Assembly: GCA_000827495.1 (NCBI GenBank)
Contig: KN817548.1
Coordinates: 77,301 to 141,300, forward strand
DNA from: Hypholoma sublateritium FD-334 SS-4
Lineage: Eukaryota; Basidiomycota; Agaricomycetes; Agaricales; Strophariaceae
Reading direction: 5' to 3'
Length of the DNA: 64,000 nucleotides
Shown here: positions 1 through 64,000 of the stretch, piece by piece
Numbering within the stretch: the stretch's first letter is position 1
How the letters are laid out: the number at the start of each line of letters is the position of its first letter
Translations under genes and position numbers: made by a program
Notes under the pieces: generated by a model
The model's database searches: none
The model's input: the letters and a program-made list of their open reading frames with translations, nothing else
What the model was told of the DNA's origin: nothing

Positions 1-284
1 GGTGTTTTCTTCAACGCAGTTATCGTGGAACGTCTCAGGGTTCTGGGTGGCCCTGTTACCAAGCAAGTGTCGGCGTCCTTGAACGTCGTGTAAGTATCAC
101 TACGCTACATACGCATAAAGGACAAAGCTCAAATCTTTCTTCCAGCGTCGAACAGGATCCCTCTATCCCCAAACCACCAACCTCGCCTATCCACGGATTC
201 TTTGATGGACGAAGGGTTATATCGCTCAATGAAGTTGTCGCGCAGAACCAGGTTACGAACACCATCCCGAGCACATCCTCTTGA
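1..284 (+). CDS. NTF2-like small protein, 3' part of a duplicated copy (5' end outside window)
   Basis: This is the second and third exon of a gene whose intact paralogue lies at 2842-3479. Exon 1-89 ends at a GTAAGT donor. The intron 90-145 ends in CCAG, and the last exon 146-284 closes at TGA 282-284. The peptide follows the paralogue almost residue for residue up to the motif NQVTNTIP. It then ends with STSS where the other copy continues for about ten more residues, so the C-terminal tails differ. The first base corresponds to base 3169 of the other copy. It may be a working gene whose 5' half lies to the left. Function is unknown beyond the NTF2/SnoaL-like fold I infer from length and the N-terminus of the paralogue. 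Confidence 0.6.
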   Translation, partial: CFLQRSYRGTSQGSGWPCYQASVGVLERRVSITTLHTHKGQSSNLSSSVEQDPSIPKPPTSPIHGFFDGRRVISLNEVVAQNQVTNTIPSTSS

Positions 285-529
285 GAAAAGCCAAGCTCGA
301 CGCGCGACGTATACGAGGATCAGTTCCAATGTAGGAAATGCATGTTGTAGTTGGAGTAAAGCAAATATGTTGTGATAGGGAAGAGTTTTGTGGGCCCCGG
401 TGACCAATTTCAGATATATTGCCAGCGAGATCTGCCCGAGAAACATTCGGTATCACCCCGCCGAGATAGAAAGTTGCAAGGCGGAGACGTCTCCGCCGTG
501 AGCAGATGCACATTATAAGGGCATTTGAT

Positions 530-1310
530 TTACTGGATGCTCTCTTCAGACTCAAGTACAAGATGTCGAACGTCTTGCTGTGATTCTCTCGCTGCTCGTC
601 TCGGTACCCTTGTGGTACTGTAAGTCGGGTTCAATAAATTTTGCGTGCTGTTGGCGTTCGCTCGGGGTACCAGCTTGAGCGAGACGCATGGGGAGGCACG
701 TCGTTGGCGGATGTGATTTCGGCTTCTACTAGACAATGCGAATGTCTCCGATAGCAAGATGTAGCGCACTCCCTAATCCGTCCAGGCTATAAAATCCCAT
801 CTATCATGAGTCGTGGTAAGTGACTATTGCGTCCTGCGTCTCACTAGCTTGAGACTGCTTACCTGAACGGATGCTGCCCACCATTTAGCCGGGTTTGTGG
901 GATTTGCATGTTCATAACGACCTATCTGTCTCGAAATATTCTTCACGTCCCAGCAGCCTTTTTCATATACAGTGTTTCCGGAACTGAACGTAGAGATAGA
1001 ACCGCCTGATTGTGTCTGGAGGTAGATCAGGGCGCAGGAGGTTGGACTATAATAGATTCATAAGCCGTGGCTCGACCAGCGATTCTACCTTCCTAGATCC
1101 ACGGAGATGGCATTGTTTTCGAAGAAAAGGTTTCGAGTCGGATCCTCTAGTTGCGTCGCGGAATAGATAACATATCAGCGGAAAGATGGCCACGATGGCC
1201 AAAATGCGTGGACAGTGGCAAGCGATTCAGGGGAGATAGGTGCTGCATACATCATGTCCGGGGCATGGACGATGAGCAAGCTGCGGTGACTTGTAATAAC
1301 TGTCAGAGTC
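530..1310 (-). pseudogene. Degenerate TAH18 fragment (flavodoxin to linker region)
   Basis: Read on the minus strand, 530-770 resembles the intact TAH18 exon 3: the phrases VSLKLVP and DVRHLELE recur as VSLKLVP and DVRHLVLE. Bases near 1255-1285 still match the start of TAH18 exon 1 (the region of LLIVYATE). Between them, pieces at 880-1060 match the flavodoxin exon. No continuous frame survives, and the start codon region runs into unrelated sequence. It is a broken copy lying downstream of a separate TAH18 3' fragment (1821-2415), so the gene order is scrambled. Confidence 0.6.
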
Positions 1311-1820
1311 CGAGATGGTTGGAAAAAACAAGGGCGTGGGAAATATGTGTCACCGGCCTGCGACGGATATACACGCCACCGTTCCGAAAACGTTTGAGAT
1401 TGCCCATTTACTGATTCAACGGTCACCACGCACGGTCTGTGTGGAGGGGTAGAAGCGGCACATTTTCCCCTCGGCCCCTGGACCGCAAGAGCGCACGCGA
1501 CGCGCCGTAGAAGCAGATGGCACCAGAGCAGCAAGCGTCCTTGGCTGGGGTTGACGTTGAACGTTGAACGTGCTTGTCAACAACATAGGGATCGAAAGGG
1601 TGGCGCGGATGAGGTTACCTTTACCGCAATTTGCGCACGCGGTGAGGGGATCGGCCTATGTGGCGGAGACGGACACACCCAATCAAAGAGTAAGCGAATG
1701 CTCGACAAAGCGGTGCCTAATTGAGGTGAATAGATAATACCGGATCCATGTCACTGGGAAGTGACGCTACGGTAGGTGCGCACTTTTGATTTGAAATACT
1801 ATTGACAGTAGGTCGTTAAG

Positions 1821-2415
1821 TCAACTCCAGCACTCCTCTATTAACCCTCCTTCCTTAACCATGGAGTTGACGAACTGAGTGGCCTCTTTGGCCGAGTGTC
1901 CACCATGCGACTTAACGGCAAATGCAATGACCTCTTTTACCGCAGTAGGCATCTTGTTTGACGACCTGTAGAAGATAGGATTAAAATTATTTGATTTCAA
2001 CGAGTCGAGTCCAGAACATACCCTGAAATAAGTACCCATGCATTTTGCTCCCCCACAAGTTTCCAGATGTTTTCCGCATCATCTCGCATAACATCTTGCA
2101 CGTACTTTCTTTTCTCTCCTTCTACTCCGTCGCGAGAATAAGCAGGTCGGTAAACGAGGTTCTCGTTCTCGATATATGCCTGCCACTCCCCGGCGTAGTG
2201 TTGGTCTTTAGAGGCAGATCGACACCCAAAGTAGAGGATATTATCTGATAACCATTATTTGACAATCTGTTTCGCAGATGACAAGAAAACGTACTTTTCG
2301 CTCCGTCTTTTATTCTCTCCTCAATAACTTATCGCATAGGTGCGATGCCTGTCCCTTGGCCGACAAATATCACCGGGGTATCCGTCTTGAGGTGGGAGCC
2401 GGATTAGTCAGTTCT
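1821..2415 (-). pseudogene. TAH18 3' fragment, broken duplicate
   Basis: Exon 8 and exon 7 of TAH18 and the start of exon 6 are preserved here, including the YFGC and LEECWS-type C-terminal stretch ending at TGA 1821-1823. Similarity to the intact gene stops near 2415, inside exon 6, after the NADPH-binding Gly-rich stretch. Nothing upstream supplies the FAD or flavodoxin domains, so this cannot encode a complete reductase. Differences from the intact copy (for example SHGG for THGG) suggest it is no longer under strict constraint. Confidence 0.75.
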
Positions 2416-2738
2416 TCACTATAATAATCTATAAGTAATTCAATGTATCTGCTGTTGAGTATGAGAACTCTTCTGTAGCCGTGAGTAATGGAATGGGCTC
2501 GGAAGAACAACTAGCGACAGAGCACGGTCAATTGAAGTAGCCGCGCATCTCAGAGTTGGATGTGATGAAACTCGCAGTACAGCGAAATGTACTAGTCAAA
2601 CTCCCGGATCAATAGTACATTTTACAGTCCTCCGAACTTCGAGGAGATTAAAGAATAATGTTGGAGCTGGAATGTGGCAATAACTGTGCATTGAAACATT
2701 AATAGATATTTTATGATCTCCACCTACCCATGAATGAG

Positions 2739-2747
2739 TATAAAAAA
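2739..2747 (+). promoter_or_regulatory. TATA box of the NTF2-like gene
   Basis: A clean TATAAAAAA stands about 95 bp upstream of the start codon at 2842, in otherwise AT-rich non-coding sequence. It suggests a strongly or inducibly expressed gene. Confidence 0.55.
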
Positions 2748-2841
2748 GGGGCCAACGTATGAACCAGGATTACGCCAAACACAAAGCTTATAGCTCGCAG
2801 TTCTACCCCACAGCCCTCTAACGTTGCTCTAGCTTTTTGAA

Positions 2842-3479
2842 ATGTCGACCAACATCGTCCTGCCAACCCTCACCCAGTGGGTCGAGAATCACATCACCGC
2901 GATCACCCAGTCACAGACGCAGGCCGACCTGCAGACCGCGGTCGATGCATTCCTCTCGAAGAACGCCACCATTATTGTAAACGGCGCCCAGATCTCGCAG
3001 GCGCANTTCGTGACGCAGCTCGCCGGGGAAAACTTCGATGAGCAAAGCGCAACCGTTACCTTCACAGCGTCTGTAGCTGTACCTGCCACTGCCGGGGACA
3101 ACTTCACCGTACGTGAATGNNTAGATTCTGAGATACTTGGCTCACGTTTGANACAGGCAGGCTCTGTCGGTGTTTTCTTCAACGCAGTTATCGTGGAACG
3201 TCTCAGGGTTCTGGGTGGCCCTGTTACCAAGCAAGTGTCGGCGTCCTTGAACGTCGTGTAAGTTTCACTGCGCTGCATGTGCATGAAGGACAAAGCTCAA
3301 ATCTTTCTTCCAGCGTTGAACAGGACCCCTCTATCCCCAAACCACCAACCTCGCCTATCCACGGATTTTTTGATGGACGAAGGGTTGTATCGCTCAACGA
3401 AGTTGTCGCGCAGAACCAGGTGACGAACACCATCCCTGCCAGCGTGTCTTCGTCAGTACACAGCAAAGGCGGGTTTTAG
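2842..3479 (+). CDS. Small NTF2/SnoaL-like protein
   Basis: Three exons, 2842-3108, 3157-3257 and 3314-3479, sum to 534 nt and encode 177 residues with one frame. Introns are GTACGT..ACAG (3109-3156) and GTAAGT..CCAG (3258-3313). The protein begins MSTNIVLPTLTQWVE, has no signal peptide and shows alternating strand-like hydrophobic segments (ATIIVNG, SATVTFTASV, GVFFNAVIVERLRV). This is typical of the small SnoaL/NTF2-like proteins that basidiomycetes carry in multiple copies. Catalytic residues and substrate cannot be named. Four ambiguous bases (3006, 3120, 3121, 3152) fall in the gene, one of them changing a codon. They are probably heterozygous or collapsed-duplicate positions, because an almost identical copy lies 3.2 kb to the left. 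The family assignment is inference. Confidence 0.7.
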
Positions 3480-3539
3480 CCATCTTTTGGCTGACTATTA
3501 AAGCTCGTGGGGAACGTCTTAGTGACCAGACGAATCATG

Positions 3540-4600
3540 ACTATGTGCAAAACCAAGCTCACCACACGACGTGTATGAGGACTAGTTCGACTTTAGGAAG
3601 TTTATGTTGTAGTTGAAGTGAAGCGAATATTTGTGATGAGGAAAGAGATTTGCGGGGCCCGATGACCAATTTCTGAGGTACATATCGCTAGTGTGTTCTG
3701 TCCGTCGCATCTTCGATAAGGTGGAATCAGTATCATCCTCTAATATTAAAAATTGAATGGAGGAGACGTCCCTGCAATGAGCAAAACCCACATCACGCAG
3801 GCATTCGGCTTACTGGAAAATGTGGCCACAACGGTCAAATTGCGCTGAAAATGGCAACCCATGCAAGTGACATAGGTGAAGCATCCACCACCTCCAGGCA
3901 ATTGACGATGAGCAAGCTACAGTCGTCGGTGATCGATTGATCGTTCAAGCGCAAGTTTTGGACTTAACCCTGACCTAACTCTGGCACCCGATGAGTGGTT
4001 GGAAAGAACAGGGGCGTGTGAATATACGTCACTGCCAAGCGGCGGAATTTATATCAGACTGTCGCCGACAAGTCCAAGAACAATCCGTTACCGGGACCGG
4101 CGATGTCAAAGGTCATTGATACAAAACGCATTGGGGGTATGCAATACCACCTCTGTCGCGCAATCCTTCTCTCATCTTCCGCACGCTCCTCCGTGGTCGC
4201 CACCCACTGTCTACGTGGCGAGTCCCAGCGCAACATGTCCCCCTCGGCCCACAAGAGCGCACGCGGCGCGCCATAGACGCAGCCTGAGATGGTGTAAGAT
4301 GGCACATCAGAGGGGCAACTTGAAGTGTCACGTAATATAGCACTGTTTGCTGGCATTGAAGGAGCTTGTTGATGACACTTGGCCAGAAAAAGTGGTTTGG
4401 ATGAGGCTACCTTTGCCGCGATTTGCGTATGCGGTGAGGGGATCGGTCTATGTGGCGGAGACGGGCACACACCCAAGCAAAGAGTAACTGAATGTTCGAC
4501 AAAGCGGCGCGTGGCAATCGAGGTGCATAAATAAATAATACCGGTTCCATGTCGAAGCGAAGCGAGGCTAAGGTAGGCGCGCATTTTTGATTTGGTGGAG
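3540..4600. repeat. Degenerate right-unit duplicate, no intact gene
   Basis: 3590-3930 matches 300-550 plus 1190-1300 of the left unit, including a remnant of the TAH18 start region near 3903-3925. 3990-4560 matches 1310-1740. Several stop codons interrupt all frames longer than about 170 codons, and the long minus-strand frame at 4054-4584 has no recognisable protein. I see no gene here. Confidence 0.5.
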
Positions 4601-4621
4601 TATTAACAGTATGTCGTCAAG

Positions 4622-6778
4622 TCAACTCCAGCATTCCTCTATTAATCTCCCTTCCTTGACCATGGTATTGACGTAATGAGTCGCCTCTTTGGCCGAGTGT
4701 CCACCATGCGTTTCAACAGCAAACGCAATGGCCTCTTTTACTGCAGCAGGCATCTTGTTTGACGACCTGTAGAAGATAGGATTAAAATTATCTGATTTCA
4801 ACGAGTCGAGTCCAGAACATACCCTGAAATAAGTACCCATGCATTTTGCTCTCCCACAAGTTTCCAGATGTTTTCCGCATCATCTCGCATAACATCTTGC
4901 ACGTACTTTCTTTTCTCTCCTTCTACTCCATCACGAGAGTAAGCAGGTCGGTAAACAAGGTTCTCGTTCTCGATATATGCCTGCCACTCCCCGGCGTAGT
5001 GCTGGTCTTTAGAGGCAGATCGACACCCAAAGTAGAGGATATTATCTGATAATCATTATTGAACAATCTGTTGGGCAGATGACAAAGGTCACTGATTGGA
5101 CGTAAAACGTACTTTTCGCCCCGCTTTTTATTCTCTCTTCGATAACTGATCGCATAGGTGCGATGCCTGTCCCTGGGCCGACACATATCACCGGGGTGTC
5201 CGTCTTGAGCGGGAGCCGGATTAGGCCCTTCTTAATGCCAACTTGGAGTGTTTCTCCCATTTTGAGTGTCGCCAAGTATGAAGTGCAGACCCCCTTTCTC
5301 GGCACCTTCAATTTTGTCCGGTATTTGACCATCGCAACACATAGGTGAATTTGATTTGGGTGTTTCTACGAAAATCAAAAATGAACGGGAATCTTCAAAG
5401 CGGTCGATATACCTCTTACCTTTATTGAACTCGCTATCGAGAATTCTCGGGGTCGTAGAGGGGGAAATACGTCGAAGATATAATCGAGGGGTATCTTGAC
5501 ATGTCGGAATTCACTCAAAATTTCTTGGATGGTCCTACGAACACGATAACAGTATTCATACAGTTCATCCTAGTTCATTTTAGTGGTATAATGAAGACTA
5601 CGGAGATATTTCGCTCACTGCACCAACGGGGGACAAGAATTCCTCCAGCTTTTCCTTTTCGAGTTCACTGGACGTGAAATGGGCAAGATATTTGAAAAAT
5701 GAACGGCGGGGAACGGCATTGAAGTCAAGGAAAGAAGAAAATAGTCTCCGCAGGGTAGCGACTTGAGGCAGGTGGTCCGGGAGAGACTGGTCTATGGCCA
5801 ATTGCTGAATTTCGAAAGTATCACCAGCGTGCTCGGTCCATCCCATCGTTGACAAGAACGAATCGACATCAGCCTCCGAAGCTAGCGGATGTATCACTGC
5901 CACGTCCCCGGGTTCGTACCTACAGCGTCGATGAGCAAACGTAGAGCAGCAAGGTAATTTTCTTACTGGATGCTGTCTTCGAATTCAAGTTCAAGATGTC
6001 GAACGTCTTGGTACCAATCTTCCGCTGTGATCCTCCGGTTCTGCTTCACGGTACCCTTGTGGTATTGTAAGTCGGTTTTCAATGGATCTTGCGCGTCGTC
6101 GACGATCGGTTGAGGTACTAGCTTGAGAGAGACGCGTGGTGGTGGCACATCGGTAGCGGGTATTATGTCGACTTCTGCAGGCAACGGGAACATTTCAAGC
6201 AGGGTTTTAACCACTCCATCTGTCCAAGGCTGTAAAGCGCCGTCTATCCTGACTCGTGTCAAGTGAGCACTGCGTCCCGTATTCCACCAGCTCGACATTG
6301 CTTACCCAAAAGGATGTTGCTCGTCCCCTTCGCCACGCTCGTAAAATTCGCAAGCTCCTAACGATTCCATCCTCCTTGAGAGCTTCTTCGCAGCCCAGCA
6401 GAATTTTTCATATGCAGTGTCTCCGAGACCGAATACTGAGAAATAGAGGTGTTCGAATGTGTCTGGGGGTAGATCAGAGCGGAGAAGGCTGGTCCAAAAC
6501 GGAGTCATAGACCGTGGCTCGACGCCCGAGCCGGTCGTCGACACTATGAAGACGACAACCTCTTCAGAGAGAAGATCTGGCTGCGCAAACTTTGGCTATC
6601 GTCTCCTGCCTTCAAAAAGTAGGCGACCTACCAGTGAAAAGGTGTCTATGTTGGCCACACGACATTGAAATGCAATGCGTCGACATTGGCGAGCGACATG
6701 ATCTGCAGCATCTTGCGCGTTTCCTGTCTCCGTGGCATAGACGATGAGCAAGCTGCGATCTTCTTCGGCACTTGACAT
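4622..6778 (-). CDS. TAH18: NADPH-dependent diflavin oxidoreductase Tah18/NDOR1
   Basis: Eight exons (6778-6632, 6580-6306, 6248-5967, 5919-5619, 5569-5420, 5365-5113, 5045-4823, 4766-4622) sum to 1776 nt, a 591-residue protein of the usual length. The flavodoxin domain (about residues 1-150) has YATETGNA and VSTTGSG for FMN binding. The FAD domain has RPREFSIASS (FAD-binding R-x-F-S-x-A-S). The NADPH domain has GPGTGIAPMRS and LYFGCRSASKDQHY. Tah18 passes electrons from NADPH to the Fe-S protein Dre2 in the cytosolic iron-sulphur assembly pathway. All introns are 47-67 nt with canonical ends and phases that agree. The gene is divergent from LCL3 across 182 bp, which must hold both promoters. 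The 3' end was duplicated to the left. Confidence 0.95.
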
Positions 6779-6960
6779 GGCCGTTTTGGAGTTATCAGAT
6801 AAGCTTAGCCACCACTCGAGTTGGGACGGCCTAGTTCGTGGGAAATACTACGTAAGTGCCGCCTGCAGTGCAACGCCATCATGGTTTCCTCGCGGCGGCC
6901 ACTCCTACGCGCACGACAGTCACCCGCCTACGATCTTTACCGACGCAACGCGACGTGAAG

Positions 6961-8162
6961 ATGCCTGACCGTCCCTGGCTCCCATGGTCAACGCCAGAGA
7001 AAAAGCCATCAAATACGCAAGAATCTGGCCGGTTATTCAGGGACCTGAAGGCACAATTTCATGAAATGTCGCCCCCTATGGCGGCTCTAACGACCTTTGC
7101 GCTGGGCGCAACGGCCGCCACAACGTCTGCTCTACTGTACAAGCGCTATGCCCGAAGGATAAAAAACAGCGATTGGATAACCCCTAAATTATTGACGCGT
7201 AAAAGGTGGCTGAAAGGTGTAGCTACTAGGTGAGTAATGCAATGGACTTCACCCTCCTGAAGGTTGACAATATTTGTGATAGCGTCGGAGATGGAGACAA
7301 CTTTCGGTTCTTTCACACTCCAACTTTTGGTGGGTACCTGTGGCCGATCAAATACAGGCGTATACCCACACTCCAAAAAGGTATGTGTTCCGGGCCATTG
7401 TATTTGTGCGTTGCGAAGGTTGGGCCTGACGGCTTCATACTTAGACCTGAAGGATGAAACTATACATGTCCGGATAGCTGGCGTCGACGCTCCAGAAGTA
7501 CCTATTGTTTGCCCTGTATTTCTCAATCATTCCCCATTCATGGTAATTCATCAAGGCAGCACATTTCGGGAAACCAGCGCAGCCATACGCCGCCGAATGC
7601 CTAGCATGGCTTCGTAGCACCATTCTTGGTAGGAAGGTTTATGTACAATTACTGAGGAAAGATCAGTACTCCCGAGTGGTGAGTGAGAAGGACTGTCGTG
7701 ACTGCTGTAACTAACCTCCGATACGCAGGTCGCTCAGGTTTACCTCGCACCTCGAATCCTTCCCGGCTTCCTTTTCCACGGAAAGAATATACCAGCTGAG
7801 ATGCTCAAGGCAGGCTGGGCGGTGACTTACGAACAGGTGCGCCGTTGCATTCATTTCACATCTACAATCAGTAACCAAATGACAGGCAGGTGCCGAATAT
7901 GGGCAATTGGGAAAGGAGGGCTATCTTCGGCTAGAAGCGCAAGCGAAGTGAGCGCGTGTTCATGTCCCCATGGTCTGAAACCTGAACCATATACAGAGCT
8001 GCACGGCGAGGAATGTGGAAAGATGGGAGGAATGTGGAGACTCCAGCGGAATACAAACGTCGACACGCTTCGGCGGCCTCCCTCGAAGAAGCTGAAGCAG
8101 CCAAACACCCGGTGCTCAGGAAAGCGCGGAAAAGCTGGCTGGGACGGCTTTTACCGCCATAA
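6961..8162 (+). CDS. LCL3: Probable endonuclease LCL3 (membrane-anchored staphylococcal-nuclease fold)
   Basis: Seven exons (6961-7229, 7283-7380, 7445-7497, 7556-7678, 7729-7836, 7886-7947, 7997-8162) give 292 residues. An N-terminal hydrophobic segment (about residues 40-60, [20 protein letters not shown]) should anchor it in the mitochondrial or another membrane. The SNase-like domain follows: [23 protein letters not shown] (the conserved Arg and the Asp of the active site), QYSRV and [14 protein letters not shown]. It closes with the family's RRGMW and TPAEYKRR motifs. Another in-frame ATG exists at 6856. I prefer 6961 because homologues start directly with a Pro-rich stretch, and because the longer form would use up most of the 182-bp divergent promoter shared with TAH18. 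The intron before 7556 uses a less usual AAG acceptor. Confidence 0.9.
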
Positions 8163-8427
8163 AATTTATACATCTGCTCGTTAATAAGGTACCTGTAATT
8201 GCCAGCGCGTTTGTAATGTTAGTGATGGTGATATTCGTTATTCACATTTTCAGGCAATCGTTTTGATTTTATCGCTCTGAGCGCAGTGATACTGTGCATG
8301 ACCCCGGGTCTAAAAATGTGATTTTGACGTAAATACCTGACACAGTACCCACAGAATATTCAGAAACTGGCCCTCAAGTGCATCTCTGACTGTCGTCAAT
8401 GTTCACGGTCATCCTTCATCTCTTGAA

Positions 8428-9673
8428 ATGTCGTCAAACTGGTCTCTGAAGTTGCCTGTTGAAGTTGTCGAATTTATCTTCAAGAGATTGTATTCAGACA
8501 ACTGCCAATCCCTCCGCAACTGTGCTCTAACTTGTCGTCCTTTTCTCCTTATCGCAAGAATATACCTTTTTCGCGACATCACTATATTTCTAGAACCTAC
8601 GCCGCCAGCTTCCGTCCAAGATCCTCCTGACAACCGACCTTCTCGACTTTTGTACTTCCTCGCCTTCGATGACCATGTAGCCGCCAACATAAGGACCCTA
8701 CGCCTCCAAAGAGCGGTGCCCACTTCGACGAACTCAAGAGAAGACAAGTGGGCTCCCACCATCGAAAACCTAGGTCGGATGCTCCCAAAGATGAATTCTC
8801 TCCTTCACCTATCTATTCATTCCTCTTTTCTATCTGACTGGACACTCGAAGACGACAAACTACACCAGATTCTTATGCAATTTTTGCTGCTCCCGGGTAT
8901 ACAGCACCTTGAACTATTTTACATGGCACTCTTCCAGCGAGAACTGCCCCACTTCCTCAAAATTCCGAAGGTGGCGCTCATTGGGACGTATCTCAAACAC
9001 GAAACTGAAATACCGCAAAAGAGGAGCGAGCCTATCGACAACGATACCTCTCTCTCGAGCACTCTTTTCAATCTCTGCGTAATGTTCAGAGCGCCTGAGA
9101 ACGCCGAAGACATGTATGCCGTCGCCCAGGGCGCTTCGCGGACTTTGAAGTCGCTAACCTGGCTGTCCAATCCGTCGTTCGGTACGTAATAGCCCTTGAT
9201 GGGATTGCCGACCTCTGACATGACGACACCGTCCTGCAGGCAGCCAGAATGCATGCTTACACATCCTCAATCTCCCCACATTCACTCTCCTGTCGCGCCT
9301 GGCAATCAGTCTCACTTTGCACAGCGAGGCTGCCCTGATGGAGCTGATAACGCTGCTTGGAAAGACAGGGGACGGCGAAAGTGCCATCGAAACCCTCGAA
9401 ATCATCTGCGATTATGAGCACTCGAGTGTTCCGGATGATGCTATGCTCTCGACGTGGAATTGGAGGGACCTCGACGAGCTTCTAGCAAGTAGCGCGTACG
9501 CGGATTTGCGGAAGATCAAAATTAGTGTCGCGCACCGCATCGATACCACAGGACGTGCTTCTTCGCGGAATGACAGGTACACCCAGTCAGAGACTGCATT
9601 GCTAGCTCTCTTCCAACGCTATCTTCCCAATGTCCATTCAAGTAAATTACTCGTCGCATACGGGGATGAGTGA
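8428..9673 (+). CDS. F-box domain protein
   Basis: Two exons, 8428-9181 and 9240-9673, joined by a 58-nt GTACGT..GCAG intron, encode 395 residues. Residues 7-50 (LKLPVEVVEFIFKRL, SLRNCALTCRPF, IYLFRDI) are a typical basidiomycete F-box, which would bind Skp1 in an SCF ubiquitin ligase. The rest is Leu-rich with repeated short helices (LLLPGIQHLELF, ILNLPTFTLLSRL) as in the LRR-like substrate domains of such proteins. The substrate cannot be inferred. These genes form large lineage-specific families in mushrooms, so one-to-one function should not be assumed. Confidence 0.85.
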
Positions 9674-10652
9674 ACACATGGGTACGATTATACTGCGATA
9701 AGACAGTGGTGAGATGCCATGACAGCAATAATTAAATTATGGTTCTCAATCACAGCATCATTTTGTACACTGCCAAAGTGCCACTGCCAATGTCATCCGG
9801 CTATACATATTTGGATTCGTGCATTAAGTCAAGGGAAAGCAGAGTACCTATGCGTGAACGCAATCGGTTAGAGTGTATTCTGAAGCGCATACACGCATAG
9901 GAGAACCTGCGTGCAGCCGTGCTTTTCAGTGGCCTGTACGGTAAGTCACGGCTCTGATCCAAGGTTGGCAGCAAGGATCTATTGGGTTGGCTTTGGAATA
10001 GAAACCCCTGATGGTGACCTCGACGAAGTACAACTTACGGAAATTGATGGAAAACCGCAAAGTCGGGATCGAGAGTGTAGTTATTGATGTGGCATTGTTT
10101 CTGATGGACTTGACCGTGAGATGCTGCGCGAGCAAAGCATTTAGCCCTTTCCCAGTGTCATTGAGACTCCAGGAGACCGTGCCAATGAGCTTGTCAGAGT
10201 ACGCGGCGGAGCATAATTTCAATAGAAACCATTTCAGTGGATTACTGGAAATAGTCATTGACATAAATATAGGGAACGTAGGAGTCTGCTCCTTTCTACG
10301 GGAAAATAGTAAAATACGACATGCAAATAATTTAATGCTGGAATAGCCAAGGAACAGCATAACCCGAGCTATAGATAGAATCACCACGGAGAATTATCTG
10401 TGCGCTCTGTACGTTTTTAAGAGACGCTATTCCAGAGTATAAGAAATTAGAGACGAGCAAGATAAGAAATTCACGAGGCCATGAGGCTGGGAGGTTTGAT
10501 CTGAATCCGGCAATTATTACCTAATGCGGAGAATGAAAGATGAATTCGGTTTGCTCTTTGTTTGCGCTGCTTTTGAACCTACCTCGACCTCACTCTACTT
10601 CCATGGACATACAACTACCATAACCTCCTATCACTGGAAAATCACGATCATA
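9674..10652. other. Intergenic stretch without a supported gene
   Basis: The strongest open frame is minus-strand 10387-9926 (153 codons), containing SWSLNDTGKGLNALLAQ and a hydrophobic N-terminus. A plus-strand frame overlaps it at 10011-10346. I find no splice partners or family motif for either, and a small degenerate gene is possible. The region 10400-10640 is the NCA2 upstream region, with no clear TATA box. Confidence 0.3.
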
Positions 10653-12856
10653 ATGCCTTCCGAATTCACCAACCACTTCACTCGGAATCTTGTGTTGTCC
10701 AAGACGCGCCCGGCGTCACCTATTCAACCGCCGTCTACTGTCGACAAAGCAACGACCGCACAACAGCAATATGAACCCGATAGCGATATAAGTAGACTCA
10801 CTTCACAAAAGAAGGCTGAACTTCACGCTCTTCTCGGGTCAATAAACCAGGGCTCTATCAGCGTAACGGACGTACAAACCTATGCCGACCGGCTCAAGAA
10901 CACACTGCCTACAGACGACACGTATACGGTAGAAGCTGTCGGCGATGAAGAGATGGCCGCGTTGGTAGAGGCTATCATAGGGAAGCTTGCAGTAGTACTG
11001 TACTCCAACGCCCTGGATGTGTATCTTACTCAAGCAGCGGATGTCGAAGCAGAAGCGGAGTGGTGGGCCGATATCGAGCGTTCGAAGAGGAACGTCGCTC
11101 TGTATCTTCTCCAAAGTATGTTGATTAACCACGTCGTTCGCACTAATTGCTAATATCTACTAGCATTTCCGCTGAGGGTGGCGAATGTCATACGCACGAT
11201 CGCGACAGCGCTGCACAGAAGCCACCTTCCACTCAGTGTTTCCAGTTTCTCGCCATCCTCCTTGCGATCCCTGTTCCCATCGCCTGCTCAGCTCACCCTC
11301 CGACCTGGTGCACTGACGACTGCTTTCTTCCCGTACCTAAAGCATCAAAAGTCGTTGACTCTTGCAGTCCTTCTTGCACCACCGCGGCCATCCCCGACCC
11401 CATCATCGAGAATCCAGAAACTTCGTGAATCTGCATATTCCGCATATGTATTCGTGACGCTACCACTTGAGCTTACCCGGCAGGAATGTAGGTACAACCG
11501 GAAGGCCCTCGAACGGATCCGCGATGAACGCGCCGATTGCCTTGGACAGCTCGCCAGCTACCGCCCCCGGCTAAGCCAGGTTATCAACAATGGCATTAAA
11601 AACGCGCCACTCCAGCAATACACGCACTTCCTCGACAGCATACTCCAAGTCTTATCGCCCGCGTGGGACTCACCAGACGCTTCGGGGTCATTCACGATAA
11701 TCGGAGAGCTCACACAGTACTTGCCAGCGGTCTCGGCCGCCCATACACAAGTCCTTCGCGCGCAGAACCTTCTGCGGCCGTCAGCACTGACGCGGGTATG
11801 GCCGTCGTTGCTCGTCTTGCCACCTCTTTCCCTATATATCTACACAAACCGCACAGCGTGGACGTCTGCTATCGTGGACATGGCACGCGACGCGAAGGAG
11901 ACAGCCCGGGGATTTCTACAAGGCTGGCTCATCGAACCGCTGATTGGTGTTCTCAATACCGTACGGGCTGGGGGCAAGGGCGACATGTTAGTGCGCGAAG
12001 GTGGCGTCGTCGCGGATCTGGAGGTGCGTCGGTAGCTCCCCTCCCATTTTTCATTTGTCTAACCCCGATCCATAGAGCCTGGAGAGAATGGCTTTGGCCC
12101 TGGCCCGCGACTCGCTTAAATACACGCCTACGCAGCTGGACACGCTAGCCACGCAGGTCAGGATGGGTGATCTCACCCCGGTGATGCAGATATACGAGGA
12201 GGATATTCGCACACCCTTCCGCTCCGCGCTGACGGGCACGCTCCTGCGCAACCTCTTTATCCAGATACAAAAAGCTAAAGTTCGACGAGTATTCCCTTGA
12301 CTATGTGTACCTCAAGTTGTTGACGCAAAATACTTCCAGGTGGACATCGACCAGGCGCTTTCGGGCATCGACCGCCTACTCAAGTCGCAGGAGCTCACCT
12401 TCGCTTTTGTGGGTGTCGCACCCGCACTGGCCATTGTCTACGCTATGCTGGGCAGCGCTGACCGCCTGTGGGGTGTCATTGGCGGCAAAGGCTACCTTGG
12501 GGGTAGGCAGCGGCGCCAGGCCGTCTGGGAGGGCATGCGGTACGTTCCTCCCTCTCGCACATTCATATCTTCGATCTCGATGACTGAACCCGTATAGACG
12601 GGTCGAGAAGCTTCTCATCCTCATCCCGGCGACGTACACTAGCGGGCGCCATCTATCCACAGGCCTCCTCATCCTCTCGCTTACGCGGCTGCGGGCCTAC
12701 GCGTTGGAGTGCCTACCCGCACGGTTGCGCACACCGTTTCTCGAAGATTTGAGCGAACTCGAGAACCCGGAGCTGGATCGCGAGGCGAAATTGCGGATCG
12801 TGGACAGGATGTGGCGGTGCTGGGGCACAAGCGGGGAGGGGATCATCAGGCTCTGA
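10653..12856 (+). CDS. NCA2: Nuclear control of ATPase protein 2 (NCA2), mitochondrial
   Basis: Five exons (10653-11115, 11164-12023, 12076-12279, 12340-12539, 12598-12856) sum to 1986 nt, 661 residues. The C-terminal NCA2 domain is clear: SLERMALALARDSLKYTP, VMQIYEEDIRTPFRS, QKAKVDIDQALSGIDRLLKS, ELTFAFVGVAPALAIVYAML (a membrane segment) and RRVEKLLILIP. In yeast NCA2 acts with NCA3 to control expression of mitochondrial ATP synthase subunits 6 and 8, and the protein sits in a mitochondrial membrane. A second hydrophobic segment lies near VWPSLLVLPPLSLYIY. Start: the first ATG after an in-frame run of upstream codons; MPSEFTNHFTRN fits homologues better than the frame's far-upstream start at 10524. 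The third intron has an unusual GTTCGA donor. Using GTATTC nine bases later would insert three residues into a conserved block. Confidence 0.92.
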
Positions 12857-13115
12857 GGGGTGCAGTATTCTTTTTAGAACGATACCGCGTTGTGCGCTCA
12901 CGTTGCAGATTCACCACTTTCTGTTCTGAGTTTCTAGACACCCAGTCTTGGACCCGATATCTTATCTCGTGCGGAATTCACCCGATAAATATTTCCAAGA
13001 AATAAGATACCTGCGCCTTTACACACACCCTAGTATACGTCCATCACAACTTCCGCGTGGATCAAATTAAATGATTGCTGTTGGGTTGCTGTGTAGTTCT
13101 CGTGCGTCCCATCAT

Positions 13116-13488
13116 TCACCTGTGCATCGAGTCCTGGGTTGCCTCGGCAAGGCCGGTCGTCTTGCTCATGCGGCCGAGCGTCTGGTCGGGTGCCCCGGTG
13201 GGGAGCCCCTCGTCGACGCGGCTGGCTTCATCTTCAATCAGGTCTCCTTTAGTGGGGCCCGGGGTGTAGTGCTGCTTGTGCTCGTTGACAGCCGTGCTGC
13301 CCTCAGGCCTGTTCTACAAAGTTATGATGCTCCTGAGTTGGGCTATGACGACAACAGCTATATTTATGGCGTACAAGCGGTGCGTTCTTCATGTATTCGT
13401 CATTAATGTTATGCGTCATCAGCTGCGGCTTGCCGACGACTTGCTCGGTCTTTTTGAACACCTCATCCGTGTAGTTGACTCGAGGCAT
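13116..13488 (-). CDS. Small hydrophilic protein of unknown function
   Basis: Two exons on the minus strand, 13488-13375 and 13313-13116, join across a 61-nt GTACGC..GTAG intron and encode 103 residues. The protein starts MPRVNYTDEVFKKTEQVVG and ends DSMHR. It is rich in Lys, Asp, Glu, Thr and Gly, has no signal peptide or membrane segment, and contains a HYTPGPTKGDLIEDEAS stretch. The composition recalls small fungal stress-related proteins, but I recognise no named family. Evidence for the model is the clean splice and the coding-like composition of both exons. The gene is convergent with NCA2, ending 260 bp from its stop codon. Confidence 0.55.
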
Positions 13489-14614
13489 GGTGTTGGGATG
13501 ATGTGGCCCCGACGTTCAATGTTCAATCTTTGTCGGATGATATAGGATGCTGACGGCCGGTGTAGTTGGGCGTGAGTTAAGCTGTAAATTCACAGTGCAT
13601 TCATTTTGGTGATGGTCTCAGACCAATCTCAGATGTTTGACGTCGCGCAGTCGAGGAGTTGACTCCATCCAGTAGATGATTGTGTGAGTCCAATTATGTC
13701 ATCGATTTGAGTGCCCTCAATCTCGTTTTTACATACTGGAGCATGCAACATGACTATGTACCGGATCAAGAAAAATCCTGTACGGAAGATTTACAATCAT
13801 GCTCATTCGTTATCATCGTTATCTGGGCAGTCAATTCCCTTCGTGCTCAGCAGATGTCTCCGAATGGAATAAGGCTTCGGCTTCGGCCCAATTGTGCAAG
13901 GGGAAGTCGCTCAAAATTCATATTTGCAACCTTGTAGGGTCTCACGAGCATTATTTTTGCGTGCCTTCCCCACAGCCATGTGCGATGCTGCTTGGATGCT
14001 GCTTGATCTAGCTGGGATGCTACAAATCGGCCACAAGCAAGCGGCGATCTGACTCACCAAAAGCTAAGCGATCTAATCCCATCTTATCTTTTTCCTATTG
14101 GGGCGAAAATGCGGGGTATTTGTCATATGTCAGCTGGGCAATTGTGGCACAGCAGGGTTGTGCCCGGCACGGTGGCTGGCACTGGTTTGTATTCCGTCAA
14201 CAGATGCCATTCTTATACATCGCCGCATCTTTTGCCCGGCTCACATCAACATCACGCATTGCTGGCACAATAGCCTGTCTCGCCGCAACCACCAACACCA
14301 CGAACACTTGGACCACCGACCTGGACATCCTCGAGCCCGTGGGTCTCACTACGTTTCAGACGATTAGAGTCTTCCCTATCCAACCAACAATAGCCCCCAA
14401 GGTCACTTGAAATACCTGCAGAAGTTCAGATATGGTAAGTCTTTCCAATCAGTGGTGTCCCAGATCGTGCAGACGTGGCTAGCAGCTGCAGAAAGTAGAA
14501 AGATAGTCCATTTAAGCCAGTCAACCACCAGGTGCAGGGGTGGACACGAGGGCACGGCTGTCTCGAAACATGCGGCGGTCGAGCGTGAACGATTGCTGAC
14601 ATTGCTGCTTTTAG
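13489..14614. other. Region with no supported gene; may hold 5' exons of the next gene
   Basis: Open frames are short and mutually inconsistent. A donor-like ATGGTAAGTC at 14432 and a branch-like TGCTGAC at 14595-14601, just before the acceptor at 14614, suggest that the last part is intronic 5' sequence of the Q/H-rich gene. I could not find its first exon with confidence. Confidence 0.35.
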
Positions 14615-15535
14615 CCGATCCAAGTAGAAAGACGGCCCTCAGAGGTACGCGAGCCCGTTGACGCTCGTGCGGCTACTGCGAAACAGCAGGCGCAGCATCA
14701 ACAGCAGCAGGCCCATCATCACCATCAACAGCAACAACAACAACAACAACAACAGCTGGCTCACCGCGAGGCGTTGCGCCTTGCACTAGGCAGCATCCTT
14801 ACTCCCGTGAGTGCGTTCCGGCGTCTGTCTTTCGCGGCGCGCTGAATAAGTATCGAGAAACGGCCGCCATCTGCGGCATCCCACCATTCCTCGCGAACCT
14901 CATCCGGAACGGCTAGCCCGTTTGCTCATGGGCTGAGTGCGTCCGGCACTCACACACCGGTGGGCACGCCCCCGGGGCATGCATACGGCTATTCGCCTCT
15001 CGCGGTAGAAGGCGCGCATCTTCTCCACCCGCATGCACACTACGGGCACGGGTACCATGGGCACGGGCATCCGCCGTCGCGCCTTGGCCCCAGTCGCTCA
15101 GTGAGTCGCGCGTTTCTATGTGTGATGTTATTAGAAACTGACCGCCTGTAGACCTCGTCGTCGACACCTTCGCCGTCTAGCAGCGCGCAGCCCTCAGCGC
15201 ACCCGTCGCCACGGGTAGACGTCTCCGGCGCGCCGCCGCTCCCACCGGTCATCGACCCCCTGCCGCCCGCGGCAGTGAGTGAAGTAGAGTCCGCCCACAC
15301 ACCCCCTAGCGCACAGGACGCGGCGAAGCCGGTGCGACCGCCTGTCTTGCCGTTGCACTCCGGGGCCAGTGCACACGGCCACGAATCAGCAGGCGCCGAG
15401 AGCCAGGAGGCGGCGCGCGCAGGCAGCGCCGCCGCGGTGACGGCGAGCGGCTCGTCGACGCCACGCGCCAAATTCTTGCAGACCCTGCAGTCAAAGAGTG
15501 CGTGGGATGCGCTAATCCACGGCTCGTTCTCTTGA
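14615..15535 (+). CDS. Q/H-rich low-complexity protein, 3' exons (5' end unresolved)
   Basis: Three consecutive exons, 14615-14806, 14858-15100 and 15152-15535, are each a multiple of three. They join in phase 0 across 51-nt introns (GTGAGT..CGAG and GTGAGT..GTAG), giving at least 272 residues. The first carries runs of Gln and His (HHHH, then ten Gln). The second is Ser/His/Gly-rich, and the third is Pro/Ala/Ser-rich and ends in the more ordered tail KFLQTLQSKSAWDALIHGSF, which looks like a conserved helix. The N-terminus begins PIQVERRPSEVREPVDARA. I do not recognise the family. The composition fits a nuclear regulatory protein, but that is a guess. GC content is much higher than in the flanks. 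Confidence 0.6.
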
Positions 15536-15991
15536 ATGGCGCGTATTTTCGACCGAGTGCGTTCGCATCAGAGAGATAATAGGAGGGATTTAGAGGGAAG
15601 GTAGGTGTAGCTTACTGCGGATGGGTTCGATTCAGATGTAGCTTACCGGGCGTAACGTTGTTCCCCATTAATTACTGCCAAATTACTGCGGGGCTTTATT
15701 TTTTTTGTCGTGCCTACTCCTCCCTGTTTACTATAAGTACCATTGGTGTGGAGTACTCTAGTGAGTAGTAATGACTTAACCTTGTTGTAATCGGGGTAAT
15801 AACGAGCATTCGTATGTTATGGTCTTCCGCAAGTCCGTTATCGATCAAGTTTTCGACTACGTCTCGGCCCAATTACAACGGACATATTACCTGACGGGAA
15901 TTCCCGAGAGCCGGCACCGGTCGCCGGCGATCAGATCGCGCACCGGGCAGTCGAAAATCTGACCGCTGCGGCTCAAACCTGAACTTATACA

Positions 15992-17737
15992 ATGGAGGCT
16001 TTCGAGACGTACCAAACGCCGCTTTCCAGGTTCGCCGCTGCTCGTGCGCACTAATGCGAATCTGACCGCACTGCCAACAGCCGATATGCGAGCAAGGAAA
16101 TGGCATATCTCTTCTCGCCTGCTAATCGGTTCTTCACCTGGCGCAAGCTGTGGCTCAACCTCGCGAAGGCGGAGAAACAGCTTGGGCTTCCTATCTCAGA
16201 CGACGCGATAAAGCAGATGGAGGCGAACTTGGTGAGGTTTATGCGATCTGAAGTGGATGAAGCGTCGCTGAACGCCTGCGATGTCCTATGTACCACTACT
16301 CTTGGATCTGAAAGAACCTGACGCCCGAACAATTTGACATCGCCGCCGTCGAGGAGAAAAAGCGTAGGCACGATGTCATGGCGCATGTGCACACTTTTGG
16401 CACCGTCGCACCCGCTGCCGCGGGCATTATCCATCTCGGCGCGACCTCTTGCTACGTGACCGAGTGTGTACCCATTTCCTTTTCCCCGAGTGATCACTCA
16501 ATCCTTGGGTATCAGCAACGCCGACCTCATCTTTCTGCGCCAAGGTCTGGGATACCTCATCCGCTCGCTCGGGGTGTTGATCTCGCGTCTCTCCGCGTTT
16601 GCCGCGGAATACCGCGACCTCCCAACGCTCGGTTTTACCCACTTCCAGCCTGCACAGCTGACGACGGTCGGAAAGCGTGCGACGCTCTGGATCCAGGAGC
16701 TCCTATGGGACTTGCGCAACCTCCAGCGCGTGCGCGACGACATCGGCTTCCGCGGCGTAAAGGGCACCACGGGCACGCAGGCGAGCTTCCTCGCATTGTT
16801 CGACGGCGACCATGACAAGGTTGAGCAACTCGACGACCTCGTCACGAAGCTCTCGGGCTTCGAGTACGCGTACCCTGTCACCTCGCAGACATACTCGCGC
16901 AAGATCGACGCTGACGTTCTCGCGCCGCTCGCGTCGCTGGGCGCCACCGCGCACAAGATCGCGACTGACATCCGTCTGCTCGCCAATCTCAAGGTGGGAC
17001 CTTTACGCACGCTCGTGAACCCGCTAACAGAGATCCCAGGAAATCGAAGAGCCCTTCGAGTCCACGCAGATCGGGTCATCCGCGATGGCGTACAAGCGCA
17101 ACCCCATGCGCTCCGAGCGCGTGTGCAGTCTCGCGCGCCACCTCATGGTGCTGCACCAGAACGCGCTCATGACGACCAGTGTGCAATGGTTCGAGCGCAC
17201 ATTAGACGACAGCGCGAATCGCCGCATCACGCTCCCGGAGGCGTTCCTCACGGCGGACATTGTGCTCTCGACGCTGCAGAACATCTCCGAGGGCCTCGTC
17301 GTGTACCCGAAGGTCATCGCGCGCCGCATCGCGCAGGAGCTGCCGTTCATGGCTACCGAGAACGTGATCATGGCGATCGTCAAAAGGGGCGGCGACCGCC
17401 AGGACGCGCATGAGAAGATCCGCGTTCGTATCCCATTTTCTGAATGGGGGAGTTTTGATTTTGATTTCTTTGCGGATAACAGGTCCTTTCGCACGAAGCG
17501 GCGCACCAGGTGAAGCAGCTCGGGCTCGAGAACGACCTGATCGAGCGAATCCGCGCGGACGCGTACTTCGACCCGATCAAAGGCGAGCTCGATGCGCTGC
17601 TCGACCCCACGAGCTTCATCGGCCGTGCGCCAGAGCAGGTCGACAGCTTCCTCGCCAAGTGGGTGCAGCCCGCGCTGGACACTGACGAATTAAAGGAGGC
17701 GCTCAAGGGCAGCAAGCGCGTGGAGCTGAACGTTTGA
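15992..17737 (+). CDS. ADE13: Adenylosuccinate lyase
   Basis: Six exons (15992-16029, 16081-16231, 16315-16463, 16516-16993, 17040-17423, 17483-17737) total 1455 nt, 484 residues, the family's normal size. It catalyses two steps of purine synthesis: cleavage of SAICAR to AICAR and of adenylosuccinate to AMP, both releasing fumarate, in the cytosol. Visible signatures are [30 protein letters not shown] (catalytic His) and the fumarase/lyase signature [15 protein letters not shown] with its flexible catalytic Ser. [11 protein letters not shown] follows near the C-terminus. The first and last introns use unusual GTTCGC and GTTCGT donors. All phases agree. Confidence 0.95.
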
Positions 17738-18060
17738 AAAAATGTACGACATGTGGCGCAGATGAGGGTCTGCTTTGCGGACGGTTCATCATATTGCTCG
17801 TGTGCTGCGACAATGATAATTTCGGGGAGCAGAATATATTGATTGTAGAGTACCGCAAGTTATTTATTCACTTGAATAATTGACGGACGTTCTTAGGACC
17901 GCCAGAGCAACGTCAAATGGGTTAAATTCCCATTGGCCAAGCATGTAACGATTTTGAGCCACTCAGACCGCTCGCGTCATTTCAGGAAACGGGAGTGATG
18001 TTATGTATTAGACCACCGAATGTCTTCGCGATAAGATGCCAGGAAGCGAAGCTGTATTAA
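17738..18060. other. Intergenic between convergent ADE13 and GTPase A1
   Basis: A 323-bp AT-rich stretch receives the 3' ends of both flanking genes. No open frame or RNA gene is apparent. It marks the boundary between housekeeping sequence and the GTPase island. Confidence 0.4.
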
Positions 18061-19433
18061 TCAAGAGGTATGATAGCTCCCATGCATGTAAAATTTATAG
18101 GCGTTAACTATTTTATCCTTCGTTTCGTAGACTTTATCCGCGATCCGCTGCGCGTAGACCTTATCTGGGTCCATTTCTTCCTGCGAGTAAATCGTGCCAG
18201 GCCCAGCATGCGATGCCAATGCATGGTCACTATGCCACGTCTGCACATGTTCTCCCTGGGGGATCTTGGGGAGTGGTTTCTGAAGTTCATTCGGAGACTT
18301 TCTCGGAGGTAGCATCGGGGGAGATCCCTGGGGGGCGCGGGGCTTCGCCAGTTTCCTTTTGTCCTCCTCTGCATTCGCCATCAACTGCTCCAATCTCTGA
18401 CGGTCTTTGACCAGCTCAGCCCTCAGATCTTCGTCGTTAGTAAATGCTGCCTCTTGCATCTCCTTCATCAGGTCTTCCATCTCCTCTCCGTGCTTCCTCT
18501 GAAGTGCCGTCATTTCTTCGATGATGACCGCACCCGCCGACGTATTTCCCAGCGCACTCCCGGCATACAGCTCCAGCTGGATTTTCATCGTCTTCGGCGT
18601 TTGATCAATGAGCGTGGACATGATGGAATGGGCCGACGCGAGTCCTTTATCGTGGCGGTACATCTGGGCTCCAGCATCGATGAGGGGCTTGAACACGCGA
18701 TTTGCCAACTCCGCTTGACGGGCACTGCCCTCTTTCTCGCTGACATTGTTCCAATTTGTGGTGACGAGTCGAACATTGCTGAGCATTTCGTCGCCGCAAA
18801 GTTCTCTGAATAGCCTAAGGTTCTTTTTGGCCGCGCCGCCTACTCGAGGGTCGGAGATGCGGTGTAGGTAGATTATGCCGTTGATGCTCCGTCCACCACT
18901 GTTAGAAATATCGTTTGAGATTGAACTGGCTTCTCACAAAATCAACGCAGTGCTCACTTTCCCTGCAAGAAATTGGCTATTTTTTGAAGGATATCAGTGT
19001 CGGTGATGTCGCTTCGGGAGTCGTCAAAACCAGGCGTATCAACAAGCGTCACGGAAAGTCCGGATGTGTCGTCGTGCCATAGAGAAGTACTGACATCGAT
19101 TGTCTGGGATTCGAGGTCGTGACCAACGCGAATATTGTCGTCCTTAGTCAGAAGGTTGATGAACTAGTTATACAAGAAAAGGTAAATATTTTCACCATGA
19201 AGCATTTCGAGTTGTACTCACCGTGGATTTTCCTAGAAACGTCAGGAAATACTTTGAGATCATTTATGGCTCAAGATTTGTTGAAGGAAAATTTACCTGT
19301 TCCAGTTGGGCCCATGAAACTGGCCGAAGTTAGCCATTGACACGTATGACATCGACTGAAAGTAGAAGACATACACAATCATCACTTCGCGGCCGCCAGC
19401 ACTGGGGTGTTGCATTGTCTCTCCGCTTTGCAT
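18061..19433 (-). CDS. GIMAP/AIG1-like P-loop GTPase, type A (A1)
   Basis: Five exons, 19433-19375, 19319-19297, 19232-19222, 19163-18958 and 18898-18061, give 378 residues. The third exon is only 11 nt and supplies Lys-Ser-Thr of the P-loop GPTGTGKST (residues 23-31). G3 is DTPGFDD. The place of the usual N/TKxD motif is taken by TTNWNNV, as in many fungal relatives. SDPRVGGAAKKNLR marks the family. Beyond the G domain (to about residue 200), residues 235-290 are strongly charged and heptad-like, a probable coiled coil, followed by a Pro-rich tail with a short hydrophobic end. The gene lies head-to-head with the GTPase-lipoxygenase gene B1. No signal peptide or membrane span is seen, so it is probably cytosolic. 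Biological role unknown. Confidence 0.85.
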
Positions 19434-20326
19434 GTTCACGATGCGACAGAAGGCGATGTAACAGGATGTAACCAATGACTATACTGGAAGATGTTGAGGA
19501 AGCCTTGGCCTCATCTACTATCTTAATGGGAATAACCGTGCCTGTCTCAATACTACCTCTCCCACTGGGACTGCCGGATGGCCGCAACGTGGAAGCGGCA
19601 TGAATCACCCAATCCTGCCGTCTACCAAAGAGCTGGGTCTATCATGCACAGATAAATCCCCAGAAATAATTCTCGGTTGAATCATGATTGGGTTTCGATA
19701 TAAGTTCGATAGCGAAGTTCCGAACGTCAGCGATAGACGCCCAGATTGCAGGTCCATCAATATCTGGATCTCATGTATTCGCGGAGTTTCAAAAGCCTCC
19801 AGTGTGTTGGCATTGTGCACGTAACCCACGTTGAACCCAAGTCCCCAAACCGCCACCACCTGCCTCGGTCTCCGAGCCAGTCCCTGCCAGTCCACAAATA
19901 AACACAACCCTCAAACGAGGCGTTCCAAAACGGCTGTCAGATTTGCGATGTCGGTCTGCAAAAATACCTCGGTAGAATCATAGGGAACGATTCAAACAAC
20001 TTTGGGCAACTCACGCTGGTTACTTATCTCAAACCTTCTCAAACCCGATGGCAGGATTCCTATCTCTATCTTAGAGCAATCTTGGAGCTTATAGGCGCAT
20101 GACAGATGCCTCACGATGGTTCTGGCGAAGCACGCAACAACTGCATGTGGGGCTCGGAACATAGCAATGGCCGCTTTTGAATACTTGGATTCGGCAGTCC
20201 AAGATGGTATGACACTTCACAATTGTAATGGGAATTCAACACAACGAAAATTTTTAGCATTTTCATCAGTCCTGAGATTTGCTTCAGACGTACATACGCC
20301 AATCTAACAACTCGCTTTCTACCCTG
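19434..20326. promoter_or_regulatory. Shared divergent upstream region of A1 and B1
   Basis: The 893-bp gap between two divergent starts must carry both promoters. A block at 19704-19746 is nearly identical to 29656-29698, in the equivalent gap of the second pair. On the minus strand both blocks read IWASIADVRNFA, so they look like a decayed or unannotated exon copied along with the pair. No TATA box stands out. Confidence 0.45.
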
Positions 20327-23300
20327 ATGCATCCCTCTGTTAATCGACCTACCGGAATGTCCCCTGGTCACCAGGACGATATCGTGATAGCGTGAGCGCT
20401 TACTTTCACTTTTTTTGGTGTTATTGTTGCTCAATCTTGCGATCGAATGTTAGGATAATGGGCGCCACTGGCTCTGGCAAATCCTCCGTGAGTTGGGTAA
20501 TCCAAAATATTTACTAGGAGTCGGGACTAACTTTACGCATCTTTATCTGATATTCTTGTAGTTCGTCAACCTTCTCACAGGCAAGACTAGTGTCAGGATC
20601 GGTGGCAGCCTCGAGTCTGAAACTGCGAATGTCGACGCCATCCGATTCTTGGATGACACCATTGGTCGTGAAGTGACTGTTGTTGATACACCTGGATTCG
20701 ACGATTCGCGTCAAGGCATGACGGATACGGATATACTGAAAAAAATTGCAGATTTTTTACTCAACGAGTGAGGTTATCCTTAATGATCCCCTTATTGTCT
20801 TCTTGAGCTGACGGCAATCAATTAGGTACGACGCAGACCGAAAACTCAATGGTCTCGTGTACGTTCAGCGAATATCCGACCCCAGGTTCAGCGGCCAGCA
20901 GGGAAAGAATTTAAGGATGTTTCAAAGTCTATGTGGCACGCAAACGTACAAAAACGTTGTGGTTCTCACTACATTCTGGGACCAAGTCGAACCCGAAGTC
21001 GGGGCGAGGCGAGAGGCGCAATTGCAGTCCAATTTTTTCAAGGAAGTTATTCAAGGTGGCGCCCGGTTTATGCGACACAACCGCACCCCGAAATCCGCTG
21101 GCGCGTTGCTTAGCCACGTCTTCAACAATCTGGTTCCCGTGACTACTCAAATTCAAATCGAAATGGGAAAAGAGGGGAAATCTCTTGTCGACACCGCGGC
21201 CGGAGGGGTACAACAGGAAGAGATCGAGCGCGTCGTCGCCAAGCACAAGAAAGAAATGGCAGATCTCAAAGCAGAGTTGGAAGCGATCAAGCAGAGCAAC
21301 ACTGCGGCAAGACGAGAGCTAGAGGAGGAGCGCTCTAAGCTGCGGCAACAATTAGCACGATGGGAAAGCGAGAAAGCGGAGCTAAAGGAAGGCCTCGATA
21401 AGGAGAGGGGCGCTCGGCAGAAACTGGAAGCGGATATTGCAACGGAGCGAGAGAACCACAAGAAATGGCGTCAAGAACAAGAGCTCAAATTCGATGCTCG
21501 AAGCAACACAATCAATAAGGCGCCTCAAAAAACGGCTGCCATTCAACCAACTGTCAGAGGCCTTGGTGTTGGCTACAGTGAGTGGGAACAAATCACCGTA
21601 CCTTCAATTCGTGACACATCCTGTAGCGGAAAACATTGACCTCAAATTAATATATATTGGGAACCCCAACGCATACCAGTTCGCGCAGTCGGAACAGTAC
21701 CCACCGTATCTGAAGTCCATCCCGCGGAAGGACAGAATGTCTATCTTCGACATCTTCAATTTCTCTGCCCTCACAGAGACGGCTGCGACGTTGCTTTTCG
21801 GGTCGCCTACATCGCCAAGTATGCAGAGCGTGTACCAGATCGTAGCTCGGAACAGGGAACTTCACACGAAATCGCGGGAAAGCGCCCGCAATGGTCGCCC
21901 TGACTTTAAGCCAGACATGCATTTCAACAAAAATATTGGTCTTCGCGACGACTGGTACACGGACGCCGCATTTGGTCAGCAGCAATTCACTGGAACCAAT
22001 GCCACAACTATCACTCTCGCGCCTCAGCGTTGGATTGAAGAGTTCAAGACAGTCTCAAATGTCCAGCAACGTGCCGATGTTGCGAGCCTCTTAACCGACC
22101 ATCCTGGAAGCATCTTCATTCAGGATTACAGTGATTTCCGCTCTGCGATGGGTGTCTCTCCCAGTTATGAATTCACGTCAGATGGACGATATGGCTGTTC
22201 TTCTGTCGTACTCTTCCATCTCGAACCGGAAGGGAAGTTGCATCCCTTGGCCATCACACTTGATTATAAAGGCAGTATGAAAGAATCTGTGGCCATTTTC
22301 AATCGTCGTATCTCATCTACGATACCTGGAGACGAGGCAGAGGACTGGCCCTGGCGGTACGCAAAAATGTGCGCCCAATGCTCCGACTGGCTTCGTCACG
22401 AGGTGGCCATCCACCTTGTCAATACACACCTCGTCGAGGAGGTCATCATCGTTTCTGTGAACCGCGCATTTGACCCTTCCCATATAGTGTTCAGACTTCT
22501 GGAGCCACATTGGAGTACGACTCTTCCGCTGAATGCAGCCGCCCGTGAAACTCTTGTGCCCAAAATCATCATCCCGCTGACTGGCTTTACTCCAAAGCAA
22601 ACTTACGCCTTTCTTAAGGACTCGTACAGCAAATTTGAGTGGACTGCTTTATATATTCCGAACGACCTGAATAGACGTGGCTTTCCAATCGAGGACTTGG
22701 ACAAGCACAAATACCATAATTATGGCTATGCCCGCAATATCTCTCGTATGTGGAATATCTTGCGGAGGTTTGTTCAGACAGTGCTTGAAGATGCCTACCC
22801 CGGCGGTGATGCACAGGTAGCCAGTGACCGGTCTGTATTTGCATTTTACCAGGACGTTCGCTCGAGCAGTGGTGGCCAGCTTTCCAGCTTCCCTGACGTC
22901 AAGACTTTGGACGAATTAATCGACTTCGTCACCATGTGCATACATATCGCATCGCCGCAACACACCGCCGTTAACTACCTGCAGCAATACTACCAAACCT
23001 TCATTCCCAACAGGCCATCTGCTCTTTTCAGTCGACTTCCACAATCTCTGGCAGCCCTTCAGAAGTTTACCGAAGACGACGTGTTATCGGCACTTCCTAT
23101 CCGTCGACCACGGGAGTGGTGGATTATGGCCCACGTGCCGTACCTCTTGTCATTTGAAATGCCGCAGGATAGCACTATTCTCCACTACGCCACGACGGCG
23201 TCGAATTCACGCTCAAACCCGTCGGCCATTCGCAAAGCAGCTGGAGCTTTGAGGAACGATCTTGACGTTTTCAGCCGGGACGTGTATCGGTATAGTTTGG

Positions 23301-23371
23301 AACTCGATGATCAGCAAACACCTTACGAGGTGCTGGACCCCGGCAGGACTGCGATATCAATCCTAATTTGA
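20327..23371 (+). CDS. Predicted GTPase - coiled coil - lipoxygenase fusion (B1-LOX1)
   Basis: Five exons (20327-20391, 20454-20487, 20562-20767, 20826-21577, 21627-23371) total 2802 nt, 933 residues, every phase consistent. Residues 25-33 are the P-loop GATGSGKSS, DTPGFDD is G3, and TTFWDQV sits at the G4 position. Residues 230-330 form a Lys/Glu-rich coiled coil. A 49-nt GTGAGT..GTAG intron then joins the frame to a full lipoxygenase catalytic domain (about 353-933): GLRDDWYTDAAFGQQQFTGT, LRHEVAIHLVNTHLVEE with metal-ligand His615 and His620, ASPQHTAVNYLQ with His798 and Asn802, and a C-terminal ISILI ending in the expected Ile ligand. Lipoxygenases add O2 to polyunsaturated fatty acids to make oxylipin hydroperoxides. 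Read without splicing, the first part ends at 21639 and the lipoxygenase lacks a sensible start. Expression data would settle the junction. Confidence 0.85.
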
Positions 23372-24600
23372 TGGTAGATTTCTTCTCTCTTTAGATTTCT
23401 TTTGTTACATCTGAATGTCTTGCTACCTTGAAATTTTTGTCTTTTGCTTTAGTAATTAGTCATGGACATTGGGTATCAACGGTATCGTTGTTGCAAATGG
23501 TGATTTTCCTTATCTGGTTGCCTTTCTAAGTTTCACATCACTCGTCCCAGCACGTTTTCCCTACCTTGTATCAACATTATTATCTTGCCCATCGGATGCA
23601 GCAGCTTCAATGTAACTGTCAGCCTGGGAGAAATACATCGCATCAAATGGCATATTGCCTGGGCCACCAGCATCGTGGGACCGTAGAAATGAAGATCGCC
23701 TTTGAAATTCTCTGGAGAGTTGGCTTCGAAGATACAACAGCAAGTCGGCTAGACCCACACCATTTCGGACTTACGCAGACGGCAAATCCTGTCAATGTGA
23801 CCTCGAAAGATTTCACCGCTGTTCCGATGAGCTGAATATGATATCTCACACTGGCAGCAGTCCTAAATTCCAAGCATCCTGTCAGATATGACGATACTGA
23901 TAGAATTCCATCTGAAATAAAATACACGAGTGGGCGGATAATATACAGTAAACCAAGAAATCGTCAAACATAAATAGCATACGTGGGATGCACTGATGAT
24001 CACAGAGAGAACCCCGAATCTGAGATAAGTAGTAGGTAGGCGCTCGTCCCGCAAAGCCACCGAACGTTGTTCTACTTCCATATATTTGTGAGACCGGTGG
24101 TTTTCTGCTCTATTTTTTGTGCACACCGTTGATGGTTTTCGACGGAGAACGCATTGAGACGCACTGCCAATCGGACATTTATTTAGCCCCGCAGCTGAAG
24201 CGCTGAAGGCTTGGAAGTTGGAAACATAAATCCACACATATGCAAGTGCACTTTTTTGGAGCGATTCCGGGCTCTGTAAACCTTGTACATAACCGGGAAT
24301 GTGACGATGGGAAGCTAGATAGCTTGATGGACGGAGAACCCACAGTGGTCTGCGTCATGATTACTAACGAGAAATCACCGGCAAAATCTGGAAAAATAGT
24401 TATCTACTTTCTTAGTGTTAAAACGTTAAATAGTTGTCCAGATGGGCGCCGTTTATATTTTCACTGTGAAAAGTTTCGGTCGTGGATAAAATTACTTTAG
24501 GGTACTGCTTTTTAATGTTCTAGTTAGGGATAAATGTTGAGTTGGATATTTTAATACAATACCTGCGTGTCTCAAGTATCACTGCTTTATGTACAAAAGT
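23372..24600. other. Intergenic downstream of B1-LOX1
   Basis: AT-rich 3' flank. Open frames up to 124 codons (minus, 24237-23863) show no motif or splice partner. I see no supported gene. Confidence 0.35.
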
Positions 24601-27530
24601 TTGTTACTTCAAGTAATAAAAAAAAATACCAAGCGACCTGAAATCAACTGAAAGATGCTACTTGAACAGTAAAAACATAGTACCCCCAACAGCATAAGAT
24701 ACTACCCCCAACAGCATAGGATACTACCTTCAATAGCATAAGATACTACCCATCAGGATAAAGTGCTACCCAAGCCACAGAAGATGCTACCGGAAACAGC
24801 ATGAAATGCTACTGAAAGTAGCGTGAAATGCTGCAAAATGCAACAAAATATGTTTCTAAAGGACACCAAAAGGTAACATTTTCTGCTGCTAAAAGGTACG
24901 CATTACCTCTACCCACAACGTAGTCGATTGCGATNCCCAAGAGGTAATTAAATGCGCTACCTAGGAAGTAAACAAGTCTATATGCCTTTGGAGGTTTGCA
25001 ATACAACGGTTTTCTAATACTCGGAATACAACATGACTGATATTAGTATTATTCGAACTGCTATTACAATCTGGCACTAACGACTGCGTACACAACAAAC
25101 GCTACCGTCCAAGANGTCGTATCTAGCGTCCCGATGGTGAGTCACTTGCAGTTCTGTTCCAGTATACTCTGCCGGCCACGACGTAGCCAGACGACCAGAC
25201 TCCGCGCCGCCTCGTGTGTTGATCCCTGCCTTCTGTTCAAATTCACTCGGCGAGTCCGACGTACTCCTCGTGCATCGAGGAGCGCACGAGCTGCTGCCGA
25301 ACGACGGGGAACAGCCAAGCGANGCAAATAACNAGACACTCAGATAGAGACCTGCATAAGTTGTGAGCAGAACAATTCCTCGAGCAAAGATCGCGGAGGC
25401 CAATAGCGTGGCCACAGCACCAGAGAACCTGTCAGAGACTCAGAGGTAAGCCAANGACGTTCTTCGACATACAGTCTACGCATCCTTGACTCCTGATTCT
25501 CGTCGTTTCTACCCAGGTACTCGCCCAATCGACTTCGTCGCAGACGGCGCTGAAAACAAGGTGAGCAGCCCACACAATGATATATACGCCGTACACACCT
25601 GACAGCTGTGCTCTAGCCCACGTACGCCGCCTCCCTCGTCGCCCTCTCTGTATGCGCCCCACATGCGCTGCGTATCAGGCCCGCGGCTGTCATTGTCGTC
25701 GTCGTCCACTGATAAGCCATGCNAGNGCAAGGCGGCTCGTGGGTGTTCGCGTCGGTCTTCTCGGGGCGCACTGACTCCCGAGGTGCGCGTGCTGCAGAAA
25801 AGTAGCCAAATTCTCGTCGTCCAGCTTCTACGTGAGACATTAGCACATGCTGTGCAAAGAAGTAACAAAGGATCCTGGTGAGCAACAGCGGATTCAAACA
25901 ACTGACGCAGAGTCAAAGTTGATTAAAATTACTGAAGCTCTCCAATGAANGACGCGCAGTCAAGTTGGTCGGAGCAGTGGACGACGCAAAGTCAAGCCCT
26001 TGGATCTTACTGTGCAGCCAGTTGGTCCGTAATCGAGGACGATNAAGACATTACAGAGCGTAAGAGGAGAGGGGAAGAGGGACGCAAGGGGAAGAGGGAC
26101 GCAAGGACGGAGGGATGCGGAAGGAAGGAAGGAAGGACGGAGAGATGCGGAGGGACGCGCGTCGCGCTCTCGGAAACCGTGAGAAATAGGTCATGTGATT
26201 CCAAAGTCGTCAACCCAAGTCCATTCGCTAAGGCGCTTGTCCTTCAAGCTCGCTTTGAGCTCGCTTCTACCAGTATTCTTGATATGCAATGTCCCTTTTG
26301 TCACTTTGGTAAGTGTAACTTCCGTATGCCCCAACTACAGCTACAGCGGGCAGTGCCCATAATTCATCAGAGGAGTGCCACGGCCCACAAGTCCACCCCT
26401 CCTTTTCGCTATCCTTTTCTGTCACCAGCACAGCGTCGCCAATATCCATGAGCGGCACAAACGGTTTCAGCGGGAGTGCCACCCCGTGGGTGTGCAACAT
26501 ATGCTCATCCACCTCTCGCTATCCATCGAGGGAGCNGATACATCATACAGTAACATACTGACACCGACGTCTTTGGAGGATGACAGCGGGGAGTGTGAGC
26601 GTCCCAACTCCCACTTGTGCTCGCGCGTGGGCCTGGTGGTGCGGTATTCAATGCTAGGTCAAGTGGGAGATGGTTGAAGAGCGCGGCGTCGATGGAGAGC
26701 ATGAGTGGCGGGATTGTTGGCTGGTCCGGCAACGACGTGATGATGATAAGGGAATTGTGCATATCTTCCTAATAGCAGGTGCAATTGGGGTCGAGAGTAC
26801 ATATCTATACTACGCTGGAACTCGTATGCATGATTTGTGAATACACATAAGTATCATTCTAATGTTTGAGCTCGTGCAAATTGTTTTGGGGCTGCGGACG
26901 AGAGTTCGCCTACCAGCCACCACTACATAGCTACTTTTCTCTCGCTATCTTTTATTACCTTTAGAAGGCGTTGATTTTTAATGTCTCCAAAGGACTATTA
27001 TATATTGTTTTGCGGGGGACTTCAATATTATTACCTTGCGAGCTCGGAGTTTTATCACTTTTTCGAGTGCGTATTTTTGACGCCCAAGGGCAATAAATTT
27101 CATGACTTTTCAGGAGCAAGATTCACTACCTTGGACGGGTATCAATCTTTCTTACCTGCAGATATCATTATATACTACTTTATCCAGGTAATTTTTACAA
27201 TTAATTCTGGTCGTGATATTTGTTGTCATTTTTGGTATTATAAAAAATTACTTCAAAGGTAATATTAATCCGCGCTACGGAAAGTAGCATAATCTATTGT
27301 ACGATAAAATATGCTACCTTTGTCAAAATATTACTACCTAAGCAGTAATATCTACTACCCTTTCTTTTCACAGTGCTGGTGGAATACCCCGCCTTGCCCA
27401 AGTGCTGCTCGAATTCGAGTCCTTAAATATTCCAGATTATCTCCCACTACGGCGCTATCTCATCAATATGACGTAGGCACGTCGCTGGAAAATATTGAAA
27501 CGGCCACGAGCGCATCTGTCGGAAGTATAT
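24600..27530. repeat. Repeat-rich block with ambiguous bases, probably remains of a mobile element
   Basis: At 24670-24840 about seven degenerate copies of a 20-22-bp unit occur, with the core CAGCATAAGATACTACC. Related ATGCTACCTTT/TACTACC words return at 27275-27365, and AGGTAA/TTACCT words are scattered at both margins (24870-24970 and 26950-27260). The core 25.0-26.6 kb is GC-richer and carries ten N bases. No frame in it encodes a recognisable protein. Subterminal short repeats flanking a unique core are what a non-autonomous DNA transposon would show, but I cannot define inverted ends or a target duplication. Confidence 0.45.
26050..26165 (+). repeat. Purine-rich low-complexity tract
   Basis: About 115 bases consist largely of GGAAG, GGACG and GAGGGACGCAAGG words in loose tandem. 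The strand is almost pyrimidine-free and could form triplex or slipped structures. No coding meaning is apparent. Confidence 0.55.
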
Positions 27531-28118
27531 GAAGCAGGCGTGATGGGGCGGGAAAGAGCATTAAGTACCTCGCCAGCTTCAAGTTAACTTGAAGCGCCCG
27601 CACTTACTTAAATCAAACGCAAAATCAAACGCCAGCGCCGCCGGCCGGCATGTCACCGAGAGCCGTACCTCTTGACAAATCCACGAAGTCTCAGTACTAC
27701 ACCTGCCGCTAATAGGACTTGCGTGTGGGACGGCGAACAATATATAAGCCAGGTGACACCCCCTCGATACAAGCTATGTTGGCAGTTGCCAGTTGTTGCA
27801 GGAATTTGGGTCTTCGGCGGCGGCGCCACCGCGGCGGGCGTGCGTGGGAAATTCAATCAACAACAAACTCCCTGAGCGCGACGGCACACTTGCGACACGC
27901 CGGTGTTTCTTAAAGTTCAACGCCAACGCCAAAGTCGACGGTAATCTGTAGTATCAGCTGATTCAGCTCTAAAAATCAGATATCGTGACTCAGGCTTCCA
28001 GCCACCGCGATGAGCGCGTACTTGGGCGAAACTCCTAGCACTTTTTGGCGGAAATTGACAAGGGAAAGAGAGCAAAAAGAGAGGGTATGTGGTGCATTGA
28101 GTGTAAACTAACAACGGA
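27531..28118. other. Intergenic between the repeat block and GTPase A2
   Basis: A 588-bp stretch with short frames in several directions and a purine-rich run at 28057-28085. Nothing supports a gene. Confidence 0.35.
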
Positions 28119-29435
28119 CTAATTGGCATGCTTTGAAACTGAAGGACTCAAACTACTATCTGTGGAATGTTTACTTGATTTTCGGGATCTGCCAAAATTG
28201 AAACGAAAAAATCGCTTGATGCCAATCGTATCAATACGCTTGCGGTGCCCCTTCGCGTCGTGTGAGGGAATAGAACTTGGTTGAATTGCGGAAGGTGTTC
28301 CCGGAGATACCTTGAAAGGCGTCTGTGGAAGTGTTTCCGTAGGCAGTCCCTGGGGTGCGTATGCCAAAGTCGTCAATCGTTGTTGGTCCTGCTCTGCACG
28401 CGCCATTGACTCCTCTAATTTCTGACGTTCTTCAGCTAGTTCAGCTCTCAGGTCCTCATCGTTAGCCATTGTTGCGTCTTGCAACTCTTTCAACAAGTCT
28501 TGCATCTCCTCGTCATGCTTCTTCTTCAACTCTTTCATTTCTTCGATAATAACCGCACCGGCTGACGTATCGCCCAGCGGGATCCCAGCATCCAGCTCAC
28601 CCTGGATTTTCATCGCTGTCGGCTCTTGGTGGACGAGGGTAGACATAATTGATTGGGCCGATATGGGTCCCTTATCATGGCGAACCATTTTAGCTCCGGC
28701 GTCGATAAGGGGCTTGAAGATTCGACTGGCCAACTCTGCTTCACGAGAATTGCCTTCTTTGTCGCTGACGTTGTCCCAGTTCGTGGTGACTAGTCGAACA
28801 TTCCGGAGCATGTCTTCACCGCAAAGCTCCCTGAATAACCTAAGGTTCTTTTTGGCTGCGCCGCCTACTCGAGGGTCGGAGATGCGATGCAGGTAGATAA
28901 TACCGTTTATATTTCGTCCACCGCTGATGAGATTCCCGGTCGAGATTGAACTGACAATTCTGAAAATTTAGTGCACTCACTTTTCCTGCAAGAAATCGGC
29001 TATTTTTTGGAGGATATCAGTGTCGGTAATATCACTTCGGGAATCGTCAAAACCAGGCGTGTCGACCAGCGTCACGGAGAGGCCAGACTTTTCGTCGTGC
29101 CACACGGATGTGCTGATGTTGGTTGTCTGGGACTCTAGGTCGTGGCCAACACGAATATTGTCGTCCTTAGTAAGTAGATTGATGAACTGCACGAGGAAGG
29201 TAGGTGTCTTTCAGCGTCGAGAGTTCTACGTTGTACTCACGGTCGATTTCCCTAGAAATGTCGGAGAATGACTTCGAGATCACTTATGGCTCGATGGTTC
29301 TCTAGTTGAAACATACCTGTCCCAGTTGGGCCCATAAGCCTGGATTCAGTTAGCCGTAACATATTGGGACAAGTCAGAGCAGAAGACATACGCAATTGTC
29401 ACTTCGCGACTGTGAGTCATATTTTTGTTTTGCAT
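28119..29435 (-). CDS. GIMAP/AIG1-like GTPase, type A (A2)
   Basis: Five exons, 29435-29392, 29339-29317, 29251-29241, 29186-28981 and 28923-28119, give 362 residues. The exon lengths 23, 11 and 206 nt are identical to those of A1 and A3, and the 11-nt exon again holds the P-loop Lys-Ser-Thr. G3 is DTPGFDD and the G4 position reads TTNWDNV. The coiled-coil region (about residues 215-275) is followed by a tail unlike that of A1: a Pro/Ser stretch, then a basic-aromatic segment (KRFFRFNFGRSRKSSK) and a Ser-rich end. The basic patch could bind membrane lipids, which is inference. It is divergent from B2-LOX2. Confidence 0.85.
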
Positions 29436-30024
29436 TGTCTCGCTCTTTGATATGCAACGAAAAAGCAATCCAAGTAATGGCTGGATGTGACGTTCAAGAA
29501 CCCACTTTAATGCAAGCGTTGCGCTTCTCCTAGTCCCTTACTAGCCGAAATGCCGCAACCCCCGAACCCCGCGGTTTCTCACTCGGCAGCTGTTTCCAGC
29601 GCAATTTGGCCTCATGTCATCCTCACTCCGCCTGCGAAAAATCTTCGGATGAAAGATTCGACGGCGAAGTTTCGAACATCAGCGATAGACGCCCAGATCC
29701 TTGTCAGATACGTGTTTGGCAGTCATGAGGTTCATGTAAGCTCGCACACTACCTCCCTCCGTGATGATTATCTTCTCATCTGACAGCGACAGGAAGAACG
29801 ATGTGAACGCTGGGTATGACATATGGTAGATATGTTCATACTTATGTATTGGCGGTGGCATATGGTCTCCCGAAACACGGGGACGTGCTCAAGACCATTC
29901 CTTGACCTAATTTAGACTTGGAAGCTCACAGAGGTCCAGTGCTCCAAGATTGTGACTGGAAATTCAACAGGCGGTGTACTCTAAACGCTTTCCTCGGTCT
30001 GCAGACACAATTGTGCATCTCGCT
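29436..30024. promoter_or_regulatory. Shared divergent upstream region of A2 and B2
   Basis: The 589-bp gap is the counterpart of 19434-20326. It carries the same conserved minus-strand block (29656-29698), here extended by further open codons to about 29861. The two gaps are otherwise poorly alignable by eye, so the promoter parts have diverged faster than the block. Confidence 0.4.
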
Positions 30025-33000
30025 ATGTCCTCGTCCCTAAAGTCCACCCAGATGCCTCCCTCCCTCAAGCCACCTAACGGATCGGTCGCCAGTCATCAGG
30101 ACGACTTTGTCATAGCGTAAATGCCTTCACCTTTTATCATCGCCCATCATTGCTCAACTATCTCACGAATGGTAGTGTGATGGGTGCCACCGGGTCAGGC
30201 AAATCTTCCGTGAGTTGAGAAATCCTGAAAACCAGTGTTAATGAGACTGACTTTACGAATATCTCCCTCGGTCACAGTTCATCAACCTTCTTACAGGGAA
30301 AACCAGTGTCGCGATTGGAGACAGTCTCGAGTCGGAGACTGCCGACGTCGCAGACATTCGTTTTATCGACAGCGCCACTGGTCGTAAAGTGACCATTGTC
30401 GATACACCTGGGTTCGATGATTCGCGCCAAGGTGTTACCGACACAGATATTTTGAAAAAGATCGCCAATTTTTTGCTCGCGGAGTGAGTTGACTTCGGGT
30501 CTGCTGTCCTTTACATCCTGAGCTGACTTGCTTTTTAAGATATGACGCTGACCGAAAGCTCAATTGCCTGCTGTACATCCAGCGAATATCGGACCCCAGG
30601 TTCAGCGGTCAGCAGGGCAAGAATCTGCGAATGTTCCAAAATCTCTGCGGGACGCAAATGTACAAGAACGTTGTGGTTATGACCACCTTCTGGGATCAAG
30701 TTAGCCCGGAAGTCGGGGCGAAGCGAGAGGCACAGTTGCAGTCGAATTTTTTCAAGGATCTTGCGCAAGGAGGCGCCCTGTTTATGCGACACGACCGTAC
30801 CCCAGAATCCGCCGCCAAGCTCCTCAATCATGTCTTCGCCAAGCTGGCCCCCGTCACCGCTCAAATTCAGATAGAGATGGGTAAAGAAAAAAAGTCTCTC
30901 GTCGACACCGCGGCTGGGTCTGTACAGCAGCAAGAGATTGAACGCGTCATCGCCAAGCACAAGGAGGAGATCACAGATCTCAAAGCCGAGATGGAGACGA
31001 TAACGCAGAGCAACATCGCAGCACGAAGAGAACTAGAGGAGGAACGCGCTAAGCTGAGGCAACAATTGGCCCGGTGGGAGAGCGAGAAAGCAGCGTTACA
31101 GAAAGGGCTGGATGCAGAAAGCCGCGCACGCCAGAAGCTGGAGGCGGATGCTGCGATGGAGAGAGAAACCCATGAGAAATGGCGTCAAGAGCAAGAGCGC
31201 AAGTTAGAAGAAGCTCAAGCGAAGGCTCGTGCCGCAGCCGAAGAGAACATAAACACTCGGCGCAATCAGCTGGACCGGACACGTAGCACAGAGGTAGACT
31301 CCAGGCAGCGAAACTCATCACCTGCGTTGGGAGGTTTTAGTGAGTCCGATTATATCAATGCACCCCAGATCAGCTCGTGACACACCTCGTACCAGTGAAA
31401 GGCCTAATCCGGGACGGCAGGAGGCTAGCATACAAATTTGCACATTCGGACAAGTACCCACCTCATCTGAAGTCGATCCCTTGGAAGAATCGTGCCAGTG
31501 TTTTTGATATTTTCGATTTTTCTGCTCTTGCAGAGACGGCCGCAGCCTTACTTCTCCCACTGAATTTACTGCCACAAATTCGGAATATGGTACCCAACTC
31601 CAATGGCGGTCGCCTCACCATGAGCCAAATCGTAGCTCACAACCAGGAACTTCACAACAAATCGCGGGAAGGCGCTCGCGCTGGTAGTTCCGGTTACAAA
31701 CCAGACATGTATCTCAACAAGAATGTTGGTCTTCGCGATGACTGGTACACGGACGCTGTTTACGGGCAGCAGCAGTTCACCGGGACCAATCCAACCATCA
31801 TCGCTCTCGCACCTCCCCGTTGGATCGAGGAGTTCAAGACAGTCTCAAATGTCCAGCAACGTCCCGATGTTGCGAGCCTATTGACCGACAGCCCCGCAAG
31901 CATCTTCATTCAGGATTACAGTTACTTCCGCTCTGCAATGGGCGTCTCTCCCAGTTACGAATTCGCATCAGACGGACTATATGGCTGTTCTTCTGTCGTA
32001 CTCTTCCATCTCGAACCAGAGGGGAAGTTGCATCCCTTGGCCATCACACTTGATTATAAAGGCAGTATGAAAGAATCTGTGACCATTTTCAATCGTCGTA
32101 TCTCAACTACGATACCTGGAGACGAGGCAGACGACTGGCCCTGGCGGTACGCAAAAATGTGTGCTCAATCCTCTGACTGGCTTCGTCACGAGGTTGTCAC
32201 CCACCTTGTCCACACACACCTTGTTGAAGAGGTCATCATTGTCGCCGCACATCGCACTGTCGAAGCCGATCACATAGTCTTCCAACTTCTGGAACCACAT
32301 TGGAGCACTACTCTTTCGCTCAACGCTGGGGCTCGGGAGACCCTCGTGCCCAAAATCATTGTTCCGTTAACTGGCTTCACTCCGAAGCAAATGTTTGCCT
32401 TTCTAAAGGACGCGTACAATAGGTTTGATTGGACGGGTTCCTACGTCCCAAACGACCTGCGTAAGCGCGGTTTCCCAATCGAGGACTTAGATAAGCGCAA
32501 GTGCCATAATTATGGTTATGCCCGCAATATCTCTCGCATGTGGGATATTCTCCGAAAATTTGTGCGGACAGTTCTCGAAGATGCCTACCCCGGTGGCGAT
32601 GAACAGGTGGTCAATGACGAGTCCCTTGCATCCCTCTTCGAGGAGGTTCGCTCGCGTAATGGAGGCCAGCTATCCAGCTTTCCCGTCATCAAGACTTTGG
32701 ATGGGTTGATCGATTTCATCACCATGTGCATACATATTGCATCGCCGCAGCACACTGCTATCAACTACCTGCAGCAATACTACCAGACATTCATTCCCAA
32801 CAAACCATCGGCTCTGTTCAATCGCCTTCCCCAGTCATTGATTGAACTGCAGAAGTTTGGTGAAGACGACGTGCTATCAGCACTTCCCATCCTTCGACCA
32901 CGGGAATGGTGGATCATGGCCCACGTCCCGTACTTGCTATCTTTCGAAATGCCGGAGGATAACACTATCCTCCACTACGCTACGACAGTGTCAAATTCCA

Positions 33001-33134
33001 CTTCGGCGCCGCTAGCCATTTGTAGGGCAGCTAGGACTTTAAGGACAGACCTCGACGCCTTCAGCCTAGATGTCTCACGATACAGTCTGGAACTCGATGA
33101 TCAGCAAACGCCTTACGACGTTCTCCATCCCTAG
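30025..33134 (+). CDS. GTPase - coiled coil - lipoxygenase fusion (B2-LOX2), 3' end cut by a transposon
   Basis: Five exons (30025-30116, 30176-30209, 30278-30483, 30540-31339, 31396-33134) give 956 residues in one frame, with exon lengths 34 and 206 as in B1. P-loop GATGSGKSS, DTPGFDD and TTFWDQV are present. The coiled coil is longer than in B1. The GTGAGT donor at 31340 lies at the same place as in B1, and the intron is 56 nt. The lipoxygenase domain has HLVHTHLVEE and ASPQHTAINYLQ, so the histidine and asparagine metal ligands are kept. The frame stops at TAG 33132-33134, which is the first three bases of the inserted element. The last nine codons of the original gene lie beyond it at 39066-39092. 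Without them the C-terminal carboxylate ligand is missing, so activity is doubtful. An ATG at 30052 is an alternative start. Confidence 0.8.
33123..33131 (+). repeat. Target-site duplication, left copy (CTCCATCCC)
   Basis: Nine bases directly before the element equal 39057-39065 directly after it. Joining the flanks through one copy restores an uninterrupted lipoxygenase 3' end that matches the paralogue. Confidence 0.85.
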
Positions 33135-33310
33135 CCTCGTGACCGGCCCTCCGAAAGAGGATGCGGCATTCGCGAGAATCCTCGTAGAGGGGCCGGTCCG
33201 TCTGACTTTGAATCACTGATAAATTCCTTACGATCGAAACTCGCACAAATGGGGTTCTCGGCGTTCTCGAGTCGCTACCCTTTTAGGAAATTATCGACGC
33301 GTCAACGCGC
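33132..33310 (+). repeat. Left terminal inverted repeat of the element
   Basis: 179 bp match the inverse of 38878-39056, most strongly over the inner 110 bp. The outer part contains nested inverted repeats: CCGGCCCTC 33143-33151 with GAGGGGCCGG 33187-33196, and inside it GAGGAT 33157-33162 with ATCCTC 33178-33183. The helicase start codon is only 63 bp further in, so the repeat probably carries its promoter. Confidence 0.85.
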
Positions 33311-33372
33311 TTTGCGCGCGCGCGCTGCTTATTTATAGATTCCCTCCTTACCGCTACCCTCCGCCATGTAAT

Positions 33373-35590
33373 ATGGCTGAGAACAATGAATACATTGTTC
33401 CGAATCTTGCTGAGCGTCTGCAGTACCTCAGGAAATGCCCCGCCGCGGACATTACAGAACTCTCAAGTGCAATACCGGGCTTCGCAGCCCAGTTACCTCA
33501 AGATTACCTCATGGAACTCAAATCCGCCGAGCGGATCATTTGCCTTCGTGCCGCTATTGTATGTCGGAGTGTCACACAGGGCATCCAAGTCCCAAGAAAA
33601 ATGCAGCTTCAGGCAATTCTGGCAGCACAGCTCGGTCATGACAGTCTGGTGTCGGCTGGCACTGGGAGTGGGAAGACACTCCCAATTGCTGTGAACATTC
33701 TCATGGACGACCCAGCCGACAAAAAAATTACAATAACTGTCAGTCCCCTCAAGCGACTTCAGGCCACCCAACAGGCCGATTTCAATGAGCGCTATGGAAT
33801 CAGAACATTTGTAATAAATGAAGACACACCTCGAGATGAAGGATGGTGGATGGTCTGCTTTACTTCCCTGGCCGTGAAAAAATGCGCATATACTGATTTA
33901 TTATTAGTCTAACATTTACTCGAGTACGAAAACCATCAAGAACCCCGCACAGCACCTGATTGTGACCGTCGAGCAATTATTTAAGACTGCCGAAGGTCAT
34001 TTCTCTCGAATTGCAGATCTGGTCCGAACTCCGGCATTTCAAGGACTTATTTCACGGATCAATATAGATGAAGCTCATAGCTTTTACACCTCAGGCCTTT
34101 CCCTCTACAACTGCCCTGCCTTTCGACCTGCCTGGGGGAAGCTGTCTGACCTGAAGCGTATTCTTCGGCAAACAACTCCGTGGCACTTGTTCTCGGCTAC
34201 GTTCCCCCCACACATCCTTGCTGCTGTCAAAGAAAAGCTAATGCGGCCTACATTTGACTATATTCACCAGACCTCAAATCGCCCTAATATCATCTATGCA
34301 ACACATGAAATCGACAAGCTCGAGAACCTTCAAAATTACAGCTGTTTCGTTACATCTCCATATAATTCCGTGGCGCAGCCACACATCCTAATCTTTGTTG
34401 ATGACAGGAATCTTACCGCTAAGATTGCTGATCATCTCGACAGCTGCCTTCCCCCGGAGCTTCAGGGAAAGGGAGTTATCAAGAATTATCACTCCTCAAT
34501 GTCCCAGCTCTATCTTGACCGAACACACAGTGATTTTGTGTCGCCAACTGGTACCTGCAAAATCTTGGTCACTACTTCTGGACAGTCTGTTGTGAGTGGT
34601 ACATAATTTAGTGAAAGTATTGCTGATATTTACTGCATCCGATTGCCGGACATAGGGAGTCGACTTTCCGAATGTCAAAATTGTCTGCACAGTGGGATTA
34701 CCAGCATCCATTGTTGACGCGCTCCAGCGTGGGGGCCGAGCAATACGAATAGGTGATGAAGATGCCCTGTTTGTGGTTTTCCATGAGCCATGGGCTCGTG
34801 AAATCACTGAGGACGAATTCGAGGAAGGGATGGACCCTGATAGACCACGCGCAGACTTGGGTGCAAATGCACGACGTCAAGAGCGAGCACCATTATCAGC
34901 AATACGACTGGTTCAGTGTCGTACATGTGTACGTCAATACTACGCAGGTTATCTAAATGATCAAACAGAATCTGGTGAGTAACGTTTTATTCTAGAGAGC
35001 TATCAATGACCGATCATGTCATAGCTACATTGTACACAGGGCCATTTTGCTGCGATAGACACGACGACGGCTTTGATCTGCAGGATTTTCTACCTGGATC
35101 ACTCTACCAGAAGGACCTCGCAGTAGCCAAGACCAGTGCGGTGGTTTCAAGAGCTATTATTCGTCTCAAGAGCGAGAGGGTGGAGCTCGAGAAACTTCTT
35201 ATCAAATGGCTCAATGCTAAGGTTGCAGCTGAAGAATATTCACGGCCCTCATACGAGATTCTGTCAGCCGATAAAATGCGAGACCTCCTTCGTATTCCAT
35301 CAAAGGACGCCGTTTCCCCAAGTGCCATTGCTACATCTCTTGGCGAGAACCAGGAGTGGCAGGATGCGTATGCTGGTGAATTATTTCACCTCATCTTTGA
35401 GTTTGACATGGAAATCAAAACCGTCAAGGCCGCAAAGGAGCTATCAAAACGGGGAAGACCTGCACGGGCAGGTCAGCCCCAGGCTTCTGTAACTGGTGAC
35501 GGTTTCATTAATCAGACTTCAGAGTCTTATGGAAACATAGAGAGCAGTGGGACTAACAATAAACGGCGTCGAGTGTCAGAATATAAGTAG
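33373..35590 (+). CDS. RecQ-like DNA helicase encoded by the transposon
   Basis: Four exons, 33373-33852, 33908-34591, 34656-34974 and 35025-35590, give 682 residues. Helicase motifs in order: SAGTGSGKTLPI (motif I, near residue 95), INIDEAHSFYTSG (DEAH box), FSATFPP (motif III), ILVTTSGQSV with VDFPNVK, and ALQRGGRAIRIG (motif VI). A Cys/His group follows (QCRTCVRQYYAGY and GPFCCDRHDD), placed like the zinc-binding subdomain of RecQ. The C-terminus is basic (NKRRRVSEYK), a likely nuclear signal. It probably unwinds DNA during excision or replication of the element. The first intron has a GTCTGC donor, the weakest of the model. Introns are otherwise canonical and phases agree. Confidence 0.88.
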
Positions 35591-38500
35591 CTACTCTTCA
35601 ATTGTAATATCATCGTCTACCTCTTCCGCCCGATCCAGGAAATCAGCCTGTGGTAGCTCGTCCGCCTCACCAGTCTCTGTATCAATATTATTGCCATTCT
35701 TGCATGTGTCGATCTTTTTGTTGAATGCGGCCAGCGAGGTTGATTCAAATTTACCATACCCTAGTTTACGGAGATCCGGAGTGGGCCTTGATTGCGTCTC
35801 GCGGTTTTTGACGTACTCTTGAAGTTGAAAGGCTTTTGCGTGGTTAGCTACCCTCATCACGAGTACACTTGTGTCAGGCGTCTTGTGTGATGTTCCTTGG
35901 TACCCAGATGCAAGGCTATGTGCGACGCGTTTCTTGATCAATTGTAAATACTTCACTGCTGCGGAAATATCTCCCAGTCGATCCCAGCTGCTATACAGGC
36001 CCTTGGCAGCGAACAGGGCCTACAGAAGCTATAGTTAATTTATGTGTACAATGGACAATAGAACGCACCTTTAGATAGCCAATCAAATGCTCAATATTGA
36101 GGTCAATTGGCATATGGTGCCCCGAAAGCCCAGACGGATTGACGAGCATGATGTTTCGCATAATATCCCTAGAATATAAGCAAAATTCAATATGGTGAAT
36201 ACAAAGTGAGCGACAGTACTCACGCAAATTCTGGTGTCCACACTTCCTTGATGTTATGGAGAAGGTGAAGTATCTCCATCGAATAATTGTTAGAGCCACC
36301 GCCGCGAAACACACAAGCAATTTGTGGGAGAATATCCTCCACGCGGCCAAAATCACCTGATGAAACTGCATTGATTAGTTCAACAGCATAGAGCAGATCG
36401 CGTGTGAGGAGAACAGTGTTCGAGTGAGTGTGATCTGTAGTGTTGTCGTCTACCGCCGGATCCAATTCTGCATTACCCGCTGCCTGGCCCTTGCGCTTCC
36501 TGGGTGCTGTTGTCTCAACCGTTGGTGGGGTATCTATGGGAACACTGTATGCCTTCCGAATCTTGTCAGCAGTGCGCAGAATATCGGCAGGGGTGGGATT
36601 CTTAGCGGCATATTCCTCGAGGGAGTCGACACCACACTCTGTCCGCCAGGCATTAACAATAAGCCCATCAATAATCTGCGTGAGTGCGGCAAGCAAGGTG
36701 TAATAGTCCGGTTTGTCGGATCCAAGTCGCGCCTTTTCAAGGATGCCGAAATAGCTAGCCAAGGACCCATGCTCAGTGATAGTGCCACGATGTTTTTGAA
36801 GGATTAGCCAGATGTAGTTCATGATGAGATGAAAGATCCCAAAGCCAAGTTGGAAAACCTCGCGACGCTCCCAGGCATTCACGTCCTTGGCACGCAAAGC
36901 TTGCGCACCACGTATACGTGCATTTGTGAGCTGGTCGTTGAGGGTGGGAATTGCGTACTCGCCAAGGGTCTCGGGGTCATGGCCAAGCTGTTCAATATAG
37001 ACGTTGTCGTGTACTTGAAGGTTTCCAGTGACGCTTGCTTCCTCAATTGTTGCAACTGCGATAGGATAGAACTGAGTCTTGCGGCCCTTGGGAAGCTGGG
37101 AGCGACAGAGATGCTGTAAGGAGGGGTGATCGATAAGCTTCTTAAATTCCACGACGGTGCAGTGCTTGAGAAGAATGTGTACGATGTTTATATTGGTCTG
37201 ATGTTCATATGATTTCTGAGCCGTTCGGCTGCTTCGTAGATCACTCATCGTCAAGGGCTTTGATTTCTTGAAGTTTTCAATAATCGGCGCAAGCTTGAGA
37301 TGGAACGGATCGACATTGTCCAGCTGGTAGATTACAGGGAATGTACCGGACTGCATCTTGCTCATGGCACCTGGGCGCTGTTCGATGTGTATGGATGTCG
37401 AAATGTTGATATTGTCGTAACAAAAAGCATGGGGCCCACAGGAAACTTTCGCAGCCTGTTCAACGGAGTATTTGTGGAGCGCAAGAATTGTGTTTGCGAC
37501 AGTACTGTACGCAGTTGATATTCCAGCCTTGTGAAGAACATTTATCAGGTTCTTTCTTGCCCCAGTGGACCAAGCCATTAGACCGAGACCAATCTGAACT
37601 TTGGATGAATGAAATGAGCGCCTGTAGTGTACTTGCGCACTGATAATATTCCGTGTCTACGCTATATAGTCAGCTTGAGTACGTAGATAAGAATAGAAAA
37701 TGTTCTCACTGTATGTCGAACTTGAGAATTCTTGTTATTCTCGCGCGCAGCCTTCGCCGCGCAGACCTTTGATTCTGTCGCAGCAGAAAGAATAGTGGAC
37801 CAAGTTGGTGTCGTGTTCTCCGAAATTGGGTCCATAATCTTGTTAATATCCCAGGACTCGATGAATTCTGGCGTCGTTTCCGCAGTGGTCATATGAAGGA
37901 ATGGTTTTGCAGCCTCCATTTCGGTGTGGATTGTCTCGCAGACCAGCGTCACTGCATGGGGAAGCATCCACTCGTTTAAGGTTTCGGCTCCCTGCCTATC
38001 AGCCATAATCAGGTCGAGGATTTGAACAAGAGCGCCCTTGTTTTTTGGGCGGAAAATATTTCGTCGGGTATTGCTGAGTGCGTTGTCATTGTTGTCAGCC
38101 TCAAGAACACCAATCAGAAGTGACAGAGGACTTAATCCTGCCTCGGAAAGGGTGTCTGTAGCGCGCAGTAATGTGTCGGCCTTTGAAAGGCGCTTGTTGC
38201 GCATCCTCGCTACAAATACTGGTGGTTCCGTGTGCCAATCTGTCTGAAGGTCGTCGAATTGCAGCGGCACACCACCAAAAAATTGTGTGGGTGACTCTGG
38301 CTCTGCACCAGGTCGATTGGGTCCCATCCAGGTGCTACCAGAGCCATAGTAACCGGAGTCGACATCCATTGCACCCGGCGCCACGCTGGGATTGATCGGA
38401 AAAGGCGCCGAGAACAGAAGATTAGCGCCCATTGGTCTGCTATCACATGTAATCAGACAAATCGTTCATCAGATATATCAAACGCACCCTTTAGTGGCAA

Positions 38501-38810
38501 AAAGATCATCATCGAGATGCTCGGCTGAACTCGGAGAGGCCGGAGCAAGAGCAATATCAAGATCTGCAGTCTCTGTGATGGTCATCGAAGGTGTTTGCGG
38601 TGTCATCAGGCCATGATGATGGTTCGATGTCCCCTCTGGTATGGTATTTGCCTCAGACAGTGGCTTTATGGTATTTTTCTTTCGTCTTGAGTGAAAAGTA
38701 TCCGCTGAACTTCCGGGCATAAAAAAAGCTGGCCGGGTGCTATAGCCATTTGGGTTTTGATTTTCTTGAGGTATCTGAGCATTTACTCGGAATTTATCGG
38801 CTCGCGGCAT
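35591..38810 (-). CDS. DUF6589 protein, candidate transposase
   Basis: Five exons, 38810-38488, 38439-37710, 37656-36224, 36168-36069 and 36019-35591, give 1004 residues with consistent phases. The N-terminal 110 residues are disordered. Residues 350-410 carry the family signature LGLMAWSTGARKN followed by LHKAGISTAYSTV. Then come CYDNINISTS (Asp about 432), GAMSKMQSGT, PTLNDQLTNARIRG (Asp about 592), GFGIFHLIMNYIW (His about 627) and the late DLNIEHLIGYLK. The spaced acidic residues YDN and NDQLT suggest an RNase-H-like nuclease core, but the third acidic residue is not certain. The C-terminus is acidic. Because it is the only other gene inside the inverted repeats, it is the best candidate for the enzyme that recognises and cuts the ends. 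Confidence 0.9.
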
Positions 38811-38877
38811 GTTGTAATAGTTTACTAGCAGGGAATACAGGAGGGGAAGCTATCTACAGGGCACGTACGCGTGCGCG

Positions 38878-39056
38878 CGCGTCGACGCGTCGATAATTTC
38901 CTAAAAGGGTAGCGACTCGAGAACGCCGAGAACCCCATTTGTGCGTGTCTCGATCGTAAGGAATTCATCAGTGAAATGAAATCAGTCGCACCAGGCCCTC
39001 TACGAGGATTCTCGCGAATGCCGCATCCTCTTTTGGAGGGGTCGGTCACCGGCCTA
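38878..39056 (-). repeat. Right terminal inverted repeat of the element
   Basis: Inverse of 33132-33310 with scattered substitutions and small indels. It keeps the nested palindrome around GAGGATGCGGCATTCGCGAG. The DUF6589 start codon lies 67 bp inside it. Confidence 0.85.
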
Positions 39057-39095
39057 CTCCATCCCAGGAAGACTGCGATATCAATTCTCATGTGA
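39057..39095 (+). pseudogene. Target-site copy and severed lipoxygenase C-terminus of B2-LOX2
   Basis: The target copy 39057-39065 is followed by nine codons and TGA (39093-39095) reading RKTAISILM. This matches the C-terminus GRTAISILI of B1-LOX1. The terminal residue is Met here, Ile in B1. It is the original end of the B2 gene, now 5.9 kb from the rest. Confidence 0.88.
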
Positions 39096-39594
39096 TGATC
39101 GCCGCGAAAAATTGTTAGTTTTTTTTTCGTCACTTTGTATGCAATCTATTTCTTCGCTACAAAGTTGCGCCTTATGCGCGAATGCCGTCATTTTTTATAG
39201 CTTTTTGCGATCCCCTTCGCTTGTAATATCGGTTGTCATACGTGCATTTTATCTCCCATGTTGTATTAAAATCACCCTACACATGCATAACGCCCGCAAA
39301 ACAACCTATCGAGCACGCTCAATGACATGGTAACGGAATGCTGGTAAGCATCGAAATATTCTCAATCTCCTCGTCACAACTTTGTGAGCACAATCGGATT
39401 GAATGCGGCGAGCCGAAGTAGGACAACCGACGCGCTGTTGCAATTTCGTCGCACAACGAAATGTTGAACGTTGAATACCATAGATGAGTATAGACATGCG
39501 AAGCTAGCTTTGCTAAGGTCGCGTAAATGTTTGTTGGAGAGCGATTTGAGAGCGATTGTCATAAAGCGCATGAGTGAAGAAAAAACTACAGAGA
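39096..39594. other. Intergenic, former 3' flank of B2-LOX2
   Basis: About 500 bp between the old lipoxygenase stop and the stop of GTPase B3, which arrives from the other strand. No open frame with coding character. Confidence 0.4.
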
Positions 39595-41135
39595 CTATTT
39601 CTTAGAACGCTTGGAACGAAGAGCCTTTGCAATATCAAGGCCTACACCCATGGCCCCGAAAGCTGGTTTCACGAGAAATGCGGGGACCAGCGGTTGGTCC
39701 TCGGCAAAGTCCATGGCCTTCTTCCTGAACGATTTATGGCGTTCTGCGTGCACCGCGCGTGCGACTTCCTCCCTGACCCGTTCTTCCTGCCGACGCCTTT
39801 CCTCCGCCTTGTCGAGTATCGCGTCCGAATTTGCCTTGCCTTGAGCTTCGAACTTTCGTTCTTGCTCTTGACGCCACTTGTCTCGGTCCACCCTCTCCGC
39901 TGCGAGATCAGCCTCCAGCTTCTGGCGAGCGCTACTTTCCTTATCCAGGCCTTCCCTCAGGGACACCCGCTCGGTCTCCCATCGCACCAGCTGCTCCTGG
40001 AGCTTGGCTCGCTCCTCCTCGAGCTCGCGTCGTGCTGCGGTGTTGCTCTCCTTGATCGTCTCCATCTCTGCCATGAGACTCGAGACCTCTTGCTTGTGCT
40101 GGGCAATGACGCGCTCGATTTCTTCCTGCTGCACAGATCCGGCCGCAGTGTCGACAAGGGTTTTGCCCTCTTTGCCCATTTCGATCTGGATCCGAGTAGT
40201 GACGGGAGCCAACTCGGCGAAGACGTAGCTGAGCACGGCGCCGGCGGTGTCCAGGGTGCGGTTGTGGCGCATAAAGTGGGCGCCGCCGTCGACAACACTT
40301 TTGAAGAATTTGGACTGCAGCTGTTCCTCTCGTTTCGCCCCGACCTCATCTCCAACTTGGTCCCAGAACGTGGTCAAGACCACGACATTCTTGTACGTTT
40401 CTGTGCCGCAGAGTTTCTGGAACATCCTTAGATTCTTGCCTTGTTGACCACTGAATCGGGGGTCGGAGATACGTTGAACGTATACGAGGCCGGTGAGCTT
40501 TCGGTCCGCGTCATACCTTGAAAACACGGTTAGTTCGGAGTAAAGGGCATGTATCGTTGAGATGCACTCACTCTGAGAGCAAAAAGTCGGCGATCTTTTT
40601 CAAGATATCCGTGTCGGTAACGCCTTGGCGCGAATCGTCGAATCCAGGTGTATCGACAATAGTCACTTTACGACCAGTTGCTTCGTCGATAAAGCGAATG
40701 GCCTCGACGTCGGCAGTCTCGGACTCGAGGCTGTCACCGATCACGACGCTGGTCTTGCCTGTAAGAAGGTTGATAAACTGCAGCGGAAGCAAATTAGCAC
40801 AGTCGTTCTCATAAAGTTCTGTCGATATTCAACTGACGGAGGATTTTCCGGAACCGGTAGCGCCCATCACACTGTCACCAGTTTGGGAATCTGTTGAGCA
40901 ACGGTCGAGCCGTAGTAAATAATGAACGCGCTCACGCTATCACGACATCTTGTTGTTCGAAGATTTCTTCGTCGTCGGATGGATTGTCAGAGTCAGGTGG
41001 AAGTTTCATCGCAGAAAAGGGGACATTGATCTCGTCATAAGATGTGTTTGGGTTTTCGGAGGGAAGTACTGTGGCAGAAAAGGAAGTCCCCACAGTTTCG
41101 TCAGACGGGTTGGAATGTTCAGAGGGCAGCATCAT
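39595..41135 (-). CDS. GIMAP/AIG1-like GTPase with coiled coil, type B without lipoxygenase (B3)
   Basis: Four exons, 41135-40936, 40871-40838, 40777-40572 and 40516-39595, give 453 residues. The 34- and 206-nt exons match B1 and B2 exactly. P-loop GATGSGKSS, DTPGFDD, TTFWDQV and the SDPRFSGQQGKNLR block are present. The N-terminal extension is longer (about 66 residues, acidic, Ser/Pro-rich). The coiled coil runs from about residue 270 to 400 and is followed by VARAVHAERHKSFRKKAMDF and a basic KRSKK end. There is no donor at the position where B1 and B2 splice into the lipoxygenase, so this is either the ancestral stand-alone form or one that lost the enzyme. The second intron uses a GTCAGT donor. 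Confidence 0.85.
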
Positions 41136-42979
41136 CGTAAACGGCCTGCAAGCTGTAAATTAAGGGAGCGCTCAAGTGCTGACTGGCAAGGTTTATATGT
41201 TGATATATTTTAGTCACGATTGCGAAGTGCCGTACCAACCGTGCCCCACAGTCGCATGTGCGATTGAACTTACACATGTTCTCTTCGTGTGTCGGCTTGA
41301 ATCCTGTGCGTATACTGAAAATCCTGTTCTGATTGCGATCTCGGATGATGTCTTCAAGCAGGATTTCTCCGCTGAACTCAATCTGCAGGTGACATCCGAG
41401 CACTGCCGAGCTCCAAGCATCCTGCCAAATAAGACGGTAACGACGGAATGTGACCGAAATTGCGACATAGACCTATTCCGGGTCTACATTAATCGATAAT
41501 GAAGATGAGAACTGAATGTACGGCAGATTCGCCTACTATTTCCAAGATATTTTTTACACAGCCATATTTTTGGGGTTCCAGGTCGTTCCATGGAGATTGG
41601 GTTACGATCTGCTACGATAGACGCTGGTTAGACGCTGTCGTTGATTGGCTATTTCTAGAATTAAAAGAAGGGTTCTTCTGTGCACCGGTTTTATAGCCAA
41701 TGAAGTACTCACCTATCATTAAATCAATACGCATACACCACACCGAGGTACCGGTCGGACGGTGCGAAGTCCGCTGCCGTTGAAAATAGAGGCGATCGAT
41801 TTGTTGAGATTTCAACCGCAATCATCCATTGAAAGAAACAGCTCGGGAAAAAGCCCGGGAGCGGACTGATAGCGCATGCACACATGCCAGAAATTTCATT
41901 TCAGCCTGATGGAACTCCGGGCTATACCACGAGTAAACGTTGACACGAGAGACATGCGGGACAGTCTTTTCGACTTGAACCTAGTAGGCCTGATGGCGGC
42001 ATGAATGGGCTGAGCCAAGGCTGGATGCTAATGAGGTGTGGCAGATATTCGTGCTCGCAGATATCCTGAATGGGGAAGAGTGAAAGAGAGTAGATACAGT
42101 CCAATGCTATGCTTCCCCAAAGACAGAGTCTGCACGAGCATGAGACGAGAGAAAGACGACAATTTCAAGTTTGGAGGTTGCATTTGCCACGCCGCATGAC
42201 CGTGGGAACGAATGTCAAAATCTAACGCGTCTGGAGTGGCAGTATTTCCACACGAACAACTCCAACTTGTCTTCCAATTCTCATGGTCAGCATTTGGTCG
42301 TGCAGGATTAGGTACCCTCGCTGTGTCAATGGATCCGTATTAGCACGATCTCGGACCTCTTTAAACTCCTGTGGCTCAGGATAGGTGGACATCTGGCTGT
42401 TTCCACTGGTTCCGACTCAGCCTATGGAGCAATCGGACGCGAGAGAATAGAAGCCCCGTGCTCCGGTAGCTACGTGAGTCTGGCTACGTCGTGGCCATTT
42501 CGTCACCAAATCCCGCGGCATGACAGCGCCCATACGAATTTTAAACAACCATTGAGAGCAGGAGAAGTCTTTTAGCCATGACTGCATGATATTCCTGCGT
42601 ACATTCGGTACTGTTGCGCCTTCGTTTCTATCCACGCAATCTACTGAGATATTACTCTGTATTCCTAAGCAGTCCCCTCAGTGAGTATTAAACCTGTCTT
42701 TGCCGACTATCCGCAGTGCTGAACTTTGGCTTCTTTGTTTACTATCAATATAGCTAGTCCTTTCGTCCGAAATCCGCTCGAGGAGTTGCCTTACACTTCT
42801 CTGGATTCACACTTGAGCTCCGCGCTCTCATATGCACTTGGACTTTGAATGCTACCTCTCATAATTACTAGCGCCGGATTGGCGGGCAGTACAAATATAT
42901 ACACGAAGACGGAAGAATAAGAGGCGATACAGACAATCGAAACTCGAAATAAAAACCACGATCCAAAAGCATACAGGAA
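41136..42979. other. Long intergenic stretch between B3 and A3
   Basis: No supported multi-exon gene. Minus-strand frames at 42635-42417 (begins MDRNEGATVPNVRRN) and 42392-42222 (begins MSTYPEPQEFKEVRD, 56 codons) both look weakly coding and lie end to end in different frames. They might be remains of one small gene. A TATA-like TACAAATATATAC occurs at 42891-42903. Confidence 0.35.
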
Positions 42980-44313
42980 TTACATTCGTAATGAAGATTT
43001 AACCACATAAACGACTCCAGCCACGGTGTCCCAGAATATATCCCCAATCATGTCAACAAAATTGGCATATTCAGTGTCGGATTCTGCGTTTGCTGGCTGC
43101 AAGGGAACAGTGCGAGTGTCTGGGGTTCTATTCGGTGCGGTCACCGAGTTACCCGTGCCCATATGCCTATTACCTGCATGCCCGTTTTCATCCGACTGCC
43201 GAGGTACTCTTTGAGGTGTCTGTGGAGGTGGTCCTTGAGGTACGTACGCCGTTGCCAACCTCCTCTGGTTCTCTTCTGCACGCTCCATCAATTGCTCCAA
43301 TTGCTGACGATCTTTAGCAAGGTCAGCTCTCAAATCCTTGTCGTTATCCATCGCCGCCTCCTGCATCTCTTTCATCAGGTCTTCCATCTCGCCTGCGTGT
43401 TTCTTTTGCAGTGCCTTTATCTCCTCAATGATGACTGCTCCGGCGGATGTATCTCCCAGGGCCCTCCCAGAATTCAACTCTGTCTGGATCTTCAGAGTCC
43501 CCGGTATTTGCTGGATGAGCGTGGACATTATGGATTGGGCCGATACGAGTCCCTTATCGTGACGAAGCATCTTGGCTCCAGCATCGATGAGAGGTTTGAA
43601 TATGCGATTGGCCAGTTCCGCTTCACGGGAATTACCCTCTTTCTCGCCGACGCTGCTCCAGTTAGTGGTGACAAGTCGAACATTTCCGAGCATCTCGTCG
43701 CCACACAGCTCCCGGAATACCCTGAGGTTCTTTTTCGCGGCACCGCCTACTCGAGGGTCGGAGATGCGGTGTAGGTAGATGATGCCGTTGAGCATCCGTC
43801 CTCCGCTGATATTTCTAGTCAGTACAAATGAAGTCATCCATATCAAATGACAATACTTACTTCTCCTGCAGGTAAGTGGCTATTCTCTGGAGGATGTCGG
43901 TGTCGGTGATGTCACTTCGAGAGTCGTCGAAACCAGGTGTGTCGATCAAAGTTACAGACAGGCCGGTTGTCTTGTCAAGCCACACAGAAGTACCGACGTC
44001 AGTCGTTTGGGAGTCTAGGTCATGGCCGACACGAATGTTGTCGTTGTTGGTAAGCAGATTGATAAACTACAAATGAGAAGTGTAAGTACATTACTCTGAA
44101 GGAATTTGAGTCGTACTCACAGTCGATTTCCCTGGAAATATCAAGCAGAAAATATGAGGTCCCCGATCCAACTACGAGAGTCATAATCACCTGTCCCAGT
44201 TGGTCCCATAAGGCTGGGTGAAGTGAGTGATTATGTATCACAGCATCAACCCAAGGGCAGAACACATACGCAACAAACACTTCGCGACTATGAATTGTCC
44301 TGGAATTTTGCAT
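42980..44313 (-). CDS. GIMAP/AIG1-like GTPase, type A (A3)
   Basis: Exons 44313-44270, 44213-44191, 44131-44121, 44066-43861 and 43805-42980 give 369 residues. The P-loop GPTGTGKST is again split so that an 11-nt exon carries Lys-Ser-Thr. G3 DTPGFDD is present and the G4 position reads TTNWSSV. The coiled coil spans about residues 225-285. The tail differs from A1 and A2: it is polar, then ends in a hydrophobic helix-like segment (FWDTVAGVVYVVKSSLRM), which could be a tail anchor or amphipathic membrane-binding helix. The gene is not paired with a type B gene on its upstream side. Confidence 0.85.
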
Positions 44314-45500
44314 TGTGTCAAAGCCGTATCTGCTTTGTGCGCTAGTCTTGCGATGGAGAAGCAATGCAGGAGGCGTATGTGAAGGCGAAAATCTGTTCTA
44401 AGGCTGCCTCGCACCTGCCTCAATTTTCTCCATACAATCCGCACACGAGGCTGTCCTAATACACTTATTGAACACGCTACAGCCTCGATTCTTCCACGAG
44501 AACTCTCGGTTGATGATAAGGTTCGACGGCATGGTGAACAAAGTCACGATCAATGCAGTACATATAGAATAATATCATATGATGCATACGCGTAACTTCC
44601 TCTCTCAGAATGATCTTTGAGAAGGCTATATTGAGTCACAGTGAATGATGCCGGCGTACTGACAGCTCTGATAGCATTTGGGCCTCCTTTTTATAGATAT
44701 ATATTACCATTTGGCGGTATGCAGTACGTATCTCCGAAACGCCAACAGGTACGATAAGACCAGCGCCTATCGCAGATTCATTCTCTCCAGAGTCCAGACT
44801 CCATCCCTGAATCTAAGATGCAGATTTTTATCAACCGTGTTTTCATCGACGAGAAACTCGACTGTTTTTGATGGCAATGCTCGGGGAGGTGTATAGACGT
44901 ACATAATCGCGCTTTAAGTATCCAAAACCGGATTGCGCCACATGCCGGCGTGCTTCAGAGCTCTAAAGTGCCCTTCTCACGGCGGGAGTGTATAATTTTT
45001 ATTCGACGTAACAATGGCAAGACACTAGCCATCTGACCTGTGCATATCCCAGAAAAGCGGTGACCTGCGCTCGAGATTACCATACACTGTACAACAGTTG
45101 AAATTTATGGGCGCCACTGCGCCTGATGCAACCTATGCAAGAGCTTCCGTGCCGATGAACGAGGTCAGGAGATATGTATCTCTGTTCCCAGTGGAGTTTG
45201 ATGTCGTCCTCCAAGTACAACACGATTTAAAGGTACAACTACAACACATATGTTGCGATGAATACTTTCGAAGGTTGGCCCGGGGCCAACTTGAAATTGA
45301 TTGCATCATAATTAACTTGACTCATTATGGCAATTCCGTTGACGAATACGCTCAAGCGAGGTGTAACACTAACTTATATCAGTAACTGCATAACTGATCA
45401 TTTTCTACTGAGAAAGCTTGTTTTTAATGAAATTTATAGCATAACCAGAGCGACATGCCATTAATCACTACCATTGTACCAATGGCGTTCACATTCCTGC
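44314..45500. other. Intergenic between A3 and the cutinase
   Basis: AT-rich. A plus-strand frame at 45098-45385 (95 codons, begins MKFMGATAPDATYAR) has no motif, and I do not regard it as a gene. Boundary of the GTPase island. Confidence 0.35.
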
Positions 45501-46200
45501 TCAGAGCTTGGAAACAATAAAGCTGGCGGCGGCAGGGTGTCCTGGTTAAATTGGTTGCGATTAATACTTTGAGCGACACAGATAAAGGAATCAATGGCAC
45601 TTACGACGCCATAGCTCAAGTGAGCAGGGAGAACGAGGTCTCCTCCAAGACAGATGTCGTCTCCAACCGCGCAAAAAGTCTTTTCGACAGCGTTGAGGTT
45701 TCCTGGGAATACTTTGCCGTTATCCGGATCACCGAAGATGACGATCGCCTTGATTTTCTCCTGGACAGCGGGTGATAGCTGCGCTGCAGCAAGGTGGACA
45801 AGCTGGCCCCCTTGACTATATAATTTAGGAGTGTTAGCTTAGATTTCGCTTAAACGATGAATGTACTGCACCTGTAGCCAGACATCACTAGATCGGTGCT
45901 TGGACAAGCGCCAATGGCTAAAGCTACGTCGCTGGCCATAGTTGCGGCACCCAGGGGGTCACCTCCCACCAGGAATCCAGCGATACTTGCGGCATAGTTG
46001 ACGCCAACGAAGTTGAGGGTCTTCGAACCAAGAGCAGAAATAAGCGCCGCCTCCAGAGGTGGGCCTACAATAGCGCCAATGGGCGGGAGCTCCGAGGTTC
46101 CACGCGCGAATATGACCGTGACGTCTGCACAGGGCGCACGAGGAGATGGTGCGGCAGCCGCAAGAGCTACAAAGGAAAGGAATATTACTTTCTTGAACAT
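45501..46200 (-). CDS. Cutinase-family secreted esterase
   Basis: Exon 1 (46200-45872) encodes a signal peptide (MFKKVIFLSFVALAAAAPS) and the cutinase fold start (CADVTVIFARGTSE). The GYSQGG nucleophile motif is split by an intron inside the Ser codon, and exon 2 (from 45815) continues it. FGDP, DDICLGG and PAHLSYG give the catalytic Asp and His, with the disulphide Cys partners visible. Cutinases hydrolyse plant cutin or short-chain esters outside the cell. The last few codons are uncertain: the family-like ending AAASFIVSKL and TGA 45501-45503 require a downstream donor (GTGCCA at about 45600). The stronger GTAAGT donor gives a different tail ending at 45461. Either a weak donor or a one-base difference is involved. 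Confidence 0.82.
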
Positions 46201-47978
46201 TGCAAGCGACGTAAGGGCTTAGCTGAATACTGACCTATAGTGAGATATGTAACACCCTTATATACTTCTGTACGTAGATATTGCAGACCAACTGACCTGG
46301 AATATCAGCTGCAAATCTTCAGTAGGCCAATGTGAATTACAGACGGATATCACGGTTTTATTTCCCCGGAATACAAGCGATGTTGCCAATTAAATTGAAA
46401 GAGATGGTGGACGCTAAAAATAACAGTGAACGTTACCGTGAACCGGATGTTTTTATTAAAGAATTAGTGCAGTTGAGTCTCTCCACTAACCACTAGTTCT
46501 ACAATCAACGAGTGAAAGCGGTTCCAATTTACCATCAACAAAAAAAAAATGCACTTGCATATACTATCTCTTGTAGCTTTACACTGTCGCGCTGTTGTGG
46601 AAATTGGAGCATGAATGTAAAATGAACGACATATTCCTCTCCGCCGTCTCACGAAGTGGTGATAGCCTTCAGTGCTTCAGCTTCGGGCTCCGCGTCATGG
46701 GACGAATTAGGGTCACATGTGGGTCTATAGAGAGTTCGGATGCAATCATGGACGAACGTCCGAGGAGAAAAACTTTCACATATGGTGCTGCGCAGAACGA
46801 GTACATGATGTCAACCTCGGATGAAGAGTACAAATGTAGGTGCCCTATAGTAGTCCATTCCTGAAATAACTTCGTTCAAAGATATATATGTGATATTTCA
46901 AAATTTCAACTTTAAGTGGCTCTCCGTTCTGTTAATAATCGCATTCGAACTTCATCTACTGGGTGTAAGTAGTTTGAACTTTGAGGTGACTATTCAAACG
47001 GATTGCGAATTTCAGGATCGTGGTATATATTCAGAATCATGAGCTAGGGCTTTTGTTTCAAGAAGGATGTCGATATCTCCTAGAATTACAACACCTTTCG
47101 ATAGAAATTCAAAGTACATACCCAGAACAAAGCCGATACCTGCATAGTTTTAATCGTTTCTTTGTTCCATTAATCAATCGAAGAGAACGGAAATTCGCAA
47201 TAAAGTGCGCGTCGTGAAGTCGCGCCGCGTTGTCAACCCAGATATTGTACAGCGCGCTGTTTAATTTATGAGTAGCTTTGACTGACCGTACACGCAAATC
47301 TTGCGATAAAATGAACGTCTACTAAGAACGTGTAGGTTATCTTTTTTTTTTACTGTTTGATCAGCATTCGCCAACCAAAAAATTCTTTCAAGAGAGCCTT
47401 GAAGGTGCCCCGAGCACTAATTTTGTCCCATGGACGGCAACTTACGGCAAGCGTTGCCGGTTTTGCAAATCATCCGGCAGGGTCAAGGCAATCAATTGTG
47501 AAGCTCTTTCAAAGCAACTGTGGAGCGCGACTCGTCTGGGAGCTAGGATTCATGTATCATACATCCGACGGGGTGCTATGGAAAACCGCAACCTGAGCTT
47601 GTGTGACTGATTCAAGATTCATTCAATTCAAGATTCGTTGAAGGCGGCACTGGCGGCACTGCGGCCCATTAGTCCGGTCAGCGGTGTCTTCTATTAATAG
47701 ATCAAAAACTAGTGGTCGGACGATTTATATAGTTCTTGGCTCGCGTAACAATTTCTGAGAGCCCCTATGCTTCTGGAAAGGTTCAACCGACGCTGCTGGC
47801 GCATTACTACTCCTCATTTACCATCATAGTCATCACCCACGATTACTAGACCATAAAGTTTACTCTTCTTTTCTTCGCTTCTTCGTCGTCGGGCCTGCTT
47901 TGCATTCAGCATATCCCTCTACTGCGCACCTGTCCAGCTCCATTACACTCTTTTATACTACACTCTCTTTCTCGCATC
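46201..47978. other. Intergenic between divergent cutinase and SKN1 genes
   Basis: 1.8 kb without a supported gene. Short frames (for example 46595-46864 plus) have no family features. A TATATAAG box for the cutinase lies at 46257-46264 (minus strand, about 60 bp from its ATG). Pyrimidine-rich sequence at 47870-47975 precedes the SKN1 start. Confidence 0.4.
46257..46264 (-). promoter_or_regulatory. TATA box of the cutinase gene
   Basis: TATATAAG on the minus strand, 57 bp upstream of the cutinase start codon. Confidence 0.5.
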
Positions 47979-50891
47979 ATGGACCCTGGATTCCCTCAGA
48001 GTTCTGCGTCCGCTACCAGTTTCTTGCTGGACAATGACGATACCCACTCCATCTCTAGTAGCTCATCATCTGTTAACAGGTCGCCGGTATGGTAAACGTA
48101 TGCATATGCACAGGTCATTAGCTGACCAGAAATTTTACAGAATTCGGTTGCCATCAAAGTTCGTCACAGCAGATACTTTCCTCGTACTCCGGGCTAATGT
48201 TCATTGGGGTAGTATTCCCTGTCCCCTTCTCCTCAATCATGGGGGATGCCTTTAGACATCAGCAATCGCGAACCAGACGACTTCCTGCACACACCGGACC
48301 CCGTACGCGATAGAAAGTTCGACAAGGGGGGTAGCATCATGACGGCGCGTGGAATTGCGAACTTGGGATGTTTATTCATCCTTGCGGCAGGAATGACTAT
48401 GCTTTTGTGAGTGTGTGCCTATTTTGTTCTTAAAATGTCGCGTTAATTACTATATATATAGTGCTGGTAAGTCTATGCGTCGCTTAATTACTTTCGTCGG
48501 GCTTGAAGTTGTGTGTGACCAGGATACCCGATTTTATCACATTTCACGAAGAAAAGTCAAACCACACAAGGTGGCTTCAACCTCGGAGGCGCAAACGCGA
48601 CCGGTCAGGTACCAACCTTTCCGACCAACTTCCAGCCCATTGATTTGGAAACACCGACATCGGCATACACAAAAACTGCATATACAACCAACGAGGAATA
48701 CGTCCTGGTGTTTTCGGACGAGTTCAATACAGACGGACGAACGTTTTATCCCGGGGATGATCCATTCTGGGAGGCTGTCGACCTTCATTACTGGGGAACG
48801 GTAAGCTGAGCTCACTACGTTTTTCAATTTATCAAACTTATTCACTCACTTGGATATGGGGCTATGATAGGACGATCTAGAGTGGTACGACGCCAGTCAG
48901 CGTAAGCGTTTATATCTATCAACATGATCCGTCTCTGACCCATATCCCTAGCCACTACGCAAGGCGGTGCACTTCGCCTGACTATCGAAGAAGCGGATCC
49001 CATCAACAACCACAATCTATCTTACAAGTCTGGCATGGTAGGCATGGATCAAATCTAATATCACGGGCGTCTTATCAATGATTTGACACTTGGATGATTG
49101 ATTAGATTCAATCTTGGTATGTGACTTCAGAGATTTCAAGGTGCCTGCGGCTAAAATCGGTGGCCATGACAGGAACAAATTTTGCTTTACTGGTGGTATT
49201 CTTGAAGGTGCGACTCTGCGCGTCTGTCAAATTTCACGCGGTAATCACTCAAAATTCTATACAGCGGCCGTGACTCTTCCGGGATCCAATACCGTTAGGT
49301 ATGGCTTATAGCAGCCTCCCTCTTCCGTTACTTACCATCTACTTAAAAGCGGCCTTTGGCCTGCGGTGTAAGTTCTTCTGTAATATTTTTTGACGTCTAC
49401 TAAACAAGAAAATAGCTGGGCCATGGGGAACTTAGGTCTGTCCTTATTAACCTGTACTAAACGACTAGGTGCTCAACAGCGTCATACAGGTCGCGCTGGC
49501 TTCGGTGGCTCGCTGGATGGCATGGTATGTTCAGTTTACTCTGCGCTAAAATTAGCATCATCTCAAATCTATTTATAGTGGCCTTACTCTTACGACTCTT
49601 GCGACGTTGGCACACTCCCAAACCAAACATACCCAGGCACATCGACGCCACTAGCGGCAACAGTAAACGGCGACCCATCGAACGGCGGTGTTTTGGTAAG
49701 TACACCCTTTTGTGCTCAAGCTGCAGAAGGTGTGCTTACATCATGATTGCAGTCGTTTCTTCCCGGGCAGCGCTTGTGTATGTCAGTCATTCATGAATTT
49801 TATAGATGTCCTGACCTTGCACTTATACAGCGGCGTGTACATGCTCCGGGGAATCACATCCGGGCCCGATGCGACAGGATGGAAGCTACGTTGGACGGTC
49901 TGCACCGGAAATCGATGTATTCGAAGCTCTCGTTGCACCGGATGGCGGACAAGTAAACGCTTTGCATTTTATCCCTGGAATTAAATGACAACTAATCTTT
50001 CAAAGGTCTCGATGTCTGCGCAATGGGCTCCCTATAATGTTTGCACATACCCACTAGGCCCGTTTGAATATGTGCTGATCCGATGGGATTTGTAGGCCGC
50101 ATATTCGTGGAAGAATACCACTGATAATTTGCAAATATACAACACATCACGCACATCACTCAACGGATATGTAGGCGGTCAGTTACCTTCCGAATTTCCA
50201 ATTCTTGCCAATCGAGTCTTCTATTTACGATTAATATATCTAGGTGTCTTTCAACAAACCACCAGCGGCCTTAGTTATACAAACCCAGACTGTTATGAAC
50301 TTGGCAGCAAGTGCTATACTATTTACGGTTTCGAATACGTGCCTGGGTAAGAAAGCCCGTCACTGTGATTATCTTTCACTGACTCCCGCAGTTTCGATGA
50401 GGGGTATATCACTTGGATCAATGACGGAGTGCCTGCATGGACCATTCATGGCGATGGTCTGAGTGCTGATACCCAGACGGAGATTAGTGCCCGAGCCGTT
50501 TCGAACGAGCCTATGGTTCGTTTCTAATTATCGAGAGCAAGAAATAGTTCCTAACATCTGTACTCAGTACATGATTGCCAATCTTGGCTTCTCTCGGAAC
50601 TTCGCCGCCATCGACCTGACCAAGTTGACATTTCCATATACAATGAGCATCGACTACATTCGGGTGTACCAGCCCAAAAATTCCATCAACATAGGCTGTG
50701 ATCCTACCAGCTTCCCCACAGCCAATTACATTGAAACGTCAGTCTGTCTTTTTTTTGTGCTTTACTTCACGCTCGTGACTAAACTTCTGCGTAGCTATTT
50801 ATCGGTATATACCAATCCTAATATAACTACATGGGAGCAAGCGGGCCAGCCGTGGCCGAAGAATAAACTCAAAAACGGCGGTACCTGTTAG
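47979..50891 (+). CDS. SKN1/KRE6-family beta-1,6-glucan synthesis protein (GH16 fold)
   Basis: A type II membrane protein with many short introns. The N-terminus MDPGFPQSSASATSF is cytosolic and Ser-rich. After DISNREPDDFLHTPDPVRD a membrane segment (IANLGCLFILAAGMTMLF) leads to the lumenal GH16-like domain: VLVFSDEFNTDGRTFYPGDD, FWEAVDLHYWGT, RAGFGGSLDGMWPYSYDSCD, EIDVFEA (the E-x-D-x-x-E catalytic motif), VSMSAQWAPYN, TDNLQIYN, FTYTMSIDYIRVYQ-type end and KNGGTC. The family works in the secretory pathway and at the plasma membrane in wall beta-1,6-glucan synthesis. A 5-nt exon (48462-48466) joins MTMLF to AGYPIL. The exon between about 48060 and 48190 is not resolved. From 48245 on I can follow one reading frame to TAG 50889-50891. 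Confidence 0.9.
48462..48466 (+). other. 5-nt microexon (TGCTG) in the SKN1/KRE6 gene
   Basis: The preceding exon ends at 48406 with two bases of a Phe codon, and the next begins at 48523. Only insertion of TGCTG, framed by ATATAG and GTAAGT, gives the conserved LFAGYP reading without a frame break. Confidence 0.75.
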
Positions 50892-51123
50892 AAATCAACC
50901 TTACTTCATCACCCTGTGTTCCAACGGCGCCGTCAACCACCGCACGCGCCAGTATACATCGCTCATCGCGCGGCCCCACTGTCAAATCCAGCCGGACTGC
51001 GCCTTCGTGTGATGCCTGCCGTGCTACAAAGAGTTCACGTTTCGATTTAAATACATACATCATTACGCATCTAATTATAGATTTTACCCACTGCGAATGA
51101 ACATGACGGAAGTGCCCGGCGAG

Positions 51124-51130
51124 TATATAA
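51124..51130 (+). promoter_or_regulatory. TATA box of the Ser/Thr-rich wall protein gene
   Basis: TATATAA lies 65 bp upstream of the ATG at 51189, consistent with strong or inducible transcription. Confidence 0.5.
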
Positions 51131-51188
51131 GTAAAGCAAGTTGCGAGCGGCGTTTTCAGCCCTTGTTCAAGTAAATTGCCCCATCACA

Positions 51189-51696
51189 ATGCGTGTCAAC
51201 GTTCAAGCTCTCCTTATCCTGTCGGTTGCCGCTGCAGGTTCCCTGGCTCAGAATACTACTTCCACTGACAGCATAACGCGTGTCACACCCAGTGGTGTCC
51301 CCAAGTATGCAATACATGTTATTTCTTAATATCCAGTTTCTGACCTGTACTTACTGTTCAACTTGAAGAACTGCTACATCCACCACGACACAGAATGGCA
51401 CTGTTACGACAACATCCACGAGCACGGACAATTCTACGTCCACTTCCACGTCCACTGCAACCGTAAATTCTACCAGTACGACGGACACGAGTTCGGCGAC
51501 CACAACGGATTCGTCCGATACTACTAGCAGCACGACGACGAGCACCACTGACTCGTCTGTTACGCCGGCTCCCACCAGTACCGGAACTACACCCGCGCCT
51601 ACGCCGACGACGTTCCTAAGCGGTGGCGTCTCTCTTAGCATCGCTGGTAGTGGGCTCCTTGGGGCCGTCATACTGCCGCTGCTACTTCACATTTAA
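51189..51696 (+). CDS. GPI-anchored Ser/Thr-rich cell-surface protein
   Basis: Two exons, 51189-51304 and 51369-51696, give 147 residues. A signal peptide (MRVNVQALLILSVAAAGSLA) is followed by a mature part made almost only of Ser, Thr, Asp, Asn and Pro, with many possible O- and some N-glycosylation sites. The C-terminus has a small-residue site (LSGGVSLSIAGSG) and a hydrophobic end (LLGAVILPLLLHI), the classical GPI-attachment signal. It has no enzymatic domain and is likely a mucin-like wall or membrane stalk. It lies 300 bp downstream of the glucan-synthesis gene, which fits a cell-wall neighbourhood without proving a link. Confidence 0.85.
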
Positions 51697-52738
51697 GTCG
51701 TAGGAATTTGGCCGCCCACTGTCGCAGATGAAAACCGGCCATTATGTTTTACTCAGCGTAAATCATTTGCCGACTTGTGTATGGACATCTCTTTCAGAGA
51801 GCGAGGTGGAATTTGGGGCAAGCAGCTGCGGATTTGATTTTTGCATGGACAAGATAGAACAGGCTTTGCGAGATTGCGGACTCGTTCTAGGCTAGGAGTT
51901 GGTACTTGTGTGTATGAGGCGCTGTAGTGCTGGACAATCCTTGTAGTTTCATCTAATACTATTCGAATAGTTTGATTGCATGAAATGTTGCGGTGGCGAG
52001 CCATCTTCGGGATCAAGGGAACCCTTACGTAGTGCTCGATGAAACCCAAGCCAGAATTTTCCAAGTCGATTGTTCGGTAAGGCTGTCTGAGCTTTATTGT
52101 GTGCGGGTGGGGATGGACATGGCCCCAATGTGGTGCGGTCTTGTTCAAGCTGATCATATGCATTCATGTACAGGAGATCGAAGGACGGTATCGTAAAGAT
52201 TTATTGATGAAGGTGGCGATATCACCTTCGACGATAATACTGCCATCACCACAAGATGTATTGCTGCTGCTCAACACGAAACCACACGAATCTCACCTAA
52301 TCGAGAAGAGATCGTCAGCATGCGTTGTCTCAAAGAGTAGACATAGCTAAGAGAGGTCAGCAATTGACGTAAGTTATCATCATACGAAGGTTTTAAAAAA
52401 CGGACGTGAGAGTCTAATTAAAATAGAACATCATGCAAAGGAGTGGATGGGACAGCTTACCTTCAGTAGTGGCTCTAGTTATGGAACTTGTGACCGGAAA
52501 AAGATGGGGAAGGGAAAGAGTTCCACGAAGACGCCTCTCGCATGGCATCCTGCAAGAGCTGTGACCAAAAAAAATCTTATAAAAGACGCGAAAAGAATTG
52601 AATCTCCGATTAAAATGGGGCGTGAGCCTGGCTCCTGTGACATCGCGCCCGTGACGCGGTCCCTCTCTTTCATTTAAGTACGACGTAACGACTTCTTGAG
52701 TATCCTTTTGTGTAGTGCCCATCTTTTCCTCTCAAAAC
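51697..52738. other. Intergenic upstream of the SNF2 gene
   Basis: A minus-strand frame at 52163-51753 (136 codons) has no recognisable motif. The last 200 bp are the SNF2 promoter region without a clear TATA box. No gene supported. Confidence 0.35.
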
Positions 52739-55700
52739 ATGGGTGTCGACGCGCCAAAAAAGCCTTTTAGCCTGCTAGACGCGTTGGACCAGACATTTAT
52801 GGAGGAGGATCAATCTCCTTCTCCGGATCCTCAACCGTCGAATGGCGCCCAAGCGCCGAACCTCAAGGACTATTTTGAAGTACAACCGAGGTCGTCGAAG
52901 AAACCGAGGAACCTTGAAACTCTAAGGGCATCTCAAAGAAGTCAGGGTTTGGGACAATCGGCTGCAGGTACGGAGTTCTATAAGAACATTCCTTTGGGGT
53001 ACCGATGTTCATTTCATCGCCAGAGAACGCAGCAGAGTTTCTTGCCAGCAGTTTAGCATCGGGATCGAAGCTACCGGCTGCGCCTTTTGGTTTGAACTAT
53101 GATCAAGAATCTCCCATTCGTCAAATTGATGTTGGAGGTCCCGACCAGGAGCAACGGTATGTGCTCGGATCTACAGTAAATTATGGATCACTGACTATCT
53201 TTATCAAGGCTAGCTAATTTTGTCACGAAGTCTATCGAGAACACCGCTAGTAACTTGACTGTCAAACAGGCTATGGAAAAACTTAAATTGAAAGAGTATG
53301 TAAACTTTCTTGTCTGGTGTATTACTCCACCTAACGTTCTGTAGCAATCGCGATCTGCTGCCTGGCTTAGAGGTCCGTTTGCTCAACCACCAGGCCATCG
53401 GCGTGGCATGGATGCTAGAGAAGGAGAGAAGCTCAGATAGAGGAGGAATTCTTGCGTAAGTTCATCCACGCACATGCATCTAAGTAATAATTCTTAATCC
53501 ATCACAGAGACGACATGGGACTAGGTATACAACCTCCTTGACACTCATACCGTAGCTGACCAGTATAATCAGGAAAAACCGTTCAAATGATTGCTACGAT
53601 GGCTGTGAATATGCCAGCTCATGACGACGAATGCCGGACTACTCTCGTTGTTGTTCCTGCCGCCCTGCTTCAACAGGTCAGTTGGATGCGCTTGTTCACT
53701 GCATAACATTGACGCCTCAGTTGACAGTGGAAAGATGAAATCGATTCAAAGACTAATGGTTTGTTCGACGTGCATATTCACCATGGAAAGGATAAACTCA
53801 AAGTCGGTCTTACCTCTCAAAGAAACTCATGGTACATATGGAGCTGATATTTTTTTTAGAAACTTTCGCAACTCAAATCTAAGGATGTATGTTGACAGCT
53901 GCTACAACCACTATGATGAACTGTCAGCTAATGTTACTCCCCAATAGGTTGTGGTGGTTTCGTATCAGACATTGTGTCAGGATTTCAATGTTCCCAAAGG
54001 CACACATCCAGACGATGAACATGAGTGGATTGAGGAGAATGGGTCCGGATCCGTTCTATTGCTAGCACACGCTTGCTTATTTGAGTTTATCGTAATAGCG
54101 GCCTTCTATCCAAGGCCAAGTTTTACCGGGTCATTGCAGATGAAGCGCAGTTTATCCGCAATCGGTACGCTCCAGGGTTCTTCAGTGCTGATGCTTTGTT
54201 CTCATGCATATACCTCGCTAGTTCTACCCGCGCCAGTATCAGCTTGGCTACTATCAAGTCCAAGCTCCGTTGGATGCTGACCGGCACGCCGGTTACAAAC
54301 ACTTTGTAAATCTTAAGTTCGCTCTTACACGAGTACTGACTCTGATAATCCACAGGGCTGATATTTACGGCCTACTGCGCTTCGGTCGTTTCCGACCATG
54401 GAATGACTGGGCTGATTTCAATGATCATGTGGTCAGTGCTGAACGAATTCCTTGCCCTTTCCGCGCTAAGAGATCTGAATGACAGGCGAAAGTTCAATAC
54501 GAAGATGCTCCGTTGGCCGGTTCCCGTGCTCAGGCAATACTGAGGCCAATACTACTTAGGCGTACTAAGGATGCGAAGCTGGAAGGAAAGCCTCTTCTGG
54601 AATTACCTCCTAAACACATCAAAATCGTGCGCTTGCAATTCTCGCCGGAGGAACGACAGGTAATACCATGACTTTTGTATGTCTATAGCATCAACCTACT
54701 GACTCCGCCTCTCCCGTCTAGGTGTATGACGTTTTTGAAAAACGAACGATGATCCAGTTGAACAGATTCATTCGAAACGGGACACTCATTAAAAAGTACG
54801 CCTCAATACTCTGACCAGCTAACTGTCTCTGATTATTTGCTTTCCGAGTTAGTCACACATTTGTTTTGGTGCGCACGATTCTTTGGTCGAATCTTCTCAT
54901 CTTGGCATTAACGTGTCTTCTAGGTCATGATCTTGCGGTTGCGGCAAGTATGCTGCCACCCGTATCTCATCTTGGCAAGATCTCATCTCTAAACCGGGAC
55001 CGACGCTGTAAATCTCATACACCGCTTGCAGTCCCAGGCCGAAGAGTTCGAAGATCCGACGATGGTCATGGGCACCAATCTAGACAAGGAAATCAGCCGC
55101 GCCAAGAAAATTATGGGTGTCCCATGGGTGATCGAGGTTCGTGATATCACTTCTGAGGTATATCTTTACAAGATTGACAAAATTAATTCCATCCGCAATG
55201 CATCCTATCAGATGAAAAACAAGTATGGTTAGTATAATTAGTTATCGTCTTGTTGCTAATTTGTTTGTAGGTTTTTGGTTCGAAAAGCTACGATGGAGAT
55301 GGTAGATTTTGAAGATGAAAGTGACGAATCGGAGGCTACATGTCCTCACTGCAACGATTGTGAGAAAAATTCCGGTCCATAGAAACATGAGATATTTATC
55401 TACCCCTAGTATTCCTCAACGATAGCGGTCGTCTTTTGCCTTGCGGACACGAGATTTGCTTCGGTAAGCAGATCCAAAGGTTACCGCATGAACTGCCTGA
55501 GATCTCATCCATTGCAGATTGCATTCTCGAGATCAGCAACGCCGCTATTGCTCATGATGGCATATTGTGTGTATTCTGGCATTTTGAATGAACGTTATCC
55601 TAACAACTCCGATGCAGCGGTTACGGGTCCGAAAAGGAGAATTTGGCCGCCGAAAAGGAGTACGAGGCTGCCAGTGCGAAGGGACACAGGCCTTGTAAGC

Positions 55701-57340
55701 GGATGTTTTTCCGTCCCGCGTTTAATTGTGAAGGCTTACCGTCGTTTCAGGCCCGACTTGTAAGAAAATGACAGACCTCAAAGACAGGGCGTTCAAAGCA
55801 TCTGCCTTTGAGCCTACGGAGGAGGAAGTCGAAGCCTACATCCGCTCGAAGCGCCGCGAAAAGCAGAATCGACATATGAGGAAACAAAGTCGGTCACCCT
55901 CTCCAATCATGTCGCTATCAGATTCATTGGAGACCGACTCGGACGATGACCTGCCGGATGTTGCGGACATGTTTACAACCAAGGCCGAACCTAAGAAAGG
56001 CAAACAGAAAGCCGTGCGGGATGACGATAGCGACGTATGTCATCCATTACACTTTCGACACTGAATGTATGAGTGACAGATCGTTTTTTTATCTAGGTCG
56101 ATATGCTCGATCTGACGAAGAAAGGAGCTATAAAGAAGACATCAAAGCGGAAAATCATCCACGACGACGATTCGGATATCGAAGTTGTCGGAAACAGTCG
56201 CCGCGTGTCTGGTGGGAAGCGCCCAAGAGGAAGCTCACCCGCGTCTGATGAAGGGTATAAGAAAGGCAAAGATCGTGTAGTAGACAATGGGCCCTCGGAG
56301 GCGACACTCTCGACATGGAAGAAGGGCGACGACGACATGGAGCCGAGCACTAAGATGCTCGCTTTGATTAAATTCTTGCGGGAGTGGGATGGGACTGGCG
56401 ATAAGACCATCTGCTATTCTCAATGTAAGCGCCTTAGTCTTTCCTTGGTTTCCGCTCTTAATTGCGATTCTCGCTGTGGTATCATATGAAGGGACTTCAA
56501 TGCTCGACCTTCTGGAAACACTTCTTTCTCGCCATGGCATCCGATCCTTGCGCTTCGATGGAAAGATGGACAGGCCAGCGAGAGATGCCACCCTCGCTCA
56601 GTTCAAGCAACCAGGCGGGCCCAAGATTATCCTGATCAGGTACGAATACTCTATTGTTGGTCCCAAAATACCATGTTTACAAGATGTTCCATAGCACTAA
56701 ATGTGGAAGTGTTGGGTGCGTTTCATCATGATGTTAGGCGCTTCTAGAATCTTGTTCATACTTTTTTCGCAGTCTGAATCTGGTATCTGCAAATCGGATT
56801 GTTAAGTGAGTACTGGTGCTTACTCGTTCTTACTAATAATTCATGGACTACTCTTAGCATGGATCTCTCGTGGAATTACGCTGCCGAAGCACAAGCTTAT
56901 GATCGGTAAGCTACGATCTAGGTATATGGATGCCTTAACTGATCTTTACTTACTGTAGATGCCATCGCATCGGACAAGAGAAGGAAGTGTACGTGAAGCG
57001 TCTTGTGGTGGAAAATACCATTGAAGACCGGTACGCTTATACTCAAATGGATGCGTACTACTTCTAATTGTCTCTTTAGCATGCTTCGGCTTCAGGAAGT
57101 CAAGACCGGTACGTATCTAGCGATGACACCACCGGCGACCTCTATGCTCACTGTATACTATAGGATTGGCTGAAGCTGCCCTTGGCGAAGGCACAGGTGC
57201 TAAACTCCACAAACTCAGCGTCAAAGATATCAAATACGTAAGTCGCATATGTTACTATCCTATTAACATGCAGCTCAATATTCCGATGTGCCTTGTAGCT
57301 ATTTGGAATAAATAAGGACCCGAACGAGCGCGATCCATGA
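52739..57340 (+). CDS. SNF2-family DNA translocase with embedded RING finger (ULS1/RAD16-like)
   Basis: A long gene with roughly twenty small introns. The N-terminus MGVDAPKKPFSLLDAL is followed by LLPGLEVRLLNHQAIGVAWM and the ATPase motif I LADDMGLGKTVQM. The Walker B box is DEAQFIRNR, and MLTGTPVTNTLADIYGLLRF is motif III. A RING finger lies between the two helicase lobes (CPHCND..CGHEICFDC..CPTC). The second lobe has LRFDGKMDRPARD, STKCGSVGLNLVSANRIVNMD and DRCHRIGQ. The end is KDIKYLFGINKDPNERD. This layout (SNF2 lobe, RING, SNF2 lobe) is that of Rad16, Rad5 and Uls1, ubiquitin-ligase translocases that act in nucleotide-excision repair, damage tolerance or removal of SUMOylated proteins from DNA. 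There is no HIRAN domain, so Uls1 or Rad16 fits better than Rad5. Acidic, Ser-rich inserts follow the RING. Start: first ATG in the frame. Not every exon edge was fixed. Confidence 0.9.
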
Positions 57341-58012
57341 GCGCCTCAATTTTAACGTATCGACCACGGCCAAGTGTCATTTCTCAGTGAATCAATCAGA
57401 CTACATTAAGCTACTCTTCGGAAACGATACCTTGTTCTAAATTTATGCTCTGCGTAATACCTATAGTATAGTATATTACATCTAACAATTTGTTTCGTTG
57501 ACTAGTTGTATTTCTAAGTATCAAGTTTCCGCTAAGTACATATCTGATCAACATCGGCGCCAGTTCATACTATCTATTATTATAACTACCCCGTATTGAT
57601 GCATTGATGTGTGGCAGTGCAACAGGAACGGTAATCGAAATCTCTTGCCCATATTTAGGCTTTAGCTACTTAAATCACGGACGAGCGCCTCTTCTGCGCG
57701 ATGGACATTGAAAACATTGGTTTCGAATACATAGTAAGTTTCTATATCTGGAATGTCACCTGAAAATGATTCGTTCCACAACCTGTGACTTTACACCGCT
57801 GACAAACGTTGACCGAAAACCCGACAAAAGCCAGGAAAAATATCACTAGAATTCAACTGACACCACAGATGTGCAATTTTGTAAATATAAGTGCGAGCTG
57901 AGATAAATTTGTATCGATATCGATGAGATCCTGTCCGTGAAGCAACGAATCAGCCACACACATATGGGAGAGAGGGGAATTTTCTGTTTGAAAATGCATG
58001 CAGGCAGACCAA
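57341..58012. other. Intergenic between convergent SNF2 and repeat-protein genes
   Basis: AT-rich, no open frame of interest. Confidence 0.4.
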
Positions 58013-58593
58013 TTACTTGCGGTCGTGGTCACGGTCTCCGTTGTCATCGCCCCCATGGCGGCGGCGGTCGTGGTCTGGGTCACCGCCGTTATCGTCACCG
58101 CCGTGGCGGCGACGGTCATGGTCTCCGTCACCGTCGCGGTCACCGTCATCATCTCCTCCATGGCGGCGGCGGTCATGGTCATGGTCTCCGTCGTCGTCCC
58201 CTCCATGGTGGCGGCGGTCATGGTCGCGGTCGCCATCGTCGTCGCCTCCATGGCGGCGGCGATCGTGGTCCGGATCAGAACCATTGTCATCGCCTCCATG
58301 ACGGCGGCGGTCGTGGTCGCGGTCACCGTCATCGTCGCCTCCGTGGCGGCGGCGGTCATGGTCGCGGTCGCCATCGTCGTCGCCTCCATGGCGGCGCGCA
58401 GCGAGTTGCCCAATTTCCTTGGCCACGAAGGGCTCTCGAGCTACCAAAGCGCCGGCTTCCTGAGGAGCCACCTGGTATTTGGGTTAGCATAGGCGTTATG
58501 AACGCAGCAGAGATGAAGTCTTACAGGGAAAGCATTGGAAGCGGAAAGAACGGCCGTGACGATGAACGCGAGCAGAGTTTTGTTGAAAAGCAT
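58013..58593 (-). CDS. Secreted His/Asp/Gly/Arg tandem-repeat protein
   Basis: Exon 1 (58593-58525) is a 23-residue signal peptide, MLFNKTLLAFIVTAVLSASN plus AFP. A 53-nt GTAAGA..CCAG intron leads to exon 2 (58471-58013). The mature part begins VAPQEAGALVAREPFVAKE and then consists of about eight imperfect repeats of a roughly 15-residue unit, HGGDDDGDRDHDRRR with variants such as DDNGSDPDHD. Total 175 residues. Alternating acidic and His clusters suggest metal binding or an intrinsically disordered wall component. That is inference, and I know no named family. Long open frames also exist on the opposite strand, a by-product of the repeat. Confidence 0.75.
58020..58400 (-). repeat. Coding minisatellite, about 45-bp units
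   Basis: The repeat part of the preceding gene is built from 42-54-bp units of the form CATGGAGGCGACGACGATGG... on the coding strand, with a few substitutions between units. Such arrays change copy number readily. Confidence 0.75.
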
Positions 58594-60363
58594 TGTGAGC
58601 AGGATTTGTAGTCTGTTGGTATGTTCAGGCAGAGGCGAGTAGATTTCTGCAAGAGAAATGCAGTCCAGTTGTGAACCGAGGAATTTGACCCAACAAAAAG
58701 TCGACTTTATAGTACTTACCCTGAGGTTTCCCTGAGGTGGATCTAGTATTCTTAGATGCAACCTCCAACCAGTGCGCCGTTGCAGAAATAGTGAGAGCCT
58801 TGGCATCATCGATTCAGCATTCTACGCTACCTTGACTGTGAGTGAAAATCGAAATAGATCGCCAAGAACCGAGACAACTCACCTGTTATATCAACATCCT
58901 GGTGGTCGATAAAAGCGTGTATGTGAAGTACAACGGTACATAGGAGCGCTTCTAAGTTCTATGTGAATATTTCAGCAGAAGGCACATGTAATCGAAATGC
59001 GTTTGTCGCGAAAGCGGGATAAATTAAGTAGCAAAGATACCGTTTGCAGGTTGACTGGGGTGACTCAGCCGTCCGGCAGTCCTCTAGCACAAGTATCCGT
59101 ACCGTGTACACAGTATGCTCCGATACACCAGCAAAATATCCTAGATGTCGTGTGTTGGTCGTGTGTCATCCTTGACAATAGTCTGATGCTGAGAGCACCA
59201 AGAGAACTGCGGAGCTGCGGTTTGGAAATATCCGTCTTTTGAAGCAGTCGACGACGCCAATTACTTCCCATGGCAGTCTGATCCAGAGTTGGCCGCGTTT
59301 TAGGGATAGCAGTTAAACGAAGTCAGAGATAATTTTAGACAGTCAAATAACATAACAGCGCCCAAAACATTCCTAATGATGTTTCCGTTATTGACCTCAG
59401 AGCTGGACAAATCGGCGTAGAATCACCAGACAATACATCATGGACCCTGAGGCCTGAGATTCTAATGAGATAGCATAGCACATAAGTAGAACGGGGGACA
59501 TTTGAACGAGCCTGTCGCGTCCTAGATTTTTCACACTCTGGCGCAGCAGAGACAAACGTTGGACAGAGGCCTATTTTGCAGCGTGTAAGATTATTTTTGG
59601 CAGGCCAAGAAATCACCGCGCAGTTCCTCGACGCCGGAGATAGATTTGCCAGTGGTTTTGTAACACGCAAACTGGAGTAGAAACCATGATTTTGAACCGG
59701 TGACTAGTCGGCAGGAGAAGAAATCGCCTTAACCGGAAACACCATCCCTTGGTGGCTGTAAGGCTCGTCATTCAACATTGTAAGCCCTATTCTGAGTGTT
59801 TCCCGGGCGGCACCCAATCATCGTCAACCATGTCTCCCACGTTCACGAAGAATCGACGCACGTTCATTATAAACCTTACACGGAATGTCTGTCCATTTCG
59901 CTCGGTAAGGACATCCTCGAAAGTAGATAGTGACTTCGTGTGCTCCCTGGCTTTTTTGTCTGTAAGAAATAATAAAATACTGTTTGTTCGCCTAAAGCAA
60001 GCCGAATATAAGATAACGGAAATCAGATGATGGAGGTGTTAAGGGCGGCCTGCCCACTTTCATATCCGGCGGCCATTAAGCAGCCATGCCTAAAAAGGCC
60101 AGTCCTGACAGTGATGAGACGAATGCTGTCTGCAATAGCAACTGATCTCGGTTCATCCGACCAGTTTTCAATTCATTCCTAGACTTTGTCATTTGAAGAC
60201 ATTCATATCAATGTAGACGCACGGTAAGGTGAAAGTTATGGGTATGGAAATTATGGTTCAATGGGCTACAAGTGTACTAGTAGTTGAGGATACTGACAGC
60301 GTAATGGTGAGCAGACATTGTGGAGCGTAAGATTGGCGAGGCTTACATGTGTATACTCCAGTG
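58594..60363. other. Long intergenic stretch without a supported gene
   Basis: Frames of 70-110 codons occur on both strands (58809-58441 minus overlaps the upstream flank of the repeat gene; 59670-59335 minus) but none shows motifs or consistent splicing. A tRNA-like B-box word near 59676-59686 was checked and does not fold. Confidence 0.35.
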
Positions 60364-61723
60364 TCAGTCTGATTCACGGCCTCCTATGATCTTGATGATG
60401 TTTTCATAGATTGTGAAGACAATTCCACCGCTCAACTGTATTTTCAATGAGCATTGGGACCCGGAATAACAAGTGAGATGCGCACCACTAGTCGTGTAAG
60501 CCTAGGTGTTGTTCCAGTCCAGAACCGCCGAATGCCTTCTTCCGTGAAAATTCTATAAGCACAGTGGAATGAATTCCGGTATTGGACACGAGCGTCCAGT
60601 GCTTGCATTCGAGTCTTGATCACACTATACAAAGTTCGGGTCAGTATAATTCGGAGCGGATACACAGGATAGGACTTACTCTAGGGGCATGGTCGTGTAA
60701 ACAGTCACCAGTCCTGCAATACCGCCGATACCGAACGTTATGGCGCTGGGTAACGGCTGGCCAGGGCGAGCTGTTCCCTGAACAAATTGTTTAAGGGTGG
60801 AATATGTAGTAAAGCGAACGGCTGAGTTGGCCCCTTGACGCATCATCTGTGTATTCGAATCAGATTTAGTGGAGATGGACAAAACTTGTTCTTACGACAG
60901 GAAATAATCCTCGATAGATACCCGAAATCCCTTCTTGCTTGATGATGGACATTGTACCGTGCACGAGACCTCGATATTGGGGCTTGGGTTGCTTAGCGTC
61001 GTCAATGAGTTTTGTTCTGGAATGCAATGAGATTCAAAGCTGTCAATTTACAAAGGATAACGCGCACTTGATTGTCTCTGATGGGGTGACCGCAAAAATG
61101 GCTTCCGTCATTCCAGCCCCAAGACCAGCTAAATTCTGAATTAGCATTGATCACACGATCGTAGTACTGCAGAAAAGGAGAGTACCCAGTAGGCTCCTCG
61201 GTGCACTGACTTTGCCCTAAAACACGTTTCGAGAGAGCGTCAGGCAAAGCAACATGAAAGCGAAGGGAGGGAAGATATACCTCTGCATCTGCTAGCTGGT
61301 GCTTGAAATAATCATAGCTCACAAAGCGCACGCCGGCTTTCAATGAATTCCCAACAACGAGGGCTGAACACCCCGAATACAACCCCTTAACTCCTTTGGT
61401 TTTCAGTGTATCCTTGATGATCTTGATTGGGCCCTCCCGCTGCACATTAATGAGTGGATATCGCAGAGACTGGGACGAGCAAGGCCGTACCTTGCCTCCA
61501 AATTGCGAGCGCGTCTTCACGAATTCTGTGGGATATGTCACGAATCTAAGACGCTACAATCCTTAACACGAACTAAGGAATTTGCATGCGACTACAGGCT
61601 TACGCTTCAACCGCGCCGGCCGTTGCTCCAGCAAACCTATCCCGCGTCAGATTGAACGAGGACACACAGAAAGCACATAACGTACAACGAATGCATAGGT
61701 TTCTCTTTCTTCGAGGCGGCCAT
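60364..61723 (-). CDS. CTP1: Mitochondrial tricarboxylate (citrate) carrier
   Basis: Multi-exon minus-strand gene. The start MAASKKEKPMHS comes from exon 61723-61689, joined by a GTTGTA..ATAG intron to FAGATAGAVEA (61636-61604) and then to FVTYPTEFVKTRSQFGGK (from 61545). Six carrier helices and the three Px[DE]xx[KR] signatures are present in outline: YPTEFVKTR, VTPSETIKTK and TMPLDVIKTRMQ. The conserved GLYSGCSALVVGNSLKAG, FVSYDYFKH, MMRQGANSAVRFTTY and FWTGTTPRLTRLV identify the citrate carrier. It exchanges citrate for malate across the inner mitochondrial membrane. It ends LSGGIVFTIYENI...GRESD at TGA 60364-60366. It is divergent from HEM4 across 185 bp. Confidence 0.93.
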
Positions 61724-61908
61724 TGTAAGAGCAGGGTGACAGCTGGTGACAGTGGTGAACAAGGAAGATTGGCAAATGGAACTCTATAATATTTTGGTTC
61801 GGAGATCATCGGACCTTCATTTGGTGGCACGCTCCGCGACGCGGCGGCGGTCCACGCTACTCACACGACCGCAAACTCCATAGTATCTTCGTATGGGCCT
61901 CCGCTTTC
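61724..61908. promoter_or_regulatory. Bidirectional promoter region of CTP1 and HEM4
   Basis: Only 185 bp separate the two divergent start codons, so their promoters overlap. Both products serve mitochondria-linked metabolism, and shared control is plausible but unproven. No TATA box; GC-rich CGCGACGCGGCGGCGG at 61836-61851. Confidence 0.5.
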
Positions 61909-62877
61909 ATGGGGAACGTAATTCTGCTCAGGGATCCATCTGAGGCCGCGCCCGATCGCTATGAAGCAGCTTTTGCCGCTGAGGGTTTCCACCCTGTATC
62001 CGTACCCGTTCTGGACACCGTGCACACCAACATATCGAACTTGGCTGATATCGTTCGACGTGGCCCGGCAGCTCAAACCCTATCTGGCGTCATTATCACG
62101 AGTAAACGGTCTTGCGAGGCTTGGAGGAAGGCGTTGCAGCTGCTGCAGGCCGACCACGAGGGCAAATCGGTTTTAGGTTGGTGATGCCGCACATCGTCCT
62201 CCAAGCACAAGTTTGAGCTCGGGCGCGTTAGCAAGCTGGGAATCGGTCCCTTTTTATGTCGTTGGGAAGGCTACTTCTGCAGCCCTGCAGGAAACATTTT
62301 CCACTTTTGCACGTCTTGGAGTTGGGTCGCCAGACATCAGGGGAGAATCTACAGGCAGCGCTGTCAGCCTCGCCCCCTTGATTTTGAACGACCTCAAAGA
62401 AAGGCCAGCAAATCTTTTGTATCTCACTGGTGATAAGAACCGGGATACCCTTCCTCGCTTGCTAGAGGACGGAGGAATGTCACTCCAGTTCTTGCAAGTG
62501 TACGAAACTTGTGGATCACCTTCTTTCCCAGAAACACTATCTGCAGCTATCTCTTCATCTCCAGGTGCGTTAGTGAGCCGTATCGCTTCCTCTGGTACGT
62601 TCTAATGATGCATTCAGTAAACAAACATTGGTGGGTAGTTTATTTTGCTCCATCGGTAGCAGCCTACGTCACTCCCACAATTCGAAAACACTTTCACCTC
62701 GAGGGAACAATTCAATCCTCCTCGCCGCCTGTGTTGGTTCAAGCGAAGGTTGCGGCCATCGGACCAACTACAGACACTTTTTTGCGTAACGACCTACATA
62801 TTCGTGTACATGCCATGGCTCAGAAACCGACGCCAGAGGAAATCGTGTCTGTAATTGTCAACGCCAAGGCAATCTGA
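61909..62877 (+). CDS. HEM4: Uroporphyrinogen-III synthase
   Basis: Three exons, 61909-62176, 62232-62564 and 62618-62877, sum to 861 nt, 286 residues. The enzyme closes hydroxymethylbilane with inversion of ring D to make uroporphyrinogen III, a cytosolic step of haem synthesis. Family features: the start VILLRDPSEAAPDRYEAAF, SGVIITSKRSCEAW, PFYVVGKATSAAL, the Tyr-containing ANLLYLTGDKNRDTLPR, LQVYETCGS, WWVVYFAPSVAAYV and VAAIGPTTDTFL near the end. Sequence conservation in this family is low, but the order of these blocks is characteristic. Introns use GTTGGT and GTGCGT donors. Confidence 0.92.
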
Positions 62878-64000
62878 TATACTCCAATCTTATAAATGAT
62901 AATTAAAGAGTGCCATTCAGTGGAGGATTGCTCCCCAATATTTTAAAAGGCCCGGAACTTGTTGACTGGCTACGGGAGACTAAGTACGTTGGCCTAACGA
63001 AAAGGGTAGAAGTCATATATAGACTTGATATAGACGAGGATTTTATGCTGCAACATTGCCAGTGGGCCGTAATTAGTTGCAAGTGGGGGCCCTTTTCTGT
63101 GATAGGCAATTGCCAAGTACCAAATTTGTGGATGCAAACGATTGCTTGAGTCAAGCTTCGGCGCCTCTGGATCTGTGCGGTGGTCTGTGCGGCGGTCCGG
63201 GACGCGGGTCAATCAAGGGCAGTCCGCGGCGGCTTTGCGATCTAACCACCTCCTATTACAAACCTCAAGGCCGCCTGGCGATCTTGTGCATTTGGTCCAA
63301 TCTACTAAGGGAACTGCGAAAGTCTTCTACATTCAACCTCAGCCTCTTCAAGAACAAGCTGAAAAGGCAGGACTTGAAAAAACTGTGATCAAACTAAGTA
63401 CTTACACCCCACCTATCAAAGCACTGATACGTCGCAAGAACCCCAACTCTGGACTATGCCGCAGCAATCAAACCCGGTATGTGTATCGATTAAAATACGA
63501 CGATTGGATTGACCCGATTGTTGATTGAAATCTATGCTATGAAGAATATACCAGAACGAGGTGTATTTTCACGATTGAGGGAGCTACTACTACCTCAGGC
63601 CTCTGACTCCTGCAATGCCAGTGGGCAACCGAGAATATCCGATGCGCCTAACTTGTCTGTGACGGAGTACGTGTTTTCATCAGCGTGCTTGACCACAATT
63701 GGCTAATACTTGGTGTGCACTGAACTCACTAGAGCGCTGCCAACTTTACACCGTTCTTCGGCATTTTTCCAGGGTGCAAATGGTGTCGACAGCAGAGGGG
63801 GCCAATATTATATTATCCATGGGAACCAGATAGTTAATACTACGACTCCAATTCGTGAGGAGTACAATTCTGAGTGGTAATGAGACTAATTTTTTCTATA
63901 GAGGAATTTCTTGGGAATGATGAATCCGAACAGTCTCCTTCAGCGGTATGTCTTCATTGTTTGATAAATCCCACCTAATTTCCAATATATCGCCTGATCT
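62878..64000. other. Unresolved right end, possibly part of another gene
   Basis: A plus-strand frame 63142-63528 contains coding-like sequence (STKGTAKVFYIQPQPLQEQ, KTVIKLSTYTPPIKALIRR) followed by a donor-like GTATGT at 63478. A later stretch 63770-63875 reads GANGVDSRGGQYYIIHGNQI. They may be exons of a gene continuing past the window, but I could not connect them and recognise no family. Confidence 0.3.

What the first reader, a model, noticed from the sequence alone, without database searches (positions are those of the whole stretch)
20327..33134. GIMAP-like GTPase fused to a lipoxygenase, conserved in two paralogues
Seen: in B1 (20327-23371) and B2 (30025-33134) a GTGAGT donor at the end of the coiled-coil region and an AG acceptor 49 or 56 nt later put the GTPase and lipoxygenase reading frames exactly in phase (phase 1 at both loci). 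Neither lipoxygenase has its own plausible start or promoter-sized gap, and all exon lengths sum to one frame. Known: lipoxygenases make oxylipin signals in fungi, and GIMAP/AIG1-type GTPases act as nucleotide-controlled oligomerising switches in plant and animal immunity. Inference: a GTP-controlled oxylipin-producing enzyme, perhaps in defence or self/non-self signalling. I know of no described GTPase-lipoxygenase fusion.
Basis: partly seen in the sequence, partly recalled or inferred. Interest (0 to 1): 0.93.

Follow-up and report, generated by a model that had tools for sequence, protein, structure and literature searches.

The report
Mushroom GTPase-lipoxygenase fusion enzymes
Mushrooms of at least nine genera carry a gene predicted to join a GTP-binding switch protein to a fatty-acid-oxidising enzyme, which likely lets a GTP-driven assembly control where or when the fungus makes oxidised-lipid signals.

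Summary
B1 (20327-23371) and B2 (30025-33134) of Hypholoma sublateritium each encode, by gene model, one chain: septin/AIG1-like GTPase, coiled coil, lipoxygenase. It is a conserved family. Of 120 listed homologues, 24 match both the GTPase region (some only in part) and the lipoxygenase, in 14 named Agaricales species of 10 genera; P-loop-to-C-terminus versions occur in 12 species of 9 genera. All 15 such proteins examined keep the P-loop, DTPG and the HxxxxH and HxxxN ligand motifs; 14 keep the C-terminal Ile. The lipoxygenase halves fall in one clade, suggesting one joining event. The GTPase halves do not (AU p 9.8e-5): in several species they group with unfused GTPases of the same genome. 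In 9 of 16 species a fusion and an unfused GTPase appear to share a contig. My best mechanism, untested: tailed unfused GTPases and the fusions co-assemble and bring lipoxygenase to membrane lipid under GTP control. Defence is plausible but undemonstrated. In this strain a 5.9 kb transposon removes B2's last nine residues, including the C-terminal metal-ligand position. My searches found no paper describing the fusion, though public protein entries show it.

The parts
20327..21577 (+). B1 exons 1-4: septin/AIG1-like GTPase domain and coiled coil (introns 20392-20453, 20488-20561, 20768-20825)
   Evidence: Gene model; MMR_HSR1 E 6.2e-09 and AIG1 E 7.9e-09, both over cut-off; motifs GATGSGKSS, DTPG, TTFWD
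21578..21626 (+). B1 junction intron, 49 nt, GTGAGT...CTGTAG, phase 1
   Evidence: same junction residues in public entry P0001
21627..23371 (+). B1 exon 5: lipoxygenase catalytic domain ending AISILI
   Evidence: PF00305 E 2.7e-44; ligand motifs and C-terminus aligned to solved lipoxygenase 6ns2
30025..31339 (+). B2 exons 1-4: septin/AIG1-like GTPase domain and coiled coil
31340..31395 (+). B2 junction intron, 56 nt, GTGAGT...TACCAG, phase 1
   Evidence: same junction residues in public entry P0002
31396..33134 (+). B2 exon 5: lipoxygenase domain, cut short at ...DVLHP
   Evidence: PF00305 E 4.6e-46; the stop codon lies in the transposon end
33132..39056 (.). Inserted 5.9 kb DNA transposon (terminal inverted repeats 33147-33310 and 38877-39040, 91% complementary; DEAD-helicase ORF; DUF6589 ORF on the minus strand)
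   Evidence: ends and 9-bp target duplication CTCCATCCC at 33123-33131 and 39057-39065 read
39066..39095 (+). Displaced last codons of B2 (RKTAISILM, then stop), beyond the transposon
   Evidence: sequence, compared with the B1 end
18061..19433 (-). A1: unfused A-type GTPase, 378 aa, divergent to B1
   Evidence: gene model; tree placement
28119..29435 (-). A2: unfused A-type GTPase, 362 aa, divergent to B2
39595..41135 (-). B3: unfused B-type GTPase, 453 aa, with a hydrophobic-then-basic C-terminal tail and no lipoxygenase
42980..44313 (-). A3: unfused A-type GTPase, 369 aa

Best explanation
B1 and B2 are two copies of a conserved mushroom gene family whose predicted spliced product joins a septin/AIG1-like GTPase, a coiled coil and a lipoxygenase, and the GTPase part would likely assemble with its unfused sister GTPases on a membrane to concentrate or switch fatty-acid oxidation there. 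Shown: both domains, the conserved junction, fused lipoxygenases in one clade, retained active-site residues, and GTPase halves that in several species group with unfused GTPases of the same genome. Inferred step 1: GTP-bound G domains pair and build homo- and hetero-oligomers, as proposed for GIMAPs. Inferred step 2: unfused B-type GTPases hold a membrane or lipid surface through their hydrophobic-then-basic tails, and the fusions, which mostly lack that tail, join through the shared G domain and coiled coil. Inferred step 3: lipoxygenase is thereby brought to polyunsaturated lipid (probably linoleate) and makes hydroperoxides locally; GTP hydrolysis releases it. The GTPase module would take the place of the N-terminal PLAT (lipid-targeting) domain of plant and animal lipoxygenases. 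The biological use, a wound or defence oxylipin burst, is the least certain step.
Against: No transcript, protein, GTP-binding or enzyme data were seen. G4 is T[TA]FWD, so guanine specificity is not assured. The best PDB profile matches of the GTPase are Der/EngA and a septin, not GIMAPs. Grouping of GTPase halves by genome can also come from repeated duplication with loss of the lipoxygenase, without any contact between the proteins. It is not general: Lentinula, Marasmius and Collybiopsis fused and unfused GTPases stand in separate groups or are joined only by an unstarred branch, and the Hebeloma and M. maculata groupings are unstarred; the bootstrap had not settled. Linkage is not shown in 7 of 16 named species. 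The tail is not universal: Hypholoma P0151 lacks it. PPxY linkers hint at other regulation, such as ubiquitin-ligase docking. The only expression hint is negative for ordinary fruiting: C. aegerita LOX3 is 'barely expressed' (PMC8097960, passage), and that LOX3 is the fusion is my inference.
Confidence: 0.45

Rival explanations
1. The fusion is real, but the GTPase-coil part is only a scaffold or localisation tag (for instance to a septin-like structure), and lipoxygenase activity does not depend on nucleotide state.
For: The lipoxygenase domain is modelled with high confidence and the linker 318-353 is disordered, so no rigid coupling is visible. G4 lacks the K of [NT]KxD (consensus recalled). 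A septin is among the best PDB matches of the GTPase.
Against: GxTGxGKSS and DTPG are kept in 15 of 15 fusions examined, which suggests that nucleotide binding matters.
Confidence: 0.3
2. The GTPase-lipoxygenase cluster serves normal mushroom oxylipin or aroma (C8 volatile) production and development rather than defence.
For: Other agaric lipoxygenases are tied to fruiting-stage oxylipins: C. aegerita LOX4 and others (PMC8097960, passages).
Against: The fused clade is separate from the clade of standalone Hypholoma, Flammula and Pholiota lipoxygenases. If C. aegerita LOX3 is the fusion (inference), it is barely expressed in the fruiting series.
Confidence: 0.2
3. Two separate genes per locus: a GTPase and a lipoxygenase with its own start, wrongly joined.
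For: Many GT-AG pairs could join the frames (5 and 14); B1 has an upstream ATG in the lipoxygenase frame at 21494. I saw no transcripts.
Against: 24 of 120 listed homologues match both regions in one predicted protein; the first lipoxygenase-frame ATG of B2 is inside the conserved domain. Six metagenome proteins run from inside the GTPase region through the lipoxygenase, but I could not see their DNA or how they were predicted.
Confidence: 0.02
4. B1 and B2 are decaying relics with no remaining function.
For: B2 is truncated by a transposon.
Against: B1-B2 dN/dS is 0.154 overall and at most 0.26 in any part measured; B1 keeps all motifs tested and the C-terminal Ile.
Confidence: 0.05

Closest known systems
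Fusarium graminearum lipoxygenase (PDB 6ns2-6ns6) and Basidiomycota 13-lipoxygenases (C. aegerita LOX4, Pleurotus LOX)
   Same: Same catalytic domain, metal-ligand motifs and C-terminus as 6ns2. The tunnel residues W330 and V581 of C. aegerita Lox1 (primer table, PMC7933318) correspond to SDW and VP[YF]LLS in all 15 fusions examined.
   Different: They have no GTPase or coiled coil.
GIMAP/AIG1 and septin GTPases (GIMAP4/5/7, Toc34, septins)
   Same: G-domain similarity; members with and without a membrane anchor, as in GIMAPs (PMC8201404, passages).
   Different: Fungal G4 is T[TA]FWD; the fusions carry an enzyme where the tail would be.
Coral allene oxide synthase-lipoxygenase (PDB 3dy5)
   Same: A natural lipoxygenase fusion with an N-terminal partner (entry listed).
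   Different: The partner there is a second enzyme of the pathway (recalled), not a GTPase.
Agaricomycete kinase-GTPase fusions (P0142-P0145, P0147)
   Same: A related GTPase fused to another signalling enzyme (domain list for all five; four of them rescanned).
   Different: Kinase on the N-terminal side in the four rescanned; their GTPases form their own clade.

Membership tests
Lipoxygenase (PF00305) | Pfam model over curated cut-off | tested here: met
   152.2 and 158 bits against 23.6
Lipoxygenase (PF00305) | Metal ligands HxxxxH and HxxxN | tested here: met
   HExxxH and QHTA[VI]N in 15 of 15 proteins examined; B1 entry aligned to 6ns2
Lipoxygenase (PF00305) | C-terminal Ile carboxylate ligand (role recalled) | tested here: met
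   Met in 14 of 15, B1 included; not met in B2 of this strain, whose end is cut by a transposon
Lipoxygenase (PF00305) | Lipoxygenase fold | tested here: met
Lipoxygenase (PF00305) | Fatty-acid dioxygenase activity | not testable with these tools
   needs enzyme assay
Manganese lipoxygenase (database label) | Closest to solved Mn-lipoxygenases | tested here: not met
   5fno at 19% and 5fx8 at 17% identity, against 40% for 6ns2; the metal itself is not testable here
AIG1/GIMAP GTPase (PF04548) | AIG1 model over curated cut-off | tested here: met
   35.6 and 34.2 bits against 27; MMR_HSR1 scores 36.4 and 39.9
AIG1/GIMAP GTPase (PF04548) | G1 and G3 motifs | tested here: met
   GxTGxGKSS and DTPG in 15 of 15
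AIG1/GIMAP GTPase (PF04548) | G4 [NT]KxD (recalled) | tested here: not met
   T[TA]FWD in 15 of 15; hence filed as AIG1/septin-like, not as a GIMAP
AIG1/GIMAP GTPase (PF04548) | Nucleotide-dependent dimer or oligomer | not testable with these tools
   needs biochemistry
PLAT-type plant/animal lipoxygenase | N-terminal PLAT domain | tested here: not met
   no PLAT match at E 0.01 in either protein

The most novel reading that the evidence does not exclude
This is a GTP-gated lipoxygenase: an immune-like mushroom locus in which membrane-tailed GTPases and lipoxygenase-bearing GTPases co-polymerise on a danger cue and fire a local oxylipin burst, with the GTPase halves kept matched within genomes by gene conversion so that the partners can assemble.
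Probability: 0.3. Interest if true: 0.92.

Novelty: new variant of a known kind. Interest (0 to 1): 0.74.

Why it matters
Lipoxygenases start oxylipin signalling in plants, animals and fungi, and control by a covalently attached GTPase is not described in any paper that my searches returned. If the mechanism holds, it gives a genetically simple system, present in cultivated mushrooms such as shiitake and C. aegerita, for asking how fungi turn a cell-state switch into a lipid signal, and whether mushrooms have GIMAP-like clustered innate responses.

Tried and rejected
Rejected: two genes wrongly joined; relic genes; assembly artefact (two diverged copies and many species); GIMAP membership proper (G4 differs); the 'manganese lipoxygenase' label. 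The intron phase argument alone was found weak.

Led nowhere: the first AlphaFold run with 17 sequences gave mean pLDDT 58.7. The first GTPase tree (68 rows) had long branches and was rebuilt without 9 rows (5 kinase fusions, P0146, P0127, P0129, P0141). Of the ten literature searches, seven were aimed at the fusion or at fungal relatives of its GTPase and showed no report of it; some searches served other points. I saw only the listings, except passages of PMC6584016, PMC8097960, PMC7933318, PMC3482391 and PMC8201404. The library is open-licence PubMed Central only. In the three C. aegerita papers 'GTP' occurs 0 times in the main text.

Shared contigs are inferred from equal contig lengths. 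The lipoxygenase tree is a quick tree with SH-aLRT only, and its outgroup was not one side of a branch. 'Fused' there means 24 rows with a GTPase match plus P0024 and P0028 (coil only). Eleven metagenome rows without a visible GTPase were included: 6 nest in the fused clade, 2 are its sisters, 3 lie outside. P0039 (G. dilepis, entry begins in the coil) was labelled standalone but nests inside. As labelled, 'fused' therefore needs 7 changes, or 2 when the metagenome rows are not counted. Only part of the 148 proteins then held was used in each tree. PPxY counts include B1 and B2 twice (as P0001 and P0002), so 15 of 29 rows is 15 of 27 distinct; P0039 is counted on both sides. The tail count (22 of 141) is a regular-expression count; one hit (P0216) is not at the end.

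Full report
What is there. The window belongs to Hypholoma sublateritium: database protein P0001 of strain FD-334 SS-4 is 100% identical to B1 over the 86% of B1 that it covers, and the window lies in a 46.1 Mb, 281-contig assembly. B1 and B2 were rebuilt from the DNA with five exons each and intron phases 2/0/2/1 in both. Pfam finds lipoxygenase PF00305 at E 2.7e-44 and 4.6e-46, and the GTPase models MMR_HSR1 and AIG1 over their cut-offs. Between B1 and B2, dN/dS is 0.117 in the GTPase, 0.150 in the coil and 0.162 in the lipoxygenase part, with dS about 1, so all parts look under purifying selection. The junction intron itself is not strong evidence, since several other in-frame GT-AG introns are possible (5 and 14 in all).

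The architecture is a family. In the list of 120 homologues (of 168), 24 match both the GTPase region and the lipoxygenase, some with only part of the GTPase. The named species are Hypholoma sublateritium, Amanita phalloides, Mycena maculata, M. galericulata, Hebeloma cylindrosporum, Marasmius tenuissimus, Marasmius sp. AFHP31, Lentinula edodes, L. aciculospora, L. detonsa, Collybiopsis confluens, Cyclocybe aegerita, Gymnopus androsaceus and Gymnopilus junonius: 14 species, 10 genera. For Marasmius sp. AFHP31 and G. junonius the entries hold only part of the GTPase, which leaves 12 species of 9 genera with a protein that runs from P-loop to C-terminus. Entries of Dendrothele bispora and Gymnopilus dilepis begin within the coil. 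Fourteen database proteins align from P-loop to C-terminus; the Cyclocybe entry lacks a piece inside the GTPase. With the B1 model, 15 of 15 keep GxTGxGKSS, DTPG, T[TA]FWD, HExxxH and QHTA[VI]N; 14 of 15 end in Ile.

History. In a 63-row quick tree of lipoxygenases all 26 rows labelled fused fall in one clade of 33 rows (SH-aLRT 99), together with 6 metagenome rows without a visible GTPase and P0039, whose entry begins in the coil. The standalone Hypholoma lipoxygenases on contigs C109 and C1 lie outside. No match to this GTPase was listed on C109, C1 or C49, the contigs of the other Hypholoma lipoxygenase matches. The GTPases tell a different story. In a 59-row careful tree the fused GTPases are not one clade (AU p 9.8e-5, log-likelihood 226 lower if held together; at least 8 changes forced by starred branches; bootstrap not settled). 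Starred groupings put Hypholoma fusions with Hypholoma B3 and the C112 copies, A. phalloides with A. phalloides, M. galericulata with M. galericulata, and Gymnopus with Gymnopus; Cyclocybe groups with Cyclocybe and Agrocybe. The M. maculata and Hebeloma groupings are weaker. Lentinula fused and unfused copies are separate clades, the two Marasmius copies stand apart, and the Collybiopsis ones are joined only weakly. So the lipoxygenase was likely joined once, and GTPase halves have since been exchanged, converted or re-duplicated within at least some genomes. B1 and B2 show a locally raised identity (92-96% at 22181-22420, against 82-88% in the two windows before and 70-81% in the four after), consistent with conversion.

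The locus. The window holds three unfused A-type GTPases (A1-A3) and one unfused B-type (B3) beside the two fusions. A. phalloides has two fusions plus seven listed unfused GTPases on contigs of one length, two of the seven being A-type in the tree. The same window or equal contig length puts a fusion (in Dendrothele a coil-lipoxygenase entry) and an unfused GTPase together in 9 of 16 named species: Hypholoma, Amanita, M. maculata, Hebeloma, M. tenuissimus, L. aciculospora, Cyclocybe, Gymnopus, Dendrothele. Unfused B-type GTPases often end in a segment of the form IPLVPNFLAKPxLGxLGxGLD followed by basic residues (22 of 141 proteins match the pattern used, one of them not at its end). Of the 120 lipoxygenase-list proteins only metagenome proteins P0021 and P0025 match it, just before the lipoxygenase. 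A PPxY motif stands before the lipoxygenase in 15 of 29 fused or coil-bearing rows (27 distinct), against 1 of 26 unfused GTPases (anywhere) and 2 of 94 lipoxygenase-only proteins, one of which is P0039.

How it likely works. GIMAP2 is described as able to dimerise with GIMAP7, with dimer-dependent hydrolysis and possible membrane scaffolds, some members anchored and some not (PMC8201404, passages). By analogy I propose that tailed unfused GTPases hold a membrane or lipid surface and that fusions co-assemble with them in a GTP-dependent way, bringing the lipoxygenase to its lipid. No PLAT domain was found in the fusions, so the GTPase would take that role. Apart from the cited statements, every step of this paragraph is inference. 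A defence role is plausible and no more; C. aegerita LOX3, which I infer to be the fusion because it stands apart in the published tree (PMC6584016, passage), is barely expressed in the fruiting series (PMC8097960, passage).

B2 in this strain. Its reading frame ends at a TAG that belongs to a 5.9 kb transposon (33132-39056) with a 9-bp target duplication CTCCATCCC; the displaced C-terminal codons lie beyond it. B2 thus lacks the C-terminal ligand position and is likely catalytically impaired, while its GTPase part is intact.

Novelty. Seven literature searches aimed at the fusion or at fungal relatives of its GTPase found no paper that describes it (listings only). Public entries show the architecture under names such as 'lipoxygenase' or 'Manganese lipoxygenase'; the latter label is not supported by similarity.

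Noticed in passing
window 33132-39056: Transposon with terminal inverted repeats (164 nt aligned), a DEAD-helicase ORF and a DUF6589 ORF, inserted in the last codons of B2; pieces of its end sequence also occur on contigs C81, C51, C220 and C21.
   Followed up: partly
P0142-P0145, P0147 (Suillus, Tephrocybe, Leucogyrophana, Hygrophoropsis, Flammula): Related GTPases fused to protein kinases in Agaricomycetes, and proteins with more than one GTPase match (P0121-P0123): the GTPase module is combined with several partners.
   Followed up: partly
linker before the lipoxygenase in 15 of 27 distinct fused or coil-bearing proteins: PPxY motif, often PPPPYE, a possible WW-domain or ubiquitin-ligase docking site (role recalled); absent from B1 and B2.
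   Followed up: partly
window 22181-22420 against the matching part of B2: Local identity of 92-96% against 70-81% in the four 120-column windows after it, a conversion-like tract within the lipoxygenase.
   Followed up: partly
L008 (contig C49): A lipoxygenase fragment whose frame is interrupted (one TGA; split over two frames), probably a relic of a standalone gene.
   Followed up: no
A1-A3, P-loop: A-type GTPases carry an extra intron that splits the P-loop codons; the exon after it is only 11 nt.
   Followed up: no
public entry P0001 (HYPSUDRAFT_644226): The database model of B1 starts within exon 4 and so lacks the P-loop; only the lipoxygenase domain is listed for it.
   Followed up: yes
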